DNA of 64,000 bases from Pseudomonadota bacterium (GTDB lineage Bacteria; Pseudomonadota; Gammaproteobacteria; CALCKW01): positions 1 through 64,000 of the forward strand of contig JBCCUP010000012.1 in assembly GCA_039196715.1 (NCBI GenBank). The letters are read 5' to 3'. Made by a program: the position numbers and the translations under genes. Below the pieces are notes generated by a model. That model saw only the letters and a list, made by a program, of their open reading frames with translations. It was not told the DNA's origin and searched no databases. Each line of letters begins with the position of its first letter. Within the stretch, counting starts at the first letter, position 1. Of this stretch, positions 1 through 64,000 are shown in pieces.

Positions 1-112
1 CAGCAACCCGTGTACGCTTCTGGCCGGACGCGGACCGGCGCAGGCCGGACCGCTTGACCCCGTGCTGCACGCTGCGGTGCGGGGTGCCTTCTCCCCCCGA
101 CTGGAGCGCGCA

Positions 113-2947
113 ATGGCGGCGTCACCCGAGCACCCCATAGAACTGTCTCCGCATGTGTCCGACGAGGTGCGCAAGACCACGTGTTACATGTGCGCCTGTC
201 GATGCGGCGTGGAAGTCCACCTGCGCGACGGCAAGGTCCGCTACCTCCAGGGCAACCGCGATCACCCGGTGAACCAGGGCGTGCTCTGCGCCAAGGGCTC
301 AGCCGGCATCATGCAGCACTACTCACCTGCGCGGCTGAAGAAGCCGCTCAAGCGGGTGGGCGAGCGCGGCAGTGGCCAGTTCGTCGAAATCGAGTGGGAA
401 GAAGCGCTGCAGACAGCTGTGGACTGGCTCGCGCCAGTGCGCCGCGACGACCCGTCTAAACTCGCCTTCTTCACCGGACGCGACCAGTCGCAGTCGTTGA
501 CGTCCTGGTGGGCGCAGCAGTTCGGCACGCCAAATTACGCCGCGCACGGCGGTTTCTGCTCGGTCAACATGGCTGCCGCCGGCATCTACACCATGGGCGG
601 CGCGTTCTGGGAATTCGGCTCGCCGGACTGGGAGCTGACCGAATACTTCATGATCTTCGGCGTCGCCGAGGACCACGACTCGAACCCGATCAAGATCGGC
701 CTCGGCAAGCTCAAGGCGCGCGGCGCCAAGATCGTCGCCGTCAACCCCGTGCGCACCGGCTACAACGCCGTGGCTGACGAGTGGGTCGGCATCACGCCCG
801 GCACAGACGGGCTGTTCGTACTCGCACTGGTGCAGGAGCTGATCCGCGCCGGCAAGGTCGACCTGAACTACCTAATCCGCTACACCAACGCGCCGCACCT
901 CGTGGTGCACAACCAGGGCGGTGCCGACCACGGCCTGTTCGCGCGCGACGCCGATGGCCAGTGCCTGGTCGCCGACCGCCGCACGGGCGCGGTGCACGCC
1001 GCCAACGACACCGACGCCAAGCCTGCGTTGACCGGCGAGTTCGACCTGCCCGACGGTGGCAAAGCCGTGCCGGTCTTCGCTCTGATGGCAGAGCAGTACG
1101 CGGACGCGCGCTACACGCCCGAAGCGGTCTCTGCGCAGTGTGGCGTGCCGGCGGAGACGATTCGCCGAATCGCGCGCGAGCTCGCCGAAGCGGCCTTCGA
1201 GCGTGAGGTGGTGATCGAACAACCCTGGACCGATCACCTCGGCCGGCAGCACGAGCGTATGATCGGGCGTCCGGTGAGCTGCCACGCCATGCGCGGCATC
1301 TCGGCGCACGCCAACGGCTTCCAGACCTGCCGCTCGATTCACCTGTTGCAGATCCTGCTGGGCTCGGTCGAAGTGCCCGGCGGGTTCCGCTTCAAACCAC
1401 CGTACCCCAAGCCCGTCGAGGCGCACCCGACGCCGCACACGGATCACGCGCCGGGCACACCGCTCGGTGGTCCGCACCTCGGTTTCGTGCGCGGTCCGGA
1501 GAACCTGCAGATCAACGATGACGGCTCGCCGCGGCGAATCGACAAAGCGTTCAGTTGGGACGCACCGATGTCCGCGCACGGCCTGATGCACATGGTCATC
1601 AGCAACGCGGCTGCAGGTGACCCCTACCCGGTGGATGTGCTGTTCATGTACATGGCCAACATGGCCTGGAACTCGTCCATGAACACCACGGACGTCATCG
1701 ACATGCTCACGCGCAAGCGCGCGGACGGCGAGTACCAGATTCCCAAGATCATCTACTCGGACAGTTACTCCTCCGAAATGGTGTCCTTTGCGGACCTGGT
1801 GCTGCCGGACACCACCTACCTCGAACGCCACGATTGCATCTCGCTGCTCGACCGGCCGATCAGCGAACCCGACTGCGCGGCCGACGCGATCCGCTGGCCC
1901 GTGGTTGAACCGGACCGCGACGTACGGGGTTTCCAATCGGTGATCATCGACCTCGGCGCGCGGCTGGGCCTGCCGGGCTTTGTCGACGGCGACGGCAAGG
2001 CCGTGTGGCAGGACTACGCCGACTACATGATCAACCACCAGCGTCGGCCGGGTGTCGGACCGCTGGCCGGCTGGCGTGGAGAAGACGAGTCGGGCGAGGG
2101 GCGCGGCGAGCCGAACCCCGAGCAGCTTGAGCGTTACATCGAAAACGGCGGTTTCTTCACCGCGCACATCCCGGATGCGGCTCGGTACTTCAAGCCCTGG
2201 AACCAGGCCTACCAGGACTGGGCCGTGAAGATCGGGCTGTTCGACAGCCCCCAGCCCTACACTTTTCAAATCTACGTCGAGCCGCTTCGGAAATTCCAGC
2301 TTGCCGCCGAGGGCCACGGCGAGCGGCAACCACCGGATCACCTGCGTGACCGGATCGCGTCGTGTTTCACACCGCTGCCGAGCTGGTATCCGCCGTTCGA
2401 AGGCGAACGCGTCGACGAGACCGCTTTCCCGTTACATGCGATCACGCAACGGCCCGCGGCGATGTACCACAGCTGGGGCTCACAGAACGCCTGGTTGCGG
2501 CAGATCCACGGTGACAACGCGCTCTACGTGCCAGCGGAAGTCTGTGACGAGGTCGGTCTGGAGAGTGGCGATTGGGCTTGGGTCAGCTCTCACCACGGGC
2601 GCATCAAGGCACCCGTGGTGCGCATGGAGGCGGTCAACGGCAAGACCCTCTGGACCTGGAACGCCATCGGCAAGCGCCGTGGGGCCTGGGCGCTCGCCGA
2701 GGGTGCGCCCGAGACCGAACGGGGTTTTTTGCTCAACCACCTCATCGATGAACTCCTGCCCGACCAGGGCGGCCACCGGGTGGCGAACTCCGACCCCATC
2801 ACCGGGCAGGCGGCGTGGTTCGACTTGCGCGTGAACATCGAGAAAGCCGAGCCGGGCAATGAGGTCTCCGAGCCGCGCGCCGCCGCCCAGGTGTCGCCGG
2901 TCGGCATCGGGCAGGAGACGGTGCGCTACGGGGAGGAATGGACATGA
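113..2947 (+). CDS. soeA: Molybdopterin sulfite dehydrogenase catalytic subunit (SoeA-like)
   Basis: Large molybdopterin oxidoreductase of the DMSO-reductase family, about 944 aa from the chosen ATG. Near the N-terminus the residues CYMCACRCG, followed about 28 residues later by VLCAKGSAG, form the Cys set for a [4Fe-4S] cluster; the bis-MGD domains and a C-terminal molybdopterin-binding fold (MYHSWGSQNAWLRQIHG onward) follow. No Tat signal is visible, which fits cytoplasmic SoeA of the SoeABC sulfite dehydrogenase, where it oxidises sulfite to sulfate. I prefer ATG 113 because GGAG lies 6 bases upstream and homologues begin shortly before the Cys motif; an in-frame GTG at 62 gives 17 more residues. 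The gene overlaps soeB by 10 bases. A polysulfide or thiosulfate reductase is the alternative reading. Confidence 0.82.
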   Translation: MAASPEHPIELSPHVSDEVRKTTCYMCACRCGVEVHLRDGKVRYLQGNRDHPVNQGVLCAKGSAGIMQHYSPARLKKPLKRVGERGSGQFVEIEWEEALQTAVDWLAPVRRDDPSKLAFFTGRDQSQSLTSWWAQQFGTPNYAAHGGFCSVNMAAAGIYTMGGAFWEFGSPDWELTEYFMIFGVAEDHDSNPIKIGLGKLKARGAKIVAVNPVRTGYNAVADEWVGITPGTDGLFVLALVQELIRAGKVDLNYLIRYTNAPHLVVHNQGGADHGLFARDADGQCLVADRRTGAVHAANDTDAKPALTGEFDLPDGGKAVPVFALMAEQYADARYTPEAVSAQCGVPAETIRRIARELAEAAFEREVVIEQPWTDHLGRQHERMIGRPVSCHAMRGISAHANGFQTCRSIHLLQILLGSVEVPGGFRFKPPYPKPVEAHPTPHTDHAPGTPLGGPHLGFVRGPENLQINDDGSPRRIDKAFSWDAPMSAHGLMHMVISNAAAGDPYPVDVLFMYMANMAWNSSMNTTDVIDMLTRKRADGEYQIPKIIYSDSYSSEMVSFADLVLPDTTYLERHDCISLLDRPISEPDCAADAIRWPVVEPDRDVRGFQSVIIDLGARLGLPGFVDGDGKAVWQDYADYMINHQRRPGVGPLAGWRGEDESGEGRGEPNPEQLERYIENGGFFTAHIPDAARYFKPWNQAYQDWAVKIGLFDSPQPYTFQIYVEPLRKFQLAAEGHGERQPPDHLRDRIASCFTPLPSWYPPFEGERVDETAFPLHAITQRPAAMYHSWGSQNAWLRQIHGDNALYVPAEVCDEVGLESGDWAWVSSHHGRIKAPVVRMEAVNGKTLWTWNAIGKRRGAWALAEGAPETERGFLLNHLIDELLPDQGGHRVANSDPITGQAAWFDLRVNIEKAEPGNEVSEPRAAAQVSPVGIGQETVRYGEEWT

Positions 2948-3699
2948 CGATGTTGCCCGAGACCCCGAGCGTCAAGCTCGGCCTGGTCATCGACCTCGAC
3001 ACCTGTGTCGGTTGTCACGCCTGCGCGGTGAACTGCAAGTCGTGGAACACCGGCGGCTACGGTGCACCGCTGTCGGATCTCGACGCCTACGGCTCGAATC
3101 CTGACGGCAGCTGGTTGAACCGCATCCACACCTTCGAAGTCACGCCGGACGAGGGCAAAGCCCAGCTGGTGCATTTCCCGAAGAGCTGTCTGCACTGCGA
3201 CGACGCACCCTGCGTGACGGTGTGCCCGACCGGTGCGAGCTACAAACGCGCCGAAGACGGCATCGTGTTGGTCAATGAGGACCACTGCATGGGCTGTGGT
3301 CTCTGCGCCTGGGCCTGCCCCTACGGCGCACGCGAGCTCGACGGCGACGCCGGCGTGATGAAAAAGTGCACGCTCTGCGTGGACCGCATCTACAACGAGA
3401 ACCTGCCCGAAGAGGACCGCGAACCGGCCTGTGTGCGCGCCTGTCCTGCGCGCGCGAGGCACTTCGGCGACCTTGCCGACCCGAACTCGGCCGTCTCCAA
3501 ACTGGTGGCCGAGCGCGGTGGGATGGACCTGATGCCGGGGCAAGGCACCAAACCGGTCAACAAGTACCTGCCGCCGCGACCGCGACGGGAATCGAACACC
3601 GGAGCAACTGCAGCCGGCGCTGTCACCGCTGAGCGGCCACCCAACCCCGAGGGCGGTATCCTGGGGTGGCTCGATCGCGCGTTGGAATCCCTGGGGTAG
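2938..3699 (+). CDS. soeB: Iron-sulfur electron-transfer subunit (SoeB-like)
   Basis: Ferredoxin-type subunit of about 253 aa with four Cys clusters: CVGCHACAVNCK near residue 23, CLHCDDAPCVTVCP, CMGCGLCAWACPYG and CTLCVDR with a distal CVRACP. This is the four-[4Fe-4S] arrangement of DmsB/PsrB/SoeB proteins that pass electrons between the molybdenum subunit and the membrane anchor. The ATG at 2938 lies inside the last codons of soeA and has GGGGAGG just upstream; ATG 2944 is an alternative. A Pro/Gly-rich tail follows the last cluster. Confidence 0.85.
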   Translation: MDMTMLPETPSVKLGLVIDLDTCVGCHACAVNCKSWNTGGYGAPLSDLDAYGSNPDGSWLNRIHTFEVTPDEGKAQLVHFPKSCLHCDDAPCVTVCPTGASYKRAEDGIVLVNEDHCMGCGLCAWACPYGARELDGDAGVMKKCTLCVDRIYNENLPEEDREPACVRACPARARHFGDLADPNSAVSKLVAERGGMDLMPGQGTKPVNKYLPPRPRRESNTGATAAGAVTAERPPNPEGGILGWLDRALESLG

Positions 3700-3703
3700 C
3701 GCT

Positions 3704-4615
3704 ATGCATCCAGCACCGTCTCTGATCGCTTTCACGACGCTGTCCGGCGTCGGCTTCGGCTTGCTCGCCCTTGTCGGCCTGGGTGCAGGTCCGAATGCCG
3801 TCGGCTTTGGTTGGGCCGCGTGCACCGTGGCGGGTGCGCTGTGCGTCACCGGTCTGCTGTGCTCGACGTTGCATCTCGGTCGTCCGGACCGTGCATGGCG
3901 GGCCTTGAGCCAGTGGCGCAGTTCGTGGCTCTCGCGTGAGGGTGTGCTGGCGATCGCGACCTTGGCGGTCTTTGCCCTCTATGCGCTGACGTGGCTGTTC
4001 GGGACGGGGCGCAGTGCAGTACTCGGTGTACTCATGTCTTCGCTGTCCGTGGCGACGGTCTACGCGACCGGCATGATCTACGGGCAACTCAAGACTGTCC
4101 CCACCTGGAGTTGCCCTTGGACACCCTGGAAGTTCCTCGCCCTCGGTTTGTCCAGCGGCAGCCTTGTGCTGCTGGCGCTGATCGGTTTCGCGGGTGAACG
4201 CGGCATCCTGTCGACCTTCCTCGCCACCGCCGCACTCGCGTTGGCGGCCGTGGTCGTGTTCAACTGGAAATCGTCTGCGGCCAAGGCGGATCTCGCGAGC
4301 GTGGGTGCCACGCCCGAGGAGGCGACCGGGTTGGGCCATATCGGCCGTGTTCGCCTGCTGGAATCGCCACACTCTTCGCCGAACTACCTGATGAAGGAGA
4401 TGGTGTACAAGGTCGCCCGGCACCGCGCCAAGTCGCTTGCTCGGGTGGCGCTGATCGCCGGCCTGGTGGTGCCTGCCGTGCTCCTGGTGTTGGCCTTTCC
4501 GATCGGCGGCGGTTTCGTGGTGTTCGTCGCGGCGCTCTGCCATGTGGTGGGTATCCTGGCGCTGCGCTGGGCGTTCTTCGCCGAAGCCAAGCACGCGGTG
4601 TCGAGCTACTACTGA
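3704..4615 (+). CDS. soeC: Membrane anchor subunit, DmsC family (SoeC-like)
   Basis: Polytopic membrane protein of about 303 aa with roughly eight hydrophobic segments (for example FTTLSGVGFGLLALVGLGAG near the N-terminus and VALIAGLVVPAVLLVLAFPI near the C-terminus), matching the DmsC/SoeC anchor that exchanges electrons with quinone. The motif LHLGRPDRAWRA after the second helix is typical of DmsC-type anchors. It starts 4 bases after soeB, so all three genes should be one transcript. The catalytic-FeS-anchor order fits SoeABC; substrate identity is inferred. Confidence 0.82.
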   Translation: MHPAPSLIAFTTLSGVGFGLLALVGLGAGPNAVGFGWAACTVAGALCVTGLLCSTLHLGRPDRAWRALSQWRSSWLSREGVLAIATLAVFALYALTWLFGTGRSAVLGVLMSSLSVATVYATGMIYGQLKTVPTWSCPWTPWKFLALGLSSGSLVLLALIGFAGERGILSTFLATAALALAAVVVFNWKSSAAKADLASVGATPEEATGLGHIGRVRLLESPHSSPNYLMKEMVYKVARHRAKSLARVALIAGLVVPAVLLVLAFPIGGGFVVFVAALCHVVGILALRWAFFAEAKHAVSSYY

Positions 4616-4648
4616 CACCGCGCGGCGGCTGCGCCGCGCCCGGTCGCC

Positions 4649-4915
4649 TCAGGGCAGAAGCACGGTTGCCCCGAAGGGTGTGCCCGATGCGATCGCCTCG
4701 TGCGCGGCGACGGCGTCCAGCAACCGGTGCACGCGGTTCATGGCGGCGCCGATCAAGCCGTCGCCTGTCGCACGGCGTAGCCACCGACTGACGGGATGTT
4801 CGAGGCGACCCGGTCGCCCGTGTCAAAGCCGGTGAAACCGTCGTAGACGGTTTCGACAACACCGACCCCGTGATTCCCGATGACCACCGGCACGACGGGC
4901 ACGGGCCAGTCCTGC
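4649..4915 (-). pseudogene. Remnant of a zinc-free quinone oxidoreductase (MDR family)
   Basis: Minus-strand translation gives two pieces of an NADPH:quinone-oxidoreductase-like protein in different frames. The upstream piece reads VVIGNHGVGVVETVYDGFTG then FDTGDRVASNIPSVGGYAVR, the N-terminal catalytic-domain signature; it begins after an in-frame TAG and has no start codon. The downstream piece reads LLDAVAAHEAIASGTPFGAT then VLLP and a stop, the normal C-terminus of the family. The roughly 200 residues between them, including the nucleotide-binding domain, are missing and the frame shifts at the junction. It is therefore a deletion-frameshift relic lying between soeC and the SnoaL gene. 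Confidence 0.65.
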
Positions 4916-4960
4916 TACCGCGTGCCCGACGCAGGACCGAGTGCGTGAGGCACCTGCGCT

Positions 4961-6022
4961 CTACGCATCGGACAGACCCTCAGCGGCGAGGCGCACCGGC
5001 CCGCACTGGCGCGCCTGGTTGAATTCACGCAGTCGGGCGAACACGTCGACACCCAGTTGCCGCCAGGCGTCGAGGATGTCGACCATGACCCAATTCTCCC
5101 GGATCAGGCCGTTCTCGACGCGCCAGAAGTCGAGCGAACACAGTGTGATGCGTTTACCCGCGGGCGCGATACCCATCCAGCCGTCGTGGGTGACGGTCTG
5201 AATCATGTCCGGCCAGCCGGTGACCGCTGCGTAGTTCCCGTCACCGAAGAAGTGGAAGGTGATGTCGTCGTTGGCGTGGCCTCGGTCGGGCATGGCATTG
5301 AGGAACGGGATCTGGTGCCAGTTGCGAAAACCGGCGATGCCGCGGGCGGTGCCGATGCCGGCAGGCCCGTACCAGTTCATGCGCGGGTGCCAGAAGCGCG
5401 GCATCTCCATGACCTCGGGCCCACCCTCGCTCGGGTGGCGTGTCATGTGCGCGAGCATGGTCACGATGTGGTCGCACGCTGTCGTGGCGGCGTCTCGGTT
5501 CCAGGGGCCCGGCACCAGGCCGTCCTGCGTTGCCGGGCCGGGCACGCAGAATTCCCGTCCGAGGCTCGGCGCCATCGGCCAGGCCTTGGCTTGCATCATC
5601 ACCTCGGGGATATCCCACAGCGTCTGGCACTCGACCACCCGGTCGTTCTCGAAGCGGTAGAACTCGTGGAAGCGCATGTGGGTCAGGTGGCCCGTCGGCG
5701 GGATGCCGAGCCACGGAAGCACAAAGGTGCCGACGTAGTGACCGCCACACCCCACCCAGTGGCCACCGTGCTCGGTCTCGCCGGCCATGACAATCCAGTC
5801 GCGTCGCTCGAGGTCGGGCATGGCCTCGTGCAGCGGCCGGTAACACGTATCAAACAGGGCCTGCGGCCCGGTGAGGTCCCCGAAGGGGTGCGGCATGTGC
5901 ACAGTGGCATCGTCCGTGAGCAGCTGCCGCAACGCCGCTTGCACGCCGTCGACGTCGCCGTCGTACAAGGTCTGACGCAAAGGCGCGAGTCGCGCCTTGT
6001 GTGTGGTATGTATGTCAGTCAT
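4961..6022 (-). CDS. Tandem SnoaL-like (NTF2-fold) protein
   Basis: Soluble protein of about 353 aa built from two SnoaL-like/NTF2-fold halves, roughly residues 10-165 and 180-335. Each half has the pattern of a polyketide-cyclase-like protein: an aromatic-rich sheet, a HMRFHEFYRFENDRVVE-type strand in the first half and SLDFWRVENGLIRENWVMVD in the second. Members of this fold are isomerases, hydratases or ligand binders; the substrate cannot be read from sequence. The ATG at 6022 is preceded by more than 200 bases without a gene. It is convergent with soeABC and probably unrelated to it. Confidence 0.65.
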   Translation of the reverse strand: MTDIHTTHKARLAPLRQTLYDGDVDGVQAALRQLLTDDATVHMPHPFGDLTGPQALFDTCYRPLHEAMPDLERRDWIVMAGETEHGGHWVGCGGHYVGTFVLPWLGIPPTGHLTHMRFHEFYRFENDRVVECQTLWDIPEVMMQAKAWPMAPSLGREFCVPGPATQDGLVPGPWNRDAATTACDHIVTMLAHMTRHPSEGGPEVMEMPRFWHPRMNWYGPAGIGTARGIAGFRNWHQIPFLNAMPDRGHANDDITFHFFGDGNYAAVTGWPDMIQTVTHDGWMGIAPAGKRITLCSLDFWRVENGLIRENWVMVDILDAWRQLGVDVFARLREFNQARQCGPVRLAAEGLSDA

Positions 6023-6269
6023 GAGCGCTTCAGGTCGCCCTGTCGCGGGGCGGGTCGGTGGATTGGCGGCGCTATGATCGCACGCATGCCTGTGCGTCAG
6101 TACGATACGCGGAAGTCAACCGGCGTGGCCGGCTACCGCGGCCCACGTGTGATCCACTTCGATTCGGCGTGGTAGCAGCGCTCGCCTCTGAACGACACAC
6201 CAGGCCACGGGTTGGTACACGCGTCACGCCACAAGCGCCCCCGGATGGGCCGAACACACAGGACAGAAC

Positions 6270-7550
6270 ATGTACGATCTGATTGTGAGAAACGCCACGC
6301 TCACCACAGGCGAGACCGGGGTCGACATCGCCTGTCGAGACGGCAGGATCATCGCTGTCGAAGCCGGGATACCTGCAACTGGGACAGAGGTGATCGATGC
6401 CAAGGGATACCTTGTGTCGCCGCCTTTTGTCGATCCGCACTTTCACATGGATGCAACCTTGTCACTCGGGACGCCCAGGGTGAACGTCTCGGGTACCTTG
6501 CTGGAGGGGATCGCGCTCTGGGGTGAACTCAAGCAGCTGCAATCCGTGGACGACATCATCGAGCGTGCGATGCGGTACTGCGAGTTGGCTGTCGCCAAGG
6601 GCATTGGGTGCATACGCAGTCACGTTGATACGTGCGACGACGCACTCAAGGGGGTGCAAGCGTTGCTCGAGGTGCGCGATCGATTGCGCGATTGCATCGA
6701 CCTGCAGTTGGTCGCCTTTCCGCAGGACGGTTTGTTGCGGGATCCCACTGCGATGCGCAACACCGTTCGGGCGTTGGACATGGGGGTCGACGTGGTCGGC
6801 GGTATCCCGCACTTCGAACGTACGCAGGCAGACGGCGCCGAGAGCGTGCGACTGGCCTGTGAGCTTGCGGCTGAGCGCGGCCTGATGGTCGACCTCCACT
6901 GTGACGAGAGTGACGACCCACACAGCCGTCACGTCGAGACCCTCGCGTACCAGAGCCAGCGTCTGGGGCTGCAGGGTCGCGTGGCTGGCTCGCACCTCAC
7001 CTCGATGCACTCGATGGACAACTACTATGTGTCGAAGCTGATTCCGTTGATCGCAGAGGCAGGTGTGAGTGTCATCCCCAATCCGGCGATCAATATCATG
7101 TTGCAAGGGCGGCATGACAGCTACCCCAAGCGGCGTGGATTGACGCGTGTACGCGAACTGCGAGACGCAGGTATTACAGTCGGTTTCGGCTCGGATTGCG
7201 TCATGGATCCCTGGTACTCGCTCGGCCGGGCAGACATGCTGGATATTGCGTTCATGGGACTGCACGTCGCTCAGCTGTCCAGTCTGGCTGACATGGCATG
7301 GTGCTTTGATGCCGTTACAACCGAATCTGCACGGATCATGGGCCTTCAGGGCTACGGACTCGAGAAGGGCTGTTACGCCGATTTTGTTCTCCTGCAGGCG
7401 CGAGACAAGATTCAAGCGGTCCGGCTTCGTGCGCACCGTCTTGCGGTGGTTCGACGCGGTAAGGTGATCTCGACATCGCCTGAGATCACGCATGCGCTTG
7501 GCGTGTTGTCGACCAACCTGCTGAATGAAGCGGGCTCCATCGGCCAGTGA
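6270..7550 (+). CDS. Cytosine deaminase-like amidohydrolase
   Basis: Metal-dependent hydrolase of about 426 aa resembling CodA. The metal and active-site motifs are in CodA order: HFHMD, a HVDT element, HCDESDD, SHLTSMHSMD, and GSDCVMDPWYSLG, which corresponds to the aspartate region of CodA. CodA hydrolyses cytosine to uracil and ammonia, while relatives act on isoguanine, creatinine-type or other ring amides, so the true substrate is open. There is no cytosine permease next door. The downstream cyclase-family gene begins 134 bases later on the same strand and could share a catabolic role. Confidence 0.75.
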   Translation: MYDLIVRNATLTTGETGVDIACRDGRIIAVEAGIPATGTEVIDAKGYLVSPPFVDPHFHMDATLSLGTPRVNVSGTLLEGIALWGELKQLQSVDDIIERAMRYCELAVAKGIGCIRSHVDTCDDALKGVQALLEVRDRLRDCIDLQLVAFPQDGLLRDPTAMRNTVRALDMGVDVVGGIPHFERTQADGAESVRLACELAAERGLMVDLHCDESDDPHSRHVETLAYQSQRLGLQGRVAGSHLTSMHSMDNYYVSKLIPLIAEAGVSVIPNPAINIMLQGRHDSYPKRRGLTRVRELRDAGITVGFGSDCVMDPWYSLGRADMLDIAFMGLHVAQLSSLADMAWCFDAVTTESARIMGLQGYGLEKGCYADFVLLQARDKIQAVRLRAHRLAVVRRGKVISTSPEITHALGVLSTNLLNEAGSIGQ

Positions 7551-7684
7551 GTGTCGGGTGCGACGATCAACGGCATGTTGTCCGCTGGCAGCGGGCTGGG
7601 ATAGCATAAAAGTCGTGTGAACCTACCTCGACCAACCGTGTTCCCGCAGCTGTGGGTCCGCGCTGACCTCCGGAGAAAGTCGCC

Positions 7685-8506
7685 ATGTGTCACCCCATCA
7701 TCATGGAATACGTCAAAGGCAAAGCGCTCAGTCGGCGTGAGCTGTTCCGCGGCACAGCCGCTGCCGGCGCCGCCATCGTGGCCTCGTCGGCCATGGCGCC
7801 ACGACCGGTTCTCGCCCAGGCGGCCAGTCGGGTGGTCGACATGACGCACACTCTCACCCACGACTTCCCGACCTACTTTGGCGAACAACAGTTTTTCGAC
7901 GAAGACGTCTTCACGTACGCCGAGAACAGCTTCAACTTGAAGATGTTGCAGGTGAACGAACACACAGGCACCCACATTGACGCCCCGTTGCATTTCACGG
8001 ACGGTGGCACATCGATCGACGAAGTCCCGGTGGAATCGCTTGTGTGTCCACTGGCCATCATCGATATCCGCGAAAAGGCGGCAGCGAATGCAGACGCCCA
8101 GGTAACGCCTGACGATCTGAAAGCGTGGATTGCCCAGCATGGTCCTATCCCGCCGGGCGCGTGCGTGGCGCAAAATGCCGGTTGGCAGTCGCGACTGGGT
8201 ACACCCGGGTTCAGAAACGCCGATGACGAGGGCAAGATGCACTTCCCAGCGTTTCACGTCGAGGCGGTCAAGATGCTGCTCGAAGAGGCCGAGGTGGCAG
8301 GCATCGCAGTGGACACCTTGTCAATTGACTACGGGCTCTCGGCGGATTTCATTACCCACTACACGTGGTTGCCTGCAAACCGCTGGGCTGTCGAGAACAT
8401 GGCCAACCTCGACCAATTGCCCGCGACCGGCGCCACCTTGATTGTGGGTGCGCCCAAGCACGCAGGCGGTACGGGTGGCCCTTGCCGGTTGATTGCCCTG
8501 GTTTGA
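7685..8506 (+). CDS. Tat-exported cyclase-family hydrolase
   Basis: Protein of about 273 aa in the cyclase/kynurenine-formamidase-like family. The N-terminus carries a twin-arginine signal (SRRELFRGTAAAGAAIVASS, then a cleavage-like VLAQAA), so it should act in the periplasm. The family metal motif HTGTHIDAPLHF is intact near residue 98 and a second conserved segment SIDYGLS sits later. Such enzymes hydrolyse amide or lactone bonds (formylkynurenine, isatin); the substrate here is unknown. GGAGA lies about 9 bases before ATG 7685. It follows the CodA-like gene on the same strand. Confidence 0.72.
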   Translation: MCHPIIMEYVKGKALSRRELFRGTAAAGAAIVASSAMAPRPVLAQAASRVVDMTHTLTHDFPTYFGEQQFFDEDVFTYAENSFNLKMLQVNEHTGTHIDAPLHFTDGGTSIDEVPVESLVCPLAIIDIREKAAANADAQVTPDDLKAWIAQHGPIPPGACVAQNAGWQSRLGTPGFRNADDEGKMHFPAFHVEAVKMLLEEAEVAGIAVDTLSIDYGLSADFITHYTWLPANRWAVENMANLDQLPATGATLIVGAPKHAGGTGGPCRLIALV

Positions 8507-8821
8507 GCCCAACGCGAGCCGATTCGGCTTCAGCTACGGGCTCAGATTGCCGCGTCGGTGTGCTGTGCTCCGCAGAGGGGTTGGTATCGCGGCGGGCACG
8601 GCTCCGGCGTGAGGGTGATTGAGGACAGTGAAACACCGGGGCGGCGTGCCGGTGACACGTCTGCCACGAGGAGCTCGGTGGTTGGTGCCGCGCTTGCGAG
8701 TACCGCCTGCCCGACGTGGTCTTGCGCACGGCGGACGTGAGACACTGCTGCAGGGCTGACGTGAGGCCACTGGCTTGCGTACACAAGACGTGGCCACGGT
8801 GGCGCGACGTCGCCCGTCTTG
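8507..8821. other. Intergenic stretch without a recognisable gene
   Basis: About 315 bases between the convergent ends of the cyclase-family gene and hisI. The open frames here overlap each other, are rich in Arg, Ser and Pro and match nothing I recognise. A short perfect inverted repeat (AGCCGA/TCGGCT) lies just after the cyclase stop, without a following T run. I see no RNA gene. Confidence 0.4.
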
Positions 8822-9295
8822 TCAGAGTCGGGTGGGATTCGGTGCGTCGCCGTAAACGGACTCGGGATCGAACGTCTTCGCCTGTTCAATGAACGTCAGC
8901 GGCTGACCCGCGTCGGGCCCAAAAGGCACGGAGCGGTAGAAACACGAACGGTTCCCGACGTGGCAGGACGCACCGGAGCCCGCCACGTCGACGCGCAGCA
9001 AAAGCGCATCCTGGTCGTCATCCACCCGTGCTTCTACGACCGTCTGTACGAGGCCGGATGTCGCGCCTTTTCGCCACAGCGTTTGTCTCGAGCGGCTGTA
9101 GTAGTGCGCCTCCCCAGAGCGCAGTGTCAGCGCCAAGGCGTCGGCGTTCATCCAGCCCAGCATCAGCACCTCGCCTGTCTGTGCATCGGTGGTGACGCAA
9201 GGCATCAACCCGTCGTTGCCAAACTTCGGCGCCAGCGCGTTGCCCTCTTCGACTTGATGCACGGAGAGCCTGTCCTGCAAAAGATCGTGTGCCAT
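8822..9295 (-). CDS. hisI: Phosphoribosyl-AMP cyclohydrolase, zinc-sparing paralogue type
   Basis: HisI-family enzyme that opens the purine ring of phosphoribosyl-AMP in histidine synthesis. From ATG 9295 (GGAGGT 4-9 bases upstream; a TTG at 9310 is an alternative) it is about 157 aa. The family block [14 protein letters not shown] keeps two zinc cysteines (C111, C118). The canonical DCDxD motif, whose Cys is the third zinc ligand and whose Asp residues bind magnesium, is here D92-D93-D94-Q95-D96, so the Cys is replaced by Asp. A two-residue insertion precedes C111. There are no other histidine genes nearby, and a Zur-type palindrome lies 16 bases upstream. Together these indicate the Zur-controlled HisI2 backup rather than the housekeeping enzyme. 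Confidence 0.85.
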
Positions 9296-9310
9296 CTGCA
9301 CCTCCGACAA

Positions 9311-9329
9311 AATGTTATATTATAACATT
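9311..9329. promoter_or_regulatory. Zur operator between hisI and cysS
   Basis: Perfect 9-1-9 inverted repeat AATGTTATA-T-TATAACATT. It is the core of the gammaproteobacterial zinc uptake regulator site (ATGTTATA-N-TATAACAT). It sits 16 bases before the hisI ATG and 114 bases before cysS, in the only AT-rich patch of the spacer, and also contains -10-like hexamers for either direction. Zinc-loaded Zur would repress both divergent genes; zinc starvation would release them. Confidence 0.88.
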
Positions 9330-9443
9330 ACAAATGTCGGTGGGAACGTGACTTGAGTCCGCCGGTGTTGCTCTGTCTGGCACCGACCGCACGCCAGTGC
9401 GGCACTCGCGCCGAAGTACCCAACTGATCTGCCGCTTTTACCC

Positions 9444-10784
9444 ATGTTGCGATTGTTTAATTCGATGGGGCGTACCCTGGAGACGTTTCAGCCACGCGTC
9501 GCCGAGCACGTGCGTATGTACGTCTGCGGGCCGACGGTCTATTCCTTTGCACATATAGGCAATGCGCGGCCTGCGGTCGTTTTCGATGTGCTCGCCCGGG
9601 TCCTGCGCGAGCGCTATCCGAAGCTGACCTACGCACGCAACATCACAGACGTGGACGACAAGATCATCGCCGCAGCAGCGGCCGAGCGTGTGAGTTGTCG
9701 GTCGGTCTCTGCACGGTTTACCGAGGCTTACCACGCGGATCTCGCGGAGCTTGGCGTCAGGCCACCGGACATCGAACCGTTCGCCACTGCCCACATCGAT
9801 CACATGATCGAGATGATCGATGAGCTGATAGCGGACGGGCACGCCTACACGGTCGATGGCCATGTCCTGTTCCACATTCCGTCTTTCCCAGCGTATGGGC
9901 AGCTTTCAGGTGTCGACCCGACTCAGATGCTAGCGGGTGCGCGTGTTGAAGTCGCGCCCTGGAAACGGGATCCCCGCGATTTCGTGCTGTGGAAACCTTC
10001 CCGGGCTGATCAACCCGGTTGGGCGAGCCCGTGGGGATTTGGCCGGCCTGGATGGCACATCGAGTGCTCGGCGATGATCCGTGCACACCTGGGAGAACAG
10101 ATCGACATTCACGGGGGCGGTATTGATTTACGCTTCCCACACCATGAGAACGAGTTTGCACAAGGCACCCGCGCGCGGTTTTGGGTGCACAACGGTCATG
10201 TCACGGTTTCGGGTGCGAAAATGTCGAAGTCGCTTGGCAATATCGTGCTGCTGAGAGACCTGCTGCGAGACACGCCGGGGGAAGCCGTTCGCTACGCGTT
10301 GCTTCTGGCGCATTACCGCCAACCGCTCGACTGGACTGCGCAAACGGCATCTGCAGCACGCTCTTCCCTCGATCGACTGTACGGCGCCTTGCGCGGCCAG
10401 CCCCGAGTCGACGCGCGTCCCGAAGACATGGCGTCTGTTCTGGAAGGCTTGCACGACGATCTCAACACCCCCGCGGCTCTCTCGGCCTTGCACGCACTGG
10501 CGAATCGAGTCTTCACGACCGACGACCCTGCGCTGCGTTCCAGGCTGGCTGCAGCGTTGCGTGGCGGCGGCGCGTTGCTGGGACTGTTGCAACAGCACCC
10601 TGATGAGTGGGCTCAGGCCGGTGTCGCTGACAGCGATCGCATCGACGCCCTGGTGTCTGAACGGACACGGGCACGGGCTGAGCAGAACTGGGCACGCGCA
10701 GATGCCCTTCGTGCCCAGCTGTCCGGTCTCGGCGTGGAAGTCGAGGACCACCAAGGCGCCACTCGGTGGCACAAACGCCTGTGA
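9444..10784 (+). CDS. cysS: Cysteinyl-tRNA synthetase, probable Zur-controlled paralogue
   Basis: Class I aminoacyl-tRNA synthetase of 446 aa that charges tRNA-Cys. It has the HIGN motif (FAHIGNARP), KMSKS at residues 259-263, and the ERIEL-like GWHIECSAM segment. Zinc ligands equivalent to E. coli C28, C209, H234 and E238 are all present (C28, C208, H233, E237), so it is not metal-free by sequence. At 446 residues it is somewhat shorter than the E. coli enzyme (about 461). Position opposite hisI across a Zur box suggests a second cysS induced in low zinc, a known Zur-regulon class. Whether a housekeeping copy exists elsewhere cannot be seen here. Confidence 0.9.
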   Translation: MLRLFNSMGRTLETFQPRVAEHVRMYVCGPTVYSFAHIGNARPAVVFDVLARVLRERYPKLTYARNITDVDDKIIAAAAAERVSCRSVSARFTEAYHADLAELGVRPPDIEPFATAHIDHMIEMIDELIADGHAYTVDGHVLFHIPSFPAYGQLSGVDPTQMLAGARVEVAPWKRDPRDFVLWKPSRADQPGWASPWGFGRPGWHIECSAMIRAHLGEQIDIHGGGIDLRFPHHENEFAQGTRARFWVHNGHVTVSGAKMSKSLGNIVLLRDLLRDTPGEAVRYALLLAHYRQPLDWTAQTASAARSSLDRLYGALRGQPRVDARPEDMASVLEGLHDDLNTPAALSALHALANRVFTTDDPALRSRLAAALRGGGALLGLLQQHPDEWAQAGVADSDRIDALVSERTRARAEQNWARADALRAQLSGLGVEVEDHQGATRWHKRL

Positions 10785-10902
10785 GGGACAATCGGCACAC
10801 CGGTTCCTCAGCGCACACATGCCATGCGGTTTCGCTGTTAAACGACCGCTGAAGGTCTTGCAAGTGCGTCCGGGGTATCGAGACGCGGGCCAGTTGTATT
10901 CC

Positions 10903-12525
10903 TCAGTGTGTGACCTGTCCGCCGAGCACGGTTGCAACAGGGCGGATGTCCTTGAGCGCTGTGGGATCAACGTGAAACGGATCGCTGTCGACAATGCAGA
11001 AATCGGCGCGCTTGCCGCATTGGATCGAACCGACTTCGTGATCCAGCTTCAACACATAGGCCGCGCCAAGCGTGATGCAGTGCAGCGCTTGCGCGACCGA
11101 TATCTGTTGGCTTTCTCCCAACACGCGACCTTGTTCGCTCACGCGGTTGACGGCACACCACGCCGTCATCAGGGGCGCCATTGGCGTGACGGGCGCATCT
11201 GAGTGAATCGCAAAATCACCTTCCCAGACCGACCAGGCATCAGCACAGGCGTTCATTCGCGATGTTCGATCGGGGCCGAGTGTTCGAGTCCAATGTACAT
11301 CGCCGAAATAGTAAAGGTGATTGGCGAACAGGTTGACCGTCAGACCCAGCGACCGCATGCGCTTGAACTGGCCGATTCCGGCGAGTTGCGCGTGTTCCAG
11401 TGTGTGGCGAAGGTCAGCGTCTGGTGCGCTCCGAATGGCGTCGGCGAAGGCGTCTATAGCGAGTTCGGATGCAGCGTCACCGTTGGTGTGAACGTGCGTT
11501 TTCACGCCCGCCCGGTGCAGTGCGCGCACGGTTGCGCGGAAGTGGGCTTCTTCCATGTTGCACATGGCATGGTCGGCCATTGCATAGTAGCCGGGCGGTT
11601 TCAGCATGGCGGTTCCGCCTTGAATTGAGCCGTCGGTGAACAGTTTGGCACGGCCCATCAGCAGTTTGCTGGTTGATTGCACGCGCAGTGCGAGAGCCCG
11701 TTGGGCCTCGAACTCAGGCTCGCCGGCCATTGCGTTCATGATCGGGACATAGCGTGCAGGGAAGTCTGGGTCTGCCGTGACCCGGTGTAACATCGCAACT
11801 TCGTCGTCGAAAAGATTGGAAAACAGGTCGGCCACTGTTGTCACGCCGCACCGCCGTGCGACCTGACCGTACGCTCTGACACCGTCCGCATCCGGTGACA
11901 GTTCGTTCTCCATTCCAACAACGCCCTTTACAAGTGCCATGGCTGCAAATTCGTGGAGCTCACCTGTGACGTCTCCGCTTGCATCGCGCACCACACCCTC
12001 GATATTGGTCTCGCGTCCGAGACCCGCCTTGTTCATCGCCACCGAGTTGGCGGTGAGGAGATGGCCGTTTGAGTGCACCACGGCTATGGGGCGCGTTGTT
12101 GATGCGTGGTCAAGGAGACTGCGGTCGAGGCGGGGTCCGTTGACGAAGCTCGGATCGAAACCCCACGCGACTATGGGCTGGCCCTCGGGCGTCTCATTGA
12201 CGCGTTCACGGAGGCGAGTGATCAGCGCATCGTTGTCTTTGACTCCGGGCCAATCGCGCCCGTTCGGGTCAGTTCGCGTATAGTGTCCACAATAGGTGTT
12301 TCGCCACACACTGCCGGCTGATACGTGTGCGTGGGCTTCGACCAGACCGGGCAAGATCACCTGATCCTGGAAACCGTCGTCGTGGACCACCTCACCCCAA
12401 CCTTCGGCACAGGCCGGACCACCCACGGCAACGACGCGCCCGTCACGAACGGCGACATGCGTTGCACTCGGGCAGTTCCGGTCCATTGTGATGATGCGTT
12501 TTGCTTGATAAACCGTGGTTTTCAT
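10903..12525 (-). CDS. YtcJ-like amidohydrolase
   Basis: Amidohydrolase_3-type protein, about 540 aa from ATG 12525. The metal-binding motifs are present in order: VEAHAHVSAG (HxH), THVHTNGDAASELAID, TLEHAQL and IHSDAPVTPM. YtcJ-type proteins hydrolyse N-substituted amino acids or formamides, and the substrate is usually unknown. The open frame continues upstream to 12801, but that extension is rich in Arg and Pro and unlike the family, so I start at MKTTVYQAKRIITMD. It is convergent with cysS. Confidence 0.75.
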   Translation of the reverse strand: MKTTVYQAKRIITMDRNCPSATHVAVRDGRVVAVGGPACAEGWGEVVHDDGFQDQVILPGLVEAHAHVSAGSVWRNTYCGHYTRTDPNGRDWPGVKDNDALITRLRERVNETPEGQPIVAWGFDPSFVNGPRLDRSLLDHASTTRPIAVVHSNGHLLTANSVAMNKAGLGRETNIEGVVRDASGDVTGELHEFAAMALVKGVVGMENELSPDADGVRAYGQVARRCGVTTVADLFSNLFDDEVAMLHRVTADPDFPARYVPIMNAMAGEPEFEAQRALALRVQSTSKLLMGRAKLFTDGSIQGGTAMLKPPGYYAMADHAMCNMEEAHFRATVRALHRAGVKTHVHTNGDAASELAIDAFADAIRSAPDADLRHTLEHAQLAGIGQFKRMRSLGLTVNLFANHLYYFGDVHWTRTLGPDRTSRMNACADAWSVWEGDFAIHSDAPVTPMAPLMTAWCAVNRVSEQGRVLGESQQISVAQALHCITLGAAYVLKLDHEVGSIQCGKRADFCIVDSDPFHVDPTALKDIRPVATVLGGQVTH

Positions 12526-13021
12526 GGCCTGCGTTTCTGGCGAACGGCGGACGGGCAACCATACACCACTGACGTGCAGCGATGCCGGTCCGCGGCACCT
12601 GTCGCTGAGCAGCACCAATACCCACGCGTTGCTTTGCGCCACCACGTCCTGTGTACGCGTGTACGTGTGTGCACGGGGCCTTTGTTTTGGCGAGCGAGAG
12701 TCGGCTTGTATACGAGTGCGGCAACCTAACAGTCTGAAGTCGACAGGCAATAGCTCGGTTTGTGTTGGCTTCTTGCCTATCGGCAATCGCCTGCGCGACA
12801 CATTCGCGTCGCAAGCGGGCGAGGGCTCTCACGGTCGGTCCGTGGCGTAGAAGCGGGGTCGGGGCCGACCAGGACTCGGATTCGTTACGCGCTACCCGCG
12901 CCTGAGGGGGTTCGGCGTTACACTGTGGTCTGTGTTGTCAGACGAACGTGAGGCGGTCTGATCCGCATCAGGTGCGGTGTGTTCCGATCGCCTGGCAGTG
13001 CGTGTGGATCAAGAAAAGCGC
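12526..13021. other. Long intergenic region between divergent amidohydrolase and dusA
   Basis: Roughly 500 bases with no convincing gene. It must hold the promoters of both divergent genes. Notable content is a 26-base alternating purine-pyrimidine run at 12650-12675 (TG/CG/TA steps), a composition prone to left-handed DNA, and a short inverted repeat TTGCC/GGCAA around 12772-12785. Open frames here are overlapping and low-complexity. Confidence 0.4.
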
Positions 13022-14002
13022 ATGCAGCAAACAGCAGAGAAATCGCACTACCGTCAATTCAGTGTCGCCCCCATGATGGCGTGGACGGATCGACACTATC
13101 GCATGCTGGCGCGCTCTATCAGTCGGCACGCGGTGTTGTACACCGAGATGGTCACCACCGGCGCACTGCGCCACAGCGACCCGGCGCGCCACCTCGACTA
13201 CAACGCGCAAGAGCACCCGGTGGTGTTGCAGGTTGGTGGCTCGGAGCCCGACGACATGGCGTACGCCGCCGAACTGGCTGAACGGTGGGGCTATGCGGCC
13301 GTCAACATCAACTGTGGCTGCCCGTCCCCGCGTGTGCAGCGGGGCGCGTTTGGTGCCTGCCTCATGCAGACGCCGGAAACGGTAGCGGCTTGTGCGAAGG
13401 CGATGCAGGCCGCATCGTCGCTTCCCGTGACGGTCAAGTGCCGAATCGGTGTCGACCGCGACGACGCGTACGAGCCGTTGCTCCATTTCGTCTCCACACT
13501 GGCTGATGTGGGTGTCAGTCATTTCGACGTGCATGCGCGCAAAGCCTGGCTCGACGGCTTGAGTCCTGCGCAGAATCGCGAGATTCCACCCCTGCGCTAC
13601 GGGTACGTCAAACGCCTCAAGTCTGAGTTGCCTGCACTCACGATCATCTTGAACGGAGGCTTGAGCGACTGGGAGACGGTCGAGCGCGAGTGGGTGTCGC
13701 TCGATGGCGTCATGGTAGGTCGGGAGGCGTACCGGAATCCCTGGTTCCTCGCGGATGTCGATCGTCAGGTAGCCGGCGAGGCTGGACCGGTGAGTCGGAT
13801 GGCTGTGGCAGCAGCGTACCGGGACTACGTATTGGATCAGATCGATGCCGGTGTGCCGTTGATGGCGTGTTGCAAGCACGTGCTTGGCCTCTTCAATGGG
13901 CTGCCAGGTGCGCGTCAGTTTCGCCGCCAGCTGAGCGAGCACGGCCCACGCGCGCCGACCGACATTGGTGTGTTGGACCGCGCGCTCGAATGCGTCGCCT
14001 AA
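13022..14002 (+). CDS. dusA: tRNA-dihydrouridine(20/20a) synthase
   Basis: FMN-dependent enzyme that reduces uridine in the tRNA D-loop, about 326 aa from ATG 13022. Typical DusA elements are the start FSVAPMMAWTDRHYRMLAR, LYTEMVTTGAL, the catalytic-Cys region NINCGCPSPRVQRGAFGACL, the FMN contacts VTVKCRIGVD and FDVHARKAWLDGLSP, and LNGGLSDWE with GVMVGREAYRNPW. The frame opens further upstream at 12977, but a purine-rich site before ATG 13022 and family length favour the shorter form. No operon partner; terC follows after about 136 bases. Confidence 0.92.
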   Translation: MQQTAEKSHYRQFSVAPMMAWTDRHYRMLARSISRHAVLYTEMVTTGALRHSDPARHLDYNAQEHPVVLQVGGSEPDDMAYAAELAERWGYAAVNINCGCPSPRVQRGAFGACLMQTPETVAACAKAMQAASSLPVTVKCRIGVDRDDAYEPLLHFVSTLADVGVSHFDVHARKAWLDGLSPAQNREIPPLRYGYVKRLKSELPALTIILNGGLSDWETVEREWVSLDGVMVGREAYRNPWFLADVDRQVAGEAGPVSRMAVAAAYRDYVLDQIDAGVPLMACCKHVLGLFNGLPGARQFRRQLSEHGPRAPTDIGVLDRALECVA

Positions 14003-14138
14003 ACACGGTCTGACAGTCAGGCCCGGGACGCTGGTGCCATCGACACCACGTCGACAGGCACCACGGGCGCTCTGATGTGCCGTGTATACTGGGGGTTTGC
14101 CATGCATGGCACACTGTGCCAGCTCACCGGGACAGGCT

Positions 14139-14735
14139 GTGGAACTCTTCCTCGACATCGTACAGATCATCTTCGCTGACATCGTGTTGTCAGGTGACAA
14201 TGCGCTGGTCATCGGCATGGCGGCGGCTGGCCTGCCGCCGGAACAGCGCCGCAAGGCGATTTTCCTCGGCATGGCGATGGCGGCGGGCTTGCGAATTGTC
14301 TTCGCGATCATGGCAACCTGGCTGTTGCAGATACCGGGCATCCTGTTCTTCGGTGGCTTGCTGCTCGCGTTGGTCTGCTGGCGTTTCTACAAGGAGCTTC
14401 GGGCACACAACGCCGGGCCCGAGGGTCTCGAGACCGGCGAAAACGCACCGCGCACGCTGTTTCAGGCGCTCGTCACGATCACGTTGGCCGACGTGTCGAT
14501 GTCCATTGACAACGTGGTTGCAGTCGCCGCAATTGCGCGGGAGGACACCGCGCTGCTGGTCTTTGGCCTGGCGCTCGCGATCCTCTTCATGGCGCTCTTC
14601 GCAACCTACATCATGAAGATCATGACGCGCTACCCGTGGTTGTCCTGGGCGGGCCTGATCTTCCTGATCTACCTCACACTGATGATGCTCTACGACGGCT
14701 GGCCGGAAGTCGCGCGCATGATCGGGGTCGGTTGA
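14139..14735 (+). CDS. TerC-family integral membrane protein
   Basis: Membrane protein of about 198 aa with six or seven hydrophobic segments. Two acidic repeats mark the TerC/YjbE family: IIFADIVLSGDNALVIGMAA in the first helix and ITLADVSMSIDNVVAVAAIA in the middle, each with Asp residues expected to line a metal path. Family members export or handle manganese or are linked to tellurite resistance. I favour GTG 14139 with GGGACAGG just before it; ATGs at 14082 and 14106 are in frame. I looked for a manganese riboswitch upstream and did not recognise one. Confidence 0.78.
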   Translation: MELFLDIVQIIFADIVLSGDNALVIGMAAAGLPPEQRRKAIFLGMAMAAGLRIVFAIMATWLLQIPGILFFGGLLLALVCWRFYKELRAHNAGPEGLETGENAPRTLFQALVTITLADVSMSIDNVVAVAAIAREDTALLVFGLALAILFMALFATYIMKIMTRYPWLSWAGLIFLIYLTLMMLYDGWPEVARMIGVG

Positions 14736-14784
14736 GGCCGCAACCGAGCCCGCTACCCACCAACGGCGCGCCGCGCCGGGCCCG

Positions 14785-16146
14785 TCAGTGCGACGAGCCG
14801 GCGGCGAGTCCGCTGTCGATCGCATTGAGCACCGCGTCGGTTTCGGCCTCGCTGATGATCAGTGGCGGTGAGAGGATCAGGTTGTTGCCCGACACCCGGA
14901 CCATCGTGCCGGCCTCGTACACCGCCTCGTGCACCGCGGCCACGCGTGCCTTGTCGAGCGGGGCCTTGGTGTCACGGTTGCTGACCAGCTCCAGGCAATT
15001 CATCAGGCCGTGCCCGCCGCGACAATCGCCGACGATCTCGTGCCGCGCGGCAATCGCCTGCAAGCCCGCGTGCAGTTGGGCGCCGCGCTCGGCCGCATTG
15101 GCGGCGACGTTCAGGCGTTGGGTCTCGGCGAGGCAGGCGATCGCAGCGGCCGCGCCGGTCGGGTGACCGGAGTAGGTGTAGCCGCTGAACACCGCACCGA
15201 GCGTGCTGCGATCCGATTCGAAGGCCTCGGCGACGTGCTCGCTGATCATCGCCGCGCCGAACGGGAAGTAGCCGTTGGTGATCGCCTTGGCCGTGGCCAT
15301 CAGATCGGGCTGCACGCCGAAGTGGCGCGACCCGCTCCAGGATCCGGTGCGGCCGTAGGCGGTGATGACCTCGTCGGCAATCATCAGAATGCCGTATTTG
15401 TCGCACAGCGCGCGCGCGCCGGGCATGAAGGACTCGTGCGGGGGAATCACGCCACCGGCACCGAGTACCGGTTCCATGATGAACGCGGCGATCGTGTCAG
15501 CGCCCTGAAACTGGATATCGTCTTCCATCGCATTCAGGCAGAGCGCTGCGAGGCGGGCCGGGTCGGTCTCGTTGAACGGGTTGCGGTAGGTGTAGGGTGA
15601 GGGCACGTGGAAAACGCCCGGCATCATCGGCTCGTAGTTGCGCCGGAAGTTGCTGTTGCCGTTGACCGCGGCGCAGCCGGTGTGGGTGCCGTGGTAGCCC
15701 TTCTTCAGCGCCAGGAATTTCGTCCGATCGGCTTGGCCGTTGAGTTTGTGGTACTGCCGTGCGAGCCGCAGGCAGATCTCGACACTGTCCGAGCCGCCGC
15801 TGGTGAAAAAAGCGCGGGTCAGGCCGTCCGGTGCGAAGAAGTCTCGCAACTTCACCGACAATTCGATGGCGGTGTCGGTGCTGGTGCCGCGGAACATGGC
15901 GTAGTAAGGCAGCGTGTCGAGCTGGGCGCTGATCGCATCCTTGACCGGTTGGCAGGAGTAGCCGAGGTTGACGTTCCACAACCCGCCGACGGCGTCGATG
16001 CGCTCGGCGCCATCGACATCGGTGATGTACACGCCCCGTCCGCTGCAGATGATCTTCGGCGGGTTGGCGAGGCTGTCTGCTGGGTGGGCCATCGGGTGCC
16101 AGAGGTGTTGGGCGTTGTGCTCTTTGAGAAAGTTTGCGCCTTGCAT
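14785..16146 (-). CDS. Class III (omega) aminotransferase
   Basis: PLP-dependent aminotransferase of about 453 aa from ATG 16146. It opens with HNAQHLWHPMAHPAD, common in omega-amino acid or amine:pyruvate aminotransferases, and has AFFTSGGSDSVE for phosphate binding, ADEVITAYGRTG with the PLP-pairing Asp, and the Schiff-base lysine in TAKAITNGYFPFGAAM. It probably moves an amino group from an omega-amino acid or diamine to pyruvate or a keto acid; the substrate cannot be fixed. It is the last gene of an IclR-HAD-aminotransferase minus-strand run, 8 bases after the HAD gene. Confidence 0.85.
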   Translation of the reverse strand: MQGANFLKEHNAQHLWHPMAHPADSLANPPKIICSGRGVYITDVDGAERIDAVGGLWNVNLGYSCQPVKDAISAQLDTLPYYAMFRGTSTDTAIELSVKLRDFFAPDGLTRAFFTSGGSDSVEICLRLARQYHKLNGQADRTKFLALKKGYHGTHTGCAAVNGNSNFRRNYEPMMPGVFHVPSPYTYRNPFNETDPARLAALCLNAMEDDIQFQGADTIAAFIMEPVLGAGGVIPPHESFMPGARALCDKYGILMIADEVITAYGRTGSWSGSRHFGVQPDLMATAKAITNGYFPFGAAMISEHVAEAFESDRSTLGAVFSGYTYSGHPTGAAAAIACLAETQRLNVAANAAERGAQLHAGLQAIAARHEIVGDCRGGHGLMNCLELVSNRDTKAPLDKARVAAVHEAVYEAGTMVRVSGNNLILSPPLIISEAETDAVLNAIDSGLAAGSSH

Positions 16147-16154
16147 GAGTGAAG

Positions 16155-16811
16155 TCAGCCTTGCAATGAGTTGAGAAGGGTGAGAGCGGCGTTGAAGCTG
16201 TCTGCCGGTTGGTGCACGTCGAAGTGCACGCACGGCATACCGCAGGCCTCAGCGCCGGCAATGTTGCGCGCCTGGTCGTCGACAAACACGCACCGGCCGA
16301 GCTCCAGTCCGAGCTGGTCGGCACACGCGGAGTAGGCCGCGGGGTCGGGCTTGAGTATTCCGGTGTAGCTCGCATCAACGATGGCGTCAAAGTCCTGCAA
16401 CAACGGCAGTCGCGCCGCGAATCCGCTGCCGTAGAAAAGGTCGAGTTCATTCGAGAGCACGGCAAGTTTGTAGCCGGCTGCGGCGGCGCGTGCAATGGCC
16501 TCTCGCGCCTCCGGGCGGATGGCACTGTCGGGGTCGTCACCGCGCAATCGCTGCACCATGTTCGCCATGCTCCACCCGGTCTCACCGACGAGCGCCGCGA
16601 CATCCTGGGCGCGCCGGTGCCAGTAGTCGCGCTCGCTGATCTCGTCGGCTTGCATGCGTTGCCACAACGGATCGCTGTCGGGCGCAAAAGGCCCGCGCCA
16701 ACGCAGTGTGCCCGCGGCGACACCGAGGGCGCGCTCGTTGTCGCGGTGCGTCTCGAACAGGGTGCGTGAGATCACGCCGCCGAAGTCGAGTACAAGGGCC
16801 CGGGTGCTCAT
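16155..16811 (-). CDS. HAD-superfamily hydrolase
   Basis: About 218 aa. Motif I is LVLDFGGVISRTL (nucleophile Asp, with the second Asp replaced by Gly as in HAD-IA proteins of the epoxide-hydrolase N-terminal type), motif II LAVLSNE, motif III lysine in GILKPDPAAY and motif IV VFVDDQARNIAGA. Such enzymes are phosphatases or dehalogenases of small metabolites. The start ATG overlaps the stop of the IclR gene by 4 bases, so the two are translationally coupled. Confidence 0.8.
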   Translation of the reverse strand: MSTRALVLDFGGVISRTLFETHRDNERALGVAAGTLRWRGPFAPDSDPLWQRMQADEISERDYWHRRAQDVAALVGETGWSMANMVQRLRGDDPDSAIRPEAREAIARAAAAGYKLAVLSNELDLFYGSGFAARLPLLQDFDAIVDASYTGILKPDPAAYSACADQLGLELGRCVFVDDQARNIAGAEACGMPCVHFDVHQPADSFNAALTLLNSLQG

Positions 16812-17554
16812 GCGACGGATGAACACGCGCGCTGCGGGGGTGCGCCGAGTTGCGCGCTGATGCCGGCAGCAGCGTCTCTGATGCGGGCGCCGAGCAGCGC
16901 GGTGCGTTCCGCGGACAGGGTGTCGCTGGACACCGCGCAGGCGATGGTCCCGACCGCGTGGTCGCGGTTGTCGAAGAACACCGCAGCGATGCCTGCGACT
17001 CCGTCCTCGAATCGATCCCGCGAGACCGTGTAGCCGTCCGGATGAGGCGCGAGCTGCACGGATTCGGCGTCGTCGTGTGGTGGCGTGGCGGTGCTCAGCA
17101 GGCGCTCGCGTTCGTTGTCGGGCAGCACCGCGAGCAGGGCCAGGCCGGATGCGGTGCTGTGCCACGGTAGGCTCAGGCCCGGTTCAACGACCACGCGCAC
17201 CGCCCGCGAGGACTCGACGCTCAGCACCGTACCGAGCCGGTCGCCGGAACGCGCGGCGACGTGCACGGTCTCGTCGAGGGCCGCGCTGAGTTGGTGCGCG
17301 ACCGGCTGCACCACGCTGCGCAGCGGGTAGAGCCCCTCGCGCAGGTTGGCGAGTCGCAGGATCTCGGCGCCAAGGCGGTACCCGCGGGTGCGGTGATCCT
17401 GTTCCAGCAGACCGCTGGCCACCAGCGAACGTGCCAGCCGCAAGGTCGTCGCCTTGTCGAAGCCCGAGGCGCGGGAGAGGGCGCTGAGGCCGAATTCGGG
17501 CTGGGTGTGGTTGAACAACGCGAGCAGGCTCAAGGCTTTGTCGAGAGTGGCCAC
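16808..17554 (-). CDS. IclR-family transcriptional regulator
   Basis: About 248 aa with an N-terminal winged helix (LSLLALFNHTQPEFGLSALS, then recognition helix KATTLRLARSLVASGLLEQD) and the C-terminal IclR effector domain (SGLALLAVLPDNER and GVAGIAAVFFDNRDHAVGTI). It is divergent from the tripartite-tricarboxylate binding protein with an 87-114 base spacer, and cotranscribed with HAD and aminotransferase genes, so it probably controls both directions in response to a small acid. Confidence 0.85.
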   Translation of the reverse strand: MATLDKALSLLALFNHTQPEFGLSALSRASGFDKATTLRLARSLVASGLLEQDHRTRGYRLGAEILRLANLREGLYPLRSVVQPVAHQLSAALDETVHVAARSGDRLGTVLSVESSRAVRVVVEPGLSLPWHSTASGLALLAVLPDNERERLLSTATPPHDDAESVQLAPHPDGYTVSRDRFEDGVAGIAAVFFDNRDHAVGTIACAVSSDTLSAERTALLGARIRDAAAGISAQLGAPPQRACSSVA

Positions 17555-17668
17555 CGGTGGCTTCCGTGAAACGGGACAGGCCTGGAAGCTTGACGCTCAC
17601 AGCACAATACTGCAACAATTTTCAAACCGTCGGATCAAATAATGAACCAACCACAGAGGATGTTCACG

Positions 17669-18628
17669 ATGCGCTTCCCAACCCAGGCTGTCACCGCGTG
17701 CGCGCTGGCTGCGACCCTGTCTGTCGGTGTCTCGGTTTCGACCGTTGCACAGGCGGCGTACCCCGAAAAACCGGTGAGTTTCATTGTGCCGTGGCCGCCG
17801 GGCGACCTCGAAGACGTGCTCACGCGCATGATCGCCGAAGACTTCCAGGCCGAGTACGGTGTGCCCGCCGCTGTGGTCAACAAGCCCGGTGGCGGCGGCG
17901 GTCCGTTTCCGGGAGCCATTGAAACTGCGGCGGCACCGGCCGACGGCTACACCATCGGCTCGTTCATCATCGCGATTCCCGTGATCGGCGACACGATCGG
18001 CATTCCCGAGCTCGACCCAATGCCGTTCGAGCCGCTCGGCAACTTCCTGACCTACCCATTCGTGATCGCCGCGTCCGGCAACGCGCCCTACGACGACATG
18101 GCCGGGTTGGCCGAGTACGCCAAGTCCAACGATGTCGCGCTCGGCCACTTCGGTGCGCCGCTGGTGCCGACCAAAGTGACCCTGGCCGCAGCCGACGCGA
18201 TGGGCTTCGAGTTCGCCGCCGATGCGGCCTTTGATGCGTTGGACTGCAACACCCTGAAGTCCGGTGACGCCGACGTGATCAACACCACCGTCCAGCTGAT
18301 CCTGCCGTGCCTCGACGAGGTCAAGGTGCTGGCTTCGATCGGTGCCGAGCGCCTCAGCGTCACACCTGACACGCCGACGGTGCAGGAGATGATCCCGGAG
18401 CTGGACATCAGCCTCTGGAACGGCCTGTTCGTGCACAAGGACACTCCGCAGGACGTCCGCGACAAGATCATCGCCGTGGCAAAGAAGACCGTGCTGTCAG
18501 ACCGCGCTCAGGAACTCGCTGCGCAGACCGGTGCCCTCGTGTACTGGCAGGACGCGGACGCGGTGACCGAGCAGATCGCGAAAGACAAGCTGAGTTTCGA
18601 GGCGATCAACACCGCGCTCGCCGAGTAA
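17669..18628 (+). CDS. Tripartite tricarboxylate transporter (TctC/Bug) binding protein
   Basis: Periplasmic solute-binding protein, about 319 aa from ATG 17669 (AGAGGA 8 bases upstream; ATG 17642 also in frame). The signal peptide ends VSTVAQAAYPEKPV, and the family features follow: IVPWPPGD at the first strand and KPGGGGG in the ligand loop. Bug proteins bind carboxylic acids. No tctA or tctB membrane genes are adjacent, so this is an orphan receptor that must use membrane partners elsewhere or act in sensing. A strong terminator closes the unit. Confidence 0.82.
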   Translation: MRFPTQAVTACALAATLSVGVSVSTVAQAAYPEKPVSFIVPWPPGDLEDVLTRMIAEDFQAEYGVPAAVVNKPGGGGGPFPGAIETAAAPADGYTIGSFIIAIPVIGDTIGIPELDPMPFEPLGNFLTYPFVIAASGNAPYDDMAGLAEYAKSNDVALGHFGAPLVPTKVTLAAADAMGFEFAADAAFDALDCNTLKSGDADVINTTVQLILPCLDEVKVLASIGAERLSVTPDTPTVQEMIPELDISLWNGLFVHKDTPQDVRDKIIAVAKKTVLSDRAQELAAQTGALVYWQDADAVTEQIAKDKLSFEAINTALAE

Positions 18629-18644
18629 GCGGACGTCCCGCCAG

Positions 18645-18679
18645 CGCCCGCCGTCGCTGCGCGTGACGGCGGGCGTTTT
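18645..18679 (+). terminator. Rho-independent terminator after the TctC-type gene
   Basis: Perfect 11-base stem CGCCCGCCGTC / GACGGCGGGCG with a 9-base loop, followed at once by TTTT and a further T-rich stretch. It begins 17 bases after the stop codon. Confidence 0.85.
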
Positions 18680-18740
18680 CGTGTTTGACAGACGGGCTGG
18701 CCGTTGGCCCGTTGCGCTTCAACCGACCGCTTGCCTTCCG

Positions 18741-18785
18741 CCGACGTACCGTCCGCCCGCGTACCGTCCGCCCGCGTACCGTCAG
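18741..18785. repeat. Three tandem 15-base repeats
   Basis: Three adjoining copies of a 15-base unit (consensus CCCGCGTACCGTCCG) with small differences at the ends. It lies in the leader region before the Gfo/Idh/MocA gene. Function unknown; it could be a slippage-prone spacer or a protein-binding array. Confidence 0.6.
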
Positions 18786-18894
18786 AAACAACGCGGTGCG
18801 GGGACACGCGACTGCCCCCGATGGGCGTTGGAATTTATACTGTGCTGGCCGCGCCCGCGCAGGGCGCAACCGTCAACCGTACAGGGGTCACGGC

Positions 18895-19875
18895 ATGTTT
18901 CGATGGGGAGTGCTCTCCACAGCCAAGATTGCCCGGGAACACGTGATTCCGGCCATCCAACAATCGCACCGGGGCGTCGTCGCCGGCATTGCCAGCCGCG
19001 ACGTGGCACGCGCCCGCGCGGTCGCAGAGTGCTGCCAGATTCCCCGCGTGTACGACAACTACGACGCGATGCTGCGGGCCGATGACATCGACGGGGTGTA
19101 CATCGCCGTGACCACGGCGCAGCACGTCGAGTGGACGCTCGCGGCGATTGCCGCGGGCAAGCCGGTGCTGTGCGAAAAGCCGCTCGCGCTCGACACCGAC
19201 ACCGTGGCCCGTGTCGCCGACGCCGCGGACGCGGCGGGGGTGTTGGTGGCCGAGGCCTTCATGGTGCACTACCACCCGCAGTGGGCGCGTGTGCGCGACT
19301 GGATTGCCGAGGGTGCAATCGGCGAACTGAAGCATGTGCAGGGGGCGTTCAGCTACCGCAACGTCGACCCCGACAACATGCGCAACCGGCCGGAGCTCGG
19401 CGGTGGGGCGGTGCCGGACATCGGTGTCTACCCGGTCGTCACCACACGCTTCGTCAGCGGCTGCGAGCCGCTGTCCGCGTCAGCGCGGATCGACCGCGAC
19501 CCGGAGTTCGGCACCGACCGCTATGCGGCGTTCACGCTGGCCTTTCCCGGCTTCGACGCGCAGTTCTACGTGTCGAGTCAGATGCACCTCTACCAGTCCA
19601 TGCACTTCGCCGGCACCACCGGCTGGATTGCCGTCGACGCGCCGTTCAACGCGGGCAACTACGGTCACGCCGTGGTGCGGCTGAACACCCCGGCGGGCGA
19701 GCAGGTGGTGCGGTTTGCGGACAACCAGTACGCGTTGCAGGCCGACGCCTTTGCCGAGGCCGCAACGGGCGGTGCCAACCGCTGCTTCACGCTCGAGAAC
19801 TCGGTGCACAATCAACGTGCGATCGACGCCATCTACCGTGCAGCGGCGTCAGCGCAGGTGGAAACGGTCGCCTGA
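18895..19875 (+). CDS. Gfo/Idh/MocA-family oxidoreductase
   Basis: NAD(P)-dependent dehydrogenase of about 326 aa. It has a Rossmann start (WGVLSTAKIAREHVIPAI), the conserved CEKPLALD motif with the EKP catalytic lysine, and the C-terminal GGGAVPDIGVYPV segment typical of D-xylose- or dihydrodiol-dehydrogenase-like members. The substrate is likely a sugar or cyclic diol. The frame is open upstream to 18685 but that part runs through the tandem repeats; ATG 18895 with AGGGG before it begins the family homology. Confidence 0.85.
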   Translation: MFRWGVLSTAKIAREHVIPAIQQSHRGVVAGIASRDVARARAVAECCQIPRVYDNYDAMLRADDIDGVYIAVTTAQHVEWTLAAIAAGKPVLCEKPLALDTDTVARVADAADAAGVLVAEAFMVHYHPQWARVRDWIAEGAIGELKHVQGAFSYRNVDPDNMRNRPELGGGAVPDIGVYPVVTTRFVSGCEPLSASARIDRDPEFGTDRYAAFTLAFPGFDAQFYVSSQMHLYQSMHFAGTTGWIAVDAPFNAGNYGHAVVRLNTPAGEQVVRFADNQYALQADAFAEAATGGANRCFTLENSVHNQRAIDAIYRAAASAQVETVA

Positions 19876-19883
19876 CGGCGGCC

Positions 19884-20912
19884 TCACTGCCACTCGGCGC
19901 GGCCCTCGGGAATGATTTCCACCCGCCGGTTGCGCCGGTGCTCGCCCGCGGCCAGCACCAGTGGCAGCGCTTCGCCGTGCGGATGTACCACCACGCGCAG
20001 CCCCTTCACGGCCCCACGCAGGTAGCGCGCGACGGCTTCGGCCCGCCGCTTCGAGAGCATCAGGTTGTCGTGCGGCGTACCCACGCCGTCGGCGTGGCCG
20101 TGGAGATTCACGCGGACCGGGCGCGGCCCGGCCTGCCACAGGGCCACGTGACGAGCCAGCAGCTCGGTGGCTTCGCGGCTCAGCGACGCGTCGCCCGGGG
20201 CAAAGAACACCCGATCGGCGTCGGTGGTATTGAAGATCGCTTCCTGTATGAGTTTGACCGCTGGCGCCGGTTGCACATCCTGTTTCAGCGCCGCGGTCGG
20301 CGGTGCGATCGGGATAGCCAGTGCGGCCGCCGCTGCTGCCTTGGCCGCGGCTTCGGCGGCGAGGTTGGCACGCCGCTCGCGCTCGGCGGCGCTCGCGCGC
20401 GTCTGGCAGTCGTGGAAGCCGTGCGCGCGCAGGCCGAATTCGGTCACGTTGGCCGTCAATCCCAGGGTGCCCTCGACCACGCCGAGCTCGGCGCTGAGGT
20501 GGTAGCCGTCCTGCATCGCCTGGTAGGCCCGCTCGGCGTCCTTGCCCGTGATCGTGACCGAATGGGTCTCGCTCGGCCCGGGAAAATCCGTGATCGGGAA
20601 GCCGGTGAGGTCCGGCCGCCAGACCGGCGCAGTGGCCTGGACCGTGATCGCGCTGTCGGCGAGTGGCAGCTCGCTCTGCAGCTGCAGCAGCAGCGGCGAA
20701 TCGCCGCGCTGGTCGAACACCACCTTGCCGAAACGCGGTACCTGGTGCACGAGGCGGCAGCGGCGGTCTTCCTCGCGGAACTCCCAGGTGCTGTGGTATG
20801 TGTCGGCGCCGCGGTGCGCGCTGTGCACTGACGCCATCACCGCTGGGGTGGCGGCCAGTGCGACCAGGCCGAGCAGGGTCGAAAAGGGGAGTCGACAGGC
20901 AAGAGCGGTCAT
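19884..20912 (-). CDS. MotY-like OmpA-domain protein
   Basis: Exported protein of about 342 aa. After a signal peptide (ending AVMASVHSA) the N-terminal domain resembles flagellar MotY (CRLVHQVPRFGKVVFDQRG), and the last 110 residues are an OmpA-like peptidoglycan-binding domain with VNLHGHADGVGTPHDNLMLS and KRRAEAVARYL. An Ala-rich linker joins them. MotY forms the T-ring of sodium-type polar flagellar motors. No flagellar genes lie nearby, so a general envelope role is possible. It is convergent with the Gfo/Idh/MocA gene. Confidence 0.7.
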   Translation of the reverse strand: MTALACRLPFSTLLGLVALAATPAVMASVHSAHRGADTYHSTWEFREEDRRCRLVHQVPRFGKVVFDQRGDSPLLLQLQSELPLADSAITVQATAPVWRPDLTGFPITDFPGPSETHSVTITGKDAERAYQAMQDGYHLSAELGVVEGTLGLTANVTEFGLRAHGFHDCQTRASAAERERRANLAAEAAAKAAAAAALAIPIAPPTAALKQDVQPAPAVKLIQEAIFNTTDADRVFFAPGDASLSREATELLARHVALWQAGPRPVRVNLHGHADGVGTPHDNLMLSKRRAEAVARYLRGAVKGLRVVVHPHGEALPLVLAAGEHRRNRRVEIIPEGRAEWQ

Positions 20913-21009
20913 CGTCTGGCTACCGGGGCGCACACACGTGGCTGAGGGTCATCAGGAAATCGGCCAATCCGCCGAGAACTTCAACACACCCCGGCGCGAA
21001 CCCACCGCG

Positions 21010-21315
21010 ATGCACGATCCCCTGGCCAGTCTCAGTGAGCGGCGCGAACGCTACCGCATCGCCCTGTCCGGTTCGGTGTGGGGCGTGGACGCGCGGGGCG
21101 ACGCGCTCGAGGTGGTGTTGACCGACCTCAGCGCCACCGGCCTGTCCTGCGTCTCGCAGACCGCACCACTGCCGGGCACGCAGTTGACCGTGCACGTGCA
21201 ACTGCACCCGGCAGACTCGGTGCCGATCGTTGGCGAGGCGGTCGTTGTGAACACGGCGCTTCGGGCGGACGGCCGCTACCACATCTGTTGTCGATCCACA
21301 CTGCCGTTGCAGTGA
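21010..21315 (+). CDS. Single-domain PilZ protein
   Basis: Short protein of about 101 aa from ATG 21010. It has the PilZ layout: an RRERYRI start that carries the RxxxR c-di-GMP contact, then LTDLSATGLSC, equivalent to the D/NxSxxG motif. It probably binds c-di-GMP and acts through an unknown partner. The open frame runs upstream to 20542 on the opposite strand of the MotY-like gene, which is a shadow. Confidence 0.75.
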   Translation: MHDPLASLSERRERYRIALSGSVWGVDARGDALEVVLTDLSATGLSCVSQTAPLPGTQLTVHVQLHPADSVPIVGEAVVVNTALRADGRYHICCRSTLPLQ

Positions 21316-21387
21316 GCGCGGCAGCCGCGTGCCTTGTCATTCGGCAAACCGGCTCCACCTTGTCGGTTTGGCTGTGGAGACCGGGCG

Positions 21388-23178
21388 TTGCGCGGACGCG
21401 ACCGACCGACGGAAGACCCGTCGATTGACATCAGCAGGGCCGTGCGCCACGCGTACGGCCTGCTCGGTTACCTCTGGGGTCTGAGAAGCCGAATCGGCTT
21501 CGCGCTGTCGTGTCTGCTGCTCGCCAAGCTGGCCACGGTCTCGGTGCCCTGGACGCTCAAAGGCATTGTCGACGGACTCGAAGCGCAGGGCCCGCTGCTG
21601 GTGCCGCTGGCCCTGGTGGCGGCCTACGGCGCGCTGCGCCTGGCCAGCTCCGGTTTCAATGAGCTGCGCGACGTGCTGTTCGCGCGCGTGCGCTACACCG
21701 CGATGCACCGCCTGTCGGTCGCTCTGCTCGCGCACCTGCACCGCCAGGGTCACCGCTTTCACCTCGAGCGCAACACCGGCGCCATTTCGCGCGACCTCGA
21801 GCGCGGCACGGCCTCGCTCAGCGAACTGCTCAACTACCTGGTGCTCAGCATCGTGCCGACGCTCGCCGAGCTGTTGCTCGTGCTCGCAATCATGGCCTTT
21901 CAGTTTTCACCGAGCTACGCCGGGATAACCGTGGCTGCGGTCGGCCTCTACGCGTTCTTCACCCTGCGCTTCATGGACTGGCGCGCGCGCTACCGCCTGG
22001 AGCAGAACCGGCTCGATTCCGAGGCGAACGGGCGTGCCATCGACAGCCTGTTGAACCACGAGACGGTCAAGAGCTTTGGCAACGAGGCGCGTGAGCGCGA
22101 CGCCTACGATACGCTGCTGGCCGACTGGTCGAGCGCCGCACAGAAATCGCAGCTGTCGATGTCGGTGCTCAATGTCGGCCAGGCCGCTATCGTCGGACTC
22201 GGCGTCACGGCAATCCTGCTGCTGGCTGTGCGCGATGTCGCGACCGGCACCTACAGCCTCGGTGATCTCGTGATGCTCAACGCGCTGCTGTTGCAGCTGT
22301 TCATCCCGCTCAACGTGTTGGGCGTCGTCTACCGCTCGATGCGCTATGCGCTGATCAACATGGAGCGCCTCGTGAACCTGCTCGACCACACGCCCGACGT
22401 GGTCGATGCGCCGGGCGCGACGCCGCTGGCAGCGGGGCCGGGCCGGGTCGAATTCGACCGCGTTCAGTTCCGCTACGACGACCGCCCCATTCTCGACGAG
22501 GTGAGTTTCGCTGTGGAGCCCGGCCAGAAAGTGGCGATCGTCGGCCCCTCGGGCGCGGGCAAGTCGACCCTGGCGCGGTTGCTGTTCCGGTTCTTCGACC
22601 CGACTGGCGGGCGGATCACCATCGACGGCCAACCGCTCGCCGAGGCGACACTCGAGAGCGTCCGGGCAAGGCTCGCGCTCGTGCCGCAGGACACGGTGCT
22701 GTTCAACGACACGCTTGGCCGCAACCTCGAATACGCCAAGCCCGGGGCGTCCGACGCGGTGCTGCTCGAGGCCCTCGACGCAGCGGACCTCGGCGACTTC
22801 GTCCGCGCCCTGCCCAACGGGTTGGACACGCTGGTGGGCGAGCGCGGGTTGAAGCTCTCGGGCGGGGAGAAGCAGCGGGTGGCGATTGCGCGGGCGCTGT
22901 TGCGGGCCGCGCCGATCGTCGTCTTCGACGAGGCCACCAGCAGCCTCGACAGCCAGTCGGAGCAGCAGATCCTGACGGCGTTACGCCGTCTGCAGGCGCG
23001 CAGCACCAGCCTCGTGATCGCGCACCGGTTGTCGACAGTCGTGGACGCCGATCAGATCGTGGTGCTCGACGGCGGACGCGTGGTTGAGCAGGGCACCCAC
23101 AGCGCGCTGGTGGCGCAACGGGGGTTGTACGCGCGGCTCTGGACCAGCCAGCAGCAGAGGGCCGTCGCGGCCGACTGA
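21388..23178 (+). CDS. Atm1-like ABC exporter (fused permease-ATPase)
   Basis: Half-transporter of about 596 aa with an N-terminal six-helix membrane domain (residues ~30-320) and a C-terminal ATPase. Walker A is GPSGAGKST, the signature is LSGGEKQRVAIARALL, Walker B is IVVFDEATSSLD, and the H-loop is IAHRLSTV. NSLLNHETVKSFGNE in the membrane part and the overall order match heavy-metal/glutathione-conjugate exporters of the Atm1/HMT1 group. TTG 21388 has GGAGA 7 bases upstream; a TTG at 21334 and a GTG at 21442 are alternatives. Confidence 0.83.
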   Translation: MRGRDRPTEDPSIDISRAVRHAYGLLGYLWGLRSRIGFALSCLLLAKLATVSVPWTLKGIVDGLEAQGPLLVPLALVAAYGALRLASSGFNELRDVLFARVRYTAMHRLSVALLAHLHRQGHRFHLERNTGAISRDLERGTASLSELLNYLVLSIVPTLAELLLVLAIMAFQFSPSYAGITVAAVGLYAFFTLRFMDWRARYRLEQNRLDSEANGRAIDSLLNHETVKSFGNEARERDAYDTLLADWSSAAQKSQLSMSVLNVGQAAIVGLGVTAILLLAVRDVATGTYSLGDLVMLNALLLQLFIPLNVLGVVYRSMRYALINMERLVNLLDHTPDVVDAPGATPLAAGPGRVEFDRVQFRYDDRPILDEVSFAVEPGQKVAIVGPSGAGKSTLARLLFRFFDPTGGRITIDGQPLAEATLESVRARLALVPQDTVLFNDTLGRNLEYAKPGASDAVLLEALDAADLGDFVRALPNGLDTLVGERGLKLSGGEKQRVAIARALLRAAPIVVFDEATSSLDSQSEQQILTALRRLQARSTSLVIAHRLSTVVDADQIVVLDGGRVVEQGTHSALVAQRGLYARLWTSQQQRAVAAD

Positions 23179-23205
23179 GTACGCGGCCGTTCACCACGCA
23201 CGGCG

Positions 23206-23748
23206 TCAGGCGCGGATGAGTTGCAGGAATTCCTGGCGGGTGTTCACGTCGCGGCGAAAACGGCCGAGCATGCACGAGGTGGTCATGGTCGAGTTCTGTT
23301 TCTGCACGCCGCGCATCATCATGCACATGTGCTGGGCCTCGATCACCACCGCGGCGCCCTGGCCATCGGTAACATCGAGCACGGCCGTCGCAATCTGCCG
23401 GGTCAGGTTCTCCTGAATCTGCAGGCGGCGGGCAAACATGTCGACGATGCGGGCGACTTTCGACAGGCCGATGACCTTGCCGGACGGTAAATACGCGACG
23501 TGCGCCTTGCCGATGAACGGCAAGAGGTGGTGCTCGCACAGCGAGTAGAGCTCGATGTTGCGCACGATGACCATCTCCTCGGAATCCGATTCGAACACCG
23601 CGTTGTTGAGGATGTCCTCGAGCGACTGCCCGTAGCCTTGAGTCAGAAACTGCAGCGCCTTCGCGGCCCGTTTCGGCGTGTCGAGCAGACCCTCGCGCGT
23701 CGGGTCCTCGCCGATGTCTCTGAGAATGGATTCGAAGTGCGCTTGCAT
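23206..23748 (-). CDS. folE: GTP cyclohydrolase I
   Basis: Enzyme converting GTP to dihydroneopterin triphosphate, the first step of folate synthesis. About 180 aa from ATG 23748. It carries the zinc site [10 protein letters not shown] (Cys and His) with the distal Cys in QHMCMMMRG, and the GTP-binding [20 protein letters not shown], so it is the zinc-dependent type IA enzyme. Convergent with the ABC exporter. Confidence 0.93.
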
Positions 23749-23975
23749 GCTGTGCCCCTGACGATCGCGCGCCATTCTAGCCCAAAGGCCGGCGTGGGCG
23801 CCGGTGTGTCGTACCGTGAGCCGTCGTCAGAGACACTGCCGCCGTTGGCCGAGGCACGCTATCTGCAGTGGCGATGCAAAGGCCTTTGCGCCGCGTCGCG
23901 AGGTCGTGTGCCCGCGTGTGCGTGCCGGCGAGGTGTTGGCCGGTCGCGCCGACCCCGACGACAGTGAGCAGATCG

Positions 23976-26447
23976 ATGGCGTTTTTTCACAGAGACAACC
24001 CCTGGCTTCCGCCGCTGGGCGCACTCGCAGCCGGGTGCCTCAGCGTGGTAATCGGTGTCACGCTCGTGCGTGGGCCGGCCGCGCCCGAAGCCGAGTCCGC
24101 GCCGCGCACGGGCGCGCTGCTCACCGGGGTGGCCGAGTTTCAGACCCGCATCCGCTCGGTGCACAGCGGGCTGTGCGCCACACTCAGTATCATCAACCAG
24201 AACAACGGAAATCCGGTTGCGCAGCAGAGCTGTGCAACCAACTCGCTGCACCGCTGGACCGTGGAGCAGTTGCCCAATGGCGATGACCGTTACCGCATTC
24301 GGCGGCATTTCGATGGCAAGTGCCTGGAGGCTAATTCGGACAACACGGTTAGCCCGCGCGTCCACGTCTGGACATGCCACCAGGGCGACACGGCGCGACC
24401 AACGATCTCGGCCGACGCGCAACTGTGGAGGCTTGAAGCGCAAACTGGGTCCGACTACCGGATACGCTCGGTGTTGACCGGTGAAGCGCTGGTGGTACAA
24501 GGCGGCAGCTACAGCAACGGCGCGCTGCTTACGCTGCGAACAGCGAGCGGTTCCAGCGACGAGAGCTGGGCCTTTGATGCCCGCGTGAACACCGCGCCGG
24601 ACCTCGCGGTGCGCGGCCAGTGGGGACCGCTGTTCGGCTGGCCTTTCGTACCGGTTCACGTCGCCATGCTGCCCGACAACAAGCTACTGAGCTGGTCCTC
24701 GAACGAGCGCGACGAATTCAAGAACGTGGCGGTGCAGGGCACGCACAGCGCGGTCTACGACATCGAGACCGGCACGTTCAGCGAGACCTACGAGCAACCT
24801 CACGACATGTTCTGCGCGGGCACCTCGCTGTTGTCCGATGGCCGTGTGTTGGCCTCGGGCGGCAACGCAACAACCTACGCCGGCAGCGTGTTCGACCCGG
24901 ATTCCAGCACCTGGGAGTCGGGCGGCACGATGCGCCACGCACGTTGGTACGGCACACAGCTTACGCTGTCCGACGGCGACGCCTTCGCGACCTTTGCGCG
25001 TCGCGGCCAGGAGATACCAGAGCGCTACTCGCCGGCGAACTCGGTCTGGACCGAAGTTCCCGGAGCGAGCATGGTGCCGCTACGCAACGAACAGGACGCG
25101 ACCAACAGTCTCATCACTTCCGGTGTCGCCGACATGCAGTGGTACGCCTTTATGCACGTCGCGCCGGACGGCCGCGTCATCCAGACCGGGCCGACGCAGA
25201 CCCTGCACTGGTTCGACGCCAACGGGGTCGGCAGCGTCGAAGACACCGGCGTGCAGATGGCGCGCAACCGCCAGTTCGGCGCGGCGGTGATGTACCGGCC
25301 GGGCAAGATCCTGATCAGCGGTGGCTCAGACCCGATCCGCACCGATGTGACCAGTGAGTTCGGCAATCCACTTGGCGGCACCGAAACCGCCGTGACTGTT
25401 GATGTCTCGGGTGCGAGCCCGGTGGTGACCTCGGTCGAATCCATGCAATACGCGCGCGTCCAGCACAACGCGGTGGTGTTGCCCAACGGCGAAGTGCTGG
25501 TGGTGGGCGGCGACGCCTGGGGCAAGTTGTTCAGCGACCGCTTTGCCGTGCACGAGAGTGAAATCTGGAACCCTGACACCGAACGCTGGCGCACCGCCGA
25601 CAGTGTCAGCACCCCGCGCACCTACCACTCCTGGGCCATCCTGATGCAGGACGGCCGCGTCATGAGTGGTGGCGGTGGCCTCTGCGGCACCTGCGGCGTG
25701 AACCACCGCACGGCGCAGATCTTCACGCCGCCGTACCTGTACGCGGCCGACGGCAGTGCCGCGGTTCGGCCGGCACTCGGCACCGTGTCGGCCACGCTGC
25801 ATGCGGGCGAATCGCTCTACGCCAGCGTTAGCGCGACGGCGAGCAAGCCGAAATTCGCTCTGGTCCGGCTCTCCAGCGTCACCCACGCAATCAACACAGA
25901 CCAGCGTTGGATTCCGCTGACGCCGACCACGCTTGACCCCGGGCTGTTCCAGGTTGACCTGCCGGCCAACCCGAATGTGTTGATCCCGGGCAACTATTGG
26001 CTGTTCGCCTACGACGACGCGGGCACCCCGTCGATGGGCCACCTGGTGCAGATCGAAGCGGGCCAGCGTGGCAGCGACAGCCCGCCGGTGGTGCCCAGTG
26101 CGCTGTCGGTCGACATCGAGCCGGGCAGCGCCATCGACCTGACCCTGGCGTTGTTTGAGCCCGATGGCCAGAGCGTGCTGTTTTCCGCGGACGCCTTGCC
26201 GCTCGGGCTCACACTGGACCGGGCGACCGGGCGCATCTCCGGCGTGCCGAGCGACGCGATTCCGAGCACCCGTTTCTCGGTGTCGGACGGCCAGAACACG
26301 GCCGAGGGCGTGATCACCTGGCGCGTCCCCACGGCGGGCAAGGCCTCGTCGGGTGGCGGCGCACTCGGCCTGGCGTGGCTGGTGGCCAGTGGGCTGTGGT
26401 TTGGCGCCCGGCGACGCCGTGCAAACCCGTGGCCTGCTAGTTGCTGA
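23976..26447 (+). CDS. Secreted galactose-oxidase-type copper radical oxidase with ricin-type lectin domain
   Basis: About 823 aa from ATG 23976. N-terminal membrane/signal segment (residues ~10-30), then a ricin-type beta-trefoil lectin (~55-210), a kelch beta-propeller and a galactose-oxidase C-terminal domain. The copper-radical residues of galactose oxidase are all present: Cys280 in DMFCAG (thioether Cys), Tyr325 in ARWYGTQLTLSDG, Tyr550-His551 in RTYHSWAILMQDGR, and His637 in THAINTDQRWIPLT; GGGGLCGTC is also conserved. The enzyme would oxidise primary alcohols or aldehydes with O2, giving peroxide. The tail SGGGALGLAWLVASGLWF then ARRRR is a GlyGly-CTERM-like sorting signal, suggesting rhombosortase processing. 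It overlaps the next gene by 7 bases if that gene starts at TTG 26441. Confidence 0.82.
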   Translation: MAFFHRDNPWLPPLGALAAGCLSVVIGVTLVRGPAAPEAESAPRTGALLTGVAEFQTRIRSVHSGLCATLSIINQNNGNPVAQQSCATNSLHRWTVEQLPNGDDRYRIRRHFDGKCLEANSDNTVSPRVHVWTCHQGDTARPTISADAQLWRLEAQTGSDYRIRSVLTGEALVVQGGSYSNGALLTLRTASGSSDESWAFDARVNTAPDLAVRGQWGPLFGWPFVPVHVAMLPDNKLLSWSSNERDEFKNVAVQGTHSAVYDIETGTFSETYEQPHDMFCAGTSLLSDGRVLASGGNATTYAGSVFDPDSSTWESGGTMRHARWYGTQLTLSDGDAFATFARRGQEIPERYSPANSVWTEVPGASMVPLRNEQDATNSLITSGVADMQWYAFMHVAPDGRVIQTGPTQTLHWFDANGVGSVEDTGVQMARNRQFGAAVMYRPGKILISGGSDPIRTDVTSEFGNPLGGTETAVTVDVSGASPVVTSVESMQYARVQHNAVVLPNGEVLVVGGDAWGKLFSDRFAVHESEIWNPDTERWRTADSVSTPRTYHSWAILMQDGRVMSGGGGLCGTCGVNHRTAQIFTPPYLYAADGSAAVRPALGTVSATLHAGESLYASVSATASKPKFALVRLSSVTHAINTDQRWIPLTPTTLDPGLFQVDLPANPNVLIPGNYWLFAYDDAGTPSMGHLVQIEAGQRGSDSPPVVPSALSVDIEPGSAIDLTLALFEPDGQSVLFSADALPLGLTLDRATGRISGVPSDAIPSTRFSVSDGQNTAEGVITWRVPTAGKASSGGGALGLAWLVASGLWFGARRRRANPWPASC

Positions 26448-28366
26448 TACCTGATCGTGCCCGTGCAAACAGCGCGGGCCCTTCTCCCGGGATCCGTGCT
26501 GTGGCGCTCGACACCACCGACAACTCCAACACCGTGGCCGTGGCACTCGACGCCAGGCCGGCCGACGCCGAGCGGCAGGGTTCGCCGCGTCGGCAACCGG
26601 CTGCCGAGGCAATGGCGGCGTTGGCCGACTGGTCTGCCTGGCTGGCTGGCCTGCTCGGGCCGCGCGTGTCGATCTCGGTGTTTGCGTTCGCAGCCGACAG
26701 CCCGGTGCGGCTTGACGGCGCCGAGGCGCAGCCGGCGGTTAGCGACGCGGTGTCGCGTGCGGTCACCCGGGCACACGCCGAGGGCGTGTCGGTGGAACAC
26801 CGCCTGACGGGGGATTCGGCCACCGTGCTTGCAGTGCCCGCGCGAGACCGCAGGGGCACACCGCTGGTGATCGGGTGCGTGCTGCCCGGTGCGACGCCCG
26901 CCGCCACCGACACCACGCAGCGCGTGATCACGCACGCGATCCACTGGCTCGACACCCGCGACTCGGCCGTCGAGCGCGCGGACGGCGCTGGCCTGTTGGG
27001 TCGCCTCGATCGCGCACCGAACGTCACGCACGCCGCCCAGATCCTGGTCGACACGCTGGCGAGCGCCGCGTCCGAGCAGGGTGCACCACCCCGCGTGGCC
27101 TATTTTTCCCGGGCCGGTGCGCACGGCCTGCGCCTGCGGGCGATCAGCGCGCAGGCCAGCCCGGTCGACACCTCGGCGTGGTGTCACAGTTGCCGCCGCG
27201 TCGCGCGCGAGTACCTCTACCAGAGCGCGAAGACCGTCGGCATGCTCGACGCGCCGGCACCCGCTGCCTCGGACGGCCTGGTCCGCACACAGCACCGCCG
27301 ACACGCTGCCGAATTCGGGTGTCACCGCGTCATGACGGTTGGCATGCCATCACGCGCGGCCGAGGGCTGCGCCGTGCTGATCGCCGAGTTTCCGGAGGAC
27401 GGCGGGTGCGCGGACATCACCTTCCGCAGCTGGTCGGACACCGTGCGCCGCTGCGGTGCCACGCTGGCCTGGCACGAGCGGGCCGCGCGCGGTGTCAGCG
27501 CGCGTGCGCTGCGCCTGTTGTCCCCGGCCTTTGTCTGGCATCGGGTGCGCAGCAACGCGCTGCGCAATGCCCTGGTGCTGGCGGCCCTGGTCGGGTTGAT
27601 GGCTGCGGCCACGGTGAGCGTACCGGGCACGGTCCGTGCGCACGCCGAGGTGATCGGTGCGGCGCCCCGCGTGGTCGGCGCGCCGCGCGACGGCTACCTT
27701 GAATCGGTCCACGTGCGCCCCGGCGACCGGGTGTCGGCGGGGCAGGTGCTGGCGGTGTTGAACACCGACGACCTGCAGGCCGAGCGTGCCAAATGGCAAG
27801 CCGAGTCCGAGCGCATCAACGCGCTGTACCACGCGGCGCTGGCCAGCAGGGACCGGCGCGAGATCAGCGTGCAACGCGCCCGTCAGGACGAGGTGCGGGC
27901 CGAGCGCGACGCGGTGGATACGCAGATCGCGCGCAGCACCTTGCGGGCGCAACGCGACGGCGTGGTGGCCCGGGGCGACCTCACCGAGCGCCTCGGTGGC
28001 GCGGTGGCCGTCGGTGAAACCCTGTTCGAAACCGTGCTGGCCGGTCCCAAGCGGATCCGGCTCTACGTGCGTGACACCGATATCGCGCGGCTCGACGGCG
28101 CGGTAACCGGTCGCATGGTCCTCGCGGCTCAGCCCGGCGAGGAACACCGTGTGGTCACGCAACTGATCAAGCCGGTGGCGACCACGCACGCCAACGACAC
28201 GGTCTTCATCGTCGAGGCCGATTCGGATTCCCTGCCCGCCGATGTGTTGCCGGGCATGACCGGCTACGCCGCACTCGACGCGGCCGAGATGTCGCTGTTG
28301 GCCGCGTGGACACTGGATGCGCGGCGTGCGCTCCACTTGCTGTTCTGGCGGCTGGGGGTGCTCTGA
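26441..28366 (+). CDS. HlyD-type membrane-fusion protein with GAF-like N-terminal region
   Basis: About 641 aa if the TTG at 26441 is used; GTG 26501 or ATG 26612 are possible, so the start is uncertain. Residues 1 to ~360 form a soluble region with the look of a GAF-like sensor; one transmembrane helix follows (NALVLAALVGLMAAATVSV, ~374-392), then a lipoyl/HlyD barrel (GYLESVHVRPGDRVSAGQVL), a short coiled coil, and the second half-barrel STLRAQRDGVVARGDL. The topology puts the GAF-like part in the cytoplasm and HlyD in the periplasm. Its stop overlaps the ATG of the M50 gene (TGATG). Known relatives accompany M50-HlyD proteins. Confidence 0.7.
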   Translation: MLIPDRARANSAGPSPGIRAVALDTTDNSNTVAVALDARPADAERQGSPRRQPAAEAMAALADWSAWLAGLLGPRVSISVFAFAADSPVRLDGAEAQPAVSDAVSRAVTRAHAEGVSVEHRLTGDSATVLAVPARDRRGTPLVIGCVLPGATPAATDTTQRVITHAIHWLDTRDSAVERADGAGLLGRLDRAPNVTHAAQILVDTLASAASEQGAPPRVAYFSRAGAHGLRLRAISAQASPVDTSAWCHSCRRVAREYLYQSAKTVGMLDAPAPAASDGLVRTQHRRHAAEFGCHRVMTVGMPSRAAEGCAVLIAEFPEDGGCADITFRSWSDTVRRCGATLAWHERAARGVSARALRLLSPAFVWHRVRSNALRNALVLAALVGLMAAATVSVPGTVRAHAEVIGAAPRVVGAPRDGYLESVHVRPGDRVSAGQVLAVLNTDDLQAERAKWQAESERINALYHAALASRDRREISVQRARQDEVRAERDAVDTQIARSTLRAQRDGVVARGDLTERLGGAVAVGETLFETVLAGPKRIRLYVRDTDIARLDGAVTGRMVLAAQPGEEHRVVTQLIKPVATTHANDTVFIVEADSDSLPADVLPGMTGYAALDAAEMSLLAAWTLDARRALHLLFWRLGVL

Positions 28367-30489
28367 TGTCGGCTGCGGAGCGCGCACACACAACGCCGTG
28401 GCAGGTCCTGAGCACCTGGCGTGCAGACGCGCTGGACGCCGACGGCGGCCACGGTGTGCTGCTGCATGACCCGGTCGCGGACCGACGGGTCCGCCTCTCG
28501 GCCGAAGCTGCGCACGTGGTGTCGGTGTTCCGCACGGCGCGCACCGCGGACGCCGGTCACACCGAGATCTCGCGACGCGGTGTCGAGCTGGCACCTGCCG
28601 CCTACCGTGCGCTGCTCGATCAGCTGGCGCGCTCCGGCGTGTTGACGCCGGTGGCGGCCGACAGCGCCGACACCGCCAACCAGTCCGAATCACGCGCGCG
28701 CACACGCCGTGTCAAGCGTGTATTGAACCCCTTCGTGCTGCGCTGGGATCTCGGCGACCCGACACCCGGCTTGCGCGCGCTCGCTCCGGTGTTCTCCGTG
28801 GTTGACAGTGCCGCGGGCCGTCTCGGACTGCTGTTGGCGGTGCTGAGCCTGCCGTGGCTGCTGTGGCGAAACAGCGAGACCATGGCGCAGTACCTCGCTC
28901 AGTCGCTCACGCCCTGGCAGTTCATGGCGGCGGTGTGCGTCGTTTGGCCGGTGATGAAAAGCCTTCACGAGGCCGCGCACGCCGGCGTGCTGATCAGCCG
29001 GGGTGGGCGCGTGAACCGCTGCGGCGTCCACTTTCTCTTCTTCATGCCGGTGCCCTTTGTCGATGCGAGCGATGCCTGGCGACTGCCGCGCCGCCGCGAC
29101 CGCATCGCGGTGTCCGCTGCAGGCGTCATCGCCGAACTCGCGGTCGCGGCCGTCTGCCTGTGGCTGTGGCAATCGGTCGCCGACGGTGTCTTCCGCACGG
29201 GCCTGGCGGCGGCCGTGGTCGTCGCCTGCACGGCGAGCCTGTTCGTCAACGCCAACCCGTTGATGAAATTCGACGGCTACCACATCCTGCAGGACCTGCT
29301 CGGCACCACCAATTTGCAGGCCGAGTCCACACAGACCCTGCGTCGCCTTGCCTGGCGTGCGCTCGGCGCGCAAGGCCCTGCTGCGTCGCTGGACAGACGC
29401 TGGCGGCTGTACGCCGTCTATGGCGTCGCTGCGCTGGCGTTCAAGGTGGCGGTGCTCCTGGGCATCGCGCTCTGGTTTGCCGTTGACTTCCCCTTGGTCG
29501 GGCTTGCGCTGGCTTCGCTGTTGCTCTGCTCAGCCGGTGTCTTGCCGCTGCTCGGGTTTGCGCGCATGACGGTCCGCGACCGGGCGACCTTGTTTCCGTC
29601 CGCCCCCCGCCAACTGCGTGCAGTCGTGACGGTGCTCGCAGGGGCTATCCTCGTGTTCGTCGTGCCGTTCCCCCACTACGCCAGCGCCGAGGGGGTGAGT
29701 ACGGTGCCGCGCGAGGCCCAGCTCGTCAGCACCACCCACGGCGAACTGACCCGGCTGGTCGAAGACGGCACACGCGTCGAAGCGGGGCAGCCTGTTGCCC
29801 GACAGACGGCCTTTGATACGCAGCGCGAACACGACCGCCAGGCGCTCGCGCTGGCACGGCGCACACAAGAGAAACACGGCTTGCAGTTTCACCCCGACGC
29901 GTCTCGGAGGGCGACCAGTGCACAGTTGCAGCCGGGCATCGCAGCCGCGCAAGACAAGCTCGCGCGCTTGTCGGCGCGGTTGTCTGAGCAGGTGATCCGC
30001 GCCGGTTCGCCCGGGCTTGTGTCTTTCGCGCCCGAAGGCAGCGCCCCTGGCCAGTTTGTCGGCCGGGGCCAGGTCATCGGCACGGTGGTCGCCGACGACG
30101 CCTTGATGGCGCGTGTCATGTTGCGTCAGGAGACCGCCGAGTCGGTGCTCGACGGCCTGCGCGCGGTGTCGGTCTGGGTGCCGGGTCGCACGCCACGCGT
30201 GTTTCAAGCCTCGGTTGGCTCCGTCTCGCCGGTCGCCGTGTCCGACGGATTCGCCCACGCCTTCACCCGCAACGGCGGCGGTGAGATCGCCACCGACGCC
30301 GAGAACCGCAGCGTCGAGACAGGCGCAGCCTACGTCGACATGCGTTTGCAACTGCACGACCACGCCGCCGTGGGCGCGTTGCGCGGTCAACGCGTGGTCG
30401 TGCGCTACACCCTGGCCCCGAGCACCGTGGCCAGCCGAATCGTGAGCGCGTTGCGCCACACCTTCTTTTCAACTCAGTTGAATGGGTAG
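28366..30489 (+). CDS. M50 (site-2-protease-like) membrane metalloprotease fused to a lipoyl/HlyD domain
   Basis: About 707 aa from ATG 28366. Residues ~10-95 resemble a PqqD-like peptide-binding winged domain (VLLHDPVADRRVRLSAEAAH). The membrane part contains the zinc motif HEAAH (201-205) and the distal ligand region NANPLMKFDGYH (Asp303), both intact, as in peptidase M50. After several more helices, residues ~445-700 carry a lipoyl hairpin (TTHGELTRLVEDGTRVEAGQ) and a barrel typical of HlyD adaptors. Relatives are annotated as peptide zinc metalloprotease/efflux proteins. I infer it recognises, cleaves or moves a peptide or surface protein encoded in the same operon. Confidence 0.78.
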   Translation: MSAAERAHTTPWQVLSTWRADALDADGGHGVLLHDPVADRRVRLSAEAAHVVSVFRTARTADAGHTEISRRGVELAPAAYRALLDQLARSGVLTPVAADSADTANQSESRARTRRVKRVLNPFVLRWDLGDPTPGLRALAPVFSVVDSAAGRLGLLLAVLSLPWLLWRNSETMAQYLAQSLTPWQFMAAVCVVWPVMKSLHEAAHAGVLISRGGRVNRCGVHFLFFMPVPFVDASDAWRLPRRRDRIAVSAAGVIAELAVAAVCLWLWQSVADGVFRTGLAAAVVVACTASLFVNANPLMKFDGYHILQDLLGTTNLQAESTQTLRRLAWRALGAQGPAASLDRRWRLYAVYGVAALAFKVAVLLGIALWFAVDFPLVGLALASLLLCSAGVLPLLGFARMTVRDRATLFPSAPRQLRAVVTVLAGAILVFVVPFPHYASAEGVSTVPREAQLVSTTHGELTRLVEDGTRVEAGQPVARQTAFDTQREHDRQALALARRTQEKHGLQFHPDASRRATSAQLQPGIAAAQDKLARLSARLSEQVIRAGSPGLVSFAPEGSAPGQFVGRGQVIGTVVADDALMARVMLRQETAESVLDGLRAVSVWVPGRTPRVFQASVGSVSPVAVSDGFAHAFTRNGGGEIATDAENRSVETGAAYVDMRLQLHDHAAVGALRGQRVVVRYTLAPSTVASRIVSALRHTFFSTQLNG

Positions 30490-30492
30490 TCC

Positions 30493-31326
30493 ATGAAAAT
30501 CCCCCACACACTTCGACCCCTCACCGTGCCTGTATTGGGCGGCCTGTCACTGCTGCTGTCGACGTCGGTCACGGCCAACGAGGCGGTCGACACACCGCTG
30601 GATTGCCTGGTGGAACCGAGCATGATCGTCGACCTGAGCGCACCCGAACCGGGTCAGCTCGACGCGGTATTCGTGCGCCGTAACGACGTGGTCAAGCAGG
30701 GCGATTTCATCGCCAAGCTCGAGAGCAGCCTCGAAATCGCGGCCGTCAAGCTCGCTGAGCACAGTGTCAACTCGCAGGCCCAGCTTGAACTGCGGCAGCA
30801 GAGTGTCGAGTACGGTCAGCGCACGCTGGAGCGCAATCGCACGCTGATGAAGACCTCCTCGGTGTCGCGCCAGCAGTTCGACAAAGTGGAAACCGAGTAC
30901 GAGATTTCGCGTCTGCAGCTCAAGGACCAGCGGGAGCGCGCGGGGCGCTACCAGCTCGAGCTCGACCGGGCGCGTGCAGCGCTGGCGCGGCGATCGATTC
31001 AAACGCCGATCAGCGGGGTGATCTCCGAGCGCTACAAGAACGAAGGCGAGTACCTCGAGGGTCAACCGATCGTGCAGATCGCACGGCTCGACCCGCTGCA
31101 CGTGAGTGTCATTGCCCCCTTGAGCTACCTGCCGCGGGTGCGCGAGGGCGCGGAGGTGCCGGTGCGCATCCTGGCCGGTGACGCCGACCTCGACGAGACC
31201 GCGCGCGTGACCTCGATCGACCGGGTTGCGGACGCCGCGAGCAACACCTTCGGTGTCCAGCTGACCCTCGCGAACGCCGACCTGCGCATCCCGGGCGGGG
31301 TGCGCTGCCAAGTGTCCTTCGACTGA
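30493..31326 (+). CDS. Periplasmic HlyD/RND-type adaptor
   Basis: About 277 aa with a Sec signal peptide (VLGGLSLLLSTSVTANEAVD). Two lipoyl half-motifs (GQLDAVFVRRNDVVKQGDFI and RRSIQTPISGVISERYKNEG) flank a long coiled-coil hairpin (~85-160, many Gln, Glu and Arg). No lipobox Cys at the cleavage site is seen. It lies 3 bases after the M50 gene and 13 before the surface-protein gene, and would bridge the inner-membrane components to an outer-membrane channel not found in this window. Confidence 0.8.
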   Translation: MKIPHTLRPLTVPVLGGLSLLLSTSVTANEAVDTPLDCLVEPSMIVDLSAPEPGQLDAVFVRRNDVVKQGDFIAKLESSLEIAAVKLAEHSVNSQAQLELRQQSVEYGQRTLERNRTLMKTSSVSRQQFDKVETEYEISRLQLKDQRERAGRYQLELDRARAALARRSIQTPISGVISERYKNEGEYLEGQPIVQIARLDPLHVSVIAPLSYLPRVREGAEVPVRILAGDADLDETARVTSIDRVADAASNTFGVQLTLANADLRIPGGVRCQVSFD

Positions 31327-31339
31327 CTGGAGGACGCCC

Positions 31340-34300
31340 GTGGCTGTGTCGCGCGTTGATGTCGAAGTGCTCGAAACCCGTCTGCTGTACTCGGCAGACC
31401 TGCTGCCGTTCGGCGACGACGTGGCCGACGACAACGACGTCGCGCGCGTGTTTCCCGCCGCAGTGGGTGATGGTTCCACTGTCGAACAAAGCTACACGGT
31501 CGCCGCCAACGGTGTGATCGTCGTATCCGAATTTCAGGCCGAGTCGGGGCTGGATCGCTGGGTGTTGCTCGACGCGCCGACGCAGGGCACCGTCGAGCTC
31601 AATGGTAGCGCGGTCAATATCGGGGACACCGTCACCGGTACCCAGGTGCAAAACGGCGAAGTGAGCTATGTCTCGACTGTCGGTGGAGGCACAGCCACCA
31701 GCGATTCTGTCCGTTTTCAGCAAGCCGACGGTACAGGTACGTACGACAACTACGTACGGTGGAACCTCCGTATCAACCATGCGCCGAACGTGCAGGACGA
31801 TGTCGTGCTGCTGACCAGTGGCCCCGCGTCGACGGCAACGTCCACGCTGCTGTCCAACGACAGTGATCAGAATGGCGACACCCTGGCCATCACGGGGTTC
31901 TCGTCGCCGTCATCCGGTGACCTAGAGCTGTCGTCGGCCAACACGCTGTCGTACAACTACACAGCATCATCAGACCCGTTTTCGACCAATCTCCAGGACA
32001 CTGCGACTGTCGATGTCCGCGAGATTGACGCGAGCTACGTGTTCGCGTTGCCGCTGATCACCAGTGAGCAGGAATTGGTCAACAACATCACCCCGTCTGA
32101 CGGGTCGATGACGTTGAGTAACAACGGCGAAGGTGCCTCGTTTACCTCGTCAAACAACGGCCCGGACTACGGGGCGTTTGACTTTCCTGACGCATTTCGT
32201 GTCGATGTCGAGTTCTTGCCGACAGACATCGATGACGGCGACAACGACCTGATTTGGAGCGTCGGCGCAGCTGCTGACCCGGGCTCTATCACGATGTACA
32301 TCGACCAGCTCGACGACAACAAGAACTACCTGATCGCCCACATGGGCAACAGCGGCGATCTGCCCGATACCAAGGCCGAGCTGACAGGCGGACCGCATTT
32401 GTTTTTCGAGTTGAAAAGCTCGTTCGCTGAGAACGTCTGGCACTCCGCGAGCCTGGTTGTCGACACCGCCGGAATGGCGCACCTCTATGTTGACGGCAAC
32501 CTGGAGCGTTCGCTGGATGTGAGTGGTACGGATTTCCAGGGCGGGGACTTTCGGGTTGGCAATGACATCTACAACCCGAATATCTTCACCTACTTTACGC
32601 GCCCGTTTGACGGTCAGATCCGCAACTTGTACGTGCGCGACCTGGCTGGCCATGGAACGACCGATCCGGTCGTCAACACGCTCACCTCGACGATATTCTT
32701 CAGACACTATGAAGACAGTGCGTCGGGAGCATCGGGCGACAGCTACGTGGTTGACCCCGACCTGATCAGCGTCGACTCGAGCGTGCTCGGGACGGCACCG
32801 CTCTCCGACAACGACACCTTCACCACCAGCCCCACGGTGACGCACACCTGGTCACTGGTGACCGATGGCGCTGTCGGTACGGCCACCGTCAACGGCGATG
32901 GGTCGTTCTCGTATATCCAGAATACCGCAACCAACACCAACGACAGTTTTACCTACCAGCTCAGTTCGGCGTACCGCGCGACGGCCGGTGGCGCGGTACT
33001 CTGGACCGACACCTCGACCGCCACGGTGGCGCTCGACGCCAGTGGTGTGGTGATTGGCTCGCGCCCGGTGGCGGTCGACGACGCGATCACGGTGGACGAA
33101 GGCGATTCGGCCCTACTGACGGCGACGCTGAACAACAGTCTGTTGTCGAATGACACCGACGGCGACGGCACCTTGTCCGTGGTGTCGAACACCAACCCCA
33201 GTTTCGGCACGCTCACGCTCAATGCCAACGGCACGTTCTCGTACACACACGACGGCTCGGAGAACTTCTCGGACTCGTTCACCTACGTCCTGCAGGACGC
33301 AGACGGTGACCAGGCGCTCGCGCCCGGCACCGTCAACATCACCATCAACCCGCTCAACGAGAACGCGCCGAACGCCGTGACCGAAACCCTGAGCGTGGCC
33401 TACGCCGGCACGCAAACCGTGTTGGACGGCGGCGCGACGAGCGTGCTTGCCAATGACTCGGACGTCGATACCGGCGACACCCTGCGCGCAGAGCTTGTCC
33501 TCCAGGCGACCAAGGGCACCGTGGTGTTGAACGGCAACGGCACCTTCGTTTACACGCACGACGGCGCACTCGGCGGGGGCACGGACCAGTTTACCTACCG
33601 CGTGCTCGATGCGGCCGACAACGCGACCTGGATGACGGTCACGATCAACATCACGGCAAATGGGGAGCCGGTCGGGCAGGCGGACGAGATCTCGGTCGAC
33701 GAGGGCGGCACGCAGACTGAGCTTGATATGGTATTCGCCGGGACGCCTCCGCCGGGCGCTGGCACAAGCGTGCTGGAGAACGACTCGGACCCGGACGGCG
33801 ACACCATCACCGCGGTGTTGCACACGGCGCCGGCACACGGCACGCTGACGCTGAACGCCAACGGCACCTTCAGCTACACGCACGACGGCAGTGAAAATTT
33901 CAGCGACGCGTTCCGCTACTCGGCCACGGACCAACACGGGTTGGCAGAGTCCTCTGAAACCGTGGTGTCGATCACCATCAACCCGGTCAACGACAACGAC
34001 CCGATCGCCAACGACGACCTGATCCGGGTCGACCACGGCGCTTCCCGTGCGGTGCTGGTCGGTGGCGTGACCTCGGTGCTTGCGAACGACAGCGATCTCG
34101 ACACCGGTGACACGCTGATTGCCGAATTGGTGCAGGGGCCAGGCAAGGGCACGCTGACGCTCAACGCCGACGGGACCTTCCAGTACCAGCACGATGGGGT
34201 CAGCGAAGGCAACGATTTTTTCCGCTACCAGGCGCGTGACGCGGCTGGCAACACCACCATCGCCCGGGTCGGTATTCAGGTCGCACCGCCGGACAACCCA

Positions 34301-35299
34301 CCGCAGTTTCTCGGCGGTGACCAGCAGGTCCTGGTCAACGCAGGTGTGCCGGATCAGGCCGACCTTGGCGCGCAATTCAGCGACGAAGGGCCAATGACCT
34401 TCGAGATCGACAAGGGCGCTGAGCCGTTTTTCAGCATTGACCCCAACACCGGCGAGCTGACGATCAACGCCACGGCGTCGGACGTGGGCAACCACCGTTT
34501 TTCGGTCAAGGTCACCGATACCGCTGATCAGTCGATCACCAAGGTGTACCGCATCGTGGTGCTAGAGAGTGACACGGGTGGCACCGAGCCGGGAGCGCCC
34601 GGGTCTTCGCCAGACACTCCACCCGACACCGGTGGCGGCGATACGACCGACCCGGACGGTGAAACGTCCAACGCCCCTGGTGGCGAGGGGGAGGGTGAGG
34701 ACGCGGCGGACACCGGTGAGGGCGGTGACACCGCATTGCCGGAGGATGCCGCCGGTGAGGGCGCGTTGAACACCTTGGCCGAGGGCTTCGCGGCGCTCTG
34801 GGGTGGCGGCGCCGAGGTCGGCGCCGTCGCAACCGGAGCCACCGCGGACGCGGTCAGTGCGGTCGACGTCAATGTGTTGACTTTTGAAGCGGGCGCCGGA
34901 ACCGACAGGGCAATCGGCTTCGCCGGGTCGCCCGTCAGTGTCAGTTCGATCGCGGGCCTCGCGGGCCTGTCGCTCAACAACATCCTCGATAACACGGACA
35001 ACCCCAGTACGGGCGCGCTGGTGGACTGGCGTCGCATCGGCCCAAGCTCGGTAAACGGTGTGGAGTCACAACTCGAAGTCACGCCGGCCGTGACCACGGC
35101 GACCGCCGCCACCGGGTTCTCGCTTGGCTACCTGCTCTGGCTGGCGCGCAGCGGCTTCCTGCTCAGCACAGTGCTCTCGGCGCTGCCGGCGTGGCGCAAC
35201 ATTGACCCCCTGCCGGTGTTGAACAGCGTGGCCGGGTCCCAGGACGGACGCGATGAAGACGACGACAAGTCGTTGAACGAATTGACCGAAGGAAAGTAA
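31340..35299 (+). CDS. Large multi-domain surface protein with LEPR-XLL-like leader
   Basis: About 1,319 aa from GTG 31340. The N-terminus VDVEVLETRLLYSADLLPFG is a close variant of the LEPR-XLL motif found at the start of very long exported proteins; there is no Sec signal peptide. Residues ~235-440 look like a LamG/concanavalin-type domain. About four VCBS/tandem-95 repeats follow (~574-990), each with an SVLANDSD-type strand and LTLNANGTFSYTHDG, then a cadherin-like domain (~990-1075), an acidic Gly/Pro linker and a C-terminal hydrophobic segment (SLGYLLWLARSGFLLSTVLS) ending near ALPAWRNIDPLPVL. Asp-rich repeats suggest calcium binding. It is probably an adhesin or surface scaffold exported by the upstream M50/HlyD proteins. 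Confidence 0.78.
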   Translation: MAVSRVDVEVLETRLLYSADLLPFGDDVADDNDVARVFPAAVGDGSTVEQSYTVAANGVIVVSEFQAESGLDRWVLLDAPTQGTVELNGSAVNIGDTVTGTQVQNGEVSYVSTVGGGTATSDSVRFQQADGTGTYDNYVRWNLRINHAPNVQDDVVLLTSGPASTATSTLLSNDSDQNGDTLAITGFSSPSSGDLELSSANTLSYNYTASSDPFSTNLQDTATVDVREIDASYVFALPLITSEQELVNNITPSDGSMTLSNNGEGASFTSSNNGPDYGAFDFPDAFRVDVEFLPTDIDDGDNDLIWSVGAAADPGSITMYIDQLDDNKNYLIAHMGNSGDLPDTKAELTGGPHLFFELKSSFAENVWHSASLVVDTAGMAHLYVDGNLERSLDVSGTDFQGGDFRVGNDIYNPNIFTYFTRPFDGQIRNLYVRDLAGHGTTDPVVNTLTSTIFFRHYEDSASGASGDSYVVDPDLISVDSSVLGTAPLSDNDTFTTSPTVTHTWSLVTDGAVGTATVNGDGSFSYIQNTATNTNDSFTYQLSSAYRATAGGAVLWTDTSTATVALDASGVVIGSRPVAVDDAITVDEGDSALLTATLNNSLLSNDTDGDGTLSVVSNTNPSFGTLTLNANGTFSYTHDGSENFSDSFTYVLQDADGDQALAPGTVNITINPLNENAPNAVTETLSVAYAGTQTVLDGGATSVLANDSDVDTGDTLRAELVLQATKGTVVLNGNGTFVYTHDGALGGGTDQFTYRVLDAADNATWMTVTINITANGEPVGQADEISVDEGGTQTELDMVFAGTPPPGAGTSVLENDSDPDGDTITAVLHTAPAHGTLTLNANGTFSYTHDGSENFSDAFRYSATDQHGLAESSETVVSITINPVNDNDPIANDDLIRVDHGASRAVLVGGVTSVLANDSDLDTGDTLIAELVQGPGKGTLTLNADGTFQYQHDGVSEGNDFFRYQARDAAGNTTIARVGIQVAPPDNPPQFLGGDQQVLVNAGVPDQADLGAQFSDEGPMTFEIDKGAEPFFSIDPNTGELTINATASDVGNHRFSVKVTDTADQSITKVYRIVVLESDTGGTEPGAPGSSPDTPPDTGGGDTTDPDGETSNAPGGEGEGEDAADTGEGGDTALPEDAAGEGALNTLAEGFAALWGGGAEVGAVATGATADAVSAVDVNVLTFEAGAGTDRAIGFAGSPVSVSSIAGLAGLSLNNILDNTDNPSTGALVDWRRIGPSSVNGVESQLEVTPAVTTATAATGFSLGYLLWLARSGFLLSTVLSALPAWRNIDPLPVLNSVAGSQDGRDEDDDKSLNELTEGK

Positions 35300-35302
35300 C
35301 CC

Positions 35303-37780
35303 ATGCGATTTCTCCGACTCAGCACGCGCTTCTACATCGCCCTGGCCCTGTCGTCGATCGTGACCTGCATGCTGGTTGTCGGGCTCGCCTTCAAGGTGTT
35401 GCCGGATCGCGAGGCGGTGCAAAGCCGGTCGATGAACACGCTCGCCGACTCGGTGGCGACCTCGGTGTCGTTGTTGGTGTCCTCGTCGCGCTACGGCGAT
35501 ATCCGCAACGTGGTTTCAGCCATGCTCGAGAGTGAAGAGGCCCCGCCGCGCGGTGTGTTGGTGCGCCAGGGCGACCGCACGGTGCTTTACGAACCGCCCG
35601 GCTTTGCGCCGACGCAGACCGCGTATCTGAGCCGACCGGTGTACTCCGGTCCGACCCTCTGGGGCAGTGTTGAGATCGAATACCAGCCACACGCGCTCGA
35701 TGTCGGGGGCTACTTCACCGTGAGCTACACCTACTTCCAGGTCGCAGCGATCTCGCTGTCGTGCTTCATGGTGTTCTACTTCTTCCTCGGTCGCGTGCTG
35801 AAGCAGCTCGACCCGAGTCAGGCGATCCCGGACCGCGTGCAGGACGCGCTCGACAAGCTCGTCGAGTGCCTGATGCTGATCGACAAGGGGGGACAGATCC
35901 GCCTCGTCAACCGCAGCATGGAGCAGGTGGCGCAATCCGAGTCGCAGAAGCTGCTCGGGCGCTCCTACACCGCAATACCGTGGCTGTCCGGTGACGGTGA
36001 GCCGGTGGCAGCGAAAGACCTGCCGTGGCACCCCGAACGCGGCTTGCAATCCGGTGAGCGCCTCTGCATTGCAGCGGCCGACGGCAGCCTCAATTCCTAC
36101 ATCGTCAACTGCGCGGCCATCGTCTCGGACACCGGCAGCACCGACGGCACGCTCGTCAGCCTCAACGACGTCACCGAGATCGAGCGCATCCAGGGTGAGC
36201 TGATCGAGCAGACCGAGAGAGCCGAGATCGCGAACCAGGCGAAGTCGGATTTCCTCTCCAACATGAGCCACGAAATCCGCACGCCGCTCACGGCGGTGCT
36301 GGGTTTCGCCGATGTCATGAAGTCTTCGGCGTTCTCGAACGACGCGCGGTACCAGCAGTACCTCGACACCATCAGCCGCAGCGGCAACCACTTGCTGACG
36401 CTGATCAACGACATCCTCGACCTGTCCAAGGTCGAGGCCGGCAAGCTCGAAGTCGAGCTGCTGCCGATCGACCCCTGCCTGCTGCTGATCGATGTCGAAG
36501 ACCTGCTGCGCGACCGTGCTGACAGCAAATCGGTCGGCCTGACCGCATCGATCGAAGGGGCGATTCCGGCCGAGGTGTCGTCCGATCCGGTGCGCTTCAA
36601 GCAGATCATCACCAACCTGGTGGGCAACGCCATCAAGTTCACCGAGGAGGGTGGCGTGCGCCTGGTGGCCCGCTACGACGAGGCGCTGCAGACGCTCTCG
36701 GTGAGTGTCCACGACACCGGCATCGGCATGACACCCGAGCAGGCGGGCAACGTCTTTCAGGAGTTTACCCAGGCCGACACCTCGACCACGCGCCGCTTCG
36801 GCGGCACGGGGCTCGGCCTCTCGATCTCGCGCAAACTCGCCAACGCACTCGGCGGCGACATCGAGGTCTCGAGCGTCATGGGCGAGGGCTCGACCTTTAC
36901 CGTCTCCGTGCGGGCCGAGGCGCTGTCCGACGAGCGCATCACCGACCTCGACACCGTGCGGCACGCGCGCCAGCTCGCCGCGGCCCAGGCGTCGATGGTG
37001 CCGGTGTTCGCCGGCCAGCCGGTGCTCGTGGCCGACGACGCCGAGGAAAACCGCGTGCTCCTGACCGTGCTGCTCGAGGAGCGGGGCTTGACGGTTCACA
37101 CCGTCGAGAATGGCCAATTGGCGGTCGAGGCGATAGCGGAGGGTGACTACCAGATTGTTCTCAGTGACCTGAACATGCCGGTGCTCGACGGCTACGGCCT
37201 CGTGGACACGGTGCGCCGCGACGGCTGTGAGTTGCCGATCGTCGCGCTGACCGCCGACGCGATGAAGGGCATGCGCGAGAAGGTCGTGGCAGCCGGTTTT
37301 ACCGACTACCTGACCAAACCGGTCGAACTGCCAGCCCTCAACACCGTGTTGCAGCGCTACCTCGGTGAGGCGGAGTTCGTCCAGGCCGCCGAGCCCGAGG
37401 CACCGGCGGCGACAGGCGAGGGCGACGGCCTTGGTCTTTTGGAGGAGGCCGCTGAGGCCCCGACCGTCGATGTCTGTGCCTTGAGCACCAAAAATGAACG
37501 CATTCGCAGCATTGCGGAAAAATTCGTTGCAGAACATCAAGCAACAGTCGATAGCTTGACAACACTGCTGGATGCAGCCGACCGCGACGCGGCGCGCCAA
37601 CTGGCGCACCGCATCAAGGGCACATCCGGCTCGATGGGCTTTATGAAGATTTCGGAGATCGCCGCCGAGATGGAGCAGCGTTTGCTCGCTGACGACCTCG
37701 CGGGTGCGATCGACGTGTTGCCGACGCTTCAGGGCATTCGACCCGTTATGACAACCGAGGCGCAAGACAGAGCAGCATGA
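35303..37780 (+). CDS. Hybrid sensor histidine kinase (HisKA-HATPase-REC-Hpt)
   Basis: About 825 aa. Two transmembrane helices (~11-33 and ~141-165) enclose a ~105-residue periplasmic sensor; a PAS-like domain follows (~180-300). Phospho-acceptor His323 lies in [11 protein letters not shown], the ATPase boxes include [14 protein letters not shown] and [13 protein letters not shown], the receiver Asp622 is in [11 protein letters not shown] with lysine in YLTKP, and the C-terminal Hpt has His769 in [13 protein letters not shown]. All relay residues are intact. It starts 3 bases after the surface-protein gene and overlaps the next gene by 4 bases, so the partner should be the downstream receiver-GGDEF-EAL protein. 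Confidence 0.88.
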
Positions 37781-39597
37781 ACCCCGAGCGGCCCGGCGCA
37801 CGCTTGCCGACCACGAGCAAGCCGTCGATCGACCAACGCGAAGCGATCAACGACGACCTGATCGAAAGCTTCGTCGCGAACGCGAAAATCGTCATCGTCG
37901 ACGACGACCCGTTGTTGATTGAGATCCTCGTTGCCTACCTCGAGGACGCGGGTTACCAGAACATCGTCGCCGTGAACGATTCCCGCGAGGCACACGACAC
38001 CATCGCGGGCCACAAGCCCGACTGCGTGCTGCTCGACCTCAACATGCCGCACGTGACCGGCTTCGACGTGCTCAAGGGGGTGCGAAACACGCCGGAGCTG
38101 CGGCACACGCCTGTGGTGGTACTGACGTCGTCGACCGACGCCCCCAACCGCCTGCGGGCGCTCGAGTACGGCGCGACCGATTTTCTTGCCAAGCCGGTCG
38201 ACGAGAGCGAATTCGTGCTGCGGCTGCGAAACATCCTGATCGCGCGTGCCTTTCAGCACCAGTTGGCCTACATCGACGGGGTGACGGGGCTACCCAACAA
38301 ACGCTTGTTCCAGGAGAAGGTCGACCGCGCGCTGGCCAAGCACCTCGAACAGAAAAAACGCTGTGCGATGCTGCACATCGACCTGACCCGCTTCCGCCGC
38401 GTCAACGACGCCCACGGACCGGCCTGCGGTGACAAGTTGCTGGCCGATTTTGCCTCACGGCTCTACATGCTCTCGCGCGACCACGACGTGGTCGGCCACG
38501 AGGTGCCCGACGCCTACCGCACCAACATCTGCCGATTCGGCAGCGACACTTTCTGCCTGCTGGTCACGGACATCACGTCGCCCGATGACATCGCTGCCGT
38601 GGCCCGTCGCCTGATCGACGCCAACAACGCCCAGCCCTTCCAGGTGGCAGGCGACAACCACTACCAGCGTTGTACCGTCGGCATTGCGGTGTTTCCGGAG
38701 GACGGCCTCAACGGCCAGGACCTGCTGGGCAAAGCCGAGATCGCGACCTACCACGCGAAATCGACGCCGGGTGACCATGCAATCGGTTTCTATTCGCACG
38801 AGATGAACGCGTCCACGCGTGAAAAGCTCCAGATCGAAGACGGTCTGAGCCACGCGATCGAGCGCAACGAGCTCTACCTCGCCTACCAGCCCAAGGTGTG
38901 CGCCAAGACGCAGAAGACCGTCGGCGCAGAAGCCCTGATGCGCTGGAACCACCCGAAGATGGGTTCGATTCCGCCGGGCAAGTTCATCGAAGTGGCCGAG
39001 GAAACCGGGTCGATCATCGAGATCGGCGCCTGGGCGATCGAGCGCGTCTGTGAATTTCTCGCGCAGATCGAGAGCCGTGTACCGGGGCTGCAGATCGCGG
39101 TCAACATGTCGATCAAGCAGCTCCACAGCAAAAATTTCGTCGAGTCCCTGCACGACATCGTGGAACGCCACGGCACCGACCCAAGCCGCATCAAGCTCGA
39201 GATCACCGAGAGCCTGATGATGGACAGCCTCGAGGACAGCCAGCGGTTGCTGAACCGGCTCAAGGAGCTCGGCTTCGCGTTGTCGATAGACGACTTTGGC
39301 ACAGGTTACTCCTCGCTCCAGTACCTGCGCGCGCTGCCGTTCGACGAGATCAAGATCGACAGGGCCTTCATCACCGAACTGACCGACGAGGACAGCGTGT
39401 CGCCGGTCATGAACGCGATCGCGTCCCTGTCGCGTGATTTCGATCTGACGCTGGTGGCCGAGGGCGTCGAGACCAAGACCCAACTCGACCACGTCAACCG
39501 CATCGGCTGCGATATCGTGCAGGGGTATTTCTTCAGCCGCCCGTTGACCGGCGCGGACTTCGTCGAGTACTGCGAAAACCCGATGCCACCGCGTTGA
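37777..39597 (+). CDS. Response regulator with GGDEF-EAL (probable c-di-GMP phosphodiesterase)
   Basis: About 606 aa. Receiver domain ~35-155 with Asp87 in LLDLNMP and lysine in FLAKPVD. The GGDEF domain (~160-335) has FGSDTF at 254-259 where RxGGDEF should be, so cyclase activity is probably lost. The EAL domain (~350-600) keeps EALMRW (385-390), [29 protein letters not shown] and AEGVET, so c-di-GMP hydrolysis is expected. It likely receives phosphate from the adjacent hybrid kinase and tunes c-di-GMP for the surface protein system. Confidence 0.88.
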
Positions 39598-39924
39598 GTG
39601 GCGTCGTTCGGGGCGCCGAGACCGACGCGGTGTCGTCGGTATGTGCGGTGCTTCAGGTGTGACCGGCCCGATAGCCCGCTTCGATCTGCGAGCTCGCTGT
39701 TTCACATCCAGAGCACGGCTGTGTCGATTGTTTCGCATTCGATCCCATTGATTTCGTGCGGTTTTTCGCACTTTTCCCGCCGTTGAGAAAACCCGTGCGT
39801 GTGCATCCCGTCCCGATTTAGTCTGGGCAAGACTGCGGCTGCTCGACCGAATTGCGCACCGGTTCGCACTTTCCTTCGGGTCGATCGAGCAGACTTGTGA
39901 CCTCTTCGACAAGACGGGAAGACC
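39598..39924. other. Intergenic leader between the operon and the OmpA-like gene
   Basis: About 327 bases with no gene that I can support. It holds a small stem-loop followed by a T run and, nearer the next gene, an 8-base inverted repeat (CTGCTCGA/TCGAGCAG, about 39839-39892) that could fold in the leader of the OmpA-like mRNA. The AT-richer part around 39700-39790 is the likely promoter zone. Confidence 0.4.
39756..39775 (+). terminator. Possible terminator after the GGDEF-EAL gene
   Basis: Five-base stem GTGCG/CGCAC around a T-rich loop, followed by TTTT. The stem is short, so termination strength is doubtful. Confidence 0.35.
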
Positions 39925-41298
39925 ATGACAACCCTGCGCCCGCTACCCCTTTTTGCCGCGCTGGTCGCGTCAATTGCTGCCGTGCCACCCGCCAGTGCAG
40001 CCACCTCCCTCAGCGCCCGCTACGTGATGCAAACCGAGAACGGCTGGCGCTTGCCTACGCTGGGTGAAGACATCACCTACGCCGTCTTCTACCCCAGTTG
40101 GTACGCCTCCCTCGGCGGCGGCGAAGCGCGCGCCGACGCGGTGGACCGCTGTGATCTGGTCGAGTTGTCCGTCGGCAACCACTTCAGCCCGCAGTGGCTG
40201 TGGGCGCTCGGTGCCGCTCAGTGCGAACAGCAGGAAGACGGCGGAGCGGGGGGCGATTTCAGCACCTACAACCTCCGTCTCGAGCGGCTGATGGCCGACG
40301 TCGAGGCTCCGTTCAACGCCTACGTCGGCCTCGGTGTGAAGGGCGCATCCTTCGATGACGAACCGCCGACCTCGCGCAGCGAGGACGTCGAGGCACGGGC
40401 GAATGTCGGCATCCAATTGCGCGGCAAGGGGCGCTGGGCGCTGCGCCTGGACCACGCGCAGAGCGCGCAGGGCTACAAGCAGTCCACGCTGTCCCTGTTG
40501 GCCTATTTCGGCGGTCGCCCGGACGCCGAGGCGCTGGCGCCCGACACACTCAGTGGCGACGCGGACACCGCGGACTCGGCGCAGTACCTGCCGGCCGCGC
40601 CCGCGGTGGCTGAAGGCGAATCCGCGACATTGAGCCCGGCGCCGGTCGAGGCGATTGCGGTCAGCACGCCCGAGACGCCGGCGGTGGTGGCGCTGGATGC
40701 GCCGTCGACCCGGACACCGGCCGAGGCGTCGACAGAGACGGCTTCAAGCGCGCCACTCGAATCCGTGTTGGTTGAAACCGAGTCGACCCCGGAGGCGTCG
40801 ACGGCGGCGGAGGACGCGGCCGAGCCTGTGCTCGTCCAGGCTGACAGCGACGCCGAAACCGAAGCCGAAGCCGAAGCCGAAGCGGCGGTACCCGAAACCG
40901 AGGCTGCAAACGACACCGTCGCGGTGGCTGCGGTCGATGCGACACCCGAGCCGACCCCCGCGCCAGCTGCAACTGCCGCCCCGGCGCAAGCCGAAGAAAC
41001 CGGCATCTGTCCGCCTCTGAGTCGACCGCTGAAGTCGCTCGCGTTCAACAGCGCAGGCGAACTGAGCGCGGGCAGCGCCGAGCAACTGCGCGCGCTGGCA
41101 GGCACGCTCGCGCGTCGCGACAACGCGATCGCTCGCATTGCACTGCCGAGCGGACGCGGCGCTGAGGCCGCGGCGGCCAACGCCGTCGCCGTCATGCGAA
41201 CGGCCCAGCCGGTCACGGACGGTCGGGTGGTGGGCGAGGTGATCGACAACCTGCCGGTGTCGGTCTTCGAGCTCTACCTCGTCAAGGCCGGTTGCTGA
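39925..41298 (+). CDS. Outer-membrane-like protein with OmpA-like C-terminal region
   Basis: About 457 aa. A signal peptide (FAALVASIAAVPPASAATS) is followed by ~180 residues of alternating, aromatic-rich beta strands like a small outer-membrane barrel, then a ~150-residue linker of Ala, Glu, Thr and Pro, which includes a six-base DNA repeat encoding Glu-Ala pairs at ~40855-40888. The last ~100 residues (LKSLAFNSAGELSAGSAEQL) look like a worn OmpA peptidoglycan-binding domain. I do not recognise a named family. Its place after the surface-protein operon makes an envelope partner role possible. Confidence 0.6.
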   Translation: MTTLRPLPLFAALVASIAAVPPASAATSLSARYVMQTENGWRLPTLGEDITYAVFYPSWYASLGGGEARADAVDRCDLVELSVGNHFSPQWLWALGAAQCEQQEDGGAGGDFSTYNLRLERLMADVEAPFNAYVGLGVKGASFDDEPPTSRSEDVEARANVGIQLRGKGRWALRLDHAQSAQGYKQSTLSLLAYFGGRPDAEALAPDTLSGDADTADSAQYLPAAPAVAEGESATLSPAPVEAIAVSTPETPAVVALDAPSTRTPAEASTETASSAPLESVLVETESTPEASTAAEDAAEPVLVQADSDAETEAEAEAEAAVPETEAANDTVAVAAVDATPEPTPAPAATAAPAQAEETGICPPLSRPLKSLAFNSAGELSAGSAEQLRALAGTLARRDNAIARIALPSGRGAEAAAANAVAVMRTAQPVTDGRVVGEVIDNLPVSVFELYLVKAGC

Positions 41299-41311
41299 GC
41301 CACTGCGCGGA

Positions 41312-41337
41312 CCCGTGTCCCCCTCAGGGGACGCGGG
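41312..41337. terminator. Possible shared hairpin between convergent OmpA-like and pyk genes
   Basis: Eleven-base stem CCCGTGTCCCC / GGGGACGCGGG with one wobble or mismatch and a four-base loop. It spans the pyk stop codon and follows the OmpA-like stop by 14 bases. No T run follows on either side, so it may be a processing or protecting hairpin rather than a true terminator. Confidence 0.35.
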
Positions 41338-42736
41338 CGATCCGCAGCAGGTTCGTGCGACCCGGTTCACCAAAGGGCATCCCGGCGGTGATCACGATGG
41401 CGTCGCCCACCTCGGCATAGCCTTCGTCGCGCGCCGCTGAACAGGCGACTGACACCATCGAGTCGACGCTGTCGATGGTCTCGCACAAGGCAGGCCTCAC
41501 GCCCCACACCACGGTCATCATGCGCGCCGTAACCGGGTAGCACGTGAGCCCGAGGATGGGCGAGTGCGGCCGCTCCCGTGCGCAACGGAGGGCGGTTGCA
41601 CCGGAGTCGGAGTAGCAGACGGTGGTGGCCACGGGCATCACCTCGGCGACGCGACTCAACGCGGCGGCGATCGCGTCGGCGGCGCGCCGCTGACGTATCG
41701 GTTGCGCCCGGTCGACAAGCTCCTGGTAGTGGGGGTCCTGCTCGACCTCGCTGATGATCCGGGCCATGACCTCGACGGCCTCGACCGGGTACTTGCCAGC
41801 GGCGGTTTCGGCCGAGAGCATCACGGCGTCCACACCGTCGTAGATTGCGTTGCCGATGTCGTTCGTCTCTGCCCGGGTCGGCGTGGCCGACTCGATCATC
41901 GACTCGAGCATCTGCGTTGCGATGACCACCGGTTTGCCGGTCAGGCGGCTGTAGCGCACGATGCGCTTCTGCACCGGGGGTACCTTCTCAGGCGGCAGCT
42001 CGACGCCCAGGTCGCCGCGCGCCACCATCACCGCATCCGAAAGATCGACGATCTGCTCGAGGCTCTCGATGGCCTGGGGCTTCTCGAGTTTGGCCATGAT
42101 CTTGGCGCGGTCGCCGACCAGCGCGCGGGCCTCCTCGAGGTCACTGGGCCGCTGAACGAAGGAAAACGCCACCCAGTCGACGCCGAGGGACAAGCCGAAC
42201 TCGAGGTCGCGTCGGTCTTTGTCGGTGACAGGCGAGATGTTCAGCGTGGCGTCCGGCACGTTGACGCCCTTGCGTTCGGACAGCTTGCCGCCGACCACAA
42301 CGCGGGTCTCGGCGTGGTCGGGACCGCAGGACACGACCTGCAGCTTGACCTTGCCGTCGTCCAGCAGCAGCCGGTCGCCCGGGTTCAGCGCCGCGAAGAT
42401 CTCGGGGTGGGGCAGGTTGACGCGCGTGGCGTCGCCCGGTGCGGTGTCGAGGTCGAGCGCGAAAGGCGCGCCCTCGGCGAGTTCGACCGGGCCATCGCGG
42501 AACACGCCGACGCGCAGCTTGGGGCCCTGGAGGTCCATCAGCACGCCCAGCGGGTGTCCGACCTCGGTTTCGATCGAGCGGATCGCTTCAACGCGTTCGC
42601 GGTGGTCGTCGTGTGAACCGTGGCTGAAATTCACTCGGAACACGTTCACACCCGCCTGCGCCAGGGCCAGGATGTCGGCACGGGTGGAGGTTGCCGGGCC
42701 CAGGGTTGCAATGATTTTCGCGTTTCGAGATGACAC
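41324..42736 (-). CDS. pyk: Pyruvate kinase
   Basis: Glycolytic enzyme of about 470 aa converting phosphoenolpyruvate and ADP to pyruvate and ATP. It begins with NAKIIATLGPATSTRADILA and contains NFSHGSHDDH, MDLQGPKLRVG, the catalytic lysine and Mg sites in IMAKLEKPQAIE and VMVARGDLGVELP, and the signature IVRYSRLTGKPVVIATQMLE. The C-terminal domain is complete. It is monocistronic, with a 457-base upstream spacer. Confidence 0.95.
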   Translation of the reverse strand: MSSRNAKIIATLGPATSTRADILALAQAGVNVFRVNFSHGSHDDHRERVEAIRSIETEVGHPLGVLMDLQGPKLRVGVFRDGPVELAEGAPFALDLDTAPGDATRVNLPHPEIFAALNPGDRLLLDDGKVKLQVVSCGPDHAETRVVVGGKLSERKGVNVPDATLNISPVTDKDRRDLEFGLSLGVDWVAFSFVQRPSDLEEARALVGDRAKIMAKLEKPQAIESLEQIVDLSDAVMVARGDLGVELPPEKVPPVQKRIVRYSRLTGKPVVIATQMLESMIESATPTRAETNDIGNAIYDGVDAVMLSAETAAGKYPVEAVEVMARIISEVEQDPHYQELVDRAQPIRQRRAADAIAAALSRVAEVMPVATTVCYSDSGATALRCARERPHSPILGLTCYPVTARMMTVVWGVRPALCETIDSVDSMVSVACSAARDEGYAEVGDAIVITAGMPFGEPGRTNLLRIARVP

Positions 42737-43193
42737 AATCGGGTCCTGGAGTGCGCGCCGAGGCGGCGGTATCGCCGTCTCGGTCTGTTCAAACCCCGAA
42801 GTCTAGCGCATCCACCCGCCCGACTGTGCTGCACGTCATGGCAGTGTCAGCTGCCGAGGCCGTCGTATACTGCAAGCCCGGGGTGTAGTTCGAACGGCAT
42901 GTCGACTACACCATCCCACTTTTGGGGCATTGCCCCGCCACCCGACTTTTTGTACCGTGCCGGCAGCGCTTGAGTCGTGGCGCGGTGCGGCAGCTCGCCA
43001 CCGTGCCGCGGCAACGCGGTTCGGCACGCGCCGTCACCGTGTGGCCGGCGCGCTCAGCGACCGCACCGCGCTGCGTGTCTCAAATGTGCAGCATGGTGCA
43101 CAAAATGTGGCCGAACGTCCTGGCATCGGCGTGCGGTTGAGAGAGAATTTGGTATAAAATGACCAAAAATCGGGCACACGGGTTTTCACTCAG
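42737..43193. other. Intergenic region between divergent pyk and response-regulator genes
   Basis: About 457 bases without a supportable gene; the frames here are short, Arg- and Ala-rich and overlapping. It contains an inverted repeat GGTGTAGT(T)CGA / TCGACTACACC at 42882-42912 (11-base stem with one bulge) and a second small hairpin GGGGCA/TGCCCC near 42924-42937 with TTTTT 13 bases later. A TATAAA box at about 43153 lies in an AT-rich patch 40 bases before the response-regulator ATG and may be its -10. Confidence 0.4.
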
Positions 43194-43922
43194 ATGAAGT
43201 CTTTGTCTGTGCTTCTGGTCGACGACGACACGGATTTCGCAGAGGGACTTGGGGATTTAATCCGCTTCTACGGCCACAGCGTTGCGCACGCGCCGAACGC
43301 CGACGCCGCCATGGAGATGGCGTCGAGCACACAATACGACCTGATCTTTCTGGACCTGCGGATGCCGGGCCTGTCCGGGCTCGACGTCTACCCGCGATTG
43401 CGTGAGATCTCGCCGCAGGCCTGCATCGTGTTTGCCACCGCCTTCATGGGTGACATCGACCGGCGCTCGAACCGTCAGGTCATGCACGCCGACCTGCTCG
43501 AGAAGCCCAGCGGCATCAGTCGCCTCGACAAGGTCTTGCGTCGAGTCGCGGGCGAGTTCGAAGTGTTGTTGGTCGGGCCTGAAGCCGATGTCCGCGACCT
43601 GCACCAGGCGCTGCGCCACCGCGGCTACCAGGTGCTGCGGGCGGAAGACCTCGACGCCGCCGCCGAAATCGTGACCTCGTCCGTCGGAGAGAAAGTCTCA
43701 GCGGTCGTTGGCCCGTTCCGCCTCGGTGGGCAGGCGCTCGACGAGCTCGACGCCCGCCTCGACGAGTTCGGCATGGCACTGCCGCTGATTTCCGTCGGCG
43801 ACCCGGCAGGTACCGACCGGCCGGCCGCCAAGGCCCCGCGGGTGCAGCGGCTGTCGTCGGCGGCGACCCTCGCCGACGTGCTCGAATCCGTCGACCGCGG
43901 CGCCGAGCTTTTCGTGGTCTGA
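43194..43922 (+). CDS. Receiver plus pseudo-receiver response regulator
   Basis: About 242 aa. Residues 1-115 are a complete receiver: acidic pocket LLVDDDTDF, phospho-acceptor Asp54 in IFLDLRMPGLSGLD and lysine 104 in LLEKPSG. Residues ~118-235 form a second Rossmann-like module starting FEVLLVGPEADVRDL that lacks the Asp, a pseudo-receiver. There is no DNA-binding domain, so it must act on another protein. A related copy without the phospho-site lies at 45193. The AraC regulator starts 14 bases later. Confidence 0.8.
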   Translation: MKSLSVLLVDDDTDFAEGLGDLIRFYGHSVAHAPNADAAMEMASSTQYDLIFLDLRMPGLSGLDVYPRLREISPQACIVFATAFMGDIDRRSNRQVMHADLLEKPSGISRLDKVLRRVAGEFEVLLVGPEADVRDLHQALRHRGYQVLRAEDLDAAAEIVTSSVGEKVSAVVGPFRLGGQALDELDARLDEFGMALPLISVGDPAGTDRPAAKAPRVQRLSSAATLADVLESVDRGAELFVV

Positions 43923-43936
43923 GCCCAGCCCGTCGC

Positions 43937-44968
43937 GTGAACCCCGGCAGCTTCCCCCGCCACTACGCCGAACTGCTCGTTGACGCGTGCGTCAGTCGGG
44001 GCCACGGCGTGTCGAAGGTGTTGTCGGGCGCGGACATCGACCCGGCCGAGTGGGCCGCCGGCACCGACCTCACGCCGCTGCAGTTCGGCCGCATCTACCA
44101 GCGCGCGTTGTGGCTGGTGGGTGATGAATCCTTCGGGTTGCTCGGCCAAGGCGTGCCGAACGGCAGCTTCCGGATGCTGTGTCTCTGCGTGCTCTACTGC
44201 GAATCCTTCGGCAAGGCGATCCAACGCGCCGCCGACTTCATGGAGGTCGCTGTCGGTTACCAGTACAAGCCGATCGTGCGCCCTGTGGGCGAGCGCGTCC
44301 GCATCGAGATGCGGCCGTTCGAGACCGCGGATCGCGCGCCGGACGACGGCAGCGGTGTTCTGCAAGCGCCCCACACCTTGCTGATCTGGATCAACCTGAT
44401 CAGCTGGTTGCTCGGACAGACCCTGCCGGTCGAACGCGTGCGGCTGCGATCCGCGGAGCGCCGGCGTGACTTGCATCAGGCGTTCTTCGACTGCGATGTG
44501 GTCTACGGTGCCGCATGCGATGCGGTCGAGTGCCCGGGAGCCGTTCTGCAGTGGCCCATCGTGCGCGACGAGGTTGATCTGAACCGGTTCCTCGGCGACG
44601 CCATGCCGACCCTGCTGAGCCCACGACGGGCCGCCACCACCTGGCACAGCCGCGTGGTGGCCCTGCTGTCGCAAAGCGGGGGCAACAAACTCCCCACGGG
44701 TGCCGACGTGGCGCACCGCCTTCACATCTCACCCGCGACCTTGCGGCGCAGGCTGTCCGACGAGGGCACCAGCTTGCAACAGATCAAGGATCAGCACCGT
44801 TGCGGCGCAGCCATGCGCTACCTTGCCAGCACCGGGTTGCCACTCAAGGAAATCGCCTTGCGCTGTGGCTTCGACAACCCGGCGGATTTCAATCGGGCGT
44901 TTCGCCGGTGGAGTGGCCAGGCGCCAGGGCGATACCGCAAGAGCGTGAAGGTGGCCGTCAGCGAATGA
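43937..44968 (+). CDS. AraC-family transcriptional regulator (arabinose-binding-like N-domain)
   Basis: About 343 aa from GTG 43937. The N-terminal ~190 residues resemble the ArgR/OruR-type effector domain (FGLLGQGVPNGSFRMLCLC); the C-terminal two-helix-turn-helix AraC domain includes VAHRLHISPATLRRRLSDEG and LKEIALRCGFDNPADFNRAF. It is translated close behind the receiver protein, which suggests the two act in one circuit. Confidence 0.88.
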   Translation: MNPGSFPRHYAELLVDACVSRGHGVSKVLSGADIDPAEWAAGTDLTPLQFGRIYQRALWLVGDESFGLLGQGVPNGSFRMLCLCVLYCESFGKAIQRAADFMEVAVGYQYKPIVRPVGERVRIEMRPFETADRAPDDGSGVLQAPHTLLIWINLISWLLGQTLPVERVRLRSAERRRDLHQAFFDCDVVYGAACDAVECPGAVLQWPIVRDEVDLNRFLGDAMPTLLSPRRAATTWHSRVVALLSQSGGNKLPTGADVAHRLHISPATLRRRLSDEGTSLQQIKDQHRCGAAMRYLASTGLPLKEIALRCGFDNPADFNRAFRRWSGQAPGRYRKSVKVAVSE

Positions 44969-45130
44969 GCGAAAATGACAACACAACGCGCCGTCTTGCC
45001 ATTGTCGATTGAGGGCTGATGGCCGACGCTTGACGGGCATGTGGTTACGACTGATCTCCCTATGCCCAGGCTATCTCCAAGCCCGACCCTCACGATCTGT
45101 TCCGGTGTTGCTGCGCGCGACACCGCCGAC
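44965..45130 (+). pseudogene. Probable fossil of a third receiver gene
   Basis: An ATG overlapping the AraC stop (ATGA) begins MSENDNTTRRLAIVD, the usual start of a receiver up to its acidic pocket, then hits a stop at 45010. In the next frame about 45037-45072 reads GHVVTTDLPMPRLS, like a phospho-acceptor strand, and the first frame at 45088-45117 reads ISKPDPHDLF, like the conserved lysine region. The three pieces are in receiver order but far too close, so I infer deletions plus frameshifts. The evidence is short segments only and could be chance. Confidence 0.38.
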
Positions 45131-45192
45131 GCTGACGATACCGCTCTGGCACCACACCCGGCAGGATTTCCGCACGCTCAGGTCAGGAAGCG

Positions 45193-45960
45193 ATGAGGTC
45201 TCTGCGCCTGGTGGTGGTCGGCGGTGACCACGGCGCTCGAAGCCTTTTCGCGACACTGCAGTTCGCCGGGCACACTGTCACGTCGGTGACAGACGTGCGG
45301 TCCGCGATCGAGGCGGTGACGGCGGAGCCACCTGACGCGCTGGTTCTGTCGGACAGTGACGTGCTCACAATTGACAATGCCTTGCGCGCGCAGTGGCGCA
45401 CCATCGTGTCCGGCACGCGCGTGGTTTCACTCGACGCACTGCGGCGCGATGCAGGGTGTGCCGACAAGGCGGCGGGGAGTCAACGTGAGCCGCTGCTCGA
45501 CAGCGGGCCGTTCTTGCGTTGTGTGGACAAGGCACTTGTCCGGGTTGCCAACCGTGCGAGCCTGTTGCTGATTGCGTCGGACCCGTCGATCGAGCGCCTG
45601 GCCGACGCCTTGCGAATGCGCGGCTTGGGCACCCACGCCACGCGGTCGACGGCGGAGGCCAGCGCGGTGCTGCAGTCGAGCTGGACTCAACGCGTGCTCG
45701 CCGTGATCGGCAACATCGGGACACAGGGCAATGCACTGTCTGCGCTGGACGCGCAGTTGCTCGCTCGGGGTTTGCGGTACCCGATGGTGTGGCTGGTCGA
45801 CACGGCAAGCGAGGCGACGCCCGCGCTCGGCCACGATCGGGTGCAGCGCGTCAGCCGATCGGCCCCGTGGTCGGCGTTGTGGCAGGCTGTGGAACGCAGC
45901 GAGCGCTGGTTCGAACGCGGGTCCGAAGGGTCGCATGCGCTGCCGCGTCCGAGCCGGTAA
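45193..45960 (+). CDS. Tandem pseudo-receiver protein, diverged paralogue of the 43194 gene
   Basis: About 255 aa with the same two-module layout as the receiver protein at 43194. The first module keeps the fold (RLVVVGGDHGARSLFATLQF) but has Gly-Gly-Asp-His for the acidic pocket and Ser near position 53 in ALVLSDSD where the phospho-acceptor Asp should be. The second module aligns well, including the shared ending RVQRVSRSAPWSALWQAVER against RVQRLSSAATLADVLESVDR. It cannot be phosphorylated by the usual route, so it may be a decoy or a constitutive partner. Confidence 0.72.
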   Translation: MRSLRLVVVGGDHGARSLFATLQFAGHTVTSVTDVRSAIEAVTAEPPDALVLSDSDVLTIDNALRAQWRTIVSGTRVVSLDALRRDAGCADKAAGSQREPLLDSGPFLRCVDKALVRVANRASLLLIASDPSIERLADALRMRGLGTHATRSTAEASAVLQSSWTQRVLAVIGNIGTQGNALSALDAQLLARGLRYPMVWLVDTASEATPALGHDRVQRVSRSAPWSALWQAVERSERWFERGSEGSHALPRPSR

Positions 45961-46109
45961 AAGTAGTATCCGATGGCGAAATGGGTGGGGAGGCTCGCCA
46001 TGCGAGCGGCTGTGAGCGAAAAAGCCAAAACGGTGCGCCGAAACGCCATTGCAGAGTTGGGCGTCTTTGCCGATCCTTAGGCTATCGAAATCCCTGTGCA
46101 GAGGCTGCC

Positions 46110-47912
46110 ATGCCCGGCTACCGCGTTCCGCTCGATGACATCCGATTTGTCCTCAACGACGTTCTTGACCTGCAGAGCCACTACGCCACGTTTCCCGCGG
46201 GCGAGGCGGCTGACGCCGACACCGTGGACGCCATTCTGGACGAAGGCGCCAAGTTCGCTGAGCGGGAGCTGTCCCCCCTCAACCAGACCGGCGATGCCCA
46301 GGGCTGCGAATGGCGCCAAGGTGGCGATGTCATCACGCCCGAGGGGTTCAAGGAGGCCTACCAGCTCTACATCGAGAGCGGCTGGCCGTCGCTGGCGCAC
46401 CCGGAGGACTGGGGCGGCCAGGGCCTGCCGTCGTCGCTGGGCATGACGCTGTCCGAGATGATCGGAACGGCCAACTGGGCGTGGAGCATGTACCCCGGGC
46501 TCTCGCACGGCGCGACCTACACGATCGAGACCCACGGCAGCGACGAGCAGAAAAAAGCCTACCTCGAGAAACTCGTGTCGGGGGAATGGACCGGCACGAT
46601 GTGTCTGACCGAACCGCATTGCGGCACCGACCTCGGACTGCTGCGCACCCGCGCCGAGCCGCAGGACGACGGCAGTTACCGTCTGTTCGGCAACAAGATC
46701 TTCATATCGGCCGGCGAACACGACATGGCGGACAACATCGTCCACATCGTGCTGGCCCGGCTGCCCGACGCCCCGGAAGGGGTCAAGGGCATCTCGCTGT
46801 TCATCGTGCCGAAATTCAATTTGGCCGCGGACGGGGTGGTTGGCGAGCGCAACGGCGTCACGTGCGGCTCGATCGAACACAAGATGGGCATTCACGGCAA
46901 CGCGACTGCAGCCCTCAATTTCGACGGCGCGATCGGCTACCTGATCGGGCCGCCGAACGAAGGTCTGAAGTGCATGTTCACCTTCATGAACTTCGCACGC
47001 ATCGGCACGGCCTTGCAGGGCGTCGCACACGCCGAGTGGGCGTTTCAGAATTCACTCGAGTACGCGCGCGAGCGTCTGCAGATGCGGTCGCTCTCGGGCA
47101 CGAAGGCGCCGGAGAAGGCCGCCGACCCGATCATTGTTCACCCCGATGTGCGGCGCATGCTGCTCACACAGAAGGCGATCGCCGAAGGCGGCCGCGCGTT
47201 CATCTACTACCTCGCGGTTCAGGCGGACCTCGTCGAGCACGGCAAGAGCGCCGAAGAACGCGAGCACGCTGACCAGGTGCTCGGATTCCTGACACCGATT
47301 GCCAAGGCCTTTCTGACCGAAACCGGCTACGAGGCCGCCAACCACGGCCTGCAGGTGTTTGGTGGACACGGCTACGTGCGCGAGTGGGGCATGGAGCAGA
47401 ACGTGCGCGACGCACGCATCTCGATGTTGTACGAGGGCACGACCGGCATCCAGGCACTCGACTTGTTGGGTCGCAAGATCCTGATGGACAAGGGTGAGGC
47501 GTTCAAAGCCTTTCGCACCACCGTGTCGGCGTTTTGCAAGGCGCACAAACACGTCAAACCCGCAGCGCCGCACTTGCGCAAACTGCGCTGGATGCTGTGG
47601 GAGTGGAGCTACCTGACCTTGCGCGTGGGTTACAGCGCTCGTCAGGACAAGGACGCCGTTGGTGCGGCCTCGGTCGAGTACCTCATGTACAGCGGCTACA
47701 TCACGCTCGCGTTCTTTTGGGCGATGTCTGCGGTCAAGGCAGCCGAGAAGCTCGAAGCCGGCGAGGGCGATGTGGATTTCATGCAAGCCAAGCTTGACAC
47801 TGCGGCCTTCTACTTCGACCGGTTGCTGCCGCGCACGCGCGGGCTTAAAGCCGCGGTGTTGAACGGACCCGACACGCTGATGGCACCCGCCGCCGAGCAC
47901 TTCGGTCGCTGA
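46110..47912 (+). CDS. Acyl-CoA dehydrogenase, DmdC/FadE type with extended C-terminus
   Basis: Flavoprotein of about 600 aa from ATG 46110, longer than the usual ~380 because of a C-terminal helical domain. Start PGYRVPLDDIRFVLNDVL, FAD/substrate motif CLTEPHCGTDLGLLRT and the catalytic Glu region MLYEGTTGIQALDLLGRKI match the group that contains 3-methylmercaptopropionyl-CoA dehydrogenase (DmdC) and FadE-like enzymes. Marine soeABC-bearing bacteria often degrade DMSP, but no dmdB or dmdD is adjacent, so the substrate remains open. The frame is open far upstream (to 45519), overlapping the pseudo-receiver gene, which I treat as shadow. Confidence 0.82.
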   Translation: MPGYRVPLDDIRFVLNDVLDLQSHYATFPAGEAADADTVDAILDEGAKFAERELSPLNQTGDAQGCEWRQGGDVITPEGFKEAYQLYIESGWPSLAHPEDWGGQGLPSSLGMTLSEMIGTANWAWSMYPGLSHGATYTIETHGSDEQKKAYLEKLVSGEWTGTMCLTEPHCGTDLGLLRTRAEPQDDGSYRLFGNKIFISAGEHDMADNIVHIVLARLPDAPEGVKGISLFIVPKFNLAADGVVGERNGVTCGSIEHKMGIHGNATAALNFDGAIGYLIGPPNEGLKCMFTFMNFARIGTALQGVAHAEWAFQNSLEYARERLQMRSLSGTKAPEKAADPIIVHPDVRRMLLTQKAIAEGGRAFIYYLAVQADLVEHGKSAEEREHADQVLGFLTPIAKAFLTETGYEAANHGLQVFGGHGYVREWGMEQNVRDARISMLYEGTTGIQALDLLGRKILMDKGEAFKAFRTTVSAFCKAHKHVKPAAPHLRKLRWMLWEWSYLTLRVGYSARQDKDAVGAASVEYLMYSGYITLAFFWAMSAVKAAEKLEAGEGDVDFMQAKLDTAAFYFDRLLPRTRGLKAAVLNGPDTLMAPAAEHFGR

Positions 47913-48063
47913 ACCTGAGGTGGTTCGCGCCTTCGGGCTGTCTGCACAATACCGCCGTGCAGGCCGCCTGACGTCACTATGCTGCCGCTTGACGGGCGGT
48001 GTTCTGGACGCGCTGACGCAATGCTAAACTGCGCGTGATCCACATCGATACCCGGAGTGTCCC

Positions 48064-48837
48064 ATGGCAGCAAAAGGCATTGCCGATCACATCGTGACCT
48101 GGTTGTGCGACTACGTTGAAGCGAGCGGACTGGACGGCTTCGTTGTCGGCGTGTCCGGCGGCATCGATTCCGCTGTGACGTCCACGCTCTGCGCCCACAC
48201 CGGCAAGCCGGTCCTTGCCGTGACCATGCCGATCCACCAAGACCCGGACCAGGTCACGCTGGCGGACGAACACCTCGCCTGGCTAGACGCCCGCTTCGAC
48301 AACGTCGAGACACGCACCATCCCGCTGACACCCGTTTTCGAAGCCCTCGAAGCGCACCTGCCGTCCGACGCGCAGGACACACTGACGATGGCCAACACCC
48401 GATCGCGGTTGCGCATGCTCACACTCTACGCGTGCGCGGGCGGCCACCGTCGCCTGGTTGCCGGCACCGGTAACAAGGTTGAGGACTTCGGGGTCGGCTT
48501 CTACACCAAATACGGCGACGGCGGCGTCGACCTCTCGCCCATTGCGGACCTGATGAAGAGCGAGGTCTACGCGGTTGCAGCCGAACTCGGTGTGATTGAC
48601 GGCATTCAGCAGGCCGCACCGACCGATGGCCTGTGGGACGATGGCCGCACCGACGAGGGCCAGATCGGGGCGAGCTACGACGAGCTCGAGTGGGCAATGG
48701 CGTTCGACGGTGACGAGGCCGCGCTGAGCGCGCGCCAACGGGAGGTGCTTGCGATCTACCGCCGCTTCCACGCCGCCAACAAACACAAGATGCTGCCGAT
48801 CCCGGTGTGCGAGATCCCCGGTGCACTCAGGGGGTGA
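48064..48837 (+). CDS. nadE: NH3-dependent NAD+ synthetase
   Basis: About 257 aa. The ATP-pyrophosphatase P-loop is VGVSGGIDSAVTSTLC; later LVAGTGNKVEDFGVGFYTKY and VDLSPIADLMKSEVYAVA are typical of NadE. There is no N-terminal glutaminase domain, so ammonia is the nitrogen donor for amidation of nicotinate adenine dinucleotide. Single gene with its own leader. Confidence 0.92.
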   Translation: MAAKGIADHIVTWLCDYVEASGLDGFVVGVSGGIDSAVTSTLCAHTGKPVLAVTMPIHQDPDQVTLADEHLAWLDARFDNVETRTIPLTPVFEALEAHLPSDAQDTLTMANTRSRLRMLTLYACAGGHRRLVAGTGNKVEDFGVGFYTKYGDGGVDLSPIADLMKSEVYAVAAELGVIDGIQQAAPTDGLWDDGRTDEGQIGASYDELEWAMAFDGDEAALSARQREVLAIYRRFHAANKHKMLPIPVCEIPGALRG

Positions 48838-48992
48838 GTGGACAGTGATCCGCGCGACCGGGCACCGCAGAACTCGACACCGTCACACTGTGAGCGTGGC
48901 GCACGCTCCGGCGACAATGACAGTGGGCCGTCGCCTGCGTGAGCGTCTGTGACGGTTGCCCGCTCACATCACCCAGAGTTGCCTGCCTCGAC

Positions 48993-49349
48993 ATGAGCCG
49001 TTCAGCCTTGCACCGCACCACCGTGTTGCTCCTCCTGGTGCTCGGTTTCCAAACCGGGCACGCGGTGGGTGTGATGGTGTCTGGCGAGTCCGGCCAGGGT
49101 GCTCTCACCGCGGTCTGCAAGAACGGGGTGTTGGGGTGGCTCTCGGTCGACGAGGGCGACAGCCGACTCGACCGGCATGCCGCCTGCCCGGTCTGCCTCG
49201 GGCTGCCTGATACGGTTCCGGCCGCCCAGGGCACCGCGTGCGTGCGTGCCGCCCTGGCGAGCTGTGGCGCCGTGCCCACGGCCGACCGGGAACCGGCCGC
49301 CGCCGAACGCGAACTCGGACCTCCGCCGCGCGCACCACCTGCCTGTTGA
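48993..49349 (+). CDS. Small exported DUF2946-like protein
   Basis: About 118 aa from ATG 48993. A hydrophobic N-terminal segment (TTVLLLLVLGFQTGHAVG) is followed by two Cys sites, TAVCKNG and HAACPVCLGL, a layout seen in DUF2946 proteins beside copper genes. It begins the set DUF2946-PCuAC-SCO1, which suggests metal handling in the periplasm or inner membrane. The family match is by pattern and gene context only. Confidence 0.5.
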   Translation: MSRSALHRTTVLLLLVLGFQTGHAVGVMVSGESGQGALTAVCKNGVLGWLSVDEGDSRLDRHAACPVCLGLPDTVPAAQGTACVRAALASCGAVPTADREPAAAERELGPPPRAPPAC

Positions 49350-49422
49350 GTCACACCGTTTGAGACCGCCCGGCACCTGACAGCGCGGTGCGGCTTTCGC
49401 TTTGACACAGAACAGGACACCG

Positions 49423-49896
49423 ATGATGAAACCACCCCGGTTCAGTGCGCTTGCGGGCGCGCTCTTCACCGCCGCCGTGTGTGCGGCAGACGCCTTGATG
49501 GTGCACGAGGGCTGGGTGCGCGAAATGCCACCCGGAACGCAGGTCGCGGCCGCCTATTTCAGCGTGCACAACCCGGGCGATCGGGACCGTCACCTGGTCG
49601 GCGCGGACACCGCTGCGGCGCAGCGAGTCGAATTGCACACGGTCGAGCACGCTGACGGCACGATGCGCATGCGACAGGTCAACGGCATCGCAGTGCCGGC
49701 CGGCGGCACGGCCATCCTCGAACCCGGCGGCCTCCACGTCATGTTGCTGGGTGTGGACACCCGCCTTGTGGCGGGCGACAGCGTGACGCTCAACCTCCGC
49801 TTTGCCAACGGCACATCGCGCGCGGTGGTGTTGCCGGTGCAGCGCGGCACGGCCAAAGGCCACGGCGGCCACTCGATGAACCACGACAACCACTGA
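49423..49896 (+). CDS. PCuAC-family periplasmic copper chaperone
   Basis: About 157 aa from ATG 49423, with a short signal peptide (ALAGALFTAAVCAADALMV). The copper motif H-x(n)-M-x(n)-H-x-M is present: VELHTVEHADGTMRMRQV and later GGLHVMLLG. A His-rich tail (GHGGHSMNHDNH) may bind further copper. PCuAC delivers Cu(I) to the CuA or CuB centre of cytochrome oxidase together with SCO1, encoded 51 bases downstream. Confidence 0.85.
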   Translation: MMKPPRFSALAGALFTAAVCAADALMVHEGWVREMPPGTQVAAAYFSVHNPGDRDRHLVGADTAAAQRVELHTVEHADGTMRMRQVNGIAVPAGGTAILEPGGLHVMLLGVDTRLVAGDSVTLNLRFANGTSRAVVLPVQRGTAKGHGGHSMNHDNH

Positions 49897-49947
49897 CGGA
49901 CTAAGAAACCGACGCAGATCCGTTCTGCGGCGAGCGGGAGAGAAACC

Positions 49948-50640
49948 ATGCAGATCAAAAGCCTCGCGGTGCCGATTGCCGCTGTCTTCGCGGTGATTGC
50001 CGGCTGGTGGGTCGGGCAGCAATTGCCGAGTGGCGGCACACCGATCAGTGAACAACTGGCGCGCGTGGTCGACCAGACGCCGGACGGGGCGCCGTCCCTG
50101 GCCGGGGGCCACGTGATGCACCCGGCGCGGGCTGTCGACCCCTTCACCCTGGTCAACGACACCACCGAAGCGGTCGATCAGAGCAGTCTGAAAGGGCAGT
50201 GGACGTTCATGTTCATGGGCTACACCTTTTGCCCTGACATCTGCCCGATCACGCTGACCGAACTCGACCAAGTACACCGGGCAATCGGGCCGGATGATGC
50301 CGGTACGGTGCCGACGCGCAGCCTGTTCGTCTCGGTTGATCCGCGGCGCGACACGCCAGCACGCTTGCGCGAGTACACCGGCTACTTCAGCGAGTCGATC
50401 GACGGTGTGACCGGCGACAACGCCCAGCTCGCCCAGTTTGCGCGGGCCATGCGACTTGTCTACCTGCCTGCGCCGGAGGCGCCCGAGGGCGAGAACTACC
50501 TCGTTGACCATTCGGCCCAGGTCATCCTCACCAACCCGCGTGGCGAGCTGCAGGCGATTTTCACGCCGCCACACAACGGCAGTGTGATCGCCGAGGACTT
50601 CAAAGCCATCCGTCAATGGTGGGCCGAACAGGCCGGCTGA
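49948..50640 (+). CDS. SCO1/SenC cytochrome-oxidase assembly protein
   Basis: About 230 aa, anchored by one N-terminal helix (LAVPIAAVFAVIAGWWVG). The thioredoxin-like domain has the copper motif TFCPDICP (Cys95, Cys99) and the distal His188 in LVDHSAQ, all three ligands intact, plus FVSVDPRRDTP. It takes part in CuA assembly and thiol redox. Third gene of the copper set. No cytochrome oxidase genes are in the window. Confidence 0.9.
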   Translation: MQIKSLAVPIAAVFAVIAGWWVGQQLPSGGTPISEQLARVVDQTPDGAPSLAGGHVMHPARAVDPFTLVNDTTEAVDQSSLKGQWTFMFMGYTFCPDICPITLTELDQVHRAIGPDDAGTVPTRSLFVSVDPRRDTPARLREYTGYFSESIDGVTGDNAQLAQFARAMRLVYLPAPEAPEGENYLVDHSAQVILTNPRGELQAIFTPPHNGSVIAEDFKAIRQWWAEQAG

Positions 50641-50659
50641 GCGCGCGGCGGTGCCGTTC

Positions 50660-50686
50660 GCCCGGTCCGACGTTGTCGGGCCGGGC
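50660..50686 (+). terminator. Possible terminator after the SCO1 gene
   Basis: Twelve-base stem GCCCGGTCCGAC / GTCGGGCCGGGC (one wobble) with a three-base loop. The nearest T run (TTTTT at 50702) is 15 bases further on, so this is a strong hairpin but not a classic rho-independent site. Confidence 0.4.
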
Positions 50687-50773
50687 ACCGTCCGTGCACG
50701 CTTTTTCACACGGTTCCCGGCAGCGGGCCAACTACACTCGTTGCCACTACGCGATTCATCCACTGGAGTGCCC

Positions 50774-51346
50774 ATGTCTGACGACAAAGACAACAAGAAA
50801 GCCAACCCGGCGATCGGCGAGAAACTCTTCGCTGCGCGCAAGGTGTTGATCTGCGAGGAGATCAACCAGACCATGGCGCGGCGCGTGATCGCCGAACTGC
50901 TGGCACTGGCGGAGACATCGGACGACCCGATTCAGCTGTTCGTCAACAGCCAGGGTGGCCACGTCGAAGCCGGGGACAGCATCCACGACGTGATCGGCTT
51001 CATCGCACCCACGGTCCAGGTCATCGGCACGGGGTGGGTTGCCAGTGCGGGCACGCACATCTACCTCGCGGCAGACAAGGCCAACCGCTTCTGCCTGCCC
51101 AACACGCGCTTTCTGATCCACCAACCCTCGGGCGGTGCCGGCGGCAGCGCGACAGACATCGCGATCCAGGCCGCGCAGATCATCAAGATGCGCGAGCGTC
51201 TCGCCCAGGTCATTGCGAACAGCACCGGCACCGACATCGAGCGCGTGCGCAAGGACATCGAGCGCGACAAGTGGATGGACACGGCCGAGGCGATCGACTA
51301 CGGCATCGTCAGCAAGGTCATCACCTCGAGCGCCGAACTGGCCTGA
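50774..51346 (+). CDS. ClpP-like serine protease, compact form
   Basis: About 190 aa from ATG 50774. The ClpP triad is present: Ser91 in GWVASAGTH, His116 in FLIHQPSGG and Asp165 in IERDKWM, with VNSQGGHVEAGDSIHDVIGF before the nucleophile. The N-terminus (SDDKDNKKANPAIGEKLFAA) differs from the axial-loop segment of housekeeping ClpP, and no clpX or clpA lies beside it. It is probably a second ClpP or a ClpP-fold peptidase with other partners. Confidence 0.78.
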   Translation: MSDDKDNKKANPAIGEKLFAARKVLICEEINQTMARRVIAELLALAETSDDPIQLFVNSQGGHVEAGDSIHDVIGFIAPTVQVIGTGWVASAGTHIYLAADKANRFCLPNTRFLIHQPSGGAGGSATDIAIQAAQIIKMRERLAQVIANSTGTDIERVRKDIERDKWMDTAEAIDYGIVSKVITSSAELA

Positions 51347-51432
51347 CCGCACAGGCCCGCGGTGCCTGGCGGCGCTGCGGGCGCCGCCGCCCACAAGGCC
51401 GGGCGGCGGCAGCACCGTCGAGGAGCAGGCGA

Positions 51433-52035
51433 TTGGCCCGAACCGCAGGATCCCGAGGCGACGTCACCGAGTCCGCGATACTGACTGCGGCGCGCCAGCT
51501 CATCACCGAGATCGGTTTCGAGGCGTTGAGCATTCGGCAGCTCGCCGGCGCGGTGGGCGTCACCTCCGGCGCGCTGTACCGCTATTTTCCGAGCAAATCG
51601 GCCATCCTCTTCCGGCTGATGGACCGTCACTTGCGCTCGCTGCTCGCCGCGTGGGCCGAGGCCGATCCCGGTGCAGACGCGGGCAGTCGGACCCGCCTGG
51701 CCGCGTTCATCCGGTTCCACCTCAGCTACCACATCCCGCGCCGTGAGGACGTGTTTCTGTCCTACCGAGAATTGCGGCACCTCGCGCCGGCGGATTACGT
51801 TGCCATCTGTGGCTTGCGCGACCAGTACGAGGCGGTGCTCGCCAACCTGATCGACGCGGCGATTGCGGACGGCACCGTCGCCAAGCGCGACCCGAAACTC
51901 GCGACCCGCGCCATCATCAGCATGCTGACCGGTGTGACCGAGTGGTTCCGCAACGATGGGCCACTCGACGTCGACGCGTTGCAAGCGCACTACCTTGCGC
52001 TGGTGCTCCACGGGCTCTGCGGGCCGGGGGAGTGA
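51433..52035 (+). CDS. TetR/AcrR-family regulator of the adjacent leucine operon
   Basis: About 200 aa from TTG 51433, with GAGGAG 7 bases upstream. The helix-turn-helix (AARQLITEIGFEALSIRQLA, then VTSGALYRYFPSKSAILFRL) and an all-helical C-terminal domain mark TetR/AcrR. It lies directly upstream of the isovaleryl-CoA dehydrogenase operon, where a palindromic operator overlaps the promoter. It probably represses that operon until an acyl-CoA intermediate binds. Confidence 0.82.
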   Translation: MARTAGSRGDVTESAILTAARQLITEIGFEALSIRQLAGAVGVTSGALYRYFPSKSAILFRLMDRHLRSLLAAWAEADPGADAGSRTRLAAFIRFHLSYHIPRREDVFLSYRELRHLAPADYVAICGLRDQYEAVLANLIDAAIADGTVAKRDPKLATRAIISMLTGVTEWFRNDGPLDVDALQAHYLALVLHGLCGPGE

Positions 52036-52075
52036 CGGCACAAGATCGATCGCAGCCACCGATCCGTGGATTAAT

Positions 52076-52095
52076 TGATCAATTGATCATATAAT
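52076..52095 (+). promoter_or_regulatory. Palindromic operator and -10 box of the isovaleryl-CoA operon
   Basis: Perfect 14-base palindrome TGATCAATTGATCA (52076-52089) abutting a consensus TATAAT (52090-52095). The only AT-rich patch in the spacer, 33 bases before the GTG of the dehydrogenase. A repressor bound here would block RNA polymerase; the TetR protein encoded just upstream is the obvious candidate. The -35 is weak. Confidence 0.68.
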
Positions 52096-52127
52096 TTCAG
52101 ACCACAGGCACTGACCCGGAGACCGCC

Positions 52128-53291
52128 GTGTTCACAGCATCCATGCATTTCGCCCTCGGCGAGGAAATCGACGCGTTGCGGGACACGGTGCACCGCTGGG
52201 CGCAGGAGCGTGTCGCGCCGCGCGCGGCGGAGATCGACCAGAGCAACTGCTTCCCGCCCGAACTCTGGCGCGAGATGGGCGATCTCGGGCTCCTGGGCAT
52301 CACCGTCAGCGAGGCCCACGGCGGGGCGGGCATGGGCTACCTCGCGCACAGCATCGCCGTTGAAGAGGTGGCGCGCGCCAGCGCCTCGGTGTCGCTGAGC
52401 TACGGCGCGCACTCGAACCTCTGCGTGAATCAGATTCACCTCAACGGCACGGACGAACAGAAGGCGAGGTACCTGCCGGGCCTGGTGTCTGGCGAACACG
52501 TGGGCGCGCTGGCGATGTCCGAGCCGAGTGCGGGTTCGGACGTGGTGTCGATGAAGCTCGCCGCCGAGAAGATGAACGGCTACTACCGACTGAACGGTAA
52601 CAAGTACTGGATCACCAACGGCCCCGACGCCGACACGCTGGTGGTTTACGCCAAGACCGACACCACGGCCGGGGCACGCGGCATGACCGCGTTCATCGTC
52701 GAGAAGAGCATGAGCGGGTTCTCGACATCGCCGCACTTCGACAAACTCGGCATGCGCGGTTCGAACACCGCCGAGCTGATCTTCGACGACGTCGACGTGC
52801 CGTTCGAAAACGTGCTGGGCGGGGAGGGCAAAGGCGTCAACGTGCTGATGTCCGGGCTCGACTACGAGCGCGTGGTGCTCTCCGGCATCGGCGTCGGCAT
52901 CATGCACGCCTGCCTTGACCACGTGGTGCCGTACCTGCACGAGCGCGAGCAGTTCGGCCAACCGATCGGCAACTTTCAGCTCATGCAGGGCAAGTTGACC
53001 GACATGTACACCGCAATGAACACCGCACGCGCCTACCTCTACGCGGTGGCGGCGGCCTGTGACCGGGGTGAAGTCACCCGCCAGGACGCGGCAGCCTGCG
53101 TGCTCTACGCCAGCGAACAGGCGATGCAGCAGGCGGTTCAGGCGGTCCAGGCCATGGGCGGCGCCGGCTTCCTCAACGATTCGCCGGTCAGCCGGCTGAT
53201 GCGCGACGCGAAGCTCATGGAGATCGGTGCCGGCACCAGTGAGATCCGGCGCATGCTCTGCGGGCGCGAGCTGATGAAGGTCACCGCCTGA
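52128..53291 (+). CDS. liuA: Isovaleryl-CoA dehydrogenase
   Basis: Acyl-CoA dehydrogenase of about 387 aa (GTG 52128; the homology starts at [16 protein letters not shown]). It has [38 protein letters not shown] and the C-terminal [19 protein letters not shown]. The catalytic Glu of isovaleryl-CoA dehydrogenases lies in the internal segment ([11 protein letters not shown]), unlike the C-terminal Glu of short-chain enzymes, which supports the assignment. It converts isovaleryl-CoA to 3-methylcrotonyl-CoA in leucine breakdown. It is followed one base later by the carboxylase genes. Confidence 0.9.
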
Positions 53292-53292
53292 C

Positions 53293-54900
53293 ATGGCGGT
53301 TTTGGCATCGGCGCTGTCCACGGTGTCGAGCGAGTACCAGACCAACCGCGCACGCATGCTCTTGCAGCTCGCCGAGGTGCGCGAAGCCGCAGAGCAAGCG
53401 GCCGAGGGCGGCGGCGAGCGGGCGCGCGAGCGCCACCTCGCCCGCGGCAAGCTGCTGCCGCGCGACCGCGTGGCCGGGCTGCTCGACCCGGGCTCACCCT
53501 TTCTCGAAATCGGTGCGACCGCAGCACACGGTCTTTACGGTGGGGCGTCACCCTGCGCCGGCCTGATTGCCGGCGTCGGGCGTGTGCACGGGCGAGAGGT
53601 GATGGTCGTGTGCAACGACGCGACGGTCAAAGGCGGGACCTACTACCCGATGACCGTGAAGAAACACCTGCGCGCCCAGGAGATTGCCGAGGACAATGGT
53701 TTGCCCTGCGCGTACCTCGTCGACAGCGGCGGTGCCAACCTGCCGAACCAGGACGAGGTGTTCCCGGACCGCGAACACTTCGGCCGCATCTTCTACAACC
53801 AGGCGCGCATGTCGGCGGCGGGCATCCCGCAACTCGCGGTTGTCATGGGTTCGTGCACCGCAGGCGGTGCCTACGTGCCGGCGATGTCGGACGTGTCGAT
53901 CATCGTGCGAGAACAGGGGACGATTTTCCTCGCCGGACCGCCTCTCGTGAAGGCCGCGACGGGTGAAGTCATCGATGCCGAGTCGCTCGGCGGCGGCGAC
54001 GTGCACACACGGCTATCGGGCGTCGCCGACCTGCTCGCCGACGACGACGCGCACGCGCTCGCGCTTGCGCGCCGCGCGCTGTCCAACCTCAACCGTGGCA
54101 GACCGGACACGGTCGAACGCCAGGCGCCGGTGCCGCCCCGGTTTGACGTCGACGAGCTGCTCGGGGTGATCCCGGTCGACGCGCGCACCCCCTTCGATGT
54201 GCGGGAAGTCGTTGCACGTATCGTCGACGACTCGCAACTCGACGAATTCAAGCCCCGTTTCGGGCCGACGCTGGTGTGCGGTTTCGCCCACATCAATGGC
54301 GTGCCCGTCGGGCTGATCGCCAACAACGGGGTGTTGCACAGCGAGTCCGCGGCCAAGGGCGCGCACTTCGTCGAGCTGTGCTCGCAGCGCAAAACCCCGC
54401 TGGTGTTCCTCCAGAACATCACCGGCTTCATGGTCGGTAGCCAGGCCGAGCACGGTGGCATCGCCCGTCACGGCGCCAAGCTCGTCACCGCGGTCGCCAC
54501 CACGGCGGTGCCGAAGATCACGGTGCTGCTCGGCGCGAGTTACGGCGCGGGCAACTATGGCATGGCCGGGCGGGCCTACAGCCCGCGCTTTCTCTGGACC
54601 TGGCCCAACGCACGCATCGCCGTGATGGGCGGTGAGCAGGCGGCCGGCGTGCTCGCCACGGTGCAGCGCGAGGGCACCGAGCGCCGCGGTGGCAGCTGGA
54701 CCGAGGCCGACGACGCGCGCGTCAAGGACCCGATCATTGCGCAGTTTGCCGAGCAGTCACACCCCTTGTACGCCTCGGCTCGCCTCTGGGACGACGGCGT
54801 GATCGACCCGCGGCAGACCCGAGCGGTTTTGAGCCTGAGCCTGGAAGCCTGCTTGAACACTGCCATCGCCGACACGCGCTTCGGCGTGTTCAGGATGTGA
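53293..54900 (+). CDS. liuB: 3-Methylcrotonyl-CoA carboxylase, carboxyltransferase (beta) subunit
   Basis: About 535 aa. Carboxyltransferase domain with [20 protein letters not shown], the CoA site region [39 protein letters not shown] and [20 protein letters not shown]. This order is typical of MCC and geranyl-CoA carboxylase beta subunits. It transfers CO2 from biotin to 3-methylcrotonyl-CoA. The stop overlaps the start region of the alpha subunit gene. Confidence 0.92.
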
Positions 54901-54902
54901 CC

Positions 54903-56855
54903 ATGTTCAGCAAGATCCTCATCGCCAACCGCGGGGAGATCGCCTGCCGCATCCAACGCACGGCACGCGCGCTCGGTGTGCGCACGGTGGCCGTGTATTC
55001 CGACGTCGATGCGGGCGCGCTGCACGTCGAGGCAGCCGACGAAGCCGTCTGCATCGGCCCCGCCGCGGCCAGCGAGAGTTACCTGCGCGGCGACCGGATC
55101 ATCGAGGCCGCGGTGTCGACCGGCGCCGAGGCAATCCACCCGGGCTACGGGTTCCTCTCCGAAAACGCGGCCTTTGCCGAAGCCGTTTCGGCGGCGGGCC
55201 TCGTGTTCATCGGCCCGCCGGCCAGCGCGATCACGGCGATGGGGCTCAAGGATGCGGCCAAAGCCCGCATGGAAGCCGCGGGTGTGCCAGTCGTGCCGGG
55301 CTACCACGGCGCATCGCAGGACCCGGAGACGCTGGCGTATGAAGCCGAACGGATCGGGTACCCGGTGCTGATCAAGGCCCGCGCCGGCGGGGGTGGCAAG
55401 GGTATGCGGCTGGTCAGCGAGCCGGGTGCTTTCGCGGCGTCCCTGGCGGCCGCCCAACGCGAGGCCCAGGCAAGCTTCGGCGACGCCGCTTGCCTGATTG
55501 AAAAGTTCATCACATCACCGCGCCACATCGAAATTCAGGTGTTTGCCGACGTGCACGGCAACGCGGTGTACCTGCACGAACGCGACTGCTCGTTGCAACG
55601 CCGGCACCAGAAGGTCATCGAAGAGGCGCCGGCACCGGGCATGAGCGACACGGTGCGGGCGGCGATGGGTGAGGCGGCGGTGACCGCCGCGCGCGAGATC
55701 GGCTACGTCGGTGCCGGCACGATCGAATTCATCGCCGACGGCTCTGACGGTCTTCGCACAGACGGCTTCTGGTTCATGGAGATGAACACACGATTGCAAG
55801 TCGAGCACCCGGTGACCGAAGCGATCACCGGCCAGGACCTGGTCGATTGGCAACTGCGCGTGGCGGCGGGCGAACCCCTGCCGCTGTCACAGCATGAGAT
55901 CCCGCTCACCGGCTGGGCGGTCGAAGCGCGGCTCTACGCCGAAGACCCGCAGAACGACTTTCTGCCCGCGAGCGGGCCGATCCACCACCTGTCACTGCCG
56001 GACACCGTGCGCGTCGACACCGGGGTGCGTGCGGGTGACTCGGTCAGCACCCATTACGACCCGATGATTGCCAAGGTGATTGCACACGCCGCGGACCGGA
56101 TGTCGGCGTTCCGCGACCTCGCGTGTGCACTCGACGCCAGCGAGCTCGCCGGCACCACCTGCAACATCGATTTCCTCGCGGCACTCTGCCGCAACCCGTC
56201 GGTCCGCGACGCGCAACTCGACACCGGCCTCATCGCGCGTGACATCGACGCCTTGACGGCGCCCAACCCGGCGCGAGACGAGGCCCGCGCGGTCGCCGCC
56301 GTGGTGGCGCTGGGTCTCGGCACGCCGCAACCGCACGAGGGCTTCCGATTGTGGGTGGATCCGCGGCAGCACTGTGTGCTGGACGACAACGGCGACACCC
56401 GCGTGCTCGAGGTGCGGGTCGAGCGTGCCGGTGCGTACGCGGTCCGCTCGGGCGACGCAGCACCGGTATCGGTCGAGCGGCTCGACGGTGCCTGGCGCGT
56501 GGGCCCGTCGCGGCGCCGCGCCCACTGCCACGCTGCGGGTGAGGTGATCACGGTCTTTCTCGACGGGCACCACCGTTTCAGCGTGCCCGACCCCGAGCGG
56601 GCTGCGGCTGACGCGGCGCTCGGCGGCGATCAGATCACGGCGCCGATGCCGGGCCTCGTGCGGGCGCTGGACGTCGCCGTGGGCGACAGGGTCTCGGCGG
56701 GCGACACGCTCGCGGTGATGGAAGCGATGAAGATGGAGCACGCGCTGCCCGCACCGCGCGACGGTGTCGTCGACGCCGTCCACGCCACCGTGGGAGATCA
56801 GCTCGACCAGGGTGCCGTGTTGATCAGCCTGGCGGCGGACGCCGAGCCCGACTGA
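54903..56855 (+). CDS. liuD: 3-Methylcrotonyl-CoA carboxylase, biotin-carrying (alpha) subunit
   Basis: About 650 aa from ATG 54903, whose product begins FSKILIANRGEIACRIQRTA like other family members (a GTG at 54897 overlaps the previous stop). The biotin carboxylase domain has ARAGGGGKGMRLV (ATP grasp), the HxRxCSLQRR-type ERDCSLQRRHQKVIEEAP and FMEMNTRLQVEHPVTE. The C-terminal biotin domain has EAMKMEH with Lys610 for biotin. It provides carboxybiotin to the LiuB partner. Confidence 0.93.
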   Translation: MFSKILIANRGEIACRIQRTARALGVRTVAVYSDVDAGALHVEAADEAVCIGPAAASESYLRGDRIIEAAVSTGAEAIHPGYGFLSENAAFAEAVSAAGLVFIGPPASAITAMGLKDAAKARMEAAGVPVVPGYHGASQDPETLAYEAERIGYPVLIKARAGGGGKGMRLVSEPGAFAASLAAAQREAQASFGDAACLIEKFITSPRHIEIQVFADVHGNAVYLHERDCSLQRRHQKVIEEAPAPGMSDTVRAAMGEAAVTAAREIGYVGAGTIEFIADGSDGLRTDGFWFMEMNTRLQVEHPVTEAITGQDLVDWQLRVAAGEPLPLSQHEIPLTGWAVEARLYAEDPQNDFLPASGPIHHLSLPDTVRVDTGVRAGDSVSTHYDPMIAKVIAHAADRMSAFRDLACALDASELAGTTCNIDFLAALCRNPSVRDAQLDTGLIARDIDALTAPNPARDEARAVAAVVALGLGTPQPHEGFRLWVDPRQHCVLDDNGDTRVLEVRVERAGAYAVRSGDAAPVSVERLDGAWRVGPSRRRAHCHAAGEVITVFLDGHHRFSVPDPERAAADAALGGDQITAPMPGLVRALDVAVGDRVSAGDTLAVMEAMKMEHALPAPRDGVVDAVHATVGDQLDQGAVLISLAADAEPD

Positions 56856-56967
56856 TGTCACGGCCGAACCCCAGCCGCGTGTAGCCACACGCGCCACCGT
56901 CGCGTTCAGCGCGGTCGTGGCGACGCCGCGTGTACACTGCCGGCAACGCCCAGAGGAGTGAGTGGCC

Positions 56968-57729
56968 ATGGCCAAGCCGGCGGAGCTGCACTCCGCGATC
57001 GTCACCGGTGCCGCCTGCGGCATTGGCTACGCGGTCGCGCAACGTCTGGTCGATGACGGCGCCGCCGTGGTCCTCAACGACAGCGACCCGGACGCGCTCG
57101 AAGCCGCGGTGGCTGCGCTGCGTGACCGCGGTGGCCGCTGCGTGGCGTGCCCGGGCGACGCCGGCGACCTTGCCGTGATCGACACGCTGGTGGCGTCGGC
57201 GCTCGCACTCGCCGGGCGACTCGATTGGGCGATTGCCAACGCAGGCATCACCGCCTTCGGGCCCTTTCTGTCCTTTGACGTCGACGACTTCGACCGGGTG
57301 GTTGACCTGAACCTGCGCGGCAGTTTCTTTCTGGCCCAGCGTGCGGCGCGGCAGATGATTGCGCAGGGCGACGGCGGGCGTGTCGTGCTGATGTCTTCGG
57401 TGACCGGTGTACAGCACCACCCGGACCTCGTCGCCTACGGCATGAGCAAGGCTGGACTGCGCATGTTGGCCAAGTCGATCGGCGTTGAACTGGCCCCGCA
57501 CGGCATCACCGTCAACGCGGTCGCACCGGGTGCGACCCTGACCGAGCGCACCGAACAGGACCCCGATTACCACGCCACCTGGTCGCAACTGAACCCGACA
57601 GGCCGCGTCGGCACGGTCGACGACATCGCCGACGCAGTGGCCTATCTGTTGTCCGATGGTGCGCGCCATGTGACGGCGCACACCCTGGTGGTCGACGGCG
57701 GTTGGTCAGCGGTGAGCCCGCCGCCCTGA
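56968..57729 (+). CDS. Short-chain dehydrogenase/reductase
   Basis: About 253 aa from ATG 56968 (GAGGAG 9 bases upstream; GTG 56962 is also in frame). NAD(P)-binding VTGAACGIGYAVAQ, NAG in IANAGITAF, catalytic Ser in MSSVTG, and Tyr/Lys in YGMSKAG. The C-terminus (VVDGGWSAV) is the usual SDR end. Substrate unknown. It takes the place where liuC or liuE genes often sit, but has its own leader of over 100 bases. Confidence 0.88.
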   Translation: MAKPAELHSAIVTGAACGIGYAVAQRLVDDGAAVVLNDSDPDALEAAVAALRDRGGRCVACPGDAGDLAVIDTLVASALALAGRLDWAIANAGITAFGPFLSFDVDDFDRVVDLNLRGSFFLAQRAARQMIAQGDGGRVVLMSSVTGVQHHPDLVAYGMSKAGLRMLAKSIGVELAPHGITVNAVAPGATLTERTEQDPDYHATWSQLNPTGRVGTVDDIADAVAYLLSDGARHVTAHTLVVDGGWSAVSPPP

Positions 57730-57762
57730 TCACGCGGGCTCTGCAACCGATGCCGGTGGCAA

Positions 57763-58812
57763 TCAGCTCTCGAGGCAGCTGAGGTGGTTGTCAAAAGCGA
57801 GGTCGAACCGCCGTTTGCGCCCGCCGTGCACAACCAGGCGACCGAGGCCGTCGCTCAACACGGTGCCCACCGGGCTGACAGCGACGCCGGACACGTCGGT
57901 GTGCATGTTCACGGCGATCCGCTCGCCGAGCCGCAGCACCGAGGCGCTCGGTGCGCTCGTGGCAATCACGTCGCCGTGCCCCTGCCAGCGGACATCACCC
58001 AGGTACCCTTGCAGCGTGTGGTGCAGGCCGTGCTGCCAACTCGCCGCTTGCAGCGGGCCACCAATGGGGTTCTCGAGCCACACCAGCGCCGTGTCGACAC
58101 CGGCGGCGGCACCTGCAGGCACTTGCGCGGCGACAACCGCGCGCCCGGTGTTGTCGAGATCCAGGTGTCGCAAACTCAAGCCTGGTTCGGCCACGTGCTG
58201 GCTGATACGTTCGCCTGTCAACGACAGGCGAACGAGCGAGCTGGCGAAATGAGCTGCGTTTGTCACCTCGCGTCGCCGCACGGGGTGCGTTTGCAACCCG
58301 CCGTTGCAGACGACGAGATGGCGGTGGCGAGGGTCGAAGGCGATGGCGTGTGGCCCGATACCGTGTGTGTCCAGTGCACCGCTGAACCGCGGCTCTCGGG
58401 CGAAGGTATCCACCACCAAAACCGCGCCACGGCTTGTGTTCGTGTGTTGCGCGCTGCAGTAGAGAAACTGCGGGTTCTCGGCAAACACCGCGTGTCCGGT
58501 GAAAAAGTATCCGGCTGGCGGTCTGAGCAGGGTGTGGTGGTCAGTGCGTCGATTCCAGAGCAGCAACCAGTCGCCCGGGCGGCGCGCCGGGGCGGCGCAC
58601 CACGGCGTCTCCGGCGACACCGCCACGTGGTGACCGCGTCCCGGCAACGGGATCAGCCGCAGGGTGCCGTCGCGCCAGTCGATTTCAGCGAGGTGGTGCG
58701 AGCCCGTGCGGTCTCGCGCGCAGGAATAGACCCGAAACGCGGCGGTCTGCTGGGCCGGCGCCAGCGTAGGGAGCGCCAGTATGGGCGCTGCCAACAGGGC
58801 ACGGCGTCGCAT
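57763..58812 (-). CDS. DUF1513 beta-propeller-like protein
   Basis: About 349 aa with a signal peptide (RRRALLAAPILALPTLAPAQ). Repeated short beta segments such as GRGHHVAVSPETPWCAAPAR and IGPHAIAFDPRHRHLVVCNG fit the DUF1513 family, usually the last gene of imelysin-containing iron clusters. Its function is unknown. It abuts the second imelysin gene directly (stop to start, no spacer) on the minus strand. Confidence 0.78.
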   Translation of the reverse strand: MRRRALLAAPILALPTLAPAQQTAAFRVYSCARDRTGSHHLAEIDWRDGTLRLIPLPGRGHHVAVSPETPWCAAPARRPGDWLLLWNRRTDHHTLLRPPAGYFFTGHAVFAENPQFLYCSAQHTNTSRGAVLVVDTFAREPRFSGALDTHGIGPHAIAFDPRHRHLVVCNGGLQTHPVRRREVTNAAHFASSLVRLSLTGERISQHVAEPGLSLRHLDLDNTGRAVVAAQVPAGAAAGVDTALVWLENPIGGPLQAASWQHGLHHTLQGYLGDVRWQGHGDVIATSAPSASVLRLGERIAVNMHTDVSGVAVSPVGTVLSDGLGRLVVHGGRKRRFDLAFDNHLSCLES

Positions 58813-59622
58813 TCAGTCGCCGTCTGACGCGTTGAAACCCGCGCCGATCTGCCAGGTTGCAAGCACGGCATCAAACGCTTCGAGCAGCGTGTCGGGCGGC
58901 AGCTCGCCGGCTTGCCTGAGCACCTGCAGCGAGCGCGCGGCGAGGGTGTTCTGGCTGGCCCGAACGGCGTAAAAGCCCTGATCGGGTGCGCCGGCAAAGA
59001 ACACGGTGTTCGCGCGGGACAAGACGACATCGGCGGGCTCGTCCAGCTCGCGCTCGGGATCGAGCAGGGCGCGCAGGGGCTCCACGAGACGTTGTGAGAC
59101 GGCGTGCAGGACGTCGAGTTCATCGAAGAAGGCCCCGCTGCCGTCCGGCGACGTCCACTCCGTTGCCACGGCGTCCAGCAACATTCGGAAGGCGGCAGGC
59201 TCCGCCACGGCAGCGACGCGGGGAGCCAAAGCGCCCGCGCGGTCACAATCGGTGCTCGCGTCCTCGATCAGCGCGAGCAGGGGCAGTGTGGGCGGTGCAC
59301 CCGGATCAGACCAGCCGGCGAGGGTCTGTTGTTGCTTCGGGCTCAGCGCGTAGCGACCGAGGCGTTCCCGTGCGTGGTGTGAGCGCATCGGTGGCAACGA
59401 CCACAGCGGAGACATGCGTTTCCATCGGGCTGTCCACATCGCTGTTTGACGCGCATCGCAGGGGTCGGCCAGCCAACGGTCCGCGTCCGTGCGCCAGGCG
59501 GTGAGCTCCGGTCGCACGTAGTCCACCACCAGCCCGTTGAGCAGGCGCGCCAGAGGTGTGGGCTCGGCAGCCTGTACGGGGGCAAACGCGAACCACAGCA
59601 ACACCAGGCCACAACGTCGCAT
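58813..59622 (-). CDS. Second imelysin-family periplasmic protein
   Basis: About 269 aa from ATG 59622, whose first base overlaps the last base of the di-heme gene's stop. Signal peptide (CGLVLLWFAFAPVQAAEPTP) and the alpha-helical imelysin-like sequence (EWTSPDGSGAFFDELDVLHA). The GxHxxE signature of the main imelysin is not evident in this copy. Likely a paired component of iron handling; weak conservation makes the family call less secure than for the 61026 gene. Confidence 0.68.
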   Translation of the reverse strand: MRRCGLVLLWFAFAPVQAAEPTPLARLLNGLVVDYVRPELTAWRTDADRWLADPCDARQTAMWTARWKRMSPLWSLPPMRSHHARERLGRYALSPKQQQTLAGWSDPGAPPTLPLLALIEDASTDCDRAGALAPRVAAVAEPAAFRMLLDAVATEWTSPDGSGAFFDELDVLHAVSQRLVEPLRALLDPERELDEPADVVLSRANTVFFAGAPDQGFYAVRASQNTLAARSLQVLRQAGELPPDTLLEAFDAVLATWQIGAGFNASDGD

Positions 59623-61022
59623 CACAGGCTCTCCACAAAGGCCACAAGGTCCGTCATGGCGTCCGAATCGAGGGCAAAAAAGGCCGTCGCGCTGGCCTCG
59701 GCTTCGCCGCCGTGCCACGCGACCGCTTCGCTGACGCCGTCTGCGCGGCCGTCGTGCAACAGCCTGAGGTGTCCGTTGACATCGCGTATCCGTCCGAGAC
59801 CCCAGAGCGGCGGTGTTCGCCACTCCGCGCTGCTCGCGACGGTGCCGGGGGCGCCATCATCGAGACCCGCACCCATGTCGTGCAGCAGCAGGTCGGTGTA
59901 GGGGTAGATGGTCTGGTTCGCCAGCGCCGGGAACGCACTGGGCCCGGTTTGCCAGCGTGGCGTGTGGCACACCGCGCAGCCGACCTCATGGAACAGGGTC
60001 TCGCCGCGCACGATGTGACTCGCGTCGGCGTCCGGCCGGTGCGGCGGTGCGAGGTGACTCGCGTAGAACGTGACCCAGCGCATCATCTTGTCACTGACTT
60101 CGACACCGTCCTCGCCCGGTCCGTGCGGCGCATGTCGGCAGTCGCGTTGTTCAGCTGTGCAATCACCCGCCGCGTGCGGGCGGGCCGGCGTGCTAAGACC
60201 CATGTCGGTGAGGAAGGCAATGCTGCTCTGGTCGCGCACGGTGGGCGAGTGGGCCTTCCAGCCGAAGCGGCCGAGACTGCCATCGGGCAGGGCGGCTGCG
60301 CGTCCGCTCACGCCGTCGTCGTCGCGGTCGTCGGGATCGGCCTGAGCGCGAATCGCATCAGCCGGGATGGCTTCGAGCAGGCCCAGTCCAATCATCTGGG
60401 GCGCGACGCGCAGGCTGACTCGTGTGTCGGGGTCGAGTGGTCCCTGCGCCAGCGCCGAGACGCCGATGCCCCACCGCGTGAGCGTCTGGCCGTGGCGCAG
60501 GACAGACTCCGGCTCGACGTTGAGGCGCCCTTCGGCCGCGAGGCCCGGCACGCCGAAATCCTGCAGCTGGGCTCCGTACACCGGGTCGCCGCCCTGTCCG
60601 TCGTGCGCGCGCAGCGCGAGCACGCTGCCGCTGACACCGAGCACGGGCAGCACGCCGGGCGGCGCGCCCCGCCCGTCCTTGACATGGCAGCGTTGGCAGG
60701 AGCGGGCGTTGTAAAGCGGACCGAGACCGTCGCTGCTCGCGGTGCTGGCCGGGCTTGCAACCCAGCGTTTGCGAAAGATCGCGTTGCCGAGGGTGAACGC
60801 CATGCGCTCGGATGCGGGCAGGTTTGTCGACGCGTGCGAAAAGCTCTGCCGGTTGTCCGCACGGGTGTGGGTGGTGTGACCCCCCGGTAAACGGGGTTCC
60901 GCCGTCAGCGCGCCGGCCAACGCGGCGCCGATCAGGGCGACACACACCACCGCCGGGCGCGTGTGGCGGGCCCCGGCGGTGCATGTCGACGTTGGCGTGG
61001 CGCGTCCCAGAGACACGCGCAC
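59622..61022 (-). CDS. Di-heme cytochrome c peroxidase-like oxidoreductase
   Basis: About 466 aa from GTG 61022. A signal segment (VVCVALIGAALAGALTAEPR) is followed by two c-type heme motifs: CQRCH (109-113) and CAVCH (349-353). The rest, including LYNARSCQRCHVKDGRGAPP and DLLLHDMGAGLDDGA, matches the di-heme oxidoreductase (putative thiol oxidoreductase) family found beside imelysin genes. It is periplasmic and probably oxidises or reduces iron or an iron ligand during uptake; the reaction is not established. Confidence 0.82.
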   Translation of the reverse strand: MRVSLGRATPTSTCTAGARHTRPAVVCVALIGAALAGALTAEPRLPGGHTTHTRADNRQSFSHASTNLPASERMAFTLGNAIFRKRWVASPASTASSDGLGPLYNARSCQRCHVKDGRGAPPGVLPVLGVSGSVLALRAHDGQGGDPVYGAQLQDFGVPGLAAEGRLNVEPESVLRHGQTLTRWGIGVSALAQGPLDPDTRVSLRVAPQMIGLGLLEAIPADAIRAQADPDDRDDDGVSGRAAALPDGSLGRFGWKAHSPTVRDQSSIAFLTDMGLSTPARPHAAGDCTAEQRDCRHAPHGPGEDGVEVSDKMMRWVTFYASHLAPPHRPDADASHIVRGETLFHEVGCAVCHTPRWQTGPSAFPALANQTIYPYTDLLLHDMGAGLDDGAPGTVASSAEWRTPPLWGLGRIRDVNGHLRLLHDGRADGVSEAVAWHGGEAEASATAFFALDSDAMTDLVAFVESL

Positions 61023-61025
61023 GGA

Positions 61026-62282
61026 TCAGAACTCGCTGAGCGCGTCTGAGTCGAGGGTGTCCATGCCGGACACGCCAAGCCGTGTCGCGCTGCGCTCAAT
61101 GGCACGGGTCAGGTCGACCAGCGACTCGACCGCGGTGCGGACCACGGCGTTGCCCTCGGCGTTGCCTTCGCCAATCAGGACGTCGAACGCATTGCCGGCA
61201 GTTGCGGAGTCGACCATCGCCAGCATCGCCCCGTTGGCCTGTTCGAAGCGTTGTGCCATGAGTTCGGCTGTGCGCTCGTCACTGGCAGCCACCAGGTCGG
61301 CAATCGACGGGCCCTCGAGCACACTGCCGTCGATGCGCGTGTAGGAACCGGTGTAGAGGTTCTCGATGCCGACGAGGTCGTTGTAGTGCGAGGCGTGGGT
61401 GTTGTCGCTGAAGCAGTCGTGTTCCTCTTCCGGGTCGTGCAACTGCAGCCCGAGGTTGATGCGCTCGCCGGCGAGTTCGCCGTAGGCGAGGCTGCCCATG
61501 CCCGTGAACAAGGCAGCAACGGCCGCGTTGTCGTCGAGCCCGGTCAGTGCCGCGCGGGCTTCGCCGCCGTCCGCCCAGGCGTCAACAGCGTCCTGCAGGT
61601 CCGTCAGCAGCAGCTCGGTCGCCGCCTCGAGGTAGGCACGACGGCGGTCACACGGCGCGTTGGTGCACGCCTCGAGTGAAAAGTCGCTGGCCGCTCGTTC
61701 GCCGGCACCCGGCTGTGTGCCGTTGAGGTCCTGACCCCAGAGCAGAAACTCGATTGCGTGGTAGCCGGTCGCGACGTTCGACTCGATGCCGTCGAGTTCC
61801 TGAAGCGTCTCGCCGAGCAGTGCCGGTGTGATCGCAGCAGCGTCAATCTGCTGGCCGCCGATGGTCGGTTGGGCGTTGGCGATGATGTTCAGGCCGCCGT
61901 ACGGGTTGTCCTCGCTCGCACCGTCGCCGGCGATGTAGTCGATCAGCCCCTCGTCGAGCGGCCAGGCATTGACCTTGCCCTCCCAGTCGTCGACCCAGGG
62001 GTTGCCGAACCGGAAGGTCTCGGTCTGCTGGTAGGGCACGCGGGCCGCCACCCAGGCGTCGCGTGCCGCGTTCAAGGTGCTGTCAGAGGGCGCCGCGAGA
62101 AAGGCGTCGATCGCGCTGCTCATGGTTTGCGCCGATGTCAGCGAATCGCCGTACACGGCCGCAGCCAGGGCGGCGGCGTGGTCGACCACCGCGCGTTGCG
62201 TGGGCGCGCTGCTCATGGCGACGGCGTGCGTGCTGACTGCAGAGAGAAGGATAAGGGGGACGCTGGCGCGAAGGCTGGTCAT
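61026..62282 (-). CDS. Imelysin-family iron-regulated protein (IrpA-like)
   Basis: Periplasmic protein of about 418 aa with a signal peptide (ASVPLILLSAVSTHAVAMSS). The imelysin signature GxHxxE is present at 173-178 (GYHAIE) in GYHAIEFLLWGQDLNGTQPG, with VPYQQTETFRFGNPWVDDWE before it. Such proteins bind ferric iron in the periplasm as EfeO/IrpA-type receptors. Second gene of a Fur-box operon. Confidence 0.88.
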   Translation of the reverse strand: MTSLRASVPLILLSAVSTHAVAMSSAPTQRAVVDHAAALAAAVYGDSLTSAQTMSSAIDAFLAAPSDSTLNAARDAWVAARVPYQQTETFRFGNPWVDDWEGKVNAWPLDEGLIDYIAGDGASEDNPYGGLNIIANAQPTIGGQQIDAAAITPALLGETLQELDGIESNVATGYHAIEFLLWGQDLNGTQPGAGERAASDFSLEACTNAPCDRRRAYLEAATELLLTDLQDAVDAWADGGEARAALTGLDDNAAVAALFTGMGSLAYGELAGERINLGLQLHDPEEEHDCFSDNTHASHYNDLVGIENLYTGSYTRIDGSVLEGPSIADLVAASDERTAELMAQRFEQANGAMLAMVDSATAGNAFDVLIGEGNAEGNAVVRTAVESLVDLTRAIERSATRLGVSGMDTLDSDALSEF

Positions 62283-62294
62283 GTTCAGTACCGC

Positions 62295-63323
62295 TCAGTT
62301 GGCTTCGAAAGACTGGGTCAGGCGTTCCACCAGGGGCACGGTGGCATCGCTGAAGGGTTGGTTCAGGAATAACACAGGCGTACCACGTTGTCGACAGAAG
62401 TCAAACGCCTGCTCGGAACGCATGGTCGATTCGGTGTCACACACGACCACGTCGGCCTCGGCGATGTGGTCCAGCAGCTGCGCGTCGTGTGCCTGGCACA
62501 GCCGCCAACTCGGGTGGTCGGACGGGCCGCGGAACACACAGGGGCCACTGCTTTCATCATCTCGGACGCAGAGCACGCAGGCCCGGACATCGCTTGCAGT
62601 TTGGGGGTCTACCACGGTCGTGGCGGTCGGCCCGTCTGGTCCCGAGGCCACACTGGTGCGCAAGTCGACAATGTGCCTTTGCGCGGCAGCGAGACGCTCG
62701 ACCCACCGTGTGGTTTCCCGCGCGTGCAGTGTGGCGAGGCTCTGGGCCTCCCGCTTCACACGACTGAGCTCGGCTTGCAACTCGGCAATCCGATTCTCAC
62801 ACGCCGCGATGTGCTCCTTATGTGCAGACACCTCGCGTGCCGTGTTGTGTCCCAACATGTGCAAATCGGAACCCGCTCGTTGGATCAGCTCGTCGGTGAC
62901 ACGGGGGTGCGTGAGCAGGGCCCACCACGCCCCCGGGCTGCGGCCTTCGTCGTGCAGCTGGGCCCACAAGCGTGCGAGTTGCTCGGGTCGCCGCACGGCC
63001 CCGAAGAGCGCGACTTCGTGGTGGTACTCGGCGTCGAGCCAATCCGTGTACCACGCGGTGAACGGGTGGTCGGCAATCTGCGACGCCTGAATGGCCCACG
63101 CGTGGCGGACGCCAGGGTTGTTCGGCGGGTTGGTGACGAACCACGCCATGACGTTTCGTAGCGTCTGATCATCCAGCGTCAGCCCGACCAGGTAGCACAG
63201 CGCGCCTGAATCAAGTGTGTGTAGGCCCCGGCGCTCCAGCGTCAGGTGGGTCACGGTCGCGGAGGGGTTTTGCGGTGTGTCCATCGGTTTGTCCGGGGAG
63301 AAGTACGGTGGATTGACGTGCAC
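62295..63323 (-). CDS. DUF2325 protein with coiled coil, first gene of iron operon
   Basis: About 342 aa from GTG 63323 (AGGG 6 bases before); ATG 63284 gives 329 aa. The N-terminal ~180 residues are helical, ~180-225 form a coiled coil (AACENRIAELQAELSRVKRE), and the C-terminal part (ADVVVCDTESTMRSEQAFDF, FCRQRGTPVLFLNQ) is the DUF2325 domain, a Rossmann-like nucleotide or ligand domain of unknown role. There are no transmembrane segments, so it is cytoplasmic, unlike the rest of the operon. It is the gene nearest the Fur box. Confidence 0.75.
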   Translation of the reverse strand: MHVNPPYFSPDKPMDTPQNPSATVTHLTLERRGLHTLDSGALCYLVGLTLDDQTLRNVMAWFVTNPPNNPGVRHAWAIQASQIADHPFTAWYTDWLDAEYHHEVALFGAVRRPEQLARLWAQLHDEGRSPGAWWALLTHPRVTDELIQRAGSDLHMLGHNTAREVSAHKEHIAACENRIAELQAELSRVKREAQSLATLHARETTRWVERLAAAQRHIVDLRTSVASGPDGPTATTVVDPQTASDVRACVLCVRDDESSGPCVFRGPSDHPSWRLCQAHDAQLLDHIAEADVVVCDTESTMRSEQAFDFCRQRGTPVLFLNQPFSDATVPLVERLTQSFEAN

Positions 63324-63339
63324 GCTACCCTACATTAAT

Positions 63340-63358
63340 GCAAATGATAATAATTCGC
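63340..63358. promoter_or_regulatory. Fur box controlling the imelysin operon
   Basis: GCAAATGATAATAATTCGC matches the 19-base Fur consensus GATAATGATAATCATTATC at 14 positions, including the central AATGATAAT block. It lies 16 bases upstream of the GTG start of the DUF2325 gene, in a sharply AT-rich patch. Iron-loaded Fur would repress the five-gene minus-strand operon. Confidence 0.82.
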
Positions 63359-63502
63359 AATTGAAAATTGCCTGTGTGTCAGTAAGAGGTGGTCAAAGCC
63401 GGGCGATTCTGCGTGACAGGCTCGCGCCACACGCAGACCTCGATGGGGAGTTTCTGTGGGTGACGCACCCCGCGACCGACGGGCGCACAAGCCGCTGGTC
63501 CG

Positions 63503-64000
63503 GTGTCGTTGTCGCCTGTGTTCGACTGGCCGCCACGGCCGCTGGCCTGGCTGCGGTGGGTCAGCCGATACTGGGTGGCACTCGGCTCGGTGACGGTTTC
63601 GTTCGGCCTCGCCTGGTGCGTGTTCGCCGCCCTGCAGCTCGACAGGGCCGAGGTGCGGACGCTGGAGGCCGCCGGGGTGGCACAGCTCCGGTTGCGCAAC
63701 GCGCTGTTGTTGGCCGTGGTCGCGGGCGGCCTGCGCCTCGGGTTCATCACGCTCAAGGGGCAGGGGCGGCAACGCAAATTCGATCACCGCGAGCAGGCGC
63801 GGGACAGCCGCGCGTTCACCTTTCGCAACCAGGTGCATGACAAGGTGTTCTGGTCACTCGCCAGCGGCGTCACGGCCTGGATCGTCTGGGAGGCGTTGAT
63901 TGTCCGGGCCGCGGCCAACGGCCAAGCGCCGTCATTCCGACTCGCAGACAACCCGGTCCGGTTTGCGCTCTGGTTCGTGTTGATCCCGCTCTGGTCGAGT
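63503..64000 (+). CDS. Sterol-desaturase-family membrane protein, partial (cut by window end)
   Basis: Open frame of 166 codons from GTG 63503 running off the window; an in-frame stop at 63461 bounds it. The start FDWPPRPLAWLRWVSRYWVA, the middle LRLGFITLKGQGRQRKFDHR and FRNQVHDKVFWSLASGVTAW match the N-terminal half of fatty-acid-hydroxylase/sterol-desaturase-type proteins, which have a di-iron His cluster further on, outside the window. No strong ribosome binding site precedes the GTG. It is divergent from the Fur-box operon. Confidence 0.68.
   Translation, partial: MSLSPVFDWPPRPLAWLRWVSRYWVALGSVTVSFGLAWCVFAALQLDRAEVRTLEAAGVAQLRLRNALLLAVVAGGLRLGFITLKGQGRQRKFDHREQARDSRAFTFRNQVHDKVFWSLASGVTAWIVWEALIVRAAANGQAPSFRLADNPVRFALWFVLIPLWSS

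What the first reader, a model, noticed from the sequence alone, without database searches (positions are those of the whole stretch)
23976..26447. Bacterial galactose-oxidase-type enzyme with lectin domain and GlyGly-CTERM-like tail
All copper-radical residues are present (Cys280, Tyr325, Tyr550, His551, His637), an N-terminal ricin-type lectin is fused, and the C-terminus has a Gly-run, one helix and ARRRR, the GlyGly-CTERM layout handled by rhombosortase. Lectin targeting plus surface sorting of an alcohol-oxidising, peroxide-making enzyme beside a surface-protein exporter is unusual.
Basis: partly seen in the sequence, partly recalled or inferred. Interest (0 to 1): 0.62.

Follow-up and report, generated by a model that had tools for sequence, protein, structure and literature searches.

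The report
Surface-sorted bacterial copper radical oxidase
A sugar-binding, hydrogen-peroxide-making copper enzyme of a bacterium probably carries a tail that anchors it on the cell surface, and its closest relatives in other bacteria are fused to a two-haem protein, hinting at a previously undescribed enzyme partnership.

Summary
Confirmed: window 23976-26447 (+) encodes an 823-residue AA5 copper radical oxidase with all five cofactor/copper residues (Cys280, Tyr325, Tyr550, His551, His637), an N-terminal ricin-type domain and a Gly-run/helix/RRRR tail. The tail alone misses the GlyGly-CTERM cut-off (9.8 vs 15.5 bits). However, the genome has a bona fide rhombosortase (135 vs 84 bits) head-to-head with T2SS gspG-N. 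All three AA5 paralogues here carry such a tail, and the equivalent ricin-AA5 protein of a sister species passes the model (19.3 bits). So a rhombosortase/T2SS surface enzyme is the best reading; processing is inferred. It lacks the Trp290/Arg330 pair that marks galactose 6-oxidases, so galactose is an unlikely substrate. The neighbouring exporter is not kept beside the relatives. New beyond the finding: in all six closest AA5 loci found outside the genus the oxidase is fused to (one broken gene: directly followed by) a propeller/di-haem module, with a MauG-type di-haem gene alongside; a sister species adds two tailed fusions. In this genome the pieces are split, and a stand-alone propeller/di-haem protein also carries the tail. 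A haem partner that activates or matures the Cys-Tyr radical, or uses its peroxide, is plausible and testable.

The parts
23976..26447 (+). AA5 copper radical oxidase gene, 823 aa (P0001)
   Evidence: translation; Pfam; PDB phmmer; AlphaFold/Foldseek
24006..24068 (+). N-terminal hydrophobic segment, residues 11-31 (signal peptide or signal anchor; long h-region)
   Evidence: hydropathy maximum at residues 13-31; helix 16-29 in model
24141..24569 (+). Ricin-type beta-trefoil lectin domain, residues 56-198
   Evidence: PF14200 E 4.4e-25, PF00652 E 5e-12
24615..25766 (+). Seven-bladed kelch propeller with catalytic site, residues 214-597
24813..24815 (+). Cys280 (GalOx Cys228, thioether partner)
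   Evidence: alignment
24948..24950 (+). Tyr325 (GalOx Tyr272, radical tyrosine), in motif RWYGT
   Evidence: alignment
25623..25628 (+). Tyr550-His551 (GalOx Tyr495-His496)
   Evidence: alignment
25767..26054 (+). GO-like early-set domain, residues 598-693; carries His637 (25884-25886; GalOx His581)
   Evidence: PF09118 E 5e-19; alignment
26085..26327 (+). He_PIG Ig-like domain, residues 704-784
   Evidence: PF05345 E 1.9e-8
26337..26420 (+). GlyGly-CTERM-like tail, residues 788-815: Gly/Ser run, hydrophobic helix 797-814, RRRR

Best explanation
The gene encodes an exported AA5 copper radical oxidase that should build a Cys280-Tyr325 thioether radical cofactor and oxidise a primary alcohol or aldehyde with O2, releasing H2O2 (known for the family; inferred here). 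The substrate is probably not free galactose. The ricin-type domain would hold it on a glycan (inferred). The tail is a rhombosortase signal: after Sec export it would hold the protein in the inner membrane, rhombosortase would cut in the Gly run and swap the helix for a lipid-like group, and the T2SS would place the enzyme on the cell surface, as shown for VesB of Vibrio cholerae (inferred by homology). It most likely acts with c-type di-haem proteins: the closest AA5 enzymes outside the genus are fused to (one broken gene: followed by) a propeller/di-haem module and sit beside a MauG-type di-haem gene. In this genome the modules are separate proteins, and the propeller/di-haem one carries the same tail. 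The haem partner could activate or mature the radical cofactor, or consume its H2O2 (hypothesis).
For: Catalytic residues intact and conserved in the family alignment. Fold of AA5: Foldseek E 8.4e-44 to a bacterial galactose oxidase, TM 0.88 (target-normalised) to a fungal AA5 alcohol oxidase. Rhombosortase 135.3 bits vs 84 cut-off, divergent from T2SS gspG-H-I-K-L-M-N. The rhombosortase/gspG/gspH pairing recurs in all four genomes of the genus and in a Granulosicoccaceae genome. GspD and GspE above cut-off. Own-genome tails on three AA5 paralogues, a propeller/di-haem protein and an LRR protein. Tails over the TIGR03501 cut-off: the sister-species ricin-AA5 protein 19.3, the AA5 relative in G001 17.3, own C37 18.4. 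AA5-di-haem arrangement in six of six closest loci outside the genus, plus two tailed fusions in sister species G002. Adjacent di-haem proteins carry Tyr at the MauG Tyr294 position where it could be read.
Against: This tail by itself scores below the TIGR03501 cut-off. Ricin-AA5 proteins of the genus share an unusually long N-terminal hydrophobic segment that could stay as a membrane anchor. No di-haem gene lies next to this copy; the nearest in the window is a DHOR protein about 33 kb away in an iron-uptake-type cluster. MauG-type genes are common in the genus (nine CCP_MauG matches in this genome), also in G003, which has no AA5 gene. No expression or activity data.
Confidence: 0.62

Rival explanations
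1. The tail is only a C-terminal membrane anchor (or is cleaved by another protease), and the enzyme stays at the inner membrane or periplasm, not on the surface.
For: Tail below the TIGR03501 cut-off; long N-terminal hydrophobic segment, so the protein could be anchored at both ends.
Against: True rhombosortase in the genome next to T2SS genes; tails on several unrelated proteins of the genome; sister-species equivalent passes the model; He_PIG/ricin/PPC decorations are typical of exported proteins.
Confidence: 0.2
2. It is a GlxA-like morphogenesis enzyme that modifies the cell's own glycan at the surface rather than a foreign polysaccharide.
For: Streptomyces GlxA is a surface copper radical oxidase in glycan deposition and needs a haem peroxidase, DtpA, for maturation under copper limitation (PMC4736821, PMC11022532).
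Against: Weak hit only to the GlxA equivalog model (150 vs 800 bits); no cellulose-synthase-like gene among the neighbours examined.
Confidence: 0.25
3. The enzyme belongs functionally to the HlyD/M50/adhesin export cluster that starts just downstream (26441-39597).
For: Same strand, about 50 bp apart at most, no terminator-like site found.
Against: The related ricin-AA5 genes in G001 and G002 have other neighbours; the exporter has its own candidate cargo (cadherin-repeat protein 31340-35299).
Confidence: 0.08
4. It is a non-catalytic kelch/lectin protein (pseudo-enzyme) used for adhesion.
For: Second-shell residues and substrate pocket differ strongly from characterised enzymes.
Against: All five cofactor residues are kept across the whole family, while the pocket varies.
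Confidence: 0.07

Closest known systems
Galactose oxidase of Fusarium graminearum (AA5_2, 1GOF) and of Pseudarthrobacter siccitolerans (9G43/9G8H)
   Same: Kelch propeller plus early-set domain; Cys, Tyr, Tyr, His, His all aligned; about 30% identity
   Different: No Trp290/Arg330 pair; RWY motif at the cross-link; clade-specific QWYAFMH loop; ricin instead of CBM32-like lectin domain; He_PIG and GlyGly-CTERM-like tail
GlxA of Streptomyces lividans with its haem partner DtpA
   Same: Bacterial surface copper radical oxidase; precedent for dependence on a haem peroxidase (PMC4736821)
   Different: Distant sequence (150 bits vs 800 cut-off); DtpA is a DyP peroxidase, whereas the partners here are c-type di-haem proteins, often covalently fused
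Fungal AlcOx-peroxidase pairs (Colletotrichum)
   Same: AA5 oxidase activated by a dedicated haem peroxidase by one-electron oxidation (PMC9770985)
   Different: Two separate genes with a class II peroxidase; here a propeller/di-haem module on the same chain in relatives
VesB and other GlyGly-CTERM proteins with rhombosortase/T2SS (Vibrio cholerae)
   Same: Tripartite tail, rhombosortase and T2SS in the genome
   Different: Cargo is a copper radical oxidase rather than a protease or nuclease; rhombosortase sits head-to-head with gspG here
MauG of the methylamine dehydrogenase system
   Same: Relatives' neighbour genes are di-haem CCP/MauG proteins with Tyr at the MauG Tyr294 position
   Different: No methylamine dehydrogenase target; putative target is an AA5 oxidase; function untested

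Membership tests
AA5 copper radical oxidase | Cys/Tyr cross-link pair, axial Tyr and two His copper ligands | tested here: met
   C280, Y325, Y550, H551, H637
AA5 copper radical oxidase | Kelch propeller followed by GO-like early-set domain | tested here: met
   Pfam; Foldseek
AA5 copper radical oxidase | Formed Cys-Tyr thioether and Cu-dependent oxidase activity | not testable with these tools
   needs recombinant protein
Galactose 6-oxidase (EC 1.1.3.9) | Trp290/Arg330 pair | tested here: not met
   Arg343 and Asp386 at these alignment positions, and no clade member has the pair; local alignment is gapped there
Streptomyces GlxA equivalog (NF052501) | Score above curated cut-off 800 | tested here: not met
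   150.4 bits
AA5_1 / AA5_2 subfamily | Placement in the CAZy subfamily tree | not tested
   no CAZy reference set at hand; PMC11267884 says there are AA5 enzymes, including bacterial ones, that fall outside both
Ricin-type lectin | Beta-trefoil domain | tested here: met
   PF14200 and PF00652; low model confidence there
Ricin-type lectin | Sugar binding (QxW motifs) | tested here: inconclusive
   HRW, QLW, ESW: one canonical QxW (sequence)
GlyGly-CTERM (TIGR03501) | Curated model score of at least 15.5 bits | tested here: not met
   9.8 bits
GlyGly-CTERM (TIGR03501) | C-terminal Gly motif without Cys, TM helix, basic cluster | tested here: met
   sequence; helix 797-814
GlyGly-CTERM (TIGR03501) | Homology running through a trusted example (biocuration rule of PMC3237569) | tested here: met
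   ricin-AA5 protein of G002:C2, about 41-42% identical over its length, scores 19.3
GlyGly-CTERM (TIGR03501) | Rhombosortase (TIGR03902) in the genome | tested here: met
   135.3 bits, cut-off 84
GlyGly-CTERM (TIGR03501) | Cleavage in the Gly motif and lipid-like modification | not testable with these tools
   needs mass spectrometry
MauG-type di-haem enzyme (neighbour genes of relatives, not the window gene) | Two CXXCH and Tyr ligand of the six-coordinate haem | tested here: met
   L012, L013, L059, L134, L136 and C114 proteins; the Tyr stretch of the L135 protein was not captured by the motif search

The most novel reading that the evidence does not exclude
A clade of gammaproteobacterial AA5 oxidases works as a copper-radical/di-haem machine: a c-type propeller/di-haem module, on the same chain or co-sorted to the cell surface by rhombosortase and T2SS, together with a MauG-type enzyme, generates or repairs the Cys-Tyr radical (or takes over its H2O2). 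This would extend MauG-like maturation of protein-derived cofactors to copper radical oxidases.
Probability: 0.3. Interest if true: 0.78.

Novelty: new variant of a known kind. Interest (0 to 1): 0.55.

Why it matters
No AA5 oxidase was among the GlyGly-CTERM cargo described in the papers read here, and no paper in the library mentions copper radical oxidases with di-haem c-type partners (zero hits). In vitro these oxidases lose activity without a haem peroxidase, usually horseradish peroxidase; fungi and Streptomyces use dedicated peroxidases. A natural fusion to a di-haem module would make the bacterial activation question directly testable and could give a self-activating oxidase for biocatalysis.

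Tried and rejected
TIGR03501 search at E<=0.001 found nothing, controls included; a 22-position model cannot reach that, so it was repeated at E<=10. Exporter link: rejected on synteny. C114 di-haem gene as the direct partner of AA5 paralogue C26/C114: weakened, because an opposite-strand gene lies between and another gene, C4, is closer to the partner family. Propeller/di-haem module as AA5-exclusive: rejected, since two genomes of another family carry it in 1272- and 1658-aa proteins without an AA5 match. C37 structure model: mean pLDDT 52, not used. Promoter and terminator scans: nothing above shuffles. Papers on the Pseudarthrobacter enzyme: none in the library.

Full report
1. What is there. 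The gene at 23976-26447 (+) starts with ATG and encodes 823 residues. From N to C: a hydrophobic segment (11-31), a ricin-type beta-trefoil (56-198), the AA5 kelch propeller and early-set domain (214-693), a He_PIG Ig domain (704-784), and a tail GKASSGGGALGLAWLVASGLWFGARRRR (788-815). Best solved relatives are galactose oxidases (9g8h, E 1.7e-90); Foldseek gives the same answer (E 8.4e-44; the Colletotrichum alcohol oxidase 5c86 is covered at TM 0.88). The model's lectin part is low-confidence.

2. What kind of AA5. Second-shell comparison: GalOx Phe194 and Phe464 are kept (F248, F519), but Trp290 and Arg330 are not (Arg343 and Asp386 at the aligned positions; the alignment is gapped there, but no clade member has the pair). 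Fong et al. [quoted passage not shown] The cross-link motif is RWYGT, and a loop QWYAFMH is shared by the clade. So the catalytic machinery is intact and the substrate is probably not galactose. The substrate is unknown.

3. The tail. On its own it scores 9.8 bits against TIGR03501 (cut-off 15.5) and below cut-off for MYXO-CTERM and LPXTG models. Four lines still make a rhombosortase signal the best reading. (a) The genome encodes a rhombosortase at 135.3 bits (cut-off 84; no control genome passes). (b) A tail model made from the genus finds the same tail at the C-termini of five proteins of this genome: the three AA5 paralogues (C12, C67, C26/C114, the last split by a contig gap), a propeller/di-haem/He_PIG protein (C37) and an LRR protein (C3). 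(c) The ricin-AA5 protein of sister species G002 (same architecture; 42% in the search, 41% in the alignment) has a tail at 19.3 bits, and the relative of paralogue C26 in G001 scores 17.3, both over the cut-off. Haft and Varghese used exactly this kind of through-alignment to promote low-scoring tails, and they require no Cys in the motif, which holds here (PMC3237569). (d) With the window tail left out of training it still outranks every one of 189 control C-termini except the C3 tail protein; some other tails of the set did not do as well in the same test. In V. cholerae, rhombosortase cleavage and a glycerophosphoethanolamine-containing group plus T2SS put VesB on the surface (PMC6219818). 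GspD, GspE and gspG-N are present here. Not shown: cleavage, modification, localisation. Caveat: the ricin-bearing AA5 proteins have a long N-terminal hydrophobic stretch (about 20 residues) that may be a signal anchor, unlike paralogue C26, whose N-terminus looks like an ordinary signal peptide by eye.

4. Neighbourhood. Upstream and divergent is folE (23206-23775). Downstream, on the same strand, come two HlyD-type adaptors with an M50/HlyD protein between them, a cadherin/Big_9-repeat protein, a hybrid histidine kinase and a GGDEF-EAL regulator. In G001 and G002 the related ricin-AA5 genes have none of these neighbours. The exporter is therefore scenery, as far as these data go.

5. Beyond the finding: di-haem partners. 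The closest AA5 proteins outside the genus are parts of very large proteins. In Marinagarivorans (2845 aa), Marinobacter salicampi (2461), G047 (2510), G408 (3186) and G526 (1747) the AA5 domain is followed on the same chain by a YVTN-type propeller and a two-CXXCH domain that hits CCP_MauG, mostly with RoxA-like_Cyt-c; phmmer of the Marinobacter module finds hydrazine synthase beta and gamma chains and cytochrome c peroxidases. In G446 the AA5 gene is broken in two pieces and the di-haem ORF follows directly. In all six loci a second di-haem gene of the CCP_MauG family is adjacent, same strand in five, divergent in G526. In the five of these proteins where the motif could be read, and in the C114 protein of this genome, Tyr stands where MauG has its Tyr294 haem ligand. 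Sister species G002 has two further AA5-di-haem fusions, both with GlyGly-CTERM-like tails. In the window's own genome the parts are separate: three tailed AA5 enzymes, a tailed propeller/di-haem protein (C37; 24-26% identical to the fused modules), and MauG-type genes, one of them about 1.6 kb beyond AA5 paralogue C26/C114 with an opposite-strand gene between. More distant AA5 proteins (L014-L018, G377/G378) show no such fusion in the sequence at hand.

6. Mechanism. AA5 oxidases fall into a resting form without the radical and are re-activated by haem peroxidases: CorPerox oxidises CorAlcOx by one electron (PMC9770985), and Streptomyces GlxA needs DtpA for maturation under copper limitation (PMC4736821). 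MauG itself completes a protein-derived cofactor (established knowledge). A di-haem partner for a Cys-Tyr radical enzyme is therefore mechanistically sensible, either as activator/maturase or as a consumer of H2O2. Shown here: fusion and adjacency. Inferred: function. Caution: MauG-type genes are common in this genus (nine CCP_MauG matches in G000), G003 has close relatives of the partner gene without any AA5, and the propeller/di-haem module also occurs in proteins without an AA5 match. Six loci in related gammaproteobacteria are not six independent events.

7. Known or new. AA5 enzymes, lectin-fused AA5 enzymes and GlyGly-CTERM sorting are each known, and a ricin-AA5 protein without a tail occurs elsewhere (G378). 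The combination with rhombosortase sorting, and the di-haem fusions, were not found in the literature searched. AA5 genes of this type are rare: 7 of 369 sampled genomes of the class.

Noticed in passing
L038:16727-17314 (+), G000:C54; also L078, L074, L077, L075: The rhombosortase gene lies divergent from T2SS gspG-gspH in all four genomes of the genus and in a Granulosicoccaceae genome; PMC3237569 could not tie rhombosortase to any T2SS subclass.
   Followed up: partly
L012:4347-12881, L013:4140-11522, L059:2026-9555, L134:2151-11708, L135:4440-9680, L060:3492-10028, L061:6967-13761: AA5 copper radical oxidase domains fused to a YVTN propeller/di-haem module, often with malectin, PA14 or F5/8C carbohydrate-binding domains.
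   Followed up: yes
L012:13338-14717, L013:12014-13267, L059:9758-11029, L134:11976-13460, L135:2472-3740, L136:7369-8628: MauG-type di-haem gene adjacent to each AA5-di-haem locus.
   Followed up: yes
L043:2695-5760 (G000:C37): Stand-alone propeller/di-haem/He_PIG protein with a tail over the GlyGly-CTERM cut-off (18.4 bits).
   Followed up: partly
L136:11152-17201 (G446): AA5 gene broken into two overlapping-frame pieces with the di-haem ORF next: frameshift, pseudogene or sequencing error.
   Followed up: no
window 26441-39597: HlyD, M50/HlyD (164.7 bits to the daptide protease model, cut-off 300), HlyD, then a Big_9/cadherin-repeat protein whose N-terminus reads VLETRLLYSADLLP, then a hybrid histidine kinase and a GGDEF-EAL regulator: looks like a dedicated exporter with cargo and regulation.
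   Followed up: partly
window 57763-62282 (-): Imelysin, DHOR di-haem oxidoreductase and DUF1513 genes in a row (an iron-uptake-type cluster).
   Followed up: no
L115:3390-7205, L116:2831-7804, L117:3777-7592: Same propeller/di-haem module in 1272- and 1658-aa proteins without an AA5 match; function unknown.
   Followed up: no
L137:3443-5437, L138:5392-7398: Short AA5 proteins (about 670 aa) without a tail in a 7-Mb-genome group related to Marinobacter; the one scanned (L137) has a ricin-type domain.
   Followed up: no
window 24006-24068; L033, L034 N-termini: Ricin-bearing AA5 proteins of the genus have a long N-terminal hydrophobic segment, while non-ricin paralogue C26 has an ordinary-looking signal peptide.
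   Followed up: no
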